Assembly (NCBI GenBank): GCA_026874595.1
Contig: CM049309.1
Coordinates: 73,392,426-73,456,425, forward strand
Length of the DNA stretch: 64,000 nt
DNA from: Sipunculus nudus
Taxonomy: Eukaryota > Annelida > Sipuncula > Golfingiida > Sipunculidae
Direction of reading: 5' to 3'
Positions 1 through 64,000 of the stretch are shown one piece after another (the stretch's first letter is position 1; each line of letters starts with the position of its first letter). A model generated the notes under the pieces. It was not told where the DNA came from. It saw only the letters and a list, made by a program, of their open reading frames with translations, and ran no database searches. A program made the position numbers and the translations under genes.

Positions 1-399
1 CCAATACAAAAGGCTTTTCAGCTGACTTTTTATAAAAAAGAAATCAGGAATATATGTAAAATTATTACAGATGCATACTGAATGCAAAATTAAAATACAG
101 ATATATATCACTGATGGCAAATTCTTGAATTAAGTTGATTTGGGATACCAATAATTTATAATCAACGTACAGTTGTCTTTATATAGCCACAGAGAGCTGA
201 ATATCCATGACTGTAATATTGCCTGGTATGATGAATAACTAAAATCATAAATCTAAATTTTTAAAAGCTTTAAAAAAACTTTCTTGTCAATATTAACCAA
301 ATATAACCTGAAATCTAAATGTCTAGTGGCATGATGTAATAGATGCTTATAAACTGGTGCCAGGCTAGATGTAACAGCATCACACAGCTAACATATATG
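1..399. other. AT-rich non-coding DNA, nothing recognised
   Basis: I see no exon-like open frame, splice pair or clear repeat here. The right end passes into the dispersed repeat that follows. Confidence 0.5.
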
Positions 400-1436
400 G
401 TAAAATGACTCAATTCAATCTCCATAATTCAGCCAAAAATCATTCATGTGGAACCATTAATGACAATTATCATAAGAATTATTGTAGGGATTATTCTTGT
501 AAAATATTTAACAAACTGGCCTCAGTGGCATCAGTCGAAAAACGTTTCGCAAGTTTATAACTCATATAGGAAGATACAGCAAACTGGCTAAGTTCAGCTT
601 CCTGTAACTCAGCCAAAAAGCACTAAACCAAAACCATTTGAACAAACTTGAATTATCAACATCTGAGGATAATTTATGTGTGAGATTTAAGAATTTGGCC
701 CAGTGGTTTTTGAGAAGAAGATCTTTGTAGCCACTGAGCTAAAATGGGCTGTTATGGCGTATGACTAAATTCAGCTTCCCATAACTTAGCCAAAAGTCAC
801 TGAAAAGAGACCATTTGAACAAACTTCACAAAGCACTACCCTAGGATCATTTCTGTGCGATATTAAACAAGAAGTCTTTTGTAGCCCTCAGTGTGATACA
901 GGCACTAATGACCCCGTACAAAAAAAGGCAGATGCAGGTGGCGCCACCAATACCTCAATTTCAGATATGACCTATGTGACCAATATTGGCATAAAATTTG
1001 GTGATGTTAGCTCCAGGCGTTTCTGAGATTTAAATTTTTATATGCTTTTTTGCAAAGTTAACAAAGTTCAACTTCCTGTAACTCGGCAAAAAATCTCCAA
1101 ACTGGAACCATTCGAACAAACTTGAGAAAGGTTGTTCTAGGGATCATTTCTGTGAAATATTGGACAATTTGGCTGGACAGTTTCGGAGAAGAAGATTTTT
1201 TAAGTTTTTTTAGCTTTTTCCCTATAAAATCTAAGAAATTGCAGTTAGAAAAAAAAAAAAACAAAATCCGATATAGTTTTTTGGATGACTGATTATTTGC
1301 GAAAAAATTGGTGATGCTAGCTCCTGCCGTTTTTGAGATAGCTATGGTTAACAGACAGATGACAGACGATGGACAACGCACGACACACGACGGACAACGA
1401 CGCACCATCGCATAAGCTCACAGGTTCGCTAAAAAT
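400..1436 (-). repeat. Dispersed molluscan-type repeat with ~180-300 bp internal units
   Basis: On the plus strand a phrase of the type 'ttcagcttcctgtaactcagccaaaa' recurs near 413, 592, 770 and 1065. Each copy is followed by similar text ('accatttgaacaaactt', 'aggatcatttctgtg'), so the body is a degenerate tandem repeat. The right end (about 1340-1436) has GACAGACGATGGACAAC-rich DNA and then 'cataagctcacaggttcgctaaaa'. Read on the minus strand this is a head 'ttttagcgaacctgtgagcttatgcgatggtgc'-like motif, also found at 26184. The minus-strand open frame at 1058-1408 lies inside the repeat and is not a gene. The class of mobile element is unknown; no transposase is visible. Confidence 0.6.
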
Positions 1437-3477
1437 ATGTATTCTATCAGAAAGATCACTGTACCAGGTTTACAATAATGTATACATACTAAGGGGTCTA
1501 ATATGAATATAAACCACTTTTGGCTTGAATTTAGACATAGGGGTTTTAAACAGTAACAATACCTTAACTAAATTTTGTTTGAACATATAATACAAGACAT
1601 CAAGCCAAGAGGGGTGTTATACTAAAGCCACATACTAATACAACAGGTTTCCAGTGTGTACAGGCAAATCTAGTTTGCATGAGGCCAAGTTTTACTAGGT
1701 ACCATTTGACCAAATTCTTACAATAAAATATCACTTTAGCAGCACAGTCAACTGGATTAACAGTCAAGTGCAGGCAGCAAACTCATGTTTTAAATTTTAA
1801 ACCAATTTATTTTTTTTTGTAAAGTGAACTACAGTGTGGACACAAAGCATATTACTTCCAGAATACAGTGAACCTGTTTAGGATAAACTGATTTAAATGT
1901 GGACCAAGAGAGGGAACAGCCTTAAAGAAAGTTTGAAATAGTGAGGTGCCACTATGTGTGATTGTGTATATCCTGTGTAGGTTTATAACACCTGATGTGG
2001 CTAAATAATATCTTATATGTGGTACTGCCAGATATGGTATACTACACAAGAAGAGACGGCCACTAAATCAGCCTTTGTCACATTTTCTTCAAAAATATTA
2101 TATTTCTTATTAGTGGTCAGAACTGGTTGTAAAATCATGTGCAATGATTGAAAGAAAAAATGAACAATGATCAATTATAAATCAATTATTTTTTGTAACT
2201 GTTGCAGTACTGTGAAATATGCTTAATAGAATTTTACCTAAATTATTGACCGAGAATATTGTCTCCCTTGTACATCACTCTGAAAGTTTATGGTTACGGC
2301 CAAGCTGTTAACACTAAATGTTAGCTTCACAAGATTCGGCTTTTATGCTATTCACTACTTTGAGTAGGCCACATAAGGATTCAGGACAAGCTTCTGTGTG
2401 TGTGAATAAGGCCTGTGAAGTATGAGGGGACTTATAATCGATTAAATAATCATTTCTTACACCATCGATTCAATTCACAAATCAATTATTATTTTGGAAG
2501 TAAATTTCAGACTCCTTTTAAATGAATGCAAACATTTTTACAACATTGGCTGTAGATAATTTGAGCAAGTAAAGGAGTGATGTATTTTTATCGCCCCCAT
2601 ATTTTTTTTATACCAGTGGAATGGTCTTACAGGCAAGCATTTAAAGTAGACCTAAGACATATAAATGAAAAATATGCCTTGACAGTGCAGCCTGCTTCAT
2701 CAACACAGGCCTTCCAGGTGGTCATGAAAAAAAATTAATAACTGAAACGAATTTATTTACAGATTAAAAATTGATTACAAAAGAATCGAGGGGTTGCCCT
2801 TCAATGCATCATTATTTATATGAAAAAAAAAATTAATTATTGAAACAAATGTTTTTAGGGATTAAGAATTAATGACAACTAAATCAAAGACTAAGGCCCA
2901 CACAAGTTTGCAGAGAAAGCATTACTGTGATCACACAGTATATAATAACAACAAATATTCCCATGTTAGCACAGTCTAAAAACACACTGCACACCGAAAT
3001 CCATCTATTCTACCTGACACAAGGACCACTGCATGACCACTTAGTTATGACCAATTCTGGTGACTGATTGGGTAGGTTCTGATTAATTGAGGCCACAAGA
3101 GTGCACCTCTCCTAAAATAGAGAAGCTTATTTAGAGCTTGTTATTTTACTGCAGAATTAATCATTAGCCTTTTTTTCTTAACTAATGCAGTACTTGAGTA
3201 GTGTTACAGATCTTACAATATTTCCTTAAACAACTGTCACCATAACAACTGAGTCAGCTGTTTTGCATGGGCCACTGGATTTGCAGAAACTGACAATAAT
3301 TTTTTTAATACATAATCATCTGAAAACTATATCCTTCCAGTTAACTGACAATTATTATCATTTTCTGTCCTTCATTATCTGACAACCTTATATCACAGTA
3401 ACGCATATTAACATTTGTTGTACATAATATTTGTTCCTGCAAATGATTTCAATCTGACAAATGGGCATTATAAAGAT
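1437..3477. other. AT-rich intergenic DNA without supported genes
   Basis: There are short open frames only, none with convincing splice sites, motifs or composition. No clear repeat boundary is visible. Confidence 0.4.
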
Positions 3478-6400
3478 AAAACAAGGGACCCATGGGTCAC
3501 GGCGCTCAGCTGATCGTGATTGGACTATAAATGTTTCTCCACTGTGATACCATATCGAGTCGATAAAGCTTATGAATATCATGTACATGTTGGGCTATTA
3601 TAAAGGAATGTAATGTAATATGTGAGTAAATGATAAATGAAATTACCTGACTGATGGATTAATAGAGTCAAATAAAGTGGTTTAATTTTTATTTATTTAG
3701 GAGGGGTTGAAAATTGTGATATATTTGAGCAAATTTGAATGCACTGACAGCAGTAATAAGCAGTAGTAGAATGATGATAAGGCTATTTGTTGAAGGATCT
3801 AAAGTGTATGGTAGTCTGCAAGCGTTCACTTTGACAGATATGATGTTATGATTAACTATGCTGATGAAGTGATTTATGAATATGTGACTGTATGACACAA
3901 TATCTCTTTAGTCTTGACAAGGTACATTCTTGTGATGCCCACTATGTCTACATATTACACAATATTGACATAATTTCTGGCATGTACATAGGTACCTATG
4001 GACGAATAGTTATACAAAATATTAAAGTATGAATATATCTGATTCATCTTGTTCTTGCTTACTGAGGCTGACTTTGGGATGGGGTTCGGAGAAGGGAAAA
4101 GTGAGGAGAGTACGAAGGTGGATGTAGAAATATTCTATTGTAATGTTTTTCATTTATATAAGAATATAAAAAGCTAAGAGGAAAGGGGCCCTCCTACTTG
4201 GTTATAGTAAAGTTCTAAATATATGATTGCAAATATATACTCTGACAAGACTGTCATGAAGAAAAACAGTAAAAGTTTTGAGATACTGTGCATACGAAAA
4301 TTTACAGATGGACAGGCAAGTGGACAGAATGGACTAATACCTTTATTTCACTTTCAAGAGAATAATGCATTTAAGTTTATATATAATCCTATTTTTTTAA
4401 GCAGATCCACTTTTTCCATTAAGAAGTTTTTATCTGAATCATTTTTTTTATTTACAGGTTTATAAATTTTTAATTAAAAAACCTGAAAATATAAGTTAAA
4501 ATATTAGAATTGTTGCAAAAGTTGCAATCATTATATATACAGAGTAAAAAACATTGGGTCATATTATGCATACACATATATTTCATTATTTTTAAATCAT
4601 AAATGTTTAAACTGATTTTAAAAGAAAATAATGCCACAACATGGCATCTACAAGAATATTCCTTGAATCACTATTAAAAAGTTTTGCACATTGGAGTTTT
4701 CAGGACATGCTTAATTTTATTCACCAAAATAAAATAAAAGTAAATTTGATAAAATAAAACATCTTTTCAAATAAAGTATACACACTGTTGGTTGAAAGAG
4801 GGACAAACAATATCATTGTGCTAATTACTATCCCAGTTTTAATTAATTACTGGAATTATTATAGTCAATTTCACACCTGGTGAAGTTTTTACTCTTCTGA
4901 AGTAAGGAATTACTTATCTCATGAACATCCACACTTTCACAGCAATACACCACTTTGTGGACACAATTAAACGTTCACTTTAATCATTGTAACCCTGGTA
5001 GTTCAATACAAAATCCAAAATGTAGCATGTCCAAGAATAAAATAAAAGAAAAACTATAACATTTATCTAGTTTATGCACCAGCTGGGGGGGGGGATCAGT
5101 GCAGGGCAGAGGGGAAGCCTGCTAGTAGTGGCCAAGCTGGGCCAAGGTAAGCTGCCTGGGGTGGGTTACATAATGCAAGTGAAGGCTGTACTACTGGGTG
5201 GGCTAGATGTAAACAACACTTGACATGGTGTATGAAAATATGAATAAAAGCTATTCATTCCAATCAATTTCTTTTGAAAGTTCAGATTTTAAAAGATTAA
5301 ATCCTTATGCATATATGCTGGGAAAATTAAATCAACAGTGCCAAAGTTGGGACAAAATTTAAGGTATTGATTTTTATTTATGCTAATAACTTGAAAAATT
5401 TGCAAAATTCAGATCTAATTTTGGGTAAACAATTGAATCTTGATTAAATAAAGTTATATTCCTGAATAAAAGTCTCTAGGTTCAGCAATTCTCATGTTAG
5501 GTGAGTAAATATATTTCCTGATTTTTAAAAAATTACATTATGTTTTTGCCCATAACTTCAAAATAATACCCAATACTGACCTAATTTTTGGTATGTTCAT
5601 AGAAAATGTATAAAAGAATGTGAATACTAAATATGATCAAAACAGATCAGTGGTTTTGATATTAGGCAGCCTTGAAGTGTAACAATGGCTTTTTTTAATG
5701 GAAAACGGAGTTTTTTTCCTTAATATCTCGAAGGAACAAAGTCCTAATGACCCAATTTTCAGTATGGTAGGAGATTTTGGGGACATCTAAAATTATGTCA
5801 ACAGCCTGGGGAGCATAGAGATGTGCACTGAATGACCTACAGTCATCAAAGTGGACTGCTTGACAATGTAAGGGAATACAACAAGAGCCTCCTAAAAAAT
5901 TCAATAACTAGCCTAATTTTGCAGCTTTTATTTTCAAATTTCAGATTTTAACAGATTAAATCCTTATGTATACATGGTGTGAAAATTAAATCCACAGTAC
6001 TTACAGGAAAAAAAGTGCCATGGCCAAAGTTGGGCAAAATTTAAGGTACCAATTTTATATTTTTGCCAATATTTAAAAAAATTTAACAAATTTTGATCTA
6101 ATTTTTGGTGTACAATTAAATTTTGATTAATTAAAGTTGTATTACTGGAAATAAGTCCCTAACTTTAACACTTTTGGTCTGAAGTGACCAAATATCTTCC
6201 TGATTTTTTTACAAAGTCCATTATGTTTGGGCCCATAACTTTTTTAAATTATATAATACTGACTTAATATCGGGCATGTACATAGGAACTATATAGAGGA
6301 ATATTTATGGTAAATATGAAGAAAACCAGATGAGTGGTTTTGATATTAGGCAGTCCTGAAGTGTGAAAATAGATTTCTAATAAAAAATTGAGGTTTTTCC

Positions 6401-6624
6401 TTAATATCTCAAAGGAACGAAGTCCTATTGACCCAATTTTTGGCATGGTAGGAGATTATGGGGACATCTAACTGTATGCCGAAATTTGGATTCATAGGTC
6501 CAACGATGTCGAAACGTGCCAGTCTTACAGACGGACAGACAGACAGACGGACGGCAAGACAGACGGACGACGGACAATGGACCATGACTATAGCTCAGAT
6601 GACTTATAGTCAGCTGAGCTAAAA
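3478..6624 (-). repeat. Old full-length reverse copy of the hairpin-headed long element
   Basis: The left end 'aaacaagggacccatgggtc' is the reverse complement of the 3' end of the copies at 26368, 49947 and 52837. The right end carries GACGGACAATGGACCATGAC and then the hairpin 'agctcagatgacttatagtcagctgagct', the reverse complement of their 5' head. Inside, the block around 'gattttggggacatctaa' and 'gatattaggcagccttgaagtg' occurs twice (about 5640-5790 and 6330-6475), matching the two-monomer structure of the young copies. The middle (about 5090-5170, 'gccaaggtaagctgcctgg') aligns loosely with 'aatccaggcagcttatggccagcc' of the young copies. Divergence is much greater than among the forward copies, so this is an older insertion. 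Open frames inside are incidental. Confidence 0.7.
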
Positions 6625-7084
6625 ACCTATGCATGTAGGTTTAACATACTACGAATAATACAATGAATGAGGCACGATACAAAAATTAAGATGCACAGTT
6701 TGAAATAACAGGGGCATACTACCTCTTGCAGTAACAAGTTATTGCACTCTTTATGAATTATACATCAAGTAGGTACTAAATGCTCTGTATTCTTACCTTC
6801 AAATAACAATGAAGGCAAAATAAGCATACACCTCAAGTTGAAACTGAATGTTAAAACAATGAAAGACACATCATCATATGAAAGAGCGACTAGTATTATC
6901 ATACACATAATATACATAAAATAATAAGATATGGAAGTCAAGCCCAGACCAGGCTGAAACAACAAATTATTTTATGCTACTGGTAGCACTCAGTCTAATA
7001 CTTTAATCTTATTATATATACATATTACGTTACTGAGTAAAGCAACTGATTAAATAGGAACCAATAGGTCTCAAAGCTCAGCTG
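6625..7084. other. AT-rich spacer between repeats
   Basis: Nothing recognisable. Short minus-strand open frames show no supporting signal. Confidence 0.4.
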
Positions 7085-8130
7085 AATTTGTCTATAAAGA
7101 TATTTTTATAAGCTTTTTAAATAAATATGGGTCCTGTGACCTTCACCCTTGACTGTGTGACTTAAAATATGAGAATTTACAATCCTTGAACTTACACCAT
7201 TTTGATTTTTAGAACAATCTTTTACAAAAAGTGGGTTCAGTGACCTTGACCTCCAACCGGGTAACCACAAAATCTACAGATTTCTTCCACTTTGGGCAGG
7301 TAAACCTTATGTGAAAGATGGAAGGCTAAGGATAAAAAGTTTGATTTACGATGCATCCACAATCTTTTTCAAGATGTGGGTCCTGTGATCTTCACCTTTG
7401 TCTTCCACACACTGAAATAAAAATGGCTCTTACTTTAACAGTGGGTCATTAATAAATCAAGTTTGAAGCCAATCTTTCTATAGTCCATGAACTTTTTTGT
7501 CAATCGAGGGCTCTGTGAACTTGACCTTGATCCTGTGACCCCAAAATCAAAACCAATCTGCCCCTTTTGGCAGGTGAACACTATCTTGAAGATGGAAGGT
7601 TTCTGATGAAGAGTTTAGCTTAAAATGCATCCAAAATCTTTTTGAAGAAATGGGTCCTGTTACCTTGACCTTGGAAGCTCATGACTCCAAAATTAATAGG
7701 GTTCTTACTTAAGTGGTGGACCAAATATGATTCAAGTTTGAAAACATATATGTCAAACAACACTGGAATTATCCTGGGGATACTAATCTGTGGATAGATC
7801 GCCCCTGTGACCTTGACCTTTGACACCAAATTCAATTATTAATTTTGACCCCTCTTGGTAAGTCAGCTATGTGCAAGATGGAAGGTTTGGGATGAAAAGT
7901 TTGGCTAAGAATGCTTCCAAAATCTTTTTAAATAAGTGGGTCCTGTGACCTTGACCTCATCATTAGGGTTCTTGACTTTTGGTCAGCCAAACATAAGTTA
8001 AGTTTGAAATCCATATGTCAATCCAAACTGGAGTAATCATCGGAAAACAAAATGGTGGATGGACAAGCACACGGAGAGATGAACAGACAGACAGACAAGG
8101 TGTTTACTATAGGGCATCCGCTTTCAATCA
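7085..8130 (+). repeat. Degenerate ~140 bp tandem repeat with TGACCTTGACCT words
   Basis: The phrase 'gggtcctgtgaccttgacct' or a close variant occurs at about 7131, 7235, 7380, 7510, 7652, 7802 and 7940, so units are roughly 104-148 bp apart. Between them are other shared phrases ('aaaatctttttgaagaa', 'gatggaaggttt', 'aagtttgaaa.ccatatgtcaa'). The block ends at about 8055-8125 with 'gatgaacagacagacagacaag' and 'tatagggcatccgctttc', a terminal motif I associate with abundant bivalve repeats. The word TGACCTTGACCT contains TCAAGGTCA on the minus strand, the extended half-site bound by NR5A and ERR type nuclear receptors. Whether it is bound is unknown. Confidence 0.65.
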
Positions 8131-8379
8131 ATAATCATACAAGGTTTCAGGACACTAGATAAAACCACAGTTGAGAAACTGACATGACTGCTGCCATTTT
8201 ATGGTCTGAATCATAGAAAAAAAAATGTAAAAATTAGAAAAAAATGCAGAGGGTGCACCAGTTTTCAGGAACTTACAAAACTAGTCATGGTCAATATTCA
8301 AGGAAGACTGATGAAAATCCATATCAAGATACTGGAGGTTTTGTATCAAATTTTTAATTATTGTAGAGGGTACTTACAA

Positions 8380-8588
8380 GCCCCATAGCTCAGAGGATTT
8401 AGGTCACAGTTACCTAATATCAGGTTTCCAAGGAGATTTTTGATTGACTTTCATAGATATTCACTTAGAGGCTTCTAGGGTCAGTGGTTTTGATCTGTGC
8501 CCTGATAACAAACACACGGCAGAAGAATCGACGAATTGACGAGTGATTGCTATAACTCCGATGACTTTCAGTCAGCTAAGCTAAAAAA
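8380..8588 (-). repeat. Diverged head fragment of the hairpin-headed element family
   Basis: The right edge reads 'tataactccgatgactttcagtcagctaagctaaaa', a mutated version of the hairpin head of the copies at 26368 and 49947 on the opposite strand. Upstream, 'gtcagtggttttgatctg' resembles the internal 'cagtggttttgatattagg' of the family. The rest is too diverged to align by eye. Confidence 0.45.
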
Positions 8589-11299
8589 TGCTTTAAGTTT
8601 ATATTTTAACCTGCAACAAAATACACATACCTCTTGAAGGTTTGGCAATCAAACAGCCCTATCCAAAGAAGCACACCTAATGGAATTCTGTACAGAATTA
8701 AATTGCAAACCAAAAGAAAAAAAAATAAACTTTTCCTTTTCATATCTTGATTGAATATAAAGTTCATTACTAACATGAAACAAGAAAACATTAAAGAAAC
8801 TAATTTCAAGGATAGAGAATGGCAACTTCAAGCAAGTATATGTACAGCAACATGACAAAAGAATATTTTTTGTACACCTGCCCTACCAACAAACCTCAGA
8901 AAAATAACAAAATAATCTTAAAAGAGTATGTAAGGGGCAGATTTTGAGTGGTCCAAGGGGTGTGTGTCTCCCCTCCCCCCACACCTTTGACCAAAAAGAA
9001 CCCTAGGAAAAAGAACATTACATGCTTAACAATGAAAGACATCATTTTCCCTACTTCTGCATGTGTTAATTCTGTAAAACATTTACTGGTACTCCTGACA
9101 CACTTGATCACCTGGCTCAAGCTGTTGAAACCCCAGCTATTCTAAAATCCTCTACCCATCCCTGTTGGTAGCCTTGAGGACTTCTTGAGCTGGCAGTACA
9201 AGGCAGTAAAAGAAGAATTGGCAATTATACAATTGATAAGGCAATCATATATATTAATATTACAAATGATCATGAAATATAATTTCTTGGATGAAATATC
9301 TGATTATTCACATGTAACAAATTAAATGAAAGCAGTACAGTGCATTATGTGTAATATGGAACTGGCCAGAAGAGGTCTTATTTATAAGACAGGTATGTTA
9401 TAACTACATCAATTGTTTCAATAGACAGGTTCCACTGTAGAAACAACTTTTTATGTAACTAGTACAGGTTGTTTCATATTCATCAAAGGGGATAGCTGTA
9501 AATGAAACAGCTACCGGTAAATCAGGTTTGATTTTCAGCCATTTAGCTTAACATACTTGAGTTAAAAGTGCAGTATAGGTGACCTGCTGCAAACCCAGGC
9601 ATTACTCATACTTAATTTTTCTTTTGAATCAAGTTTGATGTTGTCATATCTTTATGTGAACCTTATAAAAATTTGTGCATGTTGATGGAATCATCAAGTA
9701 AGCTCCATGTGGGATCAAGAAAATAAGAAAAATAAGGACAGCCCATCAGTATGTTAGTCACTTTTAGGCAGGTCACCTGTACTGCTCTTTTACCTATACT
9801 GGTACACTATAGATCTAATTCACAGGCTGCCTGCGCTGATATCTTCAGCCTTGAGATCATCAAGTTTTGAATGATATATGAAACCAAAAAAAAAACATGA
9901 GGTTAAACCTAAAACATATCATGGATAACTCAGGTGATTTAAAGTATGGCCCTCTTTCCTGTCCACACAGCCTGAAATGGCAGATACAAGGCATGTGCTG
10001 TACTTTACCCATAATATATACTGTACTGTAGCCTATGGCACAAGTGTTATACCAATGTGATAATCTAAAAATTATTTTACAAACAGTAATCTGCCCACCA
10101 ATAGATGCAGAAGCAGTACAGATACAGACATTTTAAAGTTAAGAGGCAAAAATGGGATTATTCACAGGTAAACTGGTAAAGCTTACTTCAATGTAGAATC
10201 CCTGTGGAGAAAACCACCAGGTATTGGTATATTACATAAAGTTATTTTCTGCAATATATAATAGGTTACTGAAGATAGAAACTGACTTAGCTCAAGTCAG
10301 TCAGGAATATCGTGCACTCTTGTGTACTGTAGGTCCTTCCAAACATCCCCATAGTGTCAATTATCTAAACTCATTCCTTGCCCTTAAATAAATTTCTCGG
10401 CTTGAAGCCTGAGGTACTCTTTGTTTCACTAGTTAGATTGAGACGTGGCATAATTATGGGCATTTTACATATTGTACCTTAAATATTCATTTACAATACA
10501 TTAAACATTATTTGATAGTTTAATTAAGATCTTAGGTGGGACAGCACAAATGTTGTTTGAAAAGATTTTTTTATCATTCTTCAAATGTACCAAAATGTAT
10601 AACAAACTTATCAATGTCAGTTATATAAAAAATAAAGTGTTCATACCCCTAGGTGCTTGCAAATATTACCAATAGAACTTTTTTATTATATGTTGAAAGG
10701 AAATAAGAAGTTAACTTTTGCAAATAAAAAATGTAATTATCTTAATGGTCTTAAATACACTCAGCTGAAAAAAAATATTGATATAAATTAATAGGGTGGG
10801 GTAATATTCATTCAGAACCCCATTTTAATATCCGTCTTCTCAACTGAATCGAACTGATGCAACCTGATTTTGTGCATGAAATAAAATATTAACACCATGG
10901 CCCAATTAAAGAACAGGTGCAACTCAAAATTAGTTGAAGAAACTCAGGATTGGTATATGAAGACCTTTTTAATATACCAAGCCAGAGACAACTGATGATT
11001 AGAATATATATATATATATATATATAAATATATACAATATAATGACGAAGGAAGTCAAGAAGCAGATAAAAATAAGCAGCAACATTAAGAAATAAGCAGG
11101 AAAGGTCACTCAGTAATTGTTACTGCAGGTATCACACATTTTCTATAATTATATCATAATCATATTATATCAGTGTCAGGTATTTCAGTTATAATAAATC
11201 TGCATTTCAAATTGTGACCTTATTTTTGTCATGATATGACATATAATCATCAACATCATAGCATAAGAGGCCCTTTATTATAATCAACATCATAACATT
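8589..11299. other. AT-rich DNA, presumed intron or 3' flank of the minus-strand gene
   Basis: I find no second exon of the minus-strand thioredoxin-fold gene in this interval, although its first exon ends in a splice donor at 11519. A C-rich stretch at about 8955-8985 looks like an eroded MITE end. A (TA)n tract lies at 11003-11035. Confidence 0.35.
11003..11035. repeat. (TA)n microsatellite
   Basis: An uninterrupted run of alternating A and T, then 'aaatatataca'. A simple repeat with no further signal. Confidence 0.9.
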
Positions 11300-11493
11300 G
11301 AAGCCGATCCAGGGGAGGTGTCCATCCCCCCCCCCTTCAGCCATTGCAACCTTTCTTTTTAAAAGGGGTTCAGGCCAATTTTTGTTGTCTGGAACCCCTC
11401 CCCCTTTCTGGACTTGGGGACCTTTTTTCTGGTTTTGTCATTAGTCCTCCTGGGTTGGACCCCTCCTTTTCCTAAATCCTGGATCCGCCCCTA
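11300..11493. mobile_element. Short MITE ending in GATCCAGG/CCTGGATC, possibly hAT-like
   Basis: The left end 'gaagccgatccagg' faces the right end 'cctggatccgcccc' in inverted orientation. The body is C- and T-rich, with no coding potential. The host sequence ATAACAT stands on both sides ('catcataacattg' left, 'ctataacataac' right), as expected of a 7-8 bp target-site duplication. Elements ending in 'GCGGATCCAGG' are widespread in invertebrate genomes. The hAT assignment rests only on target-site length. It sits about 25 bp from the splice donor of the minus-strand exon. Confidence 0.5.
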
Positions 11494-11519
11494 TAACATA
11501 ACAGGCCCTGTATTATTAC

Positions 11520-11852
11520 CAGCTTGTCCAACAGTTTCAGCTCAGCTTGCTGGTCAACCATCCCAAGCCACACAAGCCCTCTGGTGGAGGCAGCCATACT
11601 CTTCCAGCTCTTCATCATCTCACCCTTGTGAAAAAGCACAATCCAGGGCTCAGGCGTGTCAAACACATTTTCAGTAAAGTTCTCAGCTGTCAGGGGGAGG
11701 AAATCTCGAAACTGCTCATTAGCTGACAGGGTTGGGGTTTGGGGGTGTTTGGCTGGTGCTTCATCGAGTGCACAGACCACATGGTCATGGGCGTGGTCCA
11801 TCAGGCCTGCCACAGCAGACAAGTAAATAAGCACAGTTCTAGAAAATGGCAT
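11520..11852 (-). CDS. First coding exon of a secretory thioredoxin-fold protein (partial)
   Basis: This minus-strand exon encodes 111 codons from ATG at 11852 (A at -3) to a splice donor (G|GTAATA, GT at 11519-11518), ending exactly in phase 0. Residues about 5-18 (RTVLIYLSAVAGLM) are hydrophobic and could be a signal peptide. From about residue 53 the text reads LTAENFTENVF...EPWIVLFHKGEMMKSW, then GLVWLGMVDQQAELKLLDKL. This is the usual beta-alpha-beta start of a thioredoxin domain of the protein disulfide isomerase type. The position where such enzymes have CXXC is occupied by HKGEMMKSW, so this domain cannot do thiol-disulfide exchange in the ordinary way and may act in substrate binding. 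The rest of the domain must lie in later exons that I could not find. The frame continues past the donor for 16 codons to a stop, into intron and MITE sequence. I cannot name the gene; a DNAJC16- or TXNDC-like protein is one guess. It lies head-to-head with the candidate exon at 12248. Confidence 0.65.
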
Positions 11853-12247
11853 TTTAATATATACAGAAAAGCCGGGGCTTTGGACTTATTTCTACGCTTC
11901 TAGCAGCTGCACTTCAGCGAGGCTGGATCTGTGTTGATCGTTTTTTATGTGTCCTCCTTGTGAACCCACCACTCATGCCAAGCGTGTATGTGTATACATC
12001 CGGGTCTCCCACGTGTTTCCATGTAATCTCGACTCCCGTGAAATCGTGCTTTTATCGTTTTTATCCGTCAAAACACTTTAAAAGTTCTCCATTAAATTAC
12101 ATTTTAATAATGTTATTTTTTACTATAAGTGTAGTTTAAAAAAGCTTCAGGGCTATGACCAGAATTATGAAAATACCATGTGACCCATTGCCGCCATTTT
12201 GTAGATAGATGAGTGCAATTGTTTGTTCCGTGAAGTCAATATCTTCC
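11853..12247. promoter_or_regulatory. Putative bidirectional promoter
   Basis: About 395 bp separate the start codon of the minus-strand exon (11852) from a plus-strand candidate start codon (12248). The stretch is richer in CpG than nearly all of the window (for example 'gtgaaatcgtgcttttatcgtttttatccgtc'), as in animal CpG-type promoters. I see no convincing TATA box for either direction. A YY1-like site lies at 12190-12201. The transcription start sites are not known. Confidence 0.5.
12190..12201 (-). promoter_or_regulatory. YY1-like motif
   Basis: The plus strand reads GCCGCCATTTTG, the reverse complement of CAAAATGGCGGC. This matches the well-known core of the YY1 site (AARATGGCGGC), which in animals often lies just downstream of the start site of TATA-less promoters. 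It is 47 bp upstream of the candidate ATG at 12248, suitable for a 5' leader of the plus-strand gene. Confidence 0.5.
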
Positions 12248-12291
12248 ATGGCAGGTCGATTCAGCAACGGAGTGCTTAGCGAAATGGAGGG
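12248..12291 (+). CDS. Candidate first coding exon of a long plus-strand gene
   Basis: ATG at 12248 opens MAGRFSNGVLSEME plus two bases (GG), then a splice donor (GG|GTAGGA). The exon lies just downstream of the CpG-rich promoter and YY1-like site. It ends in phase 2, which is the only phase that keeps the candidate exon at 45759-45786 open when it is joined through 34978-35010. The context TTCCATGG has G at +4 but lacks a purine at -3. The conceptual join gives 35 codons over three exons with no stop. I recognise no known protein in it. A minus-strand open frame over the same DNA (12236-12499) is a shadow. The alternative is that this is an untranslated leader with a chance ATG. Confidence 0.4.
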
Positions 12292-15130
12292 GTAGGAATA
12301 ATTTACACTTTAATCCCATGATCATGCACCTGTGATGAATTAATGTTAAACGCGTTAACAGTATTTTTGTCCCAGAAAAGTTCGGATTGAGGTCGTTCCC
12401 ATGCACGCGCAGGTTTCGCTTGGAGCCTGGTCCATTCATGAATCGCATTAGCGTTTGTGTGCCATGTGCACTGAGACGTTGTGGTGAGAATCTAACCAAA
12501 ACAACAGCAGATGTTCGGCTTAAAACACATTGACATACCAGATAGGGCTTTTAATTTTATTATATATGGTGTTATGTTGTCATATACGTGGAAAACCATT
12601 AATATTTCCTGATTGAAACCCCACGACTGCCATCATTTCTGAACGAGTTCAGCGTCATGTTCTCAAGTTAATCATGGATTCATTGTAAAGTGACGGGTCA
12701 TACTTCCACAAGTGTATCGTCCATGGATTATCCCATGTGATAACTGACCTGTAGGCAGTAGAGAAGAGTGTGTGTATTGTAGATAATGGTGATTGTTATG
12801 TGATTACACAGAAAAGCACCAGGATATGCTTTGTTCAGAGATAATTCATGGTGTCACGGTCAGTGCATGCACAACAGCTGATTATGCAGGTGCAGTACTT
12901 GGCTGGAACAGCATGGTTGATATCATTAGTTGATTACTTGAGAGACAGAAAAATTCAATTAAGTAATGAAATGAGTCAATTATTCATAGTAAAAACTTTA
13001 AGGTTAAAAATAAAGCTGTAAATAAAGCACATGTATTGGTGTGTAAAGTTCTTAATAAACTACCACTAATCAAGGCTTCATTGTTTTTTACTTTTATAAT
13101 ATTATATTGAAATATGGTCTGATATACAAACAAAAAATTAAGTGACAAAACTTTTTGTGAATCAAAGATATTCTGATGTTTATTTTCTGAATATAAAAAT
13201 ATAAATTTTCAGGTTTGCCATTTGTATTTAATTTGAGCATTTCACTTTCAAATAAATTCTAAGACTAAGTAGATAATTAAAGATATACATATCTTTGTGA
13301 TTCTGAATTCAGTTGTGTCATTCTTAACAAGCAGTGTTATGAATTCTGTAATTTTCTGTTGTATCCAAAGTATGGCACAAGTTTGTGAATTTATGCTTTG
13401 TCACCCTCACAGTTCACAGTAATGTATACAAGGAAAGTACAAAAGTGTTTGACCTGACGAATTGATTTTTTTCTGCTTTTATTTTGTTTCTTTTTATTTT
13501 TTTAAACATACACTGTAACCTAGTGAAACTTAAGTGGAGTTTTCTTGTAGTTTTATACATGCTGAATCTAATGTATTGGTGATATTCATTGGCAAAAACT
13601 CAGGGCAGATGGTCAGAGGCACCAGTTCATGCAGATTTATAGTGGTCTTTCCAAATTTCTATACAATCTACTGAAAATAAAAGAAATAAAAAGCTGGTTA
13701 ATGGCAAAACATTTTGTCAGATGTTGGTGCACCTAGTTAAATAAGACCAACATTTAGTATTTTGATTTAAAAAGTGTGTGGTTAATCAACATAGTTGAAC
13801 TAATTATATACCCCCCAGTCATAATCATAGGTATTAACTCCTAAATACTAAGATATTGTGCAGCACTTGATAAAACACAAGTACATGCTATACAGTCTAG
13901 CATTCTGTAACCTGAATTTCATTGCATAAGCTCTGTTTTCTGGAGGGATCATGTGCTCAAATATTTTTATATCCTTCCTTAGTGGTAGGTCATTAATTTC
14001 TATATACCTGACTGCAGTCTTAATTCCTAAATGCACTTTTTCTGTCTTTTGCTTCAAAAATGCAGATATTTCATTTGTCTTTATTATGATACAGTGGTTA
14101 ATACTATTCAGGCTTTTTAACTAAATGGATGACATTTTATATGATGACAAAATCATGTACTAATTCCTGTTCTGATGCATGAGAAAACATCATCATCATC
14201 CATTTCATATGTGACACCAAGATAAATTGTTTGGCAGTGTTGTTTAGCTTGTCATTGATCAAATTGATTCAACTGCACTGCAGTGATCTAATTTGTATCC
14301 ATCTTTGGGTAGAGACCTTCAAAGTTCAAGTCTTCAGATGTCACTGAGTTCCTTGGTGGAGATTTTATTTATTTCTATACTGCTATTGTACAGTGTAATA
14401 TTCACTTGGTCTAAAGTTTTCTTTTGCTCGGACTTTTGCAGTGACACAGCCCATTTTCTAAATTGTGGCCAGTCAGTTCTCCCTGCTGAAGCTAGTTAAA
14501 CTCTGTTTGAACAACTACCCAGCATTCTTTATGATGAGAAAAGATCTTTGTCTGTGCATCCAACAAAGTGGATGTGATGTGTCCTACCTTAATGGTTGTA
14601 AGTAGTAAATAACAAGGAATTTTAGTTTAATGCAGTGACAGATCACTTGTAAATTTATGAAACATTAGTGACTCTGGTGAATATATTTTGAGAGTTCTCA
14701 AGTTATATGAAACCTCTGAGGTAAGGGTCGAACCATTGTAAATTCATTTGTTAAGTATTAAGCGCCTACCAACCTGCTGCCCTCTGTGTGAGGGGTAACC
14801 ATAAGGCTGAACACATATCAATGTGCATGGCCTTCATATACTTGAGTAATTCTACATTTGTGACATGATTGGGGGGGGGGGAGCTTTAGGGTGATGCCGT
14901 GACATATCCTATTGTGCCTAGTCAAAATTTAAATCTTTAAACAAGACCTTTTTCAGTGAACCCTATATAACTTCACCAAACCTAGAGTTCAACTAGGCTG
15001 TATTTAGTCTCCTCTCCAGCCCCTGCTTCTAGGAAGTAACAGTTCACAGGGGGTGATGAGTTTATTTCATTATCTAAGTTATAGGTGGGTATGCTTTCTC
15101 TTACCACCCTCCCCCCCCCCCCTCCAATAT
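12292..15130 (+). other. Presumed first intron, AT-rich
   Basis: I see no exon with paired splice sites and no clear repeat. A G-run near 14871 and a C-run near 15107 are homopolymers. The C-run directly precedes the transposon at 15133. Confidence 0.4.
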
Positions 15131-15156
15131 TACCGTATTTATTCTAATTTGGCGAC
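15131..15156 (+). repeat. Left terminal inverted repeat of the 1.08 kb element
   Basis: TACCGTATTTATTCTAATTT then GGCGAC. It pairs with the right end at 16190-16215 with one mismatch over the first 25 bases. The outermost TA is read as the target-site duplication, so the element proper begins CCGTATTTATTC. Confidence 0.8.
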
Positions 15157-15424
15157 CACTTAAAAATAATTAATTTTCTCAGAGGTCGAGACAATAGAGG
15201 ATATTTGAAAATTATCTTCCTGCAGAATTTGGGGTGGTCGAGATTTTAGAGGCACGCGGTTTAATAACCTTCCCTAGAGCCGCAGAGCCGCTCTGACACT
15301 CGAGTGGTCATATGAATTGAGTGATAATTTGGTCGTTTATAAGTTTGTTTTGTTAGCTAAACCGTATTTCCTACAAACGGGCTTCCAACCGTCACATGAA
15401 TTACACGGTGTCCGAAAATGATTA

Positions 15425-15646
15425 ATGAAACTGAGCTCAATCACTTTACAAAATGATCACTACTTCGCGTATAGGTACGATGACATAGACGGCAACTCAT
15501 GCAACTACCAGTTGTTTCAAGTTAACCCACCAGGCGGCGATATCGGCGGGCCGAAAAGGGACAAGCAGATAACCAAGTTGGAAGAAGACTTTATAAAAAA
15601 TAACTGCCAATTATCCGATAAATTTTATTTGCATAATCTGTTATAA
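15425..15646 (+). CDS. Short open frame inside the TIR transposon, unknown product
   Basis: 73 codons from an ATG at 15425 to TAA. The product begins MKLSSITLQNDHYFAYRYDD, has a PPGGDIGGPKRDK segment and a charged helix-like ITKLEEDFIKNN. It resembles no transposase domain that I can name. Composition is more protein-like than most open frames in this window. It may be a remnant exon of the autonomous parent, or chance. The frame at 15820-16044 in the same element looks less convincing. Confidence 0.25.
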   Translation: MKLSSITLQNDHYFAYRYDDIDGNSCNYQLFQVNPPGGDIGGPKRDKQITKLEEDFIKNNCQLSDKFYLHNLL

Positions 15647-15724
15647 ATATAGGAAAGTGAAGCCGTGTAAAAATATGTACGACCGGAAATGGTCCTAGCT
15701 GGCGTGCCCTCGATCGGGCCCTGT

Positions 15725-15815
15725 TTTGTATACGCGGTCACCCATCCAAAAACTAACCGAGGTCGTTTAAACTTAACTAAGATGACCGGTCCAACTGTGT
15801 CACAGTTGTTTCACC
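15725..15815 (-). pseudogene. 5S-rRNA-like segment within the transposon
   Basis: Read on the minus strand, the DNA contains 'ttagttaag', then 'cggttag', then 'ttggatgggtgaccgcg' in the order and approximate spacing of the internal promoter of eukaryotic 5S rRNA genes (A-box GAAGTTAAG, then CGGTTAGTACTTGGATGGGTGACCGC). Upstream, 'ggaccggtcatctt' fits the 5S ACCGGT...GATCACC region. Outside this core the match is poor and the normal 3' end (CCTGGGAATACC) is not kept, so it is not a functional 5S gene. It could be a captured fragment or a 5S-derived Pol III promoter module, as in SINE3-type elements. Confidence 0.55.
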
Positions 15816-16189
15816 GCGCGTGCTTCCCCGTACTTGGTTAATATTATTGCTCATTATCCCACGTGAATCGCACACGAGACACATGCGTACCAGGAATGGT
15901 ACACGAGTTTGCTTCGTCACGGACACCCATTTGGAACTTGAACGCTTTATCATGTTTATATATTATGAAAAACGCATCTTTGTATCTTCAAAAATTTTAT
16001 TGCAAACAAGTTTGATGTGGATGCTCAGTGTAATAAGAATCTAGTCAGATACAAACTGCGGTGCCCGTGAGAGACGGAGGCATTACACCTTAACATCGTC
16101 GACAGAAAACATCGTCGGCAGTCGCGAAATTAGAGTCATTTTAGAAATTATGCTTTCAAAATATTTTTTTGGGTCGAGAAATAAGAGGG

Positions 16190-16215
16190 ATCGCCAAATT
16201 GGAATAAATACGGTA
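16190..16215 (-). repeat. Right terminal inverted repeat of the 1.08 kb element
   Basis: Plus strand TCGCCAAATTGGAATAAATA then CGGTA, the reverse complement of the left end with one mismatch. TA at 16214-16215 is the second target-site copy. Confidence 0.8.
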
Positions 16216-19200
16216 GTCGCAGTTTGACACTGGATATTTATTTATTTTTTACCTTGACCTGTTCCCAGGGCAGTTTCATCCTGTATCAAATTCTCCATTA
16301 TCACCCTGTTTTGTGTGTGTTGGTGGTGGGGGGAGGGGTGCTTCCAGTGCATGGTATTTTGCATACATCTTGATTCACTTGTTCCTAGTTTACAGTGCTT
16401 ATCTTTGGATTAAAAAGCTGAGTCATCTTGAAATAATTTTTTCATTAGTCAGCTCGGGGATATTACATTGGGCCAGTAAGATTCATTGATACTGGCAGGC
16501 TTTATCTGTATATGGGTGATGGGTTCTCAAAAAAGTTTTGTTGTTTATTGTGATAAACTAAATATATAAAAGTATGTGAGAAGGAAATATAAGATTGATG
16601 TTAAGCATCACCTTTATAATGGCTTCTTTGCATGTTAAAGTCACAGAAAATATGGTTGGAACTTCTACAACAGGACAGACATTTTGCTTGCTTGTAAAGG
16701 AATGTCCAATGTCGTTGTCAAATAGTTAATTATCTTAACTTTGTATATCCAGTGCCGTGGAAATGACATGCATGACATTGTGTTTACCAAGACCTACATT
16801 TAATTTTGTTCCACCACTGCACAGAGTTTATTCATTTGTCCATGAATAAGCTCAAAAACAGTTTTATAACCAGGCTTTAGGTGTCCTTGAAATCTTCTTA
16901 AGTAGTGTGCTGGTTTTGCCAGTAATACTTTGAGAGCAGCATATGTTCGAGTGGTATTACTTAGTTTGTAGCAAATGATGCCTGTCAGATTTGAGGCTAG
17001 GAATCCCTCAGGATGTTAGAAGTATTGATCCTTAATTTGTTTATCAGTTCCTATCTCCCTTGCCAACCATAGCACTTAGCTTTTGATGAATTTGGTTTTT
17101 TCCCTCCAGTTTTTAACTTGACCACATTTTGTGGTGTGTGATGATTGATCATGCCCCAGAGTTAGCTAACAGAAAAAAATAAAAAAGTATCACTGTGCAA
17201 CAGTATTACTTTATTGGAATCAATTTGTTAGTAAATTGAAACGTAACTGTGCTCTTTTCCACTAGGATAAGCAAATTCTTGTTGTGGTCCCTCGAAGGTT
17301 TATGTTATATCTTCCTTATCTCCGCATCACAAGGAATAATGTTGATCTACTAAGTATGAAATATTAAATAGAAGAGCAGGGGATGCTTTGCGGCTATTGA
17401 TTGGCAAGTGTAACGATGATCTGTTGCCCTGCTGTTCAAAGTGTGTGCAAACCTGCTGTGTCGTAATCAGATCCTGTCTGAACCAGAATTGGCCCTACCC
17501 TGTTGAACATTTCCTAAACACAGCAGGGGCATGATACATCCCTCCATTCAAATTATTTATAGTTGTGATATAATAGTCTCGTAAATTTTTCTGTAGAATA
17601 TCTTAGTACTTATTTATGGAAAGCATATGTGTTAGACCAAGATTTGACAGCTATTGGCTATATTGAAGACCCACCTGTGTTGAGGTGTGTCCCTCAAGGT
17701 TGTAATTAACAGGTTTAAACTGAGCCGGCAGTAATTAGTCCTGAAGAGATCTCCATATAAGCTCCCTCTGCCATTGAACAGCTGGGTCCTGAAGTCTATT
17801 TAAGCCATCCAATCATAACATGTTATCCATCATATTCTCCATCTTACAGATAAATGATCAGACTTGGCTGGAATAGCAGGTCCTGCTCTGGCTCAATGTT
17901 TGGTTTAACATAAGCTCAGGCCCGGATATGAAAGGTGGTACAATCACTCTGGCTTTATTAAGTAAGAATATTAAACTTGGTTTTTGTATTGACATCAAAG
18001 AAGGAATCGCCAAATAAAGGTAGAATGTGAAACTTTTTTTATAATGAATTCAATGAAAGAAACCACAACTTGACATCTTTGTGAGAGTTTTGAGTGCTTC
18101 CCATTCCATGAAAATGAATTCATTATTTGATAACTTTACTCAGCAGGGAGACTGCTCTTGAAGTAGTATCTGTTCACTCAGCTCAAGCTTTAAGCTGGAT
18201 ATTTGAGACTTTTTTCCCCCAAAATATATTGATACTGCAGACAGGCAGTTATTAACAACATAAAAATAAATCCTGCAGTAGGAGAGCCCTTGGGCATGTA
18301 TTTATAGTAGAAGCCTTGGTCCAAATGCTCGGAGGGAAATTCAGCTATGGGTTCTCTGGCTTAATTGCTGTTGTGTACAGGGAATATTCCCCTTATCATA
18401 CTAAAAAGATAAGCTGTTTCTCTAATTTTTTTATTTTGTTGCAAAGTTCAGGTGCGATGATTGAAAAAAAACCCATAAAAAAACAGTGATTGATTATGAA
18501 TTGATAATGATATTGCATTATGATATTGCCTCCTATGTTACTTTTTGCAGCTCATTGTAAGTAACTGTTGCCATTCTTTCACTGATCAAAACAGTGACAA
18601 TACTTCCACATTTATAAAAATTATGTAATTCTAGAACCTGCTCCTGTTGATTTGCATGACCAGGAATCATCATTTAAAGACTTGATTAATCATACTTTTA
18701 TAGTCTTGTGTACTGTAACCATACTCTTTAAGAAACAGCCATTGATAATGTAAATTCATGATTAATTTGCCATTAAAAGGTTTTACTGAACAAATGTTAT
18801 CTCTGAATGTACTGAAGTCCACTCTTTTTCAAGAATGTTAATGTAAGATTCTGCCAGATAATGGTTGCCTTAGCTGCTCCATTTTCTGGAATTGTTGTCT
18901 GTGTGCTTCCCACATTGCCATATAGAAATTAGAAACATGTTCTTGGTTTCATGATTATGGCTGGATAAAATTTGTTAGGCTGCTGAACTAATGTAGTTAA
19001 CAAATTTGTCATTGATATTCAAATACTGTCTGTGGCTGGTTAATCTGTCTAGCCAATTAAAGGCACATTTATTTCTACACACAATACTATATGTATATTT
19101 TTAACTCTGACATCATGTTTTCACAGGACGGACAACCTCCATAGTTTCCTTATCAGATGGACTTTAAAAACTTCCCAAGTCAACTGGTTGAGTTCCCAGC

Positions 19201-22200
19201 TCAACCGGATTCCCATGTACACTGTGATATATATATTGTTAAAATTTTTATCTGGTTTAGTTACAAGTGTCAGTAACATTACTGGATATATCTAATTGAT
19301 TTTGAAACCAACTAAAGTTCAACTGGCCTTATGTTGATCATAGTCATTTAATTGGGCCATCCTTTGGTAACCAAACATTTTATTTCCTATTCTCATGTGT
19401 GAAGAAAACAATTGAGATTTATAAAGAAAATACATTCATTCACTGAATTACTTGACAAATAATAATATATGAGAAGCAAGTTGGTGGAATAACATTTCAT
19501 GCTTGTGGTACTTTTTCAAACAGATTAAGCCATATTTAGGAAAATATCAAATTAAAAGCAGATAGTTGGCAATAGTCCATCTGCATGTCTTGCACCAAGT
19601 TGGCATTTAGACCATCGTGCTAGACTTGCAGATGGACTGGCCATACAGCATTAATACTTTCACACCAACACAATCATATGTACGTTAAATAAATATATTG
19701 TCATACCAGCTATCAATCAAATATTAACATTGACAATTGGTATCAGTGAAAGGGGCAAAGTTGAGAGTAAACCGGTGATAGTTATAGATGTTCTCTTTTA
19801 ATTTGAACCTTGTGGGCATCCTAGTGGCTGTTAAAAACACCTGAAGTTTTTATTCAGATTTGACATCCTTCCCTGTGATTAACTGGCCTTTTATTACTGT
19901 CCTAATTTTGTTTTACCAACAGAAATTTTGTCAGGATTTGTTACAAAAATATATGTTGATATTATTAAAATTCATATTCAGAATGTACAGTTGTGGACCC
20001 AAATTGATTTTGTGTAATTTGATAAAGCACTTTAATATTCTTTGAAAAGACTTTTAAGAAAAGCTTAATGAGATTTAGATCATGGATAATGGTGTTGTTT
20101 CTGTCATACCCCATTAAACTAAAAGTTTATGATGTATAAATGTAGACAGACGCTGAACATTTTTGACATCGCACACAGGCATGAAACCCTTTTTATCCCC
20201 ACCCAACACAGATGATCCCATTGTTTCCCAGTTTTTATCACATAAGAACATGTGAAAGTTCGGCATAGTTGACCCATATATATGTAAAATGATAAATCAA
20301 ACTGAAAGGTGTGATTTGGGGTAAATTACAGAAAAGTTTGGATGACCTCTGCATGTAAGACCTATATAGAGAAATTGGTAGAGAGCTGTACAATACCATC
20401 AGTAGGGGTACTGTTAGTATTACAGTAGTGTACAAAAGACCAATACCTGAATACCTATGGTGTCACTAAGTGCTTTTTGCAGGTTTGATCACAGGTCCTG
20501 TGGTACCAAATGAGACTGCAGCTCTGGCATTGTGTGAAGCACGAAACTACTAATGATAGTTATATACTATCACACTAGAAGCATGGTTAAAGCATAAAAG
20601 GGTAAATAATTCATCATATTAAAATTTAAATGAATCTGACAAGAGGGTTGGGTTGTCCTTAGAATAATTTGCCCATATGTGCTTGCCTGAAAAGGCATTT
20701 CAACTCAGGTGGTCACAGCTGTCACAGATAGTTACTTCTATATTCATTCATCCCGAAAAAGGTATATCTCATTACTGATGTTTACCAGTAAGTCACTGCT
20801 TTTAATTTTATGGTTGATATTCATAAGCCTAGATATTACAATTAATATATAAGTAGTATTGAAGTGAACTATTTTTGGTATGGCTTGGTAGGTAAATGTG
20901 TAGTAAATATGATACTGTTAGTAAATCATGATACTGGAAACTGTCAACTCTCTTTGTCTCAGGATCATTTACAGTGCTTAAGATTACCATTTAAAGTATA
21001 GACCACCCCCAGCACTTTATTTAAGTGTAGGTAGGTCACATGCATAAAGTCCTAAACAGTTTAAAAAACATGTGTTGATGCTTGCTGTGGCACTGTTGAT
21101 GTTTCTGCTTACAGGAGTGCAGTATCTTTTGTTCAGTAGGAGTTGCTGTCTCCCCAGTGGAAGTGTTACTCAAATCTTATCTGTCAATGAAGTGATAAAA
21201 AAAAGATGCTGTCAGCGAACTGATGCAGCTGTACTCATGTTTTGCCACCAAGGCCACTGTATGTCACCATCAATGGTGGTTCGTCACCTTTAATGTCTGC
21301 AGCCTTTCTGTTCTGTGTCATGTAAATATCATGCCTGATGTATTTCACGCTCTTACACAATAGATGTTGTTCTCACTGTCTATAAACATAATAGAAAAAT
21401 TCACTGTGCAATCAGCTTCGGAACCATGAAAGTGTGTTCTGTCTAATAAAATATACATGAAGCCCTTTAATAGTGCTGCAGCAGACATTTAACTGATATC
21501 TGCACTGGTGCAGTAACTAATGCCTTATGTATACTTACTGTTGCAGTCAATTTTTCTATGGCCTGACAGTGACAAGATTCATGAGTTATTACTTTAACTG
21601 GATACAGTTGAGACCACTACTTGCCAGCTGTTTGAAATTGGCTGGAGGTTTGTTGTAGATTCTTAAGATAAAGGATGCCCATTCAGCTCTTTCTTTTTTT
21701 GTGTTCTCCATAGTTGCTATGCAGGTTTATCTTAAGACTCCTTTTGACGTTACCTTTGGATTTTGATGCCACACAAGCCGTACTCCAGGATGGATAAAAT
21801 AGTTCAGAGATGTAGACATTGGTACTATCTAGTTCTGATAGGTTATATTAGATTGTTAAATTCAGTTTAGCTGAAGTGCCATTAGATTTCTCTTACAAAT
21901 AATGCTGAATTGGACATTGTGAATTTGTTGTCTTTATAATATAAATCAAAATCACCATGAGTATTAGTATTACAGTAACTCCCCAAGTTTATATCATACA
22001 TAAGTTTATCTATAACTTTAAAAGAAACATTCTGGCAAAATGCCACTTTGTGTTGCAGGTTTAATATCAAGCATCCAGCCTTCTGTAACTTTTTAAACAT
22101 GTCCTTGCTGGGTGAGACCTGAATCACTAATAATTGCAGAAAATGAGCACATAAGCCAGCTTAATGCACCAAAAGCAATTTAGGAGAAGGAATACAGCTT

Positions 22201-23939
22201 ACTGTTGTGTAGGTAATGGAACCCTTTCAACCTGCTAAATAAAAGATGGCACAAGAGTGGCAGGTGTCAATTAACAGCATATTGAATCCATTTGAATCCC
22301 CAGTGAGGCAGATGAAGGTTCTGCGCATTTTCACCATTCCCCTCAATTTTTATAATATTGTGAATAATAAATTGTGGGTTAACCCATATCTTTATATTTC
22401 TTAATGGTACATTCAGGCTTTTAAGTTTTTGTGCCTTTCTTATCTGATAGTTTCTCACAGAACTTTTAACAAATTAACATAAATGCCTGTTAAATTTGAA
22501 AGCTTGAGTATCAGCTTGTGTTGCCACTTATTACATAAAAAGGCCAATAATTATGAATATTTAATTATACTAAGTATACAAATTTAAGACTGCAGACTGT
22601 TAAAGCTATATTCTTTATTGTATATTTAAAACGCCGTTTCAATATCTGTTTGTGCTAGGGGTGTTGTTCTTCAAACTGTGTCATACAGAGATGCCTTCAG
22701 CTTTAAATTCACATGTACCAGTATTTATTTTGTGTTTTAGAAGCAGAGGGCATTCACTATAGTGTAACCAAATCACATATGAGAGTCTAATTGTTTTTTG
22801 TGTCAGATAGTCAGAGTTTTGACAGTGTGTGAAACTAATTTTTGGGTGTAAGAGAGTTTTTTTAACCAGCTTTCAGTTCCCAGTACCACATGGTACATTT
22901 TGATCTGCCACGGTGCATGGTATAACTACAGGCCTAATGGTACAGAACATGCAGTGCTCATCATGACATGGTCATGCTCCGTTGCATCACCTCTTCTTAT
23001 TTAAAGAGCAAATTGCAGTCAGCTTCATGTCAAGAGTTCATGGTATCACTTAAGTCTTTCATCCAAGACTCCCACTCAATGGCGTCATTTTGTTTAAGAG
23101 TTCACAGACGACTTGAGCATTAGGAGTCCATGTGCACAGGGAGGACTGACACTATCTGATTGACGCAGGTTTACAAAATCAGCCTGACTCAGCTGTGTTT
23201 CTTGTCAGTTAATAATATGCCCGGCATAAAAATATGAGATCTTTGCGATGTCTATTAATACCTGGGTTTGATAACTAATTATGCTCATGGCCACGTTTGA
23301 TGTCATGTGCCCCATACTGAACAACCTGCTGGTTACATATCCTGGGTCAACGGCAGAGGAAATTACTCACCTGTGGGAATTCACATATGGAAGTTCTTTT
23401 AAGTTGCTTTGTGGTGCTAGAATCATTTGAGGATTGTTACCACAGGAAAAGTCAAAGGAAAATACTTGTTTCATCAAATTCACCAAAAAACTGAACGATG
23501 TAAATGTTTGATCACTTCAGAGAATTTCACAAGGCCTGAGGATATTAAAGATATTTAAGTTAATGAAATCACATAGATTTTGTCAGGGTTTGGTCATTGA
23601 AGATTGAATAGTGCAGAGGATCTGAGGTGTGAAATTCTAATAGAAATTCTCCATCTCTGTGGTTGAAAAAGAGAAAGGATTTTCCTGATTGTGTTGAGAT
23701 TCGCAGACCAGCAGTTTGCAGTAGGTTGTGCTAACAGATACCATTGCTACTACTATTCAGCATCATGATATAGCACTGTAGAGGAATTTATAAGAGGTCT
23801 CGCTCAGTAGTGTGTGAATACATTGTGCCAGGTCTATACCCCTTGATATCAGTTAGAGTTGTGATGCAGTGGCGTGGTGGCAGTGTACAGTGCTAAGCCT
23901 GTTTTATGGTTCTGACCTGCTTTTTGCCAGGTTAACACA
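16216..23939 (+). other. Presumed intron, no supported genes
   Basis: AT-rich DNA with scattered open frames below 90 codons, none flanked by paired splice sites in a protein-like frame. I found no transposon with clear ends. The region from about 22.9 kb becomes slightly richer in GC, leading into the possible second promoter. Confidence 0.4.
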
Positions 23940-24430
23940 GCGAGCACCCAGGGTGGACTGACCCAAGTGACCCCCTCCCTCTGGTGTGTTCACACACAAA
24001 TCCTGGTAGAACAGATCACTAGTGTTCTAGAGAGGTGCACACACAGACTGACATCCGGTTGAGAGGTACACTTCCCTGTGTGCCCAGATCACAAACCTCC
24101 CGGGAGCTGTGATATTGTATCTGCTGGTGTGATCACAACTTAATTAAAACTTGAGGAGGGAGTGTCCCTGGTTGTGTCTATTGTTCAGCCCACATAATTG
24201 ATAACTAACCCTGTTGAGTCCTAGGGACTGGGCGATTGTCATCAGATTTTCGCCTGTGGTTATACATCATCAAACATTAAAACCAAGCGGGAAGTATTGG
24301 AGTTCTAAGTTTGCTCACAAGTTTGTGGGTACACACTGTCAACCAGGATTCTATGAGGGTTTCGGGTTGATCCATCACCAGAAAATTTAACGTGTTTCAC
24401 TTTGCCGAGAGCATCCCTGCAGCCAGAATT
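23940..24430 (+). promoter_or_regulatory. Possible alternative promoter and 5' leader
   Basis: This stretch has more GC and CpG than the flanking intron ('cacagcgagcacccaggg', 'cctcccgggagctgtg', 'actgggcgattgtc'). It directly precedes a candidate start codon and splice donor at 24431-24468. No TATA box or initiator is clear. Support is compositional only. Confidence 0.25.
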
Positions 24431-24468
24431 ATGTTTATGGGAGCAGTTGATCCAGTTTTTGTGTACAG
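24431..24468 (+). CDS. Candidate alternative first coding exon
   Basis: ATG with A at -3 opens MFMGAVDPVFVY plus two bases (AG), then a good donor (CAG|GTAATG). A second in-frame ATG is at 24437. Like the exon at 12248 it ends in phase 2, so joining to 34978-35010 gives the same downstream frame. The agreement in phase is the main support, as the exon is too short for recognition. It could be a chance ATG in a leader exon. A minus-strand frame over the same DNA is a shadow. Confidence 0.3.
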
Positions 24469-24489
24469 GTAATGCATTTATTGGCATCA

Positions 24490-25180
24490 TGGGAGACCAA
24501 TGCAGCTTCAGCAGATGCTGTTGTGTGTATATTTAGCAGATACTGAGTGATTTATGTGTATGTGTGTATGTATGGATATGTCAGTGGCTGAGCATACGTT
24601 TGTAGTTAACTTGATTAGCAGGTGCTGTATATATATATATTTAGCAGATATGATGTACGCGTTTATTTAAGCAGAAGCTGATGTATGTTCCTATGTATGT
24701 TTGAGTATGTCAGTGACAGTTCCTGTGTGTGGTGCTATCTGTATATTTAACAAAAAATTGTGTGTGAATATTTAGCAAAATCTGATTTATGCATGTATCT
24801 GTTTGTTTATTACTTCTTTGCAGGTTTTTCACCCCAGTACATGGTTTCTCTCATATTTCAATTACTACTAATCATTAGCAGTTCCTGTTTTTAAGAGGTT
24901 TATTTTTATTTGGCATATGCTGAAATACACGTGTGTATGAGTATGTCATTGACTGATCATCTGTGCAGGTGATTCACCAATATTTTTTCCAAAACTTGAA
25001 TATTCTGTTCAGTACATGTACATTAAGCTCTAGTGTTTATTTATTGTACATTGTATGGGTATGCCAGTGACACAAGGTTTTGTTTTATACATGTATATTC
25101 AGCTTAGGTATGTGGGTAAAACTTGTGTATGTATTGTACATACATATTAGGGTATGCCAGTGACCGAGCCTCTGATTAGG
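24490..25180 (+). repeat. Degenerate tandem repeat
   Basis: The phrase 'gtatgtcagtgactgag' recurs in variant form near 24577, 24704, 24935, 25055 and 25153. 'atatttagcagatgctg' variants fall between the first copies. Units are about 100-230 bp and diverged. There is no coding potential. Confidence 0.5.
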
Positions 25181-26183
25181 TCATTCGCTACTATGCATTC
25201 TTTCTTTATTGTCTGAAGCAGAACATCTGTCTAAATGTTTGCTGTTTATGTTATGTACACTAGATACAGCTGTGGTCATACATCTGTATTGACGTTTATG
25301 CAAAAGAAGTCTGGTCATGTTAAATTGGGTTATCTCATTATCCCTCACCTTTCACGGACTGTCAGGTAAACTGTTATGTGCTGTTCATGTTCAGTTCTCC
25401 ATTTTAGATTAATCCTTCAAAGGAGAGTTATTGAAACATTTGTTTTATGAATGGGATGAGCAGAATTCTTACTCTTAGTAGACATGACCAATTGTGCACA
25501 ATTAAAGCAGCTGTTAGAACAGCATACAATGTTTGCTGTTGTATTCGCTGATCTATAGCTCTGATGTTTACTGAGTATATACATAGTTTTAACATGCATG
25601 AACAGTGAGCTGGTTTCAGTACTTGCTGCTGCATGCTCTGCATGTTCATTTCCTCTAAATTTTTATTTTTGTTTTTTTGCTTTGAAATTTATTATTAGTG
25701 TCAAATAGTTTCTGTCTCAGGACAATCTCATTTTTATATGGGTAAGTAAATGAACATCATATAACAGTGGTTGTGAGAGCATCTCTGATCTGTGTGGGAT
25801 AGCGTAGGCAGTGCCTGTTGTGTTTTCTACCAGCCGTCTAATTAACAATCCAAATATAGTTTGATGAGCCATTGGGCTTGATTTCTCAGCGGTCTCTTGT
25901 CATAAATCAAAATGATTCATTTCTCAACTTCAGTCCCATTACTCTTGCTGTCAGTTTTAGTCAGATATAAGGCAGATATCCACAGATCTCAGTCACCTCA
26001 TCCAAACATTAACCTCAGTTTTGGGTGCCAGCCCTTATTCAGTATAATATAGATACAGTTTGTGCTCAATTTTTTTTAATTTTCTCAAGAATTATTTTAA
26101 AGTTTGTATGTTTTGTGAACAGGGCAGTTTCTCAAATGTATGTGGCAACAGTTTCTACATCATCTTTGTTCCTGATATAGGGC
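25181..26183 (+). other. Intronic DNA, nothing recognised
   Basis: Two overlapping minus-strand frames near 25417-25649 have no supporting splice or domain signal. Confidence 0.4.
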
Positions 26184-26345
26184 ATTTTAGTGAACCTGTG
26201 AGCTTGTGCGATGGCGCCTTGTTGTCCAACCCCTCTCGTCCATACATTAACTCATCTGTCTCAAAAACCATAGGAGATGGCTTTGCTAAATATTATGCAA
26301 GAATCAGTCACATGCAGCACCTTATAAAATCAGATTGAGCTTATT
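26184..26345 (+). repeat. Head fragment of the 'gaacctgtgagct' repeat family
   Basis: 'ttttagtgaacctgtgagct' and then 'tgtgcgatggcgcc...ctcatctgtctcaaaaacc' match, in opposite orientation, the right end of the repeat at 400-1436. It abuts the long element at 26368, so one probably inserted beside or into the other. Confidence 0.55.
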
Positions 26346-26367
26346 TGAGTACTGTAGACTTCTGTTA

Positions 26368-28986
26368 TTAGCTCAGCTGACTATAAGTCATCTGAGCTAT
26401 AGTCATGGTCCATTGTCCGTCGTCCGTCCGTCTGTCCGTCCGTCCGTCCGTCCGTCCGTCCGTAGATGTGGCATGTTTTGAAACCGTAAGACCTAGGAAT
26501 CCAAAATTCAGCATAATGTTAGATGTCCCCAAGATCTCCTACCAAGCCGAAAACTGGGTCTTTGCGACTTCATTCCTTTGAGAAATTAAGGAAAAACCTC
26601 AATTTTTTATTAAAAACCTATTTTCACACTTCAGGACTGCCTAATATCAAAACCACTCATCTGTTTTTCCTCATATTTCCTATAATTAATCCTCTATACA
26701 ATTCCTATGTACATGCCAGAAATTATGTCTGTATTATATAATTTAAAAAAGTTATGGGCCCAAACATAATGCATTTTGTAAATAATCAGGAAAGAAATTT
26801 TATCACTTAACACAAAACTTGTTAAAGCTAAGCACTTATTTTCCAGTAATATTACTTATATTAATCAAAATTAAATTGTATACCCAAAATTAGATCAAAA
26901 TCTTTTAAATTTTTTAAAATATTGGCAAAAATAAAAAATTGGTACCTTAAATTTTGCCCAACTTTGACCATGGCACGTTTTTTTGCTGTAACTGCTGTGG
27001 ATTTAATTTACACAGCATGTTTTTGTTAGCATTTCAACTGTTAACACCAAAAATTTGAAACCAGTTGATCAAAAACTGTAGATTTTATTCAAGTTTTCAA
27101 GCACCATGTCACATATTGCTAGTGTTATGCAGTTTGCTAGAGCTCAGCTCCCGAGCTTCAGTTCTAAGTTCCTTAAATTTGGCATACAGTTAGATTTCTC
27201 CAAAATCCCCTACCATGCCAAGAATTTGGTCACTAGGACTTAATTCCTTCGAGATATCAATGAAAAACTTCATTTTTCCATTAAAAACTCATTGTTACTC
27301 TTTAAGACTGCCTAATATCAAAACCACTGATCTGACTTTGATCATATATAATATACATATTTTTCTATACATTCGCTATGCACATGCCAGAAATGATGTC
27401 AGTATTGTGTATTTTTTAAGTTATGGGCCCAAACATAATGCACTTTGTAAAAAATCAAGAAATATATTTACTCCCTTAACAAGGGCATTGCTGAAGCTAG
27501 AAATTTTATTGTCAGGGATGTAACATTTTTAATCAAGATTCAATTGAATACCCAAAATTAGTTCTGAATTTTTCAAATTTTATAAGTTATTAGTATAAAT
27601 ATAAAATTAGTACCTTAAATTTTGCCCAACTGTGACCATGGCACGTTTGTTTCCTGAGAGCACTGTTGATATAATTTTCATATCATGCACACATAAGGTT
27701 TTCAGCTTTTAATTTAGAAAGCTGAAAGAAATTGGCCAAATATTGTAGCTTTTATTAATGTTTTTTATGAGACCCTGTCAGTCTTTGGCTCTCTCCAGCC
27801 CCTCTTGAGTCACCTGTATGTTGACCTTGTTGACCTTTCATCAAATTATGCACGCTTGAGGCGAGAATCCAGGCAGCTTATGGCCAGCCACAGTTGATCC
27901 AGGTGTCCAACCCAACTCATCTAGTAGTTTTAACCAACAACATAACAATAAACAATAAATTAATAAATTTTTCTTGGTTTTTAATAACAAATTAAAGAAA
28001 AATAGAAAAGGAATTTGTTAGTTTATAATAACAGGAAATTAACTTGCAGTTACTGATGATATAAGAATCTTGTATCGATGGGTAGAATGTCACATATTCC
28101 AAATAACACCATGCAGTCACCTATGGCATTTTTCAGTTCATTTTTAATGATAAAGAAGTAAATCATATTATTCATTACTAATCATTAGGGATTATATGAA
28201 GGAAATTAATGATAGACAAAGATGCAGTTGATAATATTAATCTAGATTCCTACTGTGTCTAGTGTGTACATTGATGTGAAATTAGTCCAAAATGAATTTT
28301 TTACAGTTATTTTTTAATTTAAATAAAAGCCATAAAACCAGGTACTTATGATCATTATTTAAATGTGTGAATTTTGTATATTCTGGATTCTCAAAATCAT
28401 TGTTTGGTGAAAACTGAATAAATACCAGACATGGTGCAAATACTTTGTAATTGTATTTAAATACGAATATGATTATGTACTCCATTATAAAATTTCTTGC
28501 ATAAAGAATGGGAATTCAGGTAAAAATGAAAGTATATGAATACTCGTGCAAATACTTTCAAAATGTATTCATGAATGCATTCATGAATATATTCTTTAAT
28601 ATTATTTTAATAATCATATCAGTTATATTTCATTTTAAAAAATCATATGATTCTCTTATGATTTTTAATAAAAATTATATTTGGGACAATATTTGTAATT
28701 TTTTTAATAAATAGTTAAACTCTTATATTATATGTTCTGCTTATAAGTTATATGGCCAAGTCAAAATCTGTGTGACAATAGTACTCCATTTGTTAATAAA
28801 ATAAATGAAATCAATCCTCTTCCCTGTCTCCAAAGGTACTATCAAAATCATACATAAGCTAAACAACAACAACTCATAATACAGCTTATATTTATTACCA
28901 CACAAAACCAGCATGTGCCTCATTTCTAAATAATATTTTTTATCATATATAACAGCTGAGCGTCGTGACCCATAGGTCCCTTGTTT
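26368..28986 (+). repeat. Hairpin-headed ~2.6 kb element, copy 1
   Basis: It begins with a 12 bp stem and TATAA loop (AGCTCAGCTGAC/GTCATCTGAGCT, 26370-26398), then 'tatagtcatggtccattg' and a GTCC-rich tract. It ends 'gctgagcgtcgtgacccata' then GGTCCCTTGTTT. Two related monomers follow one another: the block 'gatgtccccaagatctccta' near 26523 reappears as 'gatttctccaaaatccccta' near 27194. A degenerate head hairpin (AGCTCAGCTCCCGAGCT) at 27141 marks the second unit. The last ~1.2 kb is AT-rich and unique to the family. Copies 2 and 3 are nearly identical. No transposase, reverse transcriptase or RNA polymerase III box was seen, so it is a non-autonomous element of unknown class. Open frames at 26523, 27215, 28282 and 28508 recur in the other copies only because the DNA does. 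Confidence 0.85.
26414..26463 (+). repeat. GTCC tetranucleotide tract in copy 1
   Basis: Repeats of GTCC with a few GTC and TGT interruptions. The tract is in the same position in each family member but differs in length, so it is an internal microsatellite of the element. Confidence 0.9.
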
Positions 28987-31014
28987 TATAAATTACAACA
29001 CAGAAACAGACTTACATGGGTTTAAAATAGTTTTACTTAATATGAAACATTGTACTTTTACAGTATAGGTAATTTACATTTTACATATATTTTTGTTAAA
29101 AAAGATTTGCAAAGTACCTCCACATGAAAATGCACACAGGATAACTTGTTTTTGTTCAGGTTTTCGACATAATATATTCAGTTTCTTTAATTTATCAAAC
29201 AGAAGCACATTTCATTTATTCTGAAACTTATTTAAATAGCATGAAATTAATATTGTATATTTTCCATACAAATTCTTGAATCTATAAAGGCAGTACTGAG
29301 GTAGGCCTTTCAGACCGAGTTTGTTGTAAATTTTTGATATCTAAAATTTATGAACAGTTGAAAATGTCATAGAAGGTAAAACACCACTCAAACATCATGT
29401 TTTATAATGATGTGTACATCATATTTGTCTTGTCCATTAAAGCATATAGCAAGACTGCAGTTAAATGAGTCTCCACTCATTTCTCCAGCTACCAGTCGCA
29501 AACCTAGTCCATGCACATACTATTTTATGATTGCTTGGTTGGACCTTGGCCAAATTTAGCTTTGAATTAATTCCTGATGAAGTTCTAAATCTGATGGGAT
29601 ATACATGGAATCCATGTGAAAGGCCAAGGGAGCAAGGCTTGATCTCTTAATCATGTAATATTGGCTAATGATGGACTCCTGAGGGGGCTTATCTGTTGGT
29701 TATTGGTTATTGCCTGCAGGATTCTGATATTAATTAGTTTGACTGTAAATGTGTGGTTCTCGTGCATGGTTACACACTTGTAAAGTTTAATGATGGCAGG
29801 CTTTATGAACCTTTAATGATTATAAATGCTTTAAGAACCAGGTTTATGTCAAACACTGTGGACGAAGCGTGATGGTTTTCATGATGCCAAATTATTATTA
29901 TTGTAACTAACTGCATGTTCATTATTTGTACTATATCAGATAAATGGCAAAAGCACATTTTCTTTATTTCTGTAATGAGTAAACTTGAGGTTAATTATTG
30001 CCATTGATAACAATTTCCACACTGGCATATATACTGCGTTAGGTTGTAGTCTATATGTGTGATGTTAGGAAACATATATGGTATGATTGTTTGCTCAGTG
30101 TAAAGCCAAGACATTTACTCTTATTATCACACTATGGAGACAAATGACAATTCATTTAATCATAAATATAGTAAAAACACACTTAAATGTACGGGAAATG
30201 GAATTATGGCATTAGTTTTCTGTAATTTGCCAATTTTAGGTGTATAAACTTTCAAGGCCAGTGAAAGTCCAGATGAAAATCTTTGAGTTTCCCTTGCCTT
30301 TTTCTTGCATAAATTTGTTTTCTCTTGCATTTTAGGGGCAGCTGCAGCTGTAGGCCTTGCTGCCTCTTGTCGTTTTTAGTCTATTGGGACTAGAGATAAA
30401 GGAACTAATATAAACCCATTTTTCAAGCTTATTCTGAATAAGCTTAGGTAATAACAGATGCAGCCTATCTTGCATGTTTCTAATTATCTATTCATGAGTG
30501 GTTTTGTTTTGTATATGTTCCTGCTTTTTATGACATTGCTAATTTTTTGCGTATGTGTTCAGTGCAGGTTGGGGTGAATTCTGCACTTGGCACAATTTAT
30601 TGTGTTGTTGTGGATATAAGGCTTTTATGAGTAACCCTTTATCTAGGAAGCTGCATAATGACACATGGATCACTGTATATTTATATCATTATCTTCATCC
30701 TGTACTGCATGCAGGTCATTGTCCTGTACTCTGCAGCTGGCCTTGATAAAAGAGAAATGTCAATCAGGAGGCACTATGTTCCAGCATTGCCATTGAAATC
30801 ATTGAAAACATTCTGATTGAACTAGTGAGGCCTACTCTTTGAGTTGTGACACTAGTCATGTCAAAAACTGTGCTGCAATGGTCTTAATTACTATCAAAGT
30901 GTTAATGCTGTACACAGCAGGTAATCTGAGAAGAATGGACACAGATTAACATGTGAACGCACAAACTTGAATTCCCTCTCTCTGGTGACAGCCATTATTT
31001 CCTGCCTCTTGCAG
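28987..31014 (+). other. Presumed intron between element copy 1 and the exon at 31015
   Basis: AT-rich with no repeat boundaries noticed. The last 50 bases have a pyrimidine-rich run ending 'cctcttgcag', the acceptor of the next exon. Confidence 0.45.
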
Positions 31015-31131
31015 GATGCTGTCTGTCATAACCCTGACGAAAATCTGCTGACAGTGCTGTCAGAAATTCAACAAATATGCAGGGAGATTGAACAATATGT
31101 TGAATTATCCCCAGAATCTTTTCCCCACATG
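31015..31131 (+). CDS. Probable internal coding exon of an unidentified gene
   Basis: The acceptor 'ctgcctcttgcag' and donor ATG|GTGAGC bound 117 bp. This is open in one frame only, as a symmetrical phase 0-0 exon of 39 codons. The product reads DAVCHNPDENLLTVLSEIQQ, then ICREIEQYVELSPESFPHM. It is acidic, with an amphipathic helix-like middle, far more protein-like than the chance frames around it. I do not recognise the family. It cannot follow the phase-2 exons at 12248 or 24431 directly, because that join meets a stop. It would fit before any exon entered in phase 0, such as the presumed common exon beyond the window, or 34978-35010 in another frame. It may belong to a separate isoform. 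Confidence 0.55.
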
Positions 31132-34100
31132 GTGAGCTTTGTTAGCTTGTGAATAAATAAATATTGAACCATTTTTAGTAGCACTTTATTGTCAAAAGTG
31201 ACTGAAATATTTGTTTCCTCATCATGTTACAGTTTTCAATATAGCCTGGTTTGCCACATTGACATCTTGGCTGGCTCTCTTAATAATATTAAGAGACCTG
31301 ACTTTACTTTAAGTCAGAGGGTTATATGTGCCTCAGCTCTGTGTTGTTGTTGCTGCATAGCCTTCCAGCAATGAGAAGGTGGATAATTGTGGTAACTGCC
31401 TGAACAAGGATGTAACAGCAGTTGATAAGCACACCTGCTGCAGCTTGCTGGCCAGCTTGGTATCCCTGCTGGGCTGTGTAGCCTCTAGCATGTATATCAG
31501 GTTACATACAGTGTAACATTAACAGGTCCAGCTTGTAGCTGATGGACACACCAGGGAAACTTCCTACTTTGATGGTCATTGGCTGATTCCTAATTCCCAT
31601 ACTGTTACCCCTTTCACACACAAAAAGAGTTTTAAAATTTTTTTTTTTTAAAACGGATTGGTCAGATTTGTTTCAAACAGTATTGTGTGTTCGCACACCT
31701 AGCATGAATACATGAGGTGTTCATTTCACACATGCAACAATGTAACAACATGCTGACACAAGCACACATGCTTGCCCAGTGACCTAGTTGCTGCCTGAAA
31801 ACTAGGTGTAAACCATTTTGAATCATTATGGGAATTGAGCATTCACACTTCATATTAACGGGGCAGATAATTCAATACGCAATAGAAGTGGTTTGAAACC
31901 ACCTTCTGAGCTTTGGCCAAAACGGTTTGAAAACCCTTTGGATAGCCATGTGAATGCTCCATTTGAATTCAGAACGGTTTGAAACTGGTTTGCATTTGTC
32001 ATGTGAGATTGCAGGGTTTTAGAATCATTTTTCGAGTAGGTCTTTTACACTGGTCTATCTGTGTTCAGGATGTCCCAAAAGATCTTGATGGAGTTATTTA
32101 AATTAGGTGGAGAGTTCATTCAGGTTACAATGAATTGTCAGTAATTTATAATAGTATTTGTCTCCACCTTCAATTTGATCTGGATTGAAGTATGAATTTG
32201 TGTTCATGATTTGTGTCTTTGTACATTTATCTTCTGGTAATGCAGGAGGAATAGCAACTGAACCTGATACCTTTTGGACATACTTGTAACAATCAAGTCA
32301 GGTGAATCTTGAGGCAAGGGAGAGGTGATTAAATTTATGAGGTGGTCTTGATAAAAATGTGGTCCTGACAGAGGTTTGCTCTTTCTGAGAGCTGTCTAGG
32401 TGCTCTATCTGTAATTAGAAGCTTTAGCTGCAATACAAGCATTCTTTAAGCAAAGCATTCTCCCGGAAGATGAGAGGCCATCAGTAGCCAAAGGGTGGGA
32501 AATTTGCCCAGATAACGTGACTGCTGTCAGTAGTTCTCAGGTGTTACAACAAAAGCCCTAATAGGCATAATGACTAGGTCTGTCACAAAGCCATTTACTC
32601 CATATGGTTACCAGGTAAAAATTATGGCCTTGGTGCACTGGTTTTTTCGCTTGAAACTTCAGTGCTGCAATATGTGGAAAAATGTAAATCAGTGATTGTG
32701 GATGTTTAATATACCAGGATAACTATAAGCATAGAACCATAAATCTTGGAATAACTTTTGGTGTTAAAGTATTGAAAAGTTCCATGAAAAAAATTAAAAT
32801 TTTAAAAACGTTTAAGGGCTAAGAACTGACTGGTTACTACTATAGATAAGATTTCTTAAGGTACTGAAAATGCTGAAAAATTAACAAATAGCATGGAAAA
32901 AGTCACAAGCAAGGGTTTAAATTTAAAAAATGAGTTAGTGGCTGAAAATTGGCCAAAAAGTACTGAAAAGGTACCGCAATGTCCTAGCCTCATCTGAATA
33001 TGTTTGATCACCAAGATAAAAAAATATCCTCCTGGTTTGTGTATTACACCGACTATATTTCATATCTGTAGCCAGTTAAAAGCTGGTATACAAATGTGGA
33101 AGTGGATGTGTTGATAAATATTAATGTATGAGAGATACTGGAACCTAAACAGTACAGCTGTACCTGGTAATCCACAGACTCTGGACAGAAATCACCATGA
33201 CTGATGAAGGTGTGATAATTCCCTTGATCTGTGTATACTACAAGAGCCTCAGCTGCTGGCCAGAGGGTACTTGAGCAGTACAGCATCACATGGTAGCTGT
33301 TTAACCCAGGCCAACAGTAGACAAATTGCCATATAAATATTTAGTTGTTAGGACACCTGTCATGGCCCTCACAGCGGTCACTGCTGGTCCTGTGCAGTGG
33401 AATTTTCTTCATTTTGTATACAAGTAGTCTTTTACTGGTTTCCATGTATTAGGGTTTTGCTATTGCTGTGCTTCCTTCTCTTTCTAAAGATGGTTATTAT
33501 CTCAGAATTTATGCCCGGTAGAAAATTTGATAATATGGTATTGTGGTTTGCACATCTTGAAAGTGAGGGACAGGCAATAATTAACAATATTACTTGACTT
33601 TTAATAAAGATACTGGTCAGGCTGATGACTAGAGATGATACTCTGGAGATTTTGAGATGTAGATCAGTTGAATAATTAAAGGAAGAACTGATGATTGGCT
33701 GATGCTGATGGTCTTGGAAGATAGAGACATCCAATAGTTAACTGTGCAACTTGACTTTTATTGAAGATTCTGGCAAGTTTGATAACTAGATGATACCACA
33801 GTAATTTTGAAATGTTGGTTTGTTGAATAATTAATGGAAAAGTTGGATTTTAGGAGCTAGTAGACCATGACACCTAATATGTGTAGAATATGAAGGGACT
33901 CGAGTCTAAAAATTATTTAATACTCTCTTCTAGCTCCTGTACCCACATCATTGGTCATCAGTCTGTTTCATATATACAGGCTAAAAGTGTAACCGAATTA
34001 TATTTATTAATCCTGATGGGGCATTTTTATTAGGCATATGGGCAGTATATATTTGTAGAGAACTTGGGCTTTTGTGGATATATAGAACAAGGTGATATAT

Positions 34101-34977
34101 TGTTGTCTTGTAGCAGATAAAAATCTACCATATAAATCTGTATCCAGGAAGTAAGATTGGTGCAAGTACTTTCCCATTAGGCTGTAACAGTGCATAAAAA
34201 TATTGGATGCATGTAATTTAAGCCAGTCATAAATTGCCTATATATAGCATTTACAAATTTGCAATGCCTTGTGATCTCTAGCTCATACCTAAGAACAAAT
34301 AAATATATATATATATATGCATGATATAGTGTAAGCACTGTTGTTAAACAAGGAAGTCCAATTATTTGTAACTTCATTATATAAACTCAGTACTACATGA
34401 GAGGATTAAATTTCATTTGGTCTACATATTAATAATAATATCATAATATTTATTTTAACATCACTTTTAAACCTTGGAACAGAACTTTAAGTAGATATAC
34501 CTCTGTAACAGAATATTATGACTGCATCAATCAAATTAAGAATCAAATCAAAACATTTTAGTCAATAATCCATGATTGAATTAAATTAAGACTAGTTAAC
34601 AATAAACAGGTCTCCTTTACTTGTGATGTAACCCATGGGGATCAGAGAAACAGGTGAAATTTTTTTCCCTTAGGTGTTACCATATGAATCCATGCATGAC
34701 AGGCAGTGATATCACATAAGCATATTGTTATTCAGAATTTTGTATAGGAGATGTGACTGTTAAACCTTGAACCAACTTATGCTTCTGTATTTGTTAACTT
34801 TTGAAATATTCAACAGGTTACAAAAAATGAAGACTTTGTCTTGTTTAGGTCCTGTTGATTTAGTGCGGTAATTCTGTTGTTAATTATATTTAATGAAAGT
34901 GCATGATATGTGATGTATTGTACAATAATTTTTCTGTCAGTGTATATGCATGATCTTTTTCTGTTTGTCCTTAACAG
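31132..34977 (+). other. Presumed intron
   Basis: Near 31885-32005 the near-palindromic phrase GGTTTGAAACC and variants occur four times ('gtggtttgaaaccacc', 'acggtttgaaaacc', 'acggtttgaaactgg'), perhaps a decayed MITE. Open frames near 33397-33734 are not supported. Confidence 0.4.
33594..33850 (+). repeat. Diverged ~157 bp tandem duplication
   Basis: 'cttgacttttaataaagatactgg' at 33594 and 'cttgacttttattgaagattctgg' at 33750 start two units. Both units also share 'gatgatac', 'ttttgaaatg/gagatg' and 'gttgaataattaa'. Confidence 0.55.
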
Positions 34978-35010
34978 CTCAGACATCAAGCATTACATTC
35001 GCAGATCAGG
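34978..35010 (+). CDS. Candidate 33 bp micro-exon
   Basis: It is bounded by the acceptor 'ttgtccttaacag' and a consensus donor AGG|GTGAGT. Entered in phase 2 from 12248 or 24431 it adds SDIKHYIRRS (the first base completes a G or S codon) and again leaves phase 2. That is what the next candidate exon needs. Entered in phase 0 it would read LRHQALHSQIR and lead to a stop in the next exon. Splice sites are good but the exon is very short, so expression data are needed to be certain. Confidence 0.4.
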
Positions 35011-35090
35011 GTGAGTAGTGATGTAGTTAAGGTAGATAAGTGAAATAGAATTCTCACTCATGTATAGTTTGATTTATGAATACTAACCTA

Positions 35091-35286
35091 GTGGTGGATC
35101 CAGGATTATGGAAATTGGAAAAGGGGGGAGGGTTACCATTTCCAGTGAAGAATTTGTCCCCTAAAACAGGTTCACATGGGACAGGTAGCCATAAGAATAT
35201 GGGGGAAACAGTTAAAAAAAGGTAATTTATTTCTGTAAAGGGAGTTCAAACCTATCCGGCCGTCTCTGACCCCTGGATCCTCCCTT
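35091..35286. mobile_element. Short MITE ending in GGATCCAGG/CCTGGATCC
   Basis: 'gtggtggatccaggatt' at the left and 'cccctggatcctccc' at the right are inverted copies, with a G-rich then C-rich body. It is similar in ends and length to the element at 11300-11493, so probably the same family. No clear target-site duplication was seen. Confidence 0.4.
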
Positions 35287-38200
35287 GTACCCCACTACCC
35301 TCTGGTTGCATGCTTTAAGCTGCCTTTCCAAACTTGCAAAATCCATCAGAAGTGAAATGAATTTCCATCAAGTGACAGTGTAATGCTGACAGGCCTTTTG
35401 ATATTAAAAATATAAAAAAGGGAATTTTTGATGCATGGATGAGTCTCGCTACATGAAATACCCTTTTTGGCAACAATCACATGAAATGGAGCTGAATGAT
35501 GGAGATCGATATGTGGAAAGGAGGTATTGTGCAACCTTTCAGAGTAATAATATATATCTCCTGGTTCCAGTGTGATATGAATAAATCAGAACATTTATCA
35601 TCAGAGGTGTTGTGTCATAAATTCTTGATATATATTTTGGTACTTTTTTCCTGGCTCTGATATATTTCCTACACATTAATAATGCCAAAGATTGGCATTA
35701 ATATAAATATATGCCAGCCTCTACAATGTGAGGACCCCTATTGTGGAATGCTCCCAGATCTGTGATTGCATTCACTTATTCCTAGGTTCATTCTTAGTAC
35801 ATTAGTGACTGAACATTTGTGAACATTCCTTGATGATGTTCCTGAATCTGGATCATATGCCGGATCTACACCTTAATCTTAAAAATGTATCATTCGCCAA
35901 ATCCTTAAATGCCCTGAAAATTCATGAGTTTCATTCATGATTGCATGAGTTATGTTTTGAACAACATGCACACAAACACATTTGCAAATGATGATGAATG
36001 CTTACTGCCTGGTGGAGGCATCAGATAGCCTGGAATGGCACTCAGCAGAAGTCTTGTAGGTCTATGGGATCTGTCTCTCTAATCCCAATCCCCTGCAAAA
36101 CAGTTCTTTGTAGGTAATTGCAAGGCCCCAAAACCCTTCATAAAAAATCATGTTTTAGTTTTCAGTAGAAATTTACCAGTTTGTAGCCTGAGCTGCTCCA
36201 ACATTTCTTACAAGGAATTAAAAAAAAAGCTTTTTGTATCTTTTTATTTCTGTAACAAAACAGTTCTGTTGTTATCATGTTGTCCCATGACCATAAGCCT
36301 TTTTTAAGGCCACACCAGTGAGCCCATAAGATTATTTGCAGGTTCCACCATTAATTAATGTTGATACCTGGGTTTCACTCCGGCTACTTGCACTCAGTTG
36401 TTAAAGCCAAAATGATAAGGTGTGTCCATCACTGGTTAAGTAGAGCATGAAACAAGTGTATTACGCTTATGGACCTCGAGTGAAAAGAAGTCCTGCCTTT
36501 TTGCTGAAGGTCATTTAGGTTGATTATTCTGATTTTCTTTGGCCTTGGCACAGGAATATGATTTCATCTGTAAAATCAATAATTATCATTTAAGTAGTAT
36601 GGTAATTCTGAATCACTCTTGCAGAAGTCATCCATTTGGTATAATTTTGCCATGTGATAAATCTGAAGAAGAATTGACTATTTGCTGGCAGCCTTGATTA
36701 AAGCTCAGACTTCTAATAACATAGATTTGATGACTAAACAACAGATAATTAATTGTATGTTTTTCGAAGGTTAATTTACATCTGAATAACTAATTACATT
36801 TAATTAGAAAATTAATGTATATGCATGTACACATAATTAGTGGTTCTTTTTTGTTTATAATTTTACCTTCAAACCATTATAAATACTAGTGTTCCATTTT
36901 GATTTTCACACATTTATCTTGCATGGTAGGAAAAAAATGTAGGACAGATCCACCTGGGATCTATGTAACACCAGTGCTGTGAGGATTCACGACATAGATT
37001 CATAGATACATTGCCATGTTTGATCATCCTATGAGAAGTGTTTATCTGACATTTTAGAATAATCTTTCAGTACCATTTGAGGTAAATGTCATTGGTAAGA
37101 AACAAGTTTAATGGCAGCTGATTGGCTAATCCTTTGTGAATAAAATTTTATTTTTGGTTTGGAAATAAATTTTATGAATGTTAGTTTTTTCACATTTCTA
37201 TACAAAGGGAAAATTTGACTAGGGAATCCAAATCATATTATATATGTATTGTATTGTGTATTGTATTTCGAGCAATGTATCACAAAACATTTTTTCATGA
37301 GATGATGTATCATTACAGCTCTGCTTCACATTTTATAGATGTGTTAACTTTTTTTTTACTAGTGAAGATTATCTTTTTCAACCTATAAACCTTAAGTAGA
37401 CTATATTTATTATAATTTTCACAGGAATATTCACTGATAAGAATGACTTATTAGGTAAACACAATGAACCAGTGGATTACCTTAGCAAAGAAGATTGTCT
37501 AGAAGCCTATGGGCCAGTAAATATAAATGAATACATGGCCTTGAGCTGAATTTCCAAACCTCAGGTGTATGAGCATGCAATGATTTCAATCCCTGTAGTA
37601 ATAAAGTGACAACTAAATTGCCTTTTAAGTCCTCCCATTATTCAGTGGAACCATGCACATATTAACTACAATGAAGTGATTGTCACTCCTTGTCATTTCA
37701 CGAGAAGCATGATTAGATGGGGAGCGTGACTTGTGGCACATCACTGTTTGGTAAAGTACAATAACAGTGATCTACACGGGGAACCTGAATGGTGTGTATA
37801 GTGGTGTAACTTGAGTTTAGCGTAGATTTAATGAATAATAAAGATAGAGAGTTCCTGAAACTTTGACATGTGCTTGTTTTTTTGGGAGGTCCAGCAGTTG
37901 GTTGTTAGAACATTCTGGTGATCTCCAAACCAGTAAGGAGTGAATGAATGTAAGTGCCAACCATTATATTTCCTGAAATTATATAGGATTTCAGAACATA
38001 AGTGAGCTAAGTATTTTAACGCTAAACAGTCCTTGTGAAGCTTCCTCTGATTCAGAATTCAAAATATGTTGAGACTGTTGGGTTTAAACGAAGAGCTTAA
38101 ATTGTTACTGGTTTCAAAGACACAAGTCAAATATGATAAAGAACTGTTAGGTAGTCAGAGACCACAGTAGGCCTGAGAACTGTATGGTTCCTTATATATG

Positions 38201-40341
38201 ATTCAGTTACGGGATCTTTACCTTGGAATCAGTTCTCGATTCAATTCTTACTTGAGTAGACTTATTTGCAGACTTAAAATAAAAGCAATATTTTTGAAAA
38301 ATGAATGTTATTGTTATTAAATTTCAGTAAATAAAAAAAATGTACCTCTCCCTCTGTTCGTCGCCGCCACATGCAAGTGGAGTGATCCACCAGCGAATGT
38401 TTAAAAGTAGATTTAGGGCACATATACGGTGAAGAACTTTGGCACCACACCCTTCTCTGTCAGATTTTTGAGCTCACAGAGGACTTCTCAAAAAAGAATT
38501 GGTACAGAGGTTAAAAATTGAGGGTTTGCAATTCAAAACATGGATTCTTTGATGCATTTTTACATCCCTAGACCATAACCTCCACTAGTAAGGCAGTATC
38601 CTTTGAATTTAACTGAATGTTTACCAGGGGTGTAATAGGCTATGTATGAACTTAGGGATGCTATGTAAAATTATGTCACTCCGGCATCTTTTTCAGAAGA
38701 CCTGCAAGATCCACTGTACTAATGCATATATATGTCTGCCAGTTCACGCATGCTGTGGTTGTCTTTCTGTTCACAAGGGTTTCAAATTTGGATATTAGCA
38801 GAAGGAAATTATCATGAAAAGTTTAAACCTACGTGAATAAGAGACCCCAGCATCTAAAGCAAGTCAAAGCTTGATATTGTGAATATTAATAGATCTCTTT
38901 AATACACATATACATGCAAATGGAAACCCAGCTAAAATTTGTGTTTCGGAAATTTACCAGTGTCCATGATAACAACAATGTTTGACAGCTGGAATAAACA
39001 TATCAAAGGCTTCCCTGTTTTTATGATGTCATGAATATTTTTATTCATAATAGTGTAATTGAAAATAGATTAAAATAATAGTGTTGCTCAAAGGCACCAT
39101 TATAAGAATGGTTATTTCATTTTGCATCCTTTTGGCACTCCTCCTTTATGTACCATCTTAAGATTTGACAGATATATTTGCATAACCATGCTCCTAGATT
39201 TCAGTTTAAAATAAATAGATATATAATCCAGCTTTGCATAAATATTACTGAACTCCTTACAAAAAATCTATGTACAGTTGAACTCGTTCATCCATTCATG
39301 TGGCAAAGTTTGGCTTTCAACTGTTAAACCTTTAAAAAAAAGTTACCAAAAGAAAAAAATCATGTATCTGCTTTAAGGCAGATTAAAGAGAAGAAAGTAA
39401 AAGATTTATGGTATCTTTGACATTTAGGCCTTTGGATTTTCCCCCCATGAAATGCTTTACTAAGAAATCCATCAGTCCAGTTCAATTTAATTTAATTTAA
39501 AGTTTGATTTAATCAAATAGGATTGATAACTGTCTCATAGCAAATGATCCATTTATATCAATCGTTATTTATCTCAAAACCATGAAATTTAAGTATTAAT
39601 TGCAGTATGCTCAGGATTTAATTTCAAGAAACCTCAAAGGTGATTCAGAATTTTTAATTTAACTTAGGATTGGACAAACATTTACTGGAATTCTTGGTTA
39701 AACCACAAATTGTGCAAAGTATATGATTCACTAGGATTCTTGGAAAAATTGAAGGCCATAAATATTAAGTTGTACGCAAGGTAGGCAATATATAAGTCGA
39801 TACATATAAGGAATAAATCTGCTAAAAACAACTGTCTTCCCATGACAGTCTCAAAAAGCAAGGATAGGAATTGAAATAACATAGCCATGTCTTGCCACAG
39901 TTCTAGGAGAAAAAAAACTATAAATAACTGGTATTGGTCTCTTGAGATAATGGGAATAAGGGAGGCTTGATAGCTGTGAGGAATGGAGAATCCCAAAGAG
40001 GGGATCTTGTTACAGGGTGTAACCTGTGTCTGCCTCAGGTGTGGGCTTCCTGCGAGGCTAAGTGGCCCATTAACCAGTTCCTCAGATTCATACCAGGGGG
40101 CAGTGGCTGCCATTGGAGTGAATTTGTGGACTTCTCAAATGAGAATACATGTAGTTAAAGTTCTAGATTTGTACTGAAAGTGTCACATGTTTAATCTGAA
40201 CATAGAACTAGAATATTTTAACTGCATGGGAATACCATGAAAAGCTTGACTGGCCACAGTTAATATGAGTGCATTATATAAGGATGGGAAGATTGGGGTC
40301 GTACCTTATATATATGAATCCACTTCTATAAGTTTGTAGTA
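35287..40341 (+). other. Presumed intron, nothing supported
   Basis: A minus-strand frame of 143 codons at 39682-40113 ends in AT-rich, hydrophobic text, has no domain, and is best treated as chance. No repeats with clear ends were noticed. Confidence 0.4.
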
Positions 40342-40690
40342 TAAGCCAAAATAATAAAAAGGTATGGTTCTCAGGCACTTTTTTTCAGAAATCAATGCGG
40401 GTGGGCGTTTTTTTTTTATTTTAATTTTTTTGGTATGTTTCGATAAAAATGTCAAATGATAAGGGAAAAGCTTGAAAAAAGCTTGAAAAGCTTTATTTTG
40501 CTAAATAAGTAAAAGCACTACAAAACAAAGGACATCGTATGGTTTTATCTTCTTGAAAGAAATATCGGAGCGGCAGCAGCTCAAAATTGGAAAGTTTTTA
40601 TTGAAAATCAAAATCAAAATTTTTGATGCGGGGGTTTAAAATTGATGCGGGCAGTGCCTGAGAACCATACCTTTAATTTTTTTTGGCCTA
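40342..40690. mobile_element. ~350 bp MITE with ~35 bp inverted ends
   Basis: The left arm 'gccaaaataataaaaaggta' then 'tggttctcaggcact' is mirrored at the right by 'agtgcctgagaaccatacct' then 'ttaattttttttggc'. The inner 21 bases (AAGGTATGGTTCTCAGGCACT) match perfectly. TA lies at both outer borders. Further in, 'aatgcgggtgggcg' and 'gatgcgggggtt' recur. No coding potential. A TA target would fit Tc1/mariner or similar, but the family is unknown. Confidence 0.7.
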
Positions 40691-41770
40691 ATGTGACCTT
40701 TCACCATGTCTTTATTCCAGAAGTTGCATATATTTAGATTAAATAAAGTGGCATTTTGTTTATTTTCTTAAATTTGAATAAAAAACTTGTAAACTGGATT
40801 TAAAAATATGTGAAATCGTATTTTGTGGAAACATACACACTGATTGATATAGGTAAAAATAAGAACTTATTAAAAGGAATGGTATTTGCAGATTATAAAT
40901 TATTCAGTAGTACTGGCAAATTTTGTCATTAAATACCACCGATTGTTTTGCTTATTTTTTGGGTAAATAAAATTCCTTAAATGTCCACTTGTCCAGCAGT
41001 CTAAATGTTTGACAAGAAGGGGTTTTTCATAGCATTTACATATTTAAAGACTGGCCTTGCTTTCAGAACAAATATTTGTAGACAGCATGAACAAGCTTTA
41101 GGGATAAAATATTTAATAATCTAAGGTATTTGATAAAAGCAGTCCTATTCAATAGCACTTTCACATAAAAATGAAGAGATATAAATAGGTCACTTTATTG
41201 ACCTTCACTTAACAGAGCACTGCCAGTAAACAGTAAACAAACTTGGTATCATTAAGTACATATATACTTAATCCTGTTATTTGCACTAGGACATGGCTGC
41301 ATATTTTAAAGTTCCTTTTTACAAGGGCCATTACCTTGGGGGACCAAATCAACAGTGTCAACATTATTGGCAGCTTTTGCAATATTTAGATGCATTTCAG
41401 GTTCATCCATTTAAATATGCATGGGTTGCCATGAAGATACCATAGACAGAAATGGTTTATTAATATTTTCAGAAATTTTCTCCAGAATAATGGTGCGTGA
41501 TGTTTTAATATTTTAAGTGAATTCCGCATATTTTTAACTGGCTTCTATCCAGGGAATATGATTGTCTGTCAATGATTTTATTCAAATACAAAAAAAAAAT
41601 CCAGGTGACTGAATGTTCATTCAGCACATATTACTTTTGTACAGTCTAGATCTCTTATTTATATATATTTATTTCAGTACCAGTAAAGAATTATATTTAT
41701 GAAGAAACTTCTTTAGAATGCTGGAGTCCAGTCTAAATGTTAATCCACATGTGATGAAAAAAGGCATTGA
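40691..41770 (+). other. Presumed intron
   Basis: AT-rich with no feature recognised. Confidence 0.4.
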
Positions 41771-42044
41771 ACAAGTTACAAAATCTGCATCTGAGAGGAG
41801 ATTGGGAAGAAAGGCAGGTGTCCTGAGAGAATAACATCATGGCTTAAAACGATGTTGTGTTGATGTGTCACAAAACTGTGGAGATTTCTTTATCATTCAC
41901 GTAGTTACAAACAAGTTACGAAATCTGCATCTGAGAGGAGATTGGGAAGAAAGGCAGGTGTCCTGAGAGAATAACATCATGGCTTAAAACGATGTTGTGT
42001 TGATGTGTCACAAAACTGTGGAGATTTCTTTATCATTCACGTAG
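41771..42044 (+). repeat. Near-perfect 140 bp tandem duplication
   Basis: The block starting 'acaagttacaaaatctgcat' (41771) is repeated from 41911 as 'acaagttacgaaatctgcat' and stays identical through 'ttatcattcacgtag' (41904 and 42044). I saw a single base difference. Two copies only. It is either a very recent duplication or an assembly artefact. Neither copy codes for protein. Confidence 0.9.
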
Positions 42045-42719
42045 CAGCCAAAACCCTGCCTGGCTATGACCATACAGAGCAGTTGAGGCTGTGTCAGTTT
42101 AAGCACAATGATAAATAGATCTCCTGTGATCTAAATAACAAACCAGCCACTCTCTTGATAGGCCTGAACCTACATCAGGTATTGCCAGCGTTGTGTGTTT
42201 TGCAACGCGTTTCCATAGGAACCATTCGTTTTTGGTTTTGTATGGGATTATTACAGGCGTCCTGTTTAGCCAGGATCTAGTGGGAATTCTGTGAAAAGGG
42301 GGAAGGGGAGGTACTCTTTTGTAATAATAACACACAAGATTTACCCAATATCTTCCATTCAAATGGGTGTGTTTCATTTTCATTATATGACATGAGAAGA
42401 AACGTATTTATGTCCCTTTGGAGAACAAATTGTAATAAAAAAAAATCATTTTCAGGGTATGTTTTCATTTTAGTTATAACATCAATGCAGCAAAGTGTCA
42501 GGGTGATGGTTGTGTTTTTGCTCAGTTTATATTCAGTTACCTTGGCTACGGCAGTTGGTTTTCCAACCTGCCATTATTAAGTTGGCGTTTTTGTAACCAC
42601 CTGGGATTTTTACCTTGTAGGGAATCAACCTACCATGTTAAATATTTAGCTACTATTTGTACACCCCCAGAACCATTGGTTTCTCGAAACATTAGGCCAG
42701 TTATTTTAAAAAGTCATTG
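42045..42719 (+). other. Presumed intron
   Basis: Minus-strand frames at 42099-42468 have no supporting splice or domain signal. Nothing else was seen. Confidence 0.35.
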
Positions 42720-42738
42720 TATAAATATATATTATATA

Positions 42739-42797
<59 letters not shown>
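42720..42797. repeat. (TA)n microsatellite
   Basis: Long AT alternation with two interrupting G bases ('atgtatatat'), about 78 bp. Confidence 0.9.
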
Positions 42798-42939
42798 AGG
42801 GTTTTAATAACAGTTTAAATGTTTTGTACCTCCTGTGCAAACATGGGATAGCAGTATTTGAAATCTGAACTTCAGGCCAGAAGGCTCCAGGCTTCTTCAC
42901 AATTTTTATCCCAGTATTGGATACCTGAAAGAGACACCT

Positions 42940-43425
42940 GTAGCATTGAACAGTATTAGATGTAAATAGTATAGATATAACCATTATCATACAAATTATA
43001 GAAGAACTAGATTTATCTGCCATCAGATCACACATAAAGTAGGTAGCTCTAGCTTATAGAAGATCTAAATGAATCAAAGGGGATGGATATTAGCAATTTT
43101 TACAATACGTTAGGGAGATATATACAAGCACTATCAGACAATACATGAAAGGAGTAGATTTAGCTGGTATTAGATAATATATAGTGGGAGGAAGATACAG
43201 CTTGTATTAGTTAATGTAGCAGGGAGGCAGATTTTGCTACTATTAGATGATATATAAGAGAGGCAGATTTTAGCCTTTATTAGACAATACGTTAGGGAGG
43301 CAAATTTTATTACCAGACAGTACATACAGGGGTTGGATTTAAATGGTATTAAACAATACACAAGAGAACCAGACTGAGCCAGTATCAGACAGTACATGGG
43401 ATGTAGTTCAGCTGGTATCAGACTT
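42940..43425. repeat. ~36 bp minisatellite, about twelve degenerate units
   Basis: On the plus strand each unit resembles 'tattagacaatacataggga' then 'ggcagatttagctgg'. Examples begin near 43132, 43168, 43205, 43241 and 43278. Because most units are near 36 bp, the minus-strand frame stays open (43170-43541) and shows 12-residue repeats of YCLI-x-KS type. No start context, splice sites or conserved domain make this a gene. The periodic frame is probably a by-product. Confidence 0.65.
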
Positions 43426-45758
43426 CTGGAGTGTGTGCCAGCCCAGCTCATCTTGGGTTTCTGCAAATTCCTGGTTGCTGACTGTCCATGGTTGCCAAGG
43501 AGATGTGTAAACACACACCTTACAAATGATACTGGCTTCATATGTATGTTTGTATGATGAATATGAGCAGTGTGTATTTCTGCTAATCAGGACTATTTGA
43601 AAGGGGGGGGGGGGGGTTTATCCTTCTCACCGTTGCCCTCTGGGTTTATTATTGTGAATTCTGAAAATTTGTTGACTTTTAATGTTGTAGTTTTTGTCCT
43701 CTGCTCAAAAGTAGTGTTTTGGGTTCTTAAATTCAGTTATTTCAACATTGAGTCAGACCACAGGATAGGCATGGATATTTCCTTAAATCAGGTCCGGGGT
43801 ACAATACCAGAGCTTTCTTATATATATATATATATAAACCCAGGTCCTGCTCATGTCTGTTATTTTGGTATACAATGAATCATTTGAAATACCATAATAA
43901 AGTAATTCTGTTATATATAATTTTGACATATTACAGCTTATCAAATGCCATTCGCCTTCTTTTAAATCTGATTTTGCTGTTGTAAAAAAAATATTTTATT
44001 CATAATTCATTAAGTTCACAAAATTAGAAATCCAGGAACAAATTCTCAGTTCCAAGAATTGATCTCACCAACTGTGTTTGGCTCTGTTTATAAATAAAAC
44101 CAGTAAACCCTTCTAGTTTCACTTGATGTATTAATTTTAAAGCAGCTTATAGTTTTTCATTATGATGCATGTCATTCTTAAAAATCCAGACTTGTACTGT
44201 ACTCAAACCTTTCAAGGGCAAATTCTTAATCAAACAAATGTGCATGTTTTTTAGAAGTACTTGTGGAACATATGTGTAAGTCTGATCATGCAGTGTATTG
44301 CCAACAGAAAAACAAGATGACACAGTTATTTTGCTCTTTGCTGTCAGTGTATCTGACAAAAAATGATGAGTCTGAGATTGGTATGGCCGAAAGGTTCGTG
44401 AGGATTGCAGTATTCCGGCATCATATCAGCTGATCCAGTTTACTGTCATTGAAATAAATGTCATTGAACATAATTCGTCAGTTTTTTATGTGCTGTATCT
44501 GATACTGTGTGGCCTGAGGATTGTGTTGGCACGACAACGTAAGCCTTAGCGATTAAAGTGCAGTAAAGAAATTTAAGACTAGCCCACAGTATTTTGTTTG
44601 GATCATGAAATCCTTACATAGAGATGGAGCCTTTATGAAAGTCTGCCACCTTGAACTTAGTTTATATAGTTATTCATCTTTACATGAACTTTGCCAAACA
44701 AAGACTTTATGGAAGTTGAAGTATTAAAGAAATATAAAAAAATATATATATTTTAAAAATACACAGAAAGATTTGTTATTGTCATTCTAGCTGTCTGGAT
44801 CAGGCTTGTGGTTTGTGTGAATGACAGTAAATCATCAAGACCAGTGTTCATGTGGTGGAAGCTTAATTATTATTAATGAACCACATAGAATATTAATGCA
44901 ATTGAATCTGTTGAATGCATTAAAATATATATATATATCCCTTTCATCAGTGATCATTTATAAATATTTTTGATGATATTATGGTATTAAAGTTAAGTGA
45001 ATATTAATTTTGCAAACAATATCCAGGAACTTAGGTGCCTAAATGTCTTTGTATATTCCTGTTTTTTGGTCCACATTTTGTCTCTGACCTTTTGAACCAT
45101 AGAATAAATTTTCTTTTTAAGAACTATAAAATCACTTGTCATCAAGAACAAATTCTGTACAGTTCAATACATTCTTGGAGTGTAACTGAGAACTGTTTAT
45201 ACTCTATATATAGTTATTTACTTTTTGACTCATCTTGCATGCCTTAACAAAGTGAAACAGGATTTAAACATATTCTTTACCTGAAAATTGCATATGGCAG
45301 TTAATTCAGGAACGAGGGATTCTATTGTCTGTAGTGTTTGTTCATTGCCTGGACAGCCAGGCTGTGTATATTTGCCCATACCTGGGTTTATTCCTTTGAA
45401 AAGGTTTTTGAAGAAGGTGAGTGGCGGTGGGCGTTATACAGTTCTTAAGAGTTCAAGCAAACTTGAGTTAAGTAGCGTGTGACCTATGTAAAGAACAGTG
45501 ACACTGGCTGAGTAAATGCTAGTGTATACATGCGTGTGTGTGTATGTGCAAGAGTTGCATGACTTGCTTGGTCATATCTGGAGGTGGCTTGTAGCTACTG
45601 ACTTCAAATCTGTCTTAACTATCTTTTTCTAGTCATCTTGATTCTTTCCTTCACCTGGTAACCCTGGGTCCTACACACTTCAAATCCAATTTTCCTATAT
45701 CCATGAGCGAGAGTCTTGTTTTCTACTGCACTAATGAGTTTTCTTTCTTTCTTTCCAG
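43426..45758 (+). other. Presumed intron
   Basis: It contains a G-run near 43602-43616 and short TA runs near 43820 and 44925. No exon or transposon was recognised. The last bases form a strong polypyrimidine tract ('tttctttctttctttccag'). Confidence 0.45.
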
Positions 45759-45786
45759 TCTTGGCGATCTAACCTCAGGGACTAAG
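45759..45786 (+). CDS. Candidate 28 bp micro-exon
   Basis: A strong acceptor ('ctttctttctttccag') and a strong donor (AAG|GTATGT) bound 28 bp. Only one of three frames is open: the one needing two bases carried in. That is the phase delivered by 34978-35010, or directly by 12248 or 24431. It then reads LGDLTSGTK after a shared glycine codon and leaves phase 0. The other two frames meet TAA. This phase agreement is the best evidence that these small exons form one transcript. Confidence 0.45.
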
Positions 45787-46977
45787 GTATGTTCCCTTGC
45801 CTTTTTTTCTGGGCTGATTAGTTTTAATTCCTTTGTTTAATTTAGAGCTGTATTTAAGTCAATTAGGGCGCACATTTTTGTATCCGCTTCCCTATTTTGC
45901 ACATAAGCTATGTATTTTAATTTGTAATTGCCTATATGTTGATTTATTTTTCTCCCCTTAAACTGTGGTAATTTCAGCTTTCTACCATATATATATGCTT
46001 TCAATTCTGTAAATAAATATATCTGTGTACATATTTCCCTGTAAATGAGGAATAATGGATTGTGACCGCTGTCGGTCACCTGCACTTATCGCCATTGAGT
46101 GATTTGATGATTGAACTAAATATTTGAGGTAGGTAAGTATGTAGATCTACAACTATATGTGCGTGTTAGAAGAACCGAAGATCATAAAATAAAGCAGTGA
46201 TGCAAAGACATGGTATAATGACCAGATCACAAAATAAAATTGTGATGCTACATATATATGGTAATTATGGTACGAGGTCTACAAAATACAATATGAATAT
46301 GCAGTGTTCATGGAGTGGGGCTCACTGATCTGATAATAAAAATAAACATACCATGTATGTTGTATTAAAATCACAGGTCACAGAACAAAATGAACATACA
46401 TTGTACATCCATGTGTAATGATCGCAGGTTATAAGTAAATGAACGTTAGGAGGGACACAGATCACTAAAAAATGGAGAAACATTTAACATGGTAGTACTT
46501 TGGATTTTGGAGTATAAAAGTCTGGTTTTGATACATTCCCACGCTACAGGGAATGGTATAAACTCCACCCACATTTCCAAATAGGGCTGCTGTTGATACA
46601 TTAAAAAGAATGGGGCAATACAGAAAATAAAATTCAAAACATGCGTGATCTTCTTTATATAGTTATTTCACATGGTTTAGTTTCTTCTGAAAGAGAAACA
46701 GCACATCAGAGGTAGGTAAGTAGAGTCTTCCTAAGTGTCCATCAAGTGTATGGTGGCTCTTACATTTTCTCACCCCCTTTTTTGAGCATATATTGCGTCC
46801 TAACATTTTATTAGAACTTACATCACAAATATATGTTGGATAAATCGTTATAGAATATGACCGAACATTTTGCAGTTGTTGAGCTTAACCTCAAAATTAT
46901 CTGAACAAAGATATCTAAACAAAGAGTGAAGAAAATATATGAACAAAATACCTGAACAAAGTAACTATCTATCACAG
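45787..46977 (+). other. Presumed intron
   Basis: AT-rich, with no supported feature. Minus-strand frames of 60-80 codons are unremarkable. Confidence 0.4.
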
Positions 46978-48259
46978 CAATTGTATATGTCAAGGCCCAG
47001 ATCGTGATCTGGTCGGATCTAAGATCTGTCCAGCCCAAATTGTGATTGCAGTTCAGGCCGGCCCAAACTGCGATCGCAATCCAGGCTGGCCAGATGTTAG
47101 ATCAGTCAAGCCCAGATTGTGATCGCAGTTTAGTCCGGTCAAGAATGCAATCCTGTCTTTCTTGCTTCTACAAGATCTGTCCAGCCAAGATTGCGATCCT
47201 AAACTTGACCAGCCCATATTGTGATCCATGCTTTTACTATCACAGGAGTGAAACATTGGTTGTTTTACTAACTCATTTGTTATTGCATGGTACCATTTCC
47301 CCATAATAAATACAATTATAATAGAAAAAGGCACCTATCACTCCTTCCTCTCACAGGAGTGAAACATGGGATGGTTCAGCAACTCATTTAGTATTGCATG
47401 GTACCATGTTCATATAATAAATACAATTATAATACAAATAGGTACATGCAAAAAAGGCTGCTTGTTGAAAAAGGTAAAAAATGAAACAACTGGGCAGTTG
47501 CTAAAATGCAAAGCCCATGTAAGGCATCAATCCCAAGTAATTATTATGAACTTAACCTTGAGGCTTTCATCTAAATATTTTACTTTCAGCCATCATGTAA
47601 CTTTTAAAAGATCAATATATATTTAAAGACCTTAATACTATGTATTATATATTTGTTACCAGTAGCTGTTCTGTTTGACTCGTTATTGGATTTGATCTGA
47701 TTAATTAGTTACCTATTCATGGTGCCTGAAATCTTGTGATCTTTGTTGTGTACTATGATAGATTGACATTACTTGACATATAAGTGTGCTACTGAAGTTG
47801 CTTTTGAAATGTTTTATGTAACACAGTTTTATAAGTATGATAAAATGAATTTTGATTCAAAATGACTTTATATTTTTATGAACATTTATAAAAATGTATT
47901 TTCATTAGTTCATTGTGCCTTTTTGTTTTATAATTGTATTTATTATGGGGAAATGGTACCATGCAATACCAAATGAGTTGGTATAACATCCGATGTTTCA
48001 CTCCTGTGATAGTAAAAGCATAGATCACAATATGGGCTGGTCAAGTTTAGGATCCCAGATTGTGATCCTTAAGCAAGAAAGACAGGATCGCAATCTGGGC
48101 CGGACTAAACTGCGATCACAATCTGGGCTGGACGTATCTGAGATCTGGCCAGCCTGGATTGTGATCGCAGTTTGGGCCAACCTGAACTGCGATCGCAATT
48201 TGGGCTGGACAGATCTAACATCTGTCCAGATCACAGTCTGGGCCTTGACATATACATTG
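46978..48259. mobile_element. Foldback element with ~350 bp inverted arms
   Basis: The left arm (about 46978-47337) and right arm (about 47913-48259) are inverted copies. 'gtatatgtcaaggcccagat' opens the left arm and 'tctgggccttgacatatac' closes the right. 'gcttttactatcacaggagt' on the left answers 'actcctgtgatagtaaaagc' on the right. The outer two-thirds of each arm consists of repeated units of the type 'cccagattgtgatcgcagtt', some perfectly palindromic (TGCGATCGCA at 47069 and 48188). The central ~575 bp is AT-rich and holds no transposase. Frames at 47046-47334 and 47993-48268 read through the arms only because the units lack stops. Long arms made of short repeats resemble Foldback-type elements in general form, but I do not recognise the family. 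Confidence 0.8.
47240..47446 (+). repeat. Direct duplication at the inner end of the left foldback arm
   Basis: 'tcacaggagtgaaacattgg' at 47240 recurs as 'tcacaggagtgaaacatggg' at 47351, 111 bp on. Both continue through 'gtattgcatggtaccat' and 'ataataaatacaattataat'. With the inverted copy at about 47915-48010 the element has three versions of this block. Confidence 0.7.
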
Positions 48260-49946
48260 GTAGTTTAAAAAAAAATCAGGTTTCCAATTTTCTAAGTTGA
48301 TAATACTGGCACCCATAGGGGCTGTAATTCCTGTCCATTGCTAGTTTTATTATATTGCTTTAGAAGACAAGCCCATGACCTGGCCAAAACCCAGCTGGTC
48401 AGCAAATCTCGTGATGATGAAGTTATGAAATTGCATTCAACATTGTGTAAGGGCTTTATCCAAGCAGATGTAGATTAATTTACCCCTCAATACAAGTAAG
48501 GTTTTCACAGGTTTCCAAAGGTATGGACTCTCATGGTACCAGGGGCTTGCATGTGTGACTAGAATAACGTGAGCCGGCATGAAAGACTTAAAACACAGAA
48601 AGGTCAGGGACCCTATTTGTCGCTGTCCCAGTGACAGCACAGTAATAAACCAGTCAATGACTGACTGGAATGTCTCTGTTCAAGCCAGCTTGACCCGCCT
48701 TGCAGGCTTCCTGTATTACACATTTTGCTCCAGTTTAGAGGTTGCTTCTGTTACAGAGGGTTCTCTGGTCTTTATGTCCTCATCTGTTGGCTTCTGAGTG
48801 ACAGCAAGTGGCATCACTTTATGTTGTTACTGGAGTTGTATGATTAACTGTGTTCTTGTAAATGCTCCGTGGTATCATCAAGAGCAAACCAAATCTGGAC
48901 ACATACTGTTCAGGTGTGTATGTAGAATTTACTATCACATTAGCTTATGTTCAGCTGATGAATGTGTAACATTGACCAGTGGCCTTGTGGTAAATAAATA
49001 AATAATCATAATATAAATAATAATAAAAACTGATAATAATAGTAACAACAAAAGTTTTTAGAGAATAAAATTTTTAATTATATAGAGATATCAGGGCCTT
49101 TGGTTCTTGGGGTACAAATATCCAATGGAATGCACACATTTCTGGCTACAGGACCAGCTAGTTTCACCTTGTCATAGTCACTGACCCCTACCAGCTGCCT
49201 CAAACAAACCAGACAGCTCTGTTAACAATTCACTGACAATTGACCCATATATTTCACTATTATCAAATAATCTTATAATAACACAATTTCTAATCATATA
49301 ATGAGTTTACAATGACAAAATTAAAACGAAGGTTGTTTGAAATAACCATTTAAAATTTGATACAGTTGCCTCTCCTGGAACACTTCAAACTCAATAGGAC
49401 TCTTGTACATTTTGGCTTGAGCATTCTGGACTCTTCAAATTTTCTTCCTTTTAAAAACCCTAAGGTATATATAATCCCATCCATTTAAAAATTTAGGTGG
49501 AGAGAAATTGAAGTTTTTCCACTCTGTCTTAGTTGAGATGATGGCTTGTGCAACAGGTTTGTTGGCATCTGTTGTGCTGTGTGAGGGGTCTTGGTGGGTT
49601 TTCGTGTGGTGTCCTCTTAACACCAGCTGTTTATGGCTGGCAGCCAGGTTTAATACCCATTAACTACCACCTGCGGAGCCCTTATCCAGGGACACCAAGT
49701 TTTTATTTTTTCACCCTCTCAAGTGCACAGGCTTACTTGTAAGTTCTTGCTGGTAAGGAATAAAATGTTTTTAAAAAATATTTTAAAATAATAAATACTG
49801 CAGGTTGTTTGTTTGTATAGTGTATGCTCTTTTGTGGTCTTTTATTTTCTGGTCTGTTGATATTATAGCAGCTATGGACATTTTTCTTCCACAGAATAAA
49901 TTCGAGATGGCTCTGCACAAAATTGAAATCTTGGATATCATTGTTT
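48260..49946 (+). other. Presumed intron
   Basis: Open frames at 48579-49001 and 49548-49742 lack paired splice sites in frame. Nothing else was recognised. Confidence 0.35.
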
Positions 49947-52586
49947 TTAGCTCAGCTGACTATAAGTCATCTGAGCTATAGTCGTGGTCCATTGTCCGTC
50001 GTCCGTCCGTCTGTCCGTCCGTCCGTCCGTCCGTCCGTCCGTCCGTCCGTCCGTAGATGTGGCACGTTTTGAAACCGTAAGACCTAGGAATCCAAAATTC
50101 AGCATAATGTTAGATGTCCCCAAGATCTCCTACCAAGCCGAAAACTGGGTCTTTGCGACTTCATTCCTTTGAGAAATTAAGGAAAAACCTCAATTTTTTA
50201 TTAAAAACCTGTTTTCACACTTTAGGACTGCCTAATATCAAAACCACTCATCTGTTTTTCCTCATATTTCCTATAAATAATCCTCTATATAATTCCTATG
50301 TACATGCCAGAAATTAGGTCTGTATTATTTAATTTAAAAAAGTTATGGGCCCAAACATAATGCATTTTGTAAATAATCAGGAAAGAAATTTTATAACTTA
50401 ACACAAAACTTGTTAAAGCTAAGCACTTTTTTTCCAGTAATATTACTTTTATTAATCAAAATTAAATTGTATACCCAAAATTAGATCAAAATCTTTTAAA
50501 TTTTTAAAAATATTAGCAAAAATAAAAAATTGGTACCTTAAATTTTGCCCAACTTTGACCATGGCACGTTTTTTTGCTGTAACTGCTGTGGATTTAATTT
50601 TCACAGCATGTTTTTGTTAGCATTTCAACTGTTAACACCATAAATTTGAAACCAGTTGATCAAAAACTGTAGATTTTATTCAAGTTTTCAAGCACCATGT
50701 CACATATTGCTAGTGTTATGCAGTTTGCTAGAGCTCAGCTCCCGAGCTTCAGCTCTAAGTTCCTTAAATTTGGCATACAGTTAGATTTCTCCAAAATCCC
50801 CTACCATGCCAAGAATTTGGTCACTAGGTCACTTTGATATTCCTTCGAGATATCAATGAAAAACTTCATTTTTCCACAAAAAACCCAATGTTACACTTTA
50901 AGACTGCCTAATATCAAAACCACTGATCTGACTTTGATCATATATAATATACATATTTTTCTATACATTCACTATGCACATGCCAGATATGATGTCAGTA
51001 TTGTGTATTTTTTTTAAGTTATGGGCCCAAACATAATGCAATTTGTAAAAAATCAAGAAATATATTTACTCCCTTAACAAGGGCATTGCTGAAGCTAGAG
51101 ATCTTTTTTGTCAGGGATGTAACATTATTTAATCAAGATTCAATTGAATACCCAAAATTAGTTCTGAATTTTTCAAATTTTATAAGTTATTAGTATAAAT
51201 ATAAAATTAGTACCTTAAATTTTGCCCAACTGTGACCATGGCACGTTTGTTTCCTGTGAGCACTGTTGATATAATTTTCATATCATGCACACATAAGGAT
51301 TTCAGCTTTTTAGTTTAGAAAGCTGAAAGAAATTTGCCAAATATTGTAGCTTTTATTAATGTTTTTTATGAGACCCTGTCAGACTTTGGCTCTCTCCAGC
51401 CCCTCTTGAGTCACCTGTATGTTGACCTTGTTGACCTTTCATCAAATTATGCACGCTTGAGGGGAGAATCCAGGCAGCTTATGGCCAGCCACAGTTGATC
51501 CAGGTGTTCAGCCCAACTCATCTAGTAGTTTTAACCAACAACATAACAATAAACAATAAATTAATAAATTTTTATTGGTTTTTAATAACAAATTAAAGAA
51601 AAATAGAAAAGGAATTTGTAAGTTTATAATAACAGGAAATTAACTTGCAGTTACTGATGATATAAGAATCTTGTATCGATGGGTAGAATGTCACATATTC
51701 CAAATAACACCATGCAGTCACCTATGGCATTTTTCAGTTCATTTTTAATGATAAAGAAGTAAATCATATTATTCATTACTAATCATTAAGGAATATATGA
51801 AGGAAATTAATGATAGACAAAGATGCAGTTGATAATATTAATCTAGATTCCTACTGTGTCTAGTGTGTACATTGATGTGAAATTAGTCCAAAATGAATTT
51901 TTTTACAGTTATTTTTTAATATAAATAAAAGCCATAAAACCAGGTACTTATGATCATTATTTAAATGTGTGAATTTTGTATATTCTGGATTCTCAACATC
52001 ATTGTTTGGTGAAAACTGAATAAATACCAGACATGGTGCGAATACTTTGTAATTGTATTTAAATACGAATATGATTATGTACTCCACTATAAAACTTCTT
52101 GCATAAAGAATGGGAATTCAGGTAAAAATGAAAGTATATGAATACTCGTGCAAATACTTTCAAAATGTATTCATGAATGCATTCATGAATATATTCTTTA
52201 ATATTATTTTAATAAACATATCAGTTATATTTCATTTTAAAAAATCATATGATTCTCTTATTATTTTTAATAAAAATTATATTTGGGACAATATTTGTAA
52301 TTTTTTTAATAAATAGTTAAACTCTTATATTATATGTTCTGCTTATAAGTTATATGGCCAAGTCAAAATCTGTGTGACAGTAGTACACCATTTGTTAATA
52401 AAATAAATGAAATCAATACTCTTCCCTGTCTCCAAAGGTACTATCAAAATCATACATAAGCTAAACAACAACTCATAATACAGCTTATATTTATTACCAC
52501 ACAAAACCAGCATGTGCCTCATTTCTAAATAATATTTTTTTATCATATATAACAGCTGAGCGTCGTGACCCATAGGTCCCTTGTTT
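49947..52586 (+). repeat. Hairpin-headed ~2.6 kb element, copy 2
   Basis: It has the same head hairpin, GTCC tract, two monomers, AT-rich tail and GACCCATAGGTCCCTTGTTTT end as copy 1, with only scattered substitutions and small indels by eye. The end runs into an eight-T tract. Its nearest identical neighbour, copy 3, begins about 250 bp downstream in the same orientation. Confidence 0.88.
49995..50054 (+). repeat. GTCC tetranucleotide tract in copy 2
   Basis: About three units longer than in copy 1 and clearly longer than in copy 3, showing length change after the copies separated. An open frame over it encodes a serine/valine/arginine/proline repeat with no meaning. Confidence 0.9.
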
Positions 52587-52836
52587 TTTTTCAGATACAG
52601 ATACTTACTGGATAAATTGAAGTTTGACCCTGAATACATAAACCACACACACAGATATATACACTCACTGTGCCTGCTGTAAATAACTAACTTGTTTATT
52701 TAGTAGACCCTCTTCTGTCCATACTAGGTGCCAATCTTCCATCACACTTAAGTATCACCACTTAGTAAAACATTGTAATTTCCCATCCCTTTAGTTGCAC
52801 TGTTTGTGTGGTTCTTATAAAAATATCACATAATTT

Positions 52837-55442
52837 TTAGCTCAGCTGACTATAAGTCATCTGAGCTATAGTCGTGGTCCATTGTCCGTCATCCGTCCGT
52901 CTGTCCGTCCGTCCGTCCGTTGTCCGTAGATGTGGCACATTTTGAAACCGTAAGACCTAGGAATCCAAAATTCAGCATAATGTTAGATGTCCCCAAGATC
53001 TCCTACCAAGCCGAAAACTGGGTCTTTGCGACTTCATTCCTTTGAGAAATTAAGGAAAAACCTCAATTTTTTATTAAAAACCTATTTTCACACTTCAGGA
53101 CTGCCTAATATCAAAACCACTCATCTGTTTTTCCTCATATTTCCTACAAATAATCCTCTATATGATTCCTATGTACATGCCAGAAATTAGGTCTGTATTA
53201 TATAATATAAAAAAGTTATGGGCCCAAACATAATGCATTTTGTAAATAATCAGGAAAGAAATTTTATCACTTAACACAAAACTTGTTAAAGCTAAGCACT
53301 TTTTTTCCAGTATTATTACTTTTATCAAAATTAAATTGTATAACCAAAATTAGAACAAAATCTTTTAAAATTTTTAAAATATTAGCAAAAATAAAAAATT
53401 GGTACCTTAAATTTTGCCCAACTTTGACCATGGCACGTTTTTTTCCTGTAACTGCTGTGGATTTAATTTTCAAAGCATGTTTTTGTTAGCATTTCAACTG
53501 TTAACACCAAAAATTTGTAACTAGTTGATCAAAAACTGTAGATTTTATTCAAGTTTTCAAGCACCATGTCACATATTGCTAGTGTTATGCAGTTTGCTAG
53601 AGCTCAGCTCCCGAGCTTCAGCTCTAAGTTCCTTAAATTCGGCATACAGTTAGATGTCTCCAAAATCCCCTACCATGCCAAGAATTTGGTCACTAGGACT
53701 TAATACCGTCGAGATATTAATGAAAAACTTAATTTTTCCATTAAAAACCCATTGTTACACTTAAGACTGCCTAATATCAAAACCACTGATCTGACTTTAA
53801 TCATAAATAAAATACATATTTTTCATTTTTCTATTGTGTAAATGATGTCAGTATTGCGTAATTGTTTTAAGTTATGGGCCCAAACATAATGCACTTTGTA
53901 AAAAATCAAGAAATATATTTACTCCCTTAACAAGGGCATTGCTGAAGCTAGAGATTTTTTTGTCAGGGATGTAACATTATTTAATCAAGATTCAATTGAA
54001 TACCCAAAATTAGTTCTGAATTTTTCAAATTTTATAAGTTATTAGTATAAATATAAAATTAGTACCTTAAATTTTGCCCAACTGTGACCATGGCACATTT
54101 GTTTCCCGTGAGCACTGTTGATATAATTTTCATATCATGCACACATAAGGATTTCAGCTTTTTATTTTAGAAAGCTGAAAGAAATTGGCCAAAAATTGTA
54201 GCTTTTATTAATGTTTTTTATGAGACCCTGTCAGACTTTGGCTCTCTCCAGCCCCTCTTGAGTCACCTGTATGTTGACCTTGTTGACCTTTCATCAAATT
54301 ATGCAGGCTTGAGGCGAGAATCCAGGGAGCGTATGGCCAGCCACAGTTGATCCAGGTGTCCAACCCAACTCATCTAGTAGTTTTAACCAACAACATAACA
54401 ATAAACAATAAATTAATAAATTTTTATTGGTGTTTAATAACAAATTAAAGAAAAATAGAAAAGGAATTTGTAAGTTTATATTAACAGGAAATTGACTTGC
54501 AGTTACTGATGATATAAGAATCTTGTATCGATGGGTAGAATGTCACATATTTCAAATAACACCATGCAGTCACCTATGGCATTTTTCAGTTCAATTTTAA
54601 TAATAAAGAAGTAAATCATATTATTCATTACTAATCATTAGGGATCATATGAAGGAAATTAATGATAGACAAAGATGAAGTTGATAATATTAATCTAGAT
54701 TCCTACTGTGTCCAGTGTGTACATTGATGTGAAATTAGTCCAAAATGAATTTTTTACAGTTATTTTTTAATATAAATAAAAGCCATAAAACCAGGTACTT
54801 ATGATCATTATTTAAATGTGTGAATTTTGTATATTCTGGATTCTCAACATCATTGTTTGGTGAAAACTAAATAAATGCCAGACATGGTGCGAATACTGTG
54901 TGATTGTATTTAAATACGAATATGATTATGTACTCCATTATAAAACTTCTTGCATAAAGAATGGGAATTCAGGTAAAAATGAAAGTATATGAATACTCGT
55001 GCAAATACTTTCAAAATGTATTCGTGAATGCATTCATGAATATATTCTTTAATATTATTTTAATAATCATATCAGTTATATTTCATTTTAAAAAATCATA
55101 TGATTCTCATATTATTTTTAATGAAAATTATATTTGGGACAATATTTGTAATTATTTTTAATAAATAGTTAAACTCTTATATTATATGTTCTGCTTATAA
55201 GTTATATGGCCAAGTCAAAATCTGTGTGACAATAGTACTCCCAATTGTTAATAAAATAAATGAAATCAATCCTCTTCGCTGTCTCCAAAGGTACTATCAA
55301 AATCATACATAAGCTAAACAACAACAACTCATAATACAGCTTATATTTATTACACACAAAACAAGCATGTGCCTCATTTCTAAATAATATTTTTTTATCA
55401 TATATAACAGCTGAGCGTCGTGACCCATAGGTCCCTTGTTTT
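52837..55442 (+). repeat. Hairpin-headed ~2.6 kb element, copy 3
   Basis: Same structure as copies 1 and 2, with a short GTCC tract (52885-52927) and small deletions, for example near 53820 where 'catacattcactatgcacatgccag' is shortened. It ends at GGTCCCTTGTTT, followed by a long T-run and G-run. Confidence 0.88.
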
Positions 55443-55466
55443 TTTTTTTTTGGGGGGGGGGGGGGG
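55439..55466 (+). repeat. T13G15 homopolymer pair at the end of copy 3
   Basis: The element's terminal T-run is expanded to 13 T and followed by 15 G. It is prone to length error in sequencing, so the exact lengths are uncertain. Confidence 0.85.
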
Positions 55467-56194
55467 CAGGGGGATCTATATAATTGATTACAAATTGATC
55501 ACACATGACACATTGAAAATTTTGTCTGATTCAGATATATACATATGGATGATTCAGGTCAGGTGTTCACTGCCTAGTTGTTTATTCATTTTTACATTGC
55601 CGATACTTTAATACTTTGTCCTAAGTAGAAACAAGTACTGTGGTTGACAGACAGTTTGTACATATACTGTCAGCAATGGCTATACATGTTTTTGTTAACA
55701 GTGCATATTCAGTAGGTATATAGACTACTAGTGTCTGGAAAAATTATTCACCATGAAGAACATCTTGGATAAAATAACATTAGAAAGAGAAATACCAGAG
55801 AAGGTCACCAGACAAAATAGCGTAATCAGTGATTGTTTGCGGTTACTGGCTCTGTTCCCATGAGCAACCTCATTTGTTCATACACAGATAATTCTTAAAT
55901 GTTAATAGTGATATAAATTTTTTGTCGTTGCGCCTGAAAAATTCCTGTTCCATTTTAGTGACTTCATGGACGTTGACAGCATAAAGTGCCTGAACATAAT
56001 ATTATTTAATGCTATGGGAAGATCCTTGACCCCTTGCACCTGATCATTTAAATTCCAAATAGTTTTGACACAGGTGACATTTTTCATTGTGGCCTGGCCT
56101 TGATATTTCTGTAGAGGCAGAAAAAACATACAATAGACAAAAACTGCAGCAACCAGTTTGTGTTTGTGTTTGTTTAGAGGGTAAGCTGGTATTT
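55467..56194 (+). other. Spacer between element copies 3 and 4
   Basis: Unique-looking AT-rich DNA. No supported gene. Confidence 0.4.
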
Positions 56195-57303
56195 TTAGCT
56201 CAGCTGACTGTGAGTCATCTGAGCTATAGTCATGGTCCTTTGTCCGTCATCTGGCTGTCAGGCCGTTAACAGGGCACGTTTTGAAACCGTCGAATCCAAA
56301 ATTTTGCATACAGTTAGATGTCCCCAAAATCTCCTACCATATTGAAAATTGGGTCACTTAGACCTCGTTCCTTTGAGATATTAAGGAAAAACTTCTGTTT
56401 TCCATTAAAAACTCATTGTTACATTTCAAGACTGCCTAATATCAAAACCACTGATCTGAATTTGATCATAGTAAATATTCATATTCTTCCATACATTTCC
56501 TATGTACATTAAAAAAATTTGATCAGTATTGTGTAATTTTACGAAGTTATGGGCCCAAACATAATGCACCTTGTGAAAAATTAGGTAATATATTTACTCA
56601 CATAACATAAGAATTGCTCCCCCCCCCCCCCTTTTTGTTGACAGGACTGTTCTTTTAATAAGATGAATCTTATAACTTCACATTTTTTTCCAGCAGCGAG
56701 CGGTAACAACAGAGACCCCTCCCCCACTTACCCCTTCAATACACAGGACTAATAGACAAGAGGAATCTTATAATTTTAATGTTAAATTAATTCTTTTTGT
56801 TGAGACTTGGACAGTTTTGATTTTTTAAGAAAAAAATGTTCAGGAATTTAATTCTAATATTCAAATGTGATAAAATATTAAGATCTAATGTGAGAGCTAA
56901 GTGACAAGATTTAAGAAACTATAAATACTTTGTAGCATTTCATTCATATCTCATTAAGTTGGCCAAGCCTAGGTGTAAATATCACTGTTAAACTTAGTTT
57001 TTAAATCAGAAATATTGGTCAAACTTTGTTGGATAAATTTTTAACTCATATGGCCATATTTAACTTTTGAAAACTTAATTACCTTCACACAGAACTTGTT
57101 TATGAAATGTAACTTTTATATAACACTTACCTTAGGCCCATTTTTCCCTTGGTGCATCATTAAATGGTTTTAGGCTACAGGTTTCATTTATTACACAAGA
57201 CATATGCTTGAGCTCATGTAAAACCAAAAGAAATAAAAATATTTTGCAGTTGCTAATATTTTCCAAATTCAGATTAGCGATGTGACCCATGGGTCCCTTG
57301 TTT
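56195..57303 (+). repeat. Shorter, single-monomer relative of the hairpin-headed element
   Basis: The head 'ttttagctcagctgactgtg' then 'agtcatctgagctatagtcatgg' and the tail 'gatgtgacccatgggtcccttgttt' define a 1.1 kb member. It has one copy of the 'gatgtccccaaaatctccta' monomer instead of two and lacks the long GTCC tract. It is more diverged. The terminal GACCCATGGGTC is a perfect palindrome here. C-runs near 56617 and 56707 interrupt the body. Confidence 0.75.
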
Positions 57304-60300
57304 ATTTTGAATATTTCAAATATTCATTGAAACCTCAGGAATCAAAGCTTTGGAAAATTTCTAATTAAGTTTATAAAGAAACATTTAGTCTCATCTCCAA
57401 TCATGAAGTATTTCGTAATTTCTCTTGAGTTTGCATGCCACTCGGAACTGAGAACATTCACCATTTTAACATTCTGCATCAGTTCACACCAAATAAAATT
57501 TTGTGAAATGGAGATTGCAGAAAAAATTTTATAACTGATCATACAACAAATTTAGTACTATCCTGACTTTAGTAAAAAACTAAATAGTGAAATGTACAAC
57601 TGATGCAAAATTCTGGTAAAAAGAAAATTCACACGGGCGTATACTTGACTTATCCCATGTCCATAGCCCACCGGTAAAGTGCTGACAGCATCTGAAGCTG
57701 AAAGTTCCATGTCAAAATGTATATTTTAGAATTTCACCACAGCCACAGAGATACAATCTTTTTTAACATCAGGTCATGACTTCTGATTACTGAGAAACAA
57801 GAACTCAAAACAATGTTTTCGCCAGCTACCTTTACTTGACTTCACAAGCATGCAATTTTCATGAATGGCTCAGGCCTTGCCCCACATAAATGTAATTTCA
57901 GGAATGTCTTGACTGAAGCCTCATCTTTCTGGGCATAAAGACTGTTTGAGCTAAAGTGAAACATTAATATTTCATTGTGTCCATTAGTTTTATTAGAAGT
58001 AAAAATATTAATCAGAGTGCTGTTAGCAGGGACATCACTGATATTTTGTAAACTTTGGCTCCAAGAAAAAACATCAGATTCGCATTTCAAATTCTGAATT
58101 TCATTAACTTCATTGAAATTACAACCAGGTAAAACTTTCCTTTTAATAGCATGTCCATCCGTTTTGTGTTGAAATGTAAAAGTATAAGAGTGATGGTAAC
58201 ATGCTGTGCATCAGATGATAACATCATATTCATTATAAGTTTACATTGCCATCTGCAACCATGGGCCCTAACATAGGAGAAGACTCGAGGAAATCTGTAC
58301 TTGTAGGTACTGCACTATTTGGTCACCTCTGTATTTCAGGCACCTCGGGTGGTCCTATAAATTATAGACTAGAGGTCTATAACCTTTTTAATATGGGCAC
58401 CTCTCCATTATGGATAAAAACTCACCTGTGTCTGTAATTTGGATGTTTTAATATTGTATATCTAAGGTGGGTGATTGAGCATTAAAAAAATTTGAAAACC
58501 CCATCTTAACAGCTTCATATAGATCTATATTGTAACCTTGTTACCATGAGTTATCCATGTCAATGGTGTTAAAAATGGTGACTCCCCCCCCCCCCCCCCC
58601 CCCCCCCCAAAAAAAAAGGGTTTCAGTCGCTGCAGATCCCCACCTCAACATTTTTATTGTCAGTAGAAATGTGCAAATTTTGAGCTCCTTGCTTGGTCAT
58701 CTCTTTCCAGTTCCAGAAAATAAAATAATAAAATTTCCCATTGCTATTTCCTGCTTTAACCTGTTCTCGTTCTGTCCTCATTATATTAAACTTTTATCTA
58801 AATCCTTTAATATTAAAAAAGGTTACAAAAAAATTGCATGCACACACCGGTTTCTGCTTCTATATATATTTGGCCTAATTGATAAAAAAAATGTGCTTTT
58901 TTTATTATCAATCATTGGTATTATAAATAATATGAAGGTATCTATATTATCTTTTAGATATGAACAAGAATACCCATTCATTCAGTGTTCCCATAGGGAC
59001 TGATCTGATTGCTCAGATTTTGTGCACATATAAAATTGTTCTTATGATAATGGATATTTCAGTTTGTAAAAATTGAATCCTTGCAAAACAATGAGAAGCT
59101 AAAATCACAATTATTTTCTTGAATTTTCCGTCTTTCTAGAACTCTGTATCCTGATTATGAGTTGCACCATCCCTGTACGTCATTTGATGTACATCATCAC
59201 GGCCCCATGTTAATGCCATCCTCCTCTGATACACCTTGTCAGAAGGGTATTCATAAACTGATTAGTCCAGTTTCTGTGTGAGGAGGCATGATAAATCACT
59301 CAGAGGTATCGTGTGAACATCACCACTCCACAGATAGCTTTATCTTAAGACTATATTTAATGATATCAATAGCTTGTTCTGAATAAACATTCCACCTGGC
59401 TTGTTTAAATACAGTCTTCAGACATGCATGTATACAGTGCAAACACCAGTCTATAGTTAATGCAGGTATTAAAAGAAATGGGGGGGACCTGACTAATATA
59501 CATGATCTATATTGAACTAGAACTGCACCATAACTGAAAGTTTCCAAAATCTAAGGTATTTGTTGAAATGAAACCGCAAATTCATGATTGACTGGACTCA
59601 AAATTTACAGTTTCCCCGTTTCACAGGTTTTGGATCAAAAAGCACTAAAAATAATCAACATCTTAACTGATTATTTAAAACACATAAAAAGTAGATATCA
59701 ACTTGAATTAGTGTATTTTCTGTAATTCAATAAATTTGAAATGAAAACTAATTTAGTCAAGTGATATACTTCCACATGTATGTTAATTAAGCCTAGTTAT
59801 ATACAGTTTGTCATCCCATTAATAAGTGGTACTTCAGCAATGTTATGAACAGGAATCCTTGTATAATCAAGAATTTAAGGTCTCTGGGTTTTAGGACATG
59901 TATTTCACTTGACCAAAATGAAAGAAATGAAGTAGAGAGTCCCAAGAGTTTGGTGTTAATATTCAACTTTGACATTTGTAGTTTTTCTTTTATTTTACTT
60001 GTACTTTTAGGAGGTTTTCAGGTATTCAAGTATTTAGTTTTAGTTTCCATATAGGAAAATTTTCTGTGATTTACTTGATATACAGTGTACACTTGTGATT
60101 CAGAAAATGAATATTTTATCCCACCCCCCATATATTTAAGTGAATTTTTGTAAATTTAAATAAGTAAGCATCCTTGTGTCTGTGGTTCTCTTTGTGTGTC
60201 CATTAAAGCCAATCCATCCTCAAGATAAAATCAAAATCAAATCTGACTGTCATTTGAAGCTTTTTAAATGAAGTTGAAGTTTTTAGATATTTTTTGCCTT

Positions 60301-61213
60301 TAGCTCATTTTAAAAGATTTAATTTAACTCGGTGTATCAGTAATTGTGGTACTTTTTTAGCACCCAGCACAAAAAAAATCATGCACTAATTACTGGCATA
60401 TAAAACTTTTTTAATGCATCAGCATGAGATGCTTTTTTTTATGATATGATAAAAGATATATTTTACCTGTTTGAATCCCCAAAATGTAGGATAAAAACTG
60501 GTATATTTGCTAATGACACCCTATGATCCTGTAACCAAACAGAAAAAAAATAAAAATTTAAAGAAGCATCATAAAAAAAATGATGAACCAGTGTTATTAT
60601 AGCAGGCTTCTGTTGCTGCATTGGCAAAATTCCACCTGAAGGAAAATTTCAACAGGATAAGCTATTTAGAGCTAAATCGCTAAATTTTTATTTTATCCCA
60701 TTAATATGTACAAAAAATATACAACTATTGTCATTATAGTGTAAGACCGCTTTGGCTGCTGGTATATAAAACATGCTCAGAACAGGAAGTCGGTTCAGTG
60801 CCACAGAGACACTGGCCCACCTGATACCTGCATAGTTGCTGTGGGATAAGCCCCTGTGAACCTGTACAACAGTGGTTCTACCACACCGTGCAGAGCACAC
60901 GCATGCAAGCCAGCGAGTGAATAGCAGTTGCGGTATCTTCTGTCAGTTCTATGTGTATTGAGCTTTTTATGCAGTGCGGGGTTCATTTCTCTTGAATAAC
61001 CTCATAAATTGCTGGACAAATTTAATGGAAAGCTGGCAGTGACAAGTTGCAGCAGGTCTGATGTGTGCCTTGTGAAAACATTTGCGAGTGGTATTACCCA
61101 CCATTCCCGGTGGAGTCTGTGTGTGCACTGGGATATATTTACCTGGGCCGTTTAAACAGCATTAGCCCTCTGTCTATTGTCCCCGCTGGTCCAAAGCAGC
61201 TACCATCAGAGCT
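57304..61213 (+). other. Presumed intron, then a GC-richer stretch before exon 61214
   Basis: AT-rich to about 60.7 kb. A plus-strand frame of 148 codons (58557-59003) runs through a C25A9 tract and AT-rich DNA and is not credible as a gene. From about 60.78 to 61.2 kb the DNA is richer in GC and CpG, and could be a third promoter for the candidate exon that follows. No core promoter element is clear. Confidence 0.35.
58584..58617 (+). repeat. C25A9 homopolymer tract
   Basis: 25 C followed by 9 A. Simple repeat. Its length is probably unreliable in the assembly. Confidence 0.9.
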
Positions 61214-61255
61214 ATGAACCTGGAGGAGACTTCCCCTGGCATTGACGACATGAAG
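61214..61255 (+). CDS. Candidate alternative first coding exon
   Basis: ATG with G at -3 opens MNLEETSPGIDDMK and ends exactly at a donor (AAG|GTAGGG), in phase 0. The exon at 45759 also leaves in phase 0, so both could feed the same exon beyond the right edge. An acceptor-like 'tccaaagcag' lies upstream at about 61190, so it could instead be an internal exon with an untranslated start, since upstream in-frame text has stops. The protein is not recognised. Confidence 0.35.
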
Positions 61256-63693
61256 GTAGGGCCATCGGTCATTATGTCCTGCGCTATTGTTATGACAAAA
61301 TGCATATCCATTAAGAAAACTCAGTAACCCTTGTAATATCGGAGCAGGGTGTACAGTTATTGGCTCTGCAGGGCTGTGCTTCGGGGAACAGCACTGGGCT
61401 GACCCTAGTTGTTCAGTGTGTCTGTAGATTGGGTGGCTGTTAGCTCGGTTTAAGCTGATTTAGGCAGGTAGAATCCTGATTGCTGCCCCTCCCATCCTGC
61501 TGCAGGTGGGTTGGTGCTGGTTAATCCAGGTAGGACCAGCACTGCTTCAGTGGGACATTTTTGAAGACATTTCTATAGACAGCAGTACAGCCTGTGGCAT
61601 AGGCTTGTGTTGTCTGCATGCTGCTAGCTGAATTGGGCATTTACTAGATCGCACATAATTTTCATCAATTTTCATATACAAGCATATTACCAAAGTCTTG
61701 TGCCCCCCAGCTTCTTAGGTGCAACAAGTGTCAGCAGATGCATTATCCGGAAAATTGTTCCCCATTCATTCATTTAAACACAGGTCATTAATTGTCCCAC
61801 TCATCATGGCGTGTGTTATGGGAAGCATGGTTGATATGATCAGGGGTTAACTTGTGTGTAACACTTGTCAAGTTACATGAGCTGTCGTGCATTCCCCTGG
61901 CTGGGAGGTTATTTATGTGGCTAGGGTCACCTACCATATGTTTGCCAAAATCTAATTCATTAGTGATGTAGTAAATAGGGTGTAAGAGCATCTGTCATAC
62001 TGAGCCTACCAGGCTAGTACAATACAGCAGTGTGTAGCCGCTCCTGGGGCCACACTTCACGTGTCTGTGATCTTGTTCTCGTCGTTTAAGTAATGTGAAA
62101 GGTCTTCGTGGCCTCATCTTCACAGCTGCGCGTTTTTAGTCATCATGGAAGTTGTGGGAAAAACACAACATAACAGAGGTGAAACGTGGCAGTAAATGCC
62201 TCACATGTGTATGCATTCTGTTTATGATGGGTTATACCGCAGAAAAGATGTTCATTTACAACAGAACTTGGTCAGCACAGGTGATCTTTAAAACCTGGTG
62301 ACTGATACACCTGTTGCCTGCTGATGTGCCTTGTGACCAACCAGTATGGTAAGTGTGCTTCAGAATTCTGGACCACCAGATCAATAAGAGTTTGGCAGTA
62401 AGGTAATGGGCAAATGCCGAGCACTTACCAGCAAACTAGGGAATGTATGTTAGGTAGAAAGCAAATGGATGTATGTAAGGGCTAGATTGAATTTCTGCAT
62501 CACAGCGGCCTGTTATGGGGATGTTGGGGAAGTTTGGGGAGGGGGGCCTGGTAGTGTTGCGCAGCAGTGTTTGTATCACCCGTGGCTTTGATCTTTCTTT
62601 TTATAGCACTACATCAAGGCTTTTGGGATGTGCAGCGTGGTTGTGGCAGAGCTGCCAGCCCTTTAATTCAGGGTAGAAACCAAGAGGGCCACTGGACAGA
62701 GCTCCGCTTGCCTGCGTACCACTAAAGCCAGGTTTGATGGGATTCATTAGGGAACAGCCAGTAATTACAAAGACGCTCCCCCTGTAACAAGACCTGTCAG
62801 GTTGCGGCCATGTTTATTTTATACCCACCCAACACAGACATGAAATAGGACACGTGCACACACGGAGCGTAGGCCCAGTATTGATGTGTGTTTCTCATTT
62901 GGGTACCCTGTGGTCTGATGTTCCATGTTCTTGCATGCTAACTAAGCAAGCCCGCCCTCAAAGTACAGCAAGTGTTCAAGTCAGAGGGTTAATTACAACC
63001 CCCTTCCCCACCAGCTTACTCTGTGCACCATAATTTGGCAGTGTGACGTAATTCACTTTGTATTAAAAATACATTAGGATAGCAGCCCATGTAATGTTTT
63101 ATTGATAAGTATATGTGATGGACATTTATGTTCTTGTATAGATTTGTTCCCCGGGGAAGGATGTGTGCTGACATGAACCATACAACAAAGAGACATGTAG
63201 CTTTACATTTTTGCGGTGGGGTAGAGTGTCTGTTGACCAAGACTGACCTCCCCATTACAATAATGGAACATATTTTGTACCTGTTTATCTTGGGTGTTTA
63301 GCTGTTTGCTGATTCAGTGTTGGCCCATGCGGGGATATTCATGTTTGCGCACCAGGGACAGGGCACCGGGCTTATTGATCACATAGAACAACAGGCTTCA
63401 ACGGAAAACTGATGCCAATCACAAAACCACACTTTACTGCCAGCCAATCGGGTGGTGACAGATCGCATCTTGTCACCTAATTGTGGAGGTTGGGCTTTGA
63501 ACCAGACAATATATATTGTGTACTTTCTCCTACCGACCTGTATCTGTGTGTGCCTATTGGTAACCCTGGAGGCCGTCTGTGGTGCTGTTTACTTTTGACA
63601 TATTATTACCAACTTACAGTTTCTCCTAACTTTTCACATCTAGTAAACTCACCCATTTCAAATTTATGTCAGTGTTTGCATTGTCTTGCTCAT
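61256..63693 (+). other. Presumed intron, GC-richer than the rest
   Basis: It contains several ATG-then-donor chances (for example 62152) but none in a consistent phase. Nothing repeated was noticed. Confidence 0.35.
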
Positions 63694-63750
63694 ATGGCTT
63701 CAAAATTAGAAAATAAAGCTTCTGTTACAAATAAGTCATGCAACACACAG
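63694..63750 (+). CDS. Weak candidate alternative coding start
   Basis: ATG opens 19 codons beginning MASKLENKASVTNKS and ends at CAG|GTAATT in phase 0, the phase expected by the presumed downstream exon. The open frame extends upstream, through an acceptor-like 'accaacttacag' near 63617, so an internal exon of about 133 bp is an alternative. Start context is poor apart from G at +4. Confidence 0.2.
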
Positions 63751-64000
63751 GTAATTCATAAATCGCTGTTGCTATAGTTTACTATTGACCAGTTTTATAA
63801 TGATTAGTACAGCTGCCACATTCATATAATCTATTATCATTACATTTTACCATCAATTGTCATTAATATAGATTGATCATTTATTTATTGCTGCTTGTTA
63901 AGATTCCCGTCCTTCTATCACAGTATTCCATACTCTAAGCTGCACTGATTCTTTCACTTTCAAATCCCATAAGTCAAGCATCCAGTTTATAAAAAAAAGG

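Follow-up and report, generated by a model that had tools for sequence, protein, structure and literature searches.

A probable foldback-type transposon copy with alternating palindromic half-units in a window of Sipunculus nudus DNA

A stretch of 1.28 kb (46982-48256) in a 64-kb, AT-rich and CpG-poor region of the Sipunculus nudus genome, referred to here as the window, consists of two long arms that face each other across 580 nt. This raises the question whether such a structure is a transposon or an array that was inverted and duplicated in place. Several features of the foldback class are present, namely long inverted arms around a middle part, internally repetitive arms and an inner domain distinct from the outer repeats. 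Judged by analogy with described elements, the locus is probably a single aged copy of a non-autonomous, non-coding DNA transposon of the foldback type, now decaying.

The arms (Table 1) align with 87.3% identity over 353 columns including gaps (blastn of 46940-48300 against the window, E about 2e-122), and 311 of the 341 ungapped positions are identical while 30 differ. When the local alignment is extended through a one-base gap to 46978 and 48259, 314 of 344 positions match, with 15 transitions and 15 transversions. The main misalignment is found at about 47168-47191 versus 48058-48070, where the right arm has an oddly oriented partial unit. These arms are longer than those of any other inverted repeat whose arms lie within 3 kb of each other: in a survey of the window with an ungapped method, the longest one outside the element among the best 25 of 29 pairs has arms of 43 nt and lies in a TA repeat.

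Table 1. Coordinates of the parts of the element within the window.
Feature	Position	Strand	Remarks
Left arm (terminal inverted repeat)	46982-47334	+	353 nt; pairs with 48256-47915
Left terminus GTATATGTCAAGGCCCAGA	46983-47001	+	Identical to right terminus; boundary within a few bases
Left outer domain	47021-47136	+	Three 39-bp half-units: 47021-47059 (+), 47060-47098 (-), 47098-47136 (+)
Two more partial 26-bp units, left arm	47172-47225	+	47172-47197, no clear mirror; 47200-47225
Inner block A, left arm	47234-47334	+	101 bp
Inner block A2, extra direct copy toward loop	47345-47445	+	Period 111
Central loop	47447-47914		468 bp, 28% GC
Right arm (terminal inverted repeat)	47915-48256	-	342 nt
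Inner block B, right arm	47915-48015	-	101 bp
Partial unit, right arm	48024-48049	-	Mirrors 47200-47225, 26/26 identical
Partial unit, right arm	48043-48068	+	Left-arm mirror would read -; arms misalign here
Right outer domain	48102-48217	-	Mirror of the three half-units: 48179-48217, 48140-48178, 48102-48140
Right terminus, same 19 bases GTATATGTCAAGGCCCAGA	48237-48255	-	From arm alignment

In its outer part each arm carries a short array of 39-bp half-units. Unlike in purely tandem direct arrays, their orientation alternates, so that neighbours form palindromes of 77-78 bp. Internal periods of 28 and 77 bp are found in the arms. The motif CCAGATTGYGATCGCAGTT occurs at six sites in the window when up to three mismatches are allowed, all of them within the arms (mean 0.02 in shuffled sequences, none of 100 reaching six), and TGCGATCGCA has two exact sites in the window, 47069 and 48188. 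Folded as single DNA strands, the four half-unit pairs give z = -12.2 (palindrome 48140-48217), -5.6 (palindrome 47021-47098), -11.0 and -6.6, and for each of them none of 200 shuffles is as good. Over 78 bases the two palindromes are self-complementary at 60 and 58 positions, which is equalled elsewhere in the window only by a TA microsatellite near 42.7 kb. The partial units fold less well: 47172-47225 is no better than its shuffles (z = +0.9, 168/200 as good) and 48023-48085 folds weakly (z = -3.3, 1/200). The right-arm unit at 48043-48068 appears to be a flipped unit, the flip having presumably taken place at a small palindrome.

The arms are separated by an additional inner block, A2, and a unique loop. 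Block identities are 93% for A-B, 83% for A-A2 and 85% for A2-B. The anatomy proposed in the initial annotation, with facing arms of about 350 bp made of repeated and partly palindromic units, hairpins nested inside the arms and a third copy of the inner block toward the loop, thus agrees with what the alignments and folding give.

Both termini carry the same 19 bases, and the identity on both sides extends to TGTATATGTCAAGGCCCAGA. A 17-base end motif with at most three mismatches is found only at these two termini in the window, which alone is not beyond chance because two or more sites appear in 3 of 100 shuffles. Depending on the register, the flanks repeat ATT (3 bp) or TATA/ATAT, the longest exact repeat being 4 bp when exact matches are scored over the 12 registers listed. 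A 3-bp ATT duplication has, by our own estimate, a chance of about 1 in 64 per register, and TATA/ATAT is palindromic and follows from the inverted repeat, so that it is uninformative as a target-site duplication. A target duplication of 7-10 bp, as in Galileo, Tetris or Tm1, was not found among the exact matches over these registers, although one may be hidden if the flanks have decayed.

The term foldback element, as used in the initial annotation, is the best supported reading when the anatomy is compared with Tetris, Galileo and Tm1, but it applies to one known copy with an ambiguous target duplication, and from a single copy a transposon origin is likely but unproven. The same observations bear on an inverted duplication in place of a short palindromic satellite-like array, without transposition, which we consider unlikely. 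The window holds no further copy of the element (blastn, E up to 0.01), which counts against the foldback reading and is what a local duplication would give; the unclear target duplication points the same way, and the differences between the arms count in favour of a local duplication. On the other hand, the two outer ends of the match fall at the same bases and the array has the same order in both arms, which supports the foldback reading, and both arms share a layering of outer and inner domains like that of a published foldback element, Tetris (PMC4079207).

Two further explanations concern the loop and the transcript. The element might have arisen by deletion from a larger, autonomous transposon whose inverted repeats were long and repetitive, with loss of the transposase gene from the loop. 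Such an origin falls within the foldback reading, and the chance we give it, which is rather less than even, overlaps with that of the foldback reading as a whole. Galileo offers a precedent: copies made of long inverted repeats were all that was known of it until its transposase was discovered (PMC3573991). The 468-bp loop, however, shows no sign of a transposase domain. Translated through stops in six frames, the region 44500-49499 gave no Pfam match at E up to 0.1, which fits an element without coding capacity, and no transposase that would assign a superfamily. Since non-autonomous copies are without transposase anyway, this result speaks neither for nor against membership in the P or Mutator superfamilies. 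A locus kept for the production of small RNA from a hairpin, whatever its origin, seems very improbable. Strong folding of a transcript is predicted for the outer domains (left z = -7.5, right z = -11.2, 0/200 shuffles each), but any foldback element would be expected to fold in this way because of its inverted repeats, and no Rfam family reached its gathering score anywhere in the window. Cruciforms and RNA interference are physically possible given the computed folding.

If the element is a foldback transposon, it would have been mobilised in trans by a transposase that is encoded elsewhere and recognised its matching GTATATGTCAAGGCCCAGA ends. The small palindromes may have let the arms grow through template switching or slippage, and the additional inner block may be left over from unequal exchange. 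Point mutations, some of them at CpG, would later have worn the copy down. Traces of such growth can be read in three features: the half-units that alternate, a unit of the right arm that appears to be flipped, and the single surplus inner block. A more far-reaching proposal, to which we give a rather small chance, is a distinct foldback family with an outer domain of alternating half-units in which each neighbouring pair is a 77-bp hairpin. In such a family the palindromes would not be passive tandem repeats: template switching at the hairpins would make the arms grow and keep them alike.

The initial annotation also suggested conversion between the arms, which is possible but not proven. Mirrored units are 87% (L1-R1), 92% (L2-R2), 90% (L3-R3) and 100% (L5-R5) identical, whereas non-mirror pairs, full or partial, range over 65-82%, apart from pairs with L4, a 26-bp unit present only in the left arm. 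L4 resembles units 1 to 3 in both arms at 81-88% identity, and the mirror and non-mirror ranges touch because it is 88% like L1 and R1. The greater likeness of mirrored units, L4 excepted, means either that the array predates the inversion of the arms or that whole arms have been homogenised, and the former fits equally well. The closer match of blocks A and B than of either with A2 would likewise be expected if the arms were homogenised, or if they were inverted after a tandem duplication.

In a comparison of the three blocks, 12 changes fall on the branch of A2, 4 on that of A and 2 on that of B, with one three-state site; the excess on A2 has a binomial p of 0.013 against B and 0.077 against A. 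As A2 is more distant from A and B than these are from each other, it is, under a clock, not a recent copy of A. It may either be older, with a right-arm partner that was lost, or conversion may have kept A and B alike; three block sequences have no topology that could separate an older tandem duplicate from arm conversion.

The CpG content does not bear out the suggestion that surviving CpG sites point to a recent arrival, and is rejected as a sign of it. The outer domains have 8 and 7 CpG (observed/expected 0.55 and 0.49, against 0.30 in the window), together 15 where 8.7 are expected at the window rate (Poisson p = 0.032). This modest excess is equalled elsewhere in the window: of 1244 further overlapping 245-bp windows, 73 have at least 7 CpG and 162 reach an observed/expected ratio of 0.49 or more. 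Seven of the 12 CpG positions in the six TGYGATCRCA cores are intact, and 8 of the 30 differences between the arms are of the CpG versus TpG/CpA type. The pattern looks like decay in place.

Searches outside the window covered plasmid, phage, prokaryotic and viral collections, which are an unlikely place for an animal transposon, and their negative results carry little weight. No blastn match was found in plasmids or phages at E up to 1e-5, and a 22-base pattern of the unit, with two sites in the window, was found in none of the bacterial or archaeal genome contigs. The inner-block pattern was found in no viral contig; a slightly different spelling fits the three inner blocks of the window. 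Viral contigs contain 34 stretches with GATTGYGATCRCAGTT and 18 with TGTCAAGGCCCAGATY. The element gave 127 blastn rows against these 52 stretches at E up to 10, the longest match being 32 bases at 78% and the lowest E 0.003, and the whole window gave none at E up to 0.001; the viral matches were judged to be chance. The initial annotation knew of no named family with this unit; text searches of PMC papers with pieces of the unit and of the ends found no paper that deals with repeats, judged by title and abstract, Repbase and Dfam being outside their scope.

The window has only ten stop-to-stop frames of at least 110 amino acids. Comparison of eight of these with Pfam gave two matches, both below the cut-off of that database, and six-frame translations of the regions 60-64 kb and 10-15 kb matched no Pfam family at E up to 0.05. 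One open frame, 11472-11885 on the reverse strand, has no Pfam match; phmmer gave weak matches, to the thioredoxin-like domains of protein disulfide isomerases (best E 0.033) and to DNAJC10 (E 0.074), and the frame presumably resembles part of a DnaJ/thioredoxin protein.

Other repeats are also present in the window. A 2.6-kb family has three copies that are 95-97% identical (26363-28987, 49942-52587 and 52834-55442), an inverted piece (5342-6626) and a partial one (56192-56618); two of the copies lie in tandem 1.7 kb to the right of the foldback element. In each of the three copies a GTCC microsatellite follows TTAGCTCAGCTGA or TAGCTCAGCTGA at one end, and CAGCTGAGC lies close to the opposite end; the subterminal motifs are short and inverted, and there are internal repeats of about 600 bp that have diverged. 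Oyster Helentron derivatives are described as having such subterminal motifs and a GTCC microsatellite as well, and by this analogy the family looks like non-autonomous Helentrons (HINE) of the oyster kind (PMC7492417). At 41770-42044 there is a 140-bp tandem duplication, probably recent because its copies are 99% identical. Inverted ends of 30 nt, TACCGTATTTATTCTAATTTGGCGACCACT, lie 1 kb apart at 15131-16215 with 90% complementarity and possibly belong to a separate small DNA transposon, and a MITE-like 38-nt inverted repeat, 87% complementary with arms 273 nt apart, is found at 40342-40690.

Foldback elements matter beyond this locus, since Galileo has given rise to natural chromosomal inversions (PMC3573991). 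As a single copy, the present element is an ordinary repeat that is likely to derive from a transposon. If copies with the same ends exist, they would constitute a foldback family without a name in the literature searched, suited to asking how long inverted arms grow.

The FB elements of Drosophila and the TU elements of sea urchins have an outer repeat domain, an inner domain and a loop in common with the element. They have target duplications of 8-9 bp and direct subrepeats, whereas the subrepeats of the element alternate.

Among elements with published descriptions, Tm1, a Mutator/Foldback element of root-knot nematodes, has composite inverted arms of short repeats, and its members without coding capacity are about 1 kb long (PMC3169594). 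The two arms of one Tm1 element are on average 93.15% identical, and target duplications of 8-10 bp were reported for 45 of 53 elements. Unlike the present arms, those of Tm1 are mostly tandem repeats of 13-15 bp, and the end motifs are different. Galileo, of the P-element superfamily, likewise has long, internally repetitive inverted arms, and their length shifts through tandem repeats and recruitment of inner sequence (PMC3573991). It differs in its known transposase and 7-bp target duplications, neither of which is seen here. The same paper regards long inverted arms as a trait that converged in different superfamilies, so that anatomy alone cannot assign the element to one of them. Tetris of Drosophila virilis has arms of up to 1,735 bp with tandem repeats of about 220 bp, an extra flanking domain and target duplications of 8-10 bp, while the element has alternating units of about 39 bp and no 8-10-bp duplication was seen (PMC4079207). 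In its general plan, however, Tetris is the same: it is non-autonomous, its arms combine an inner domain with an outer one of tandem repeats, and its middle domain has no apparent coding capacity.
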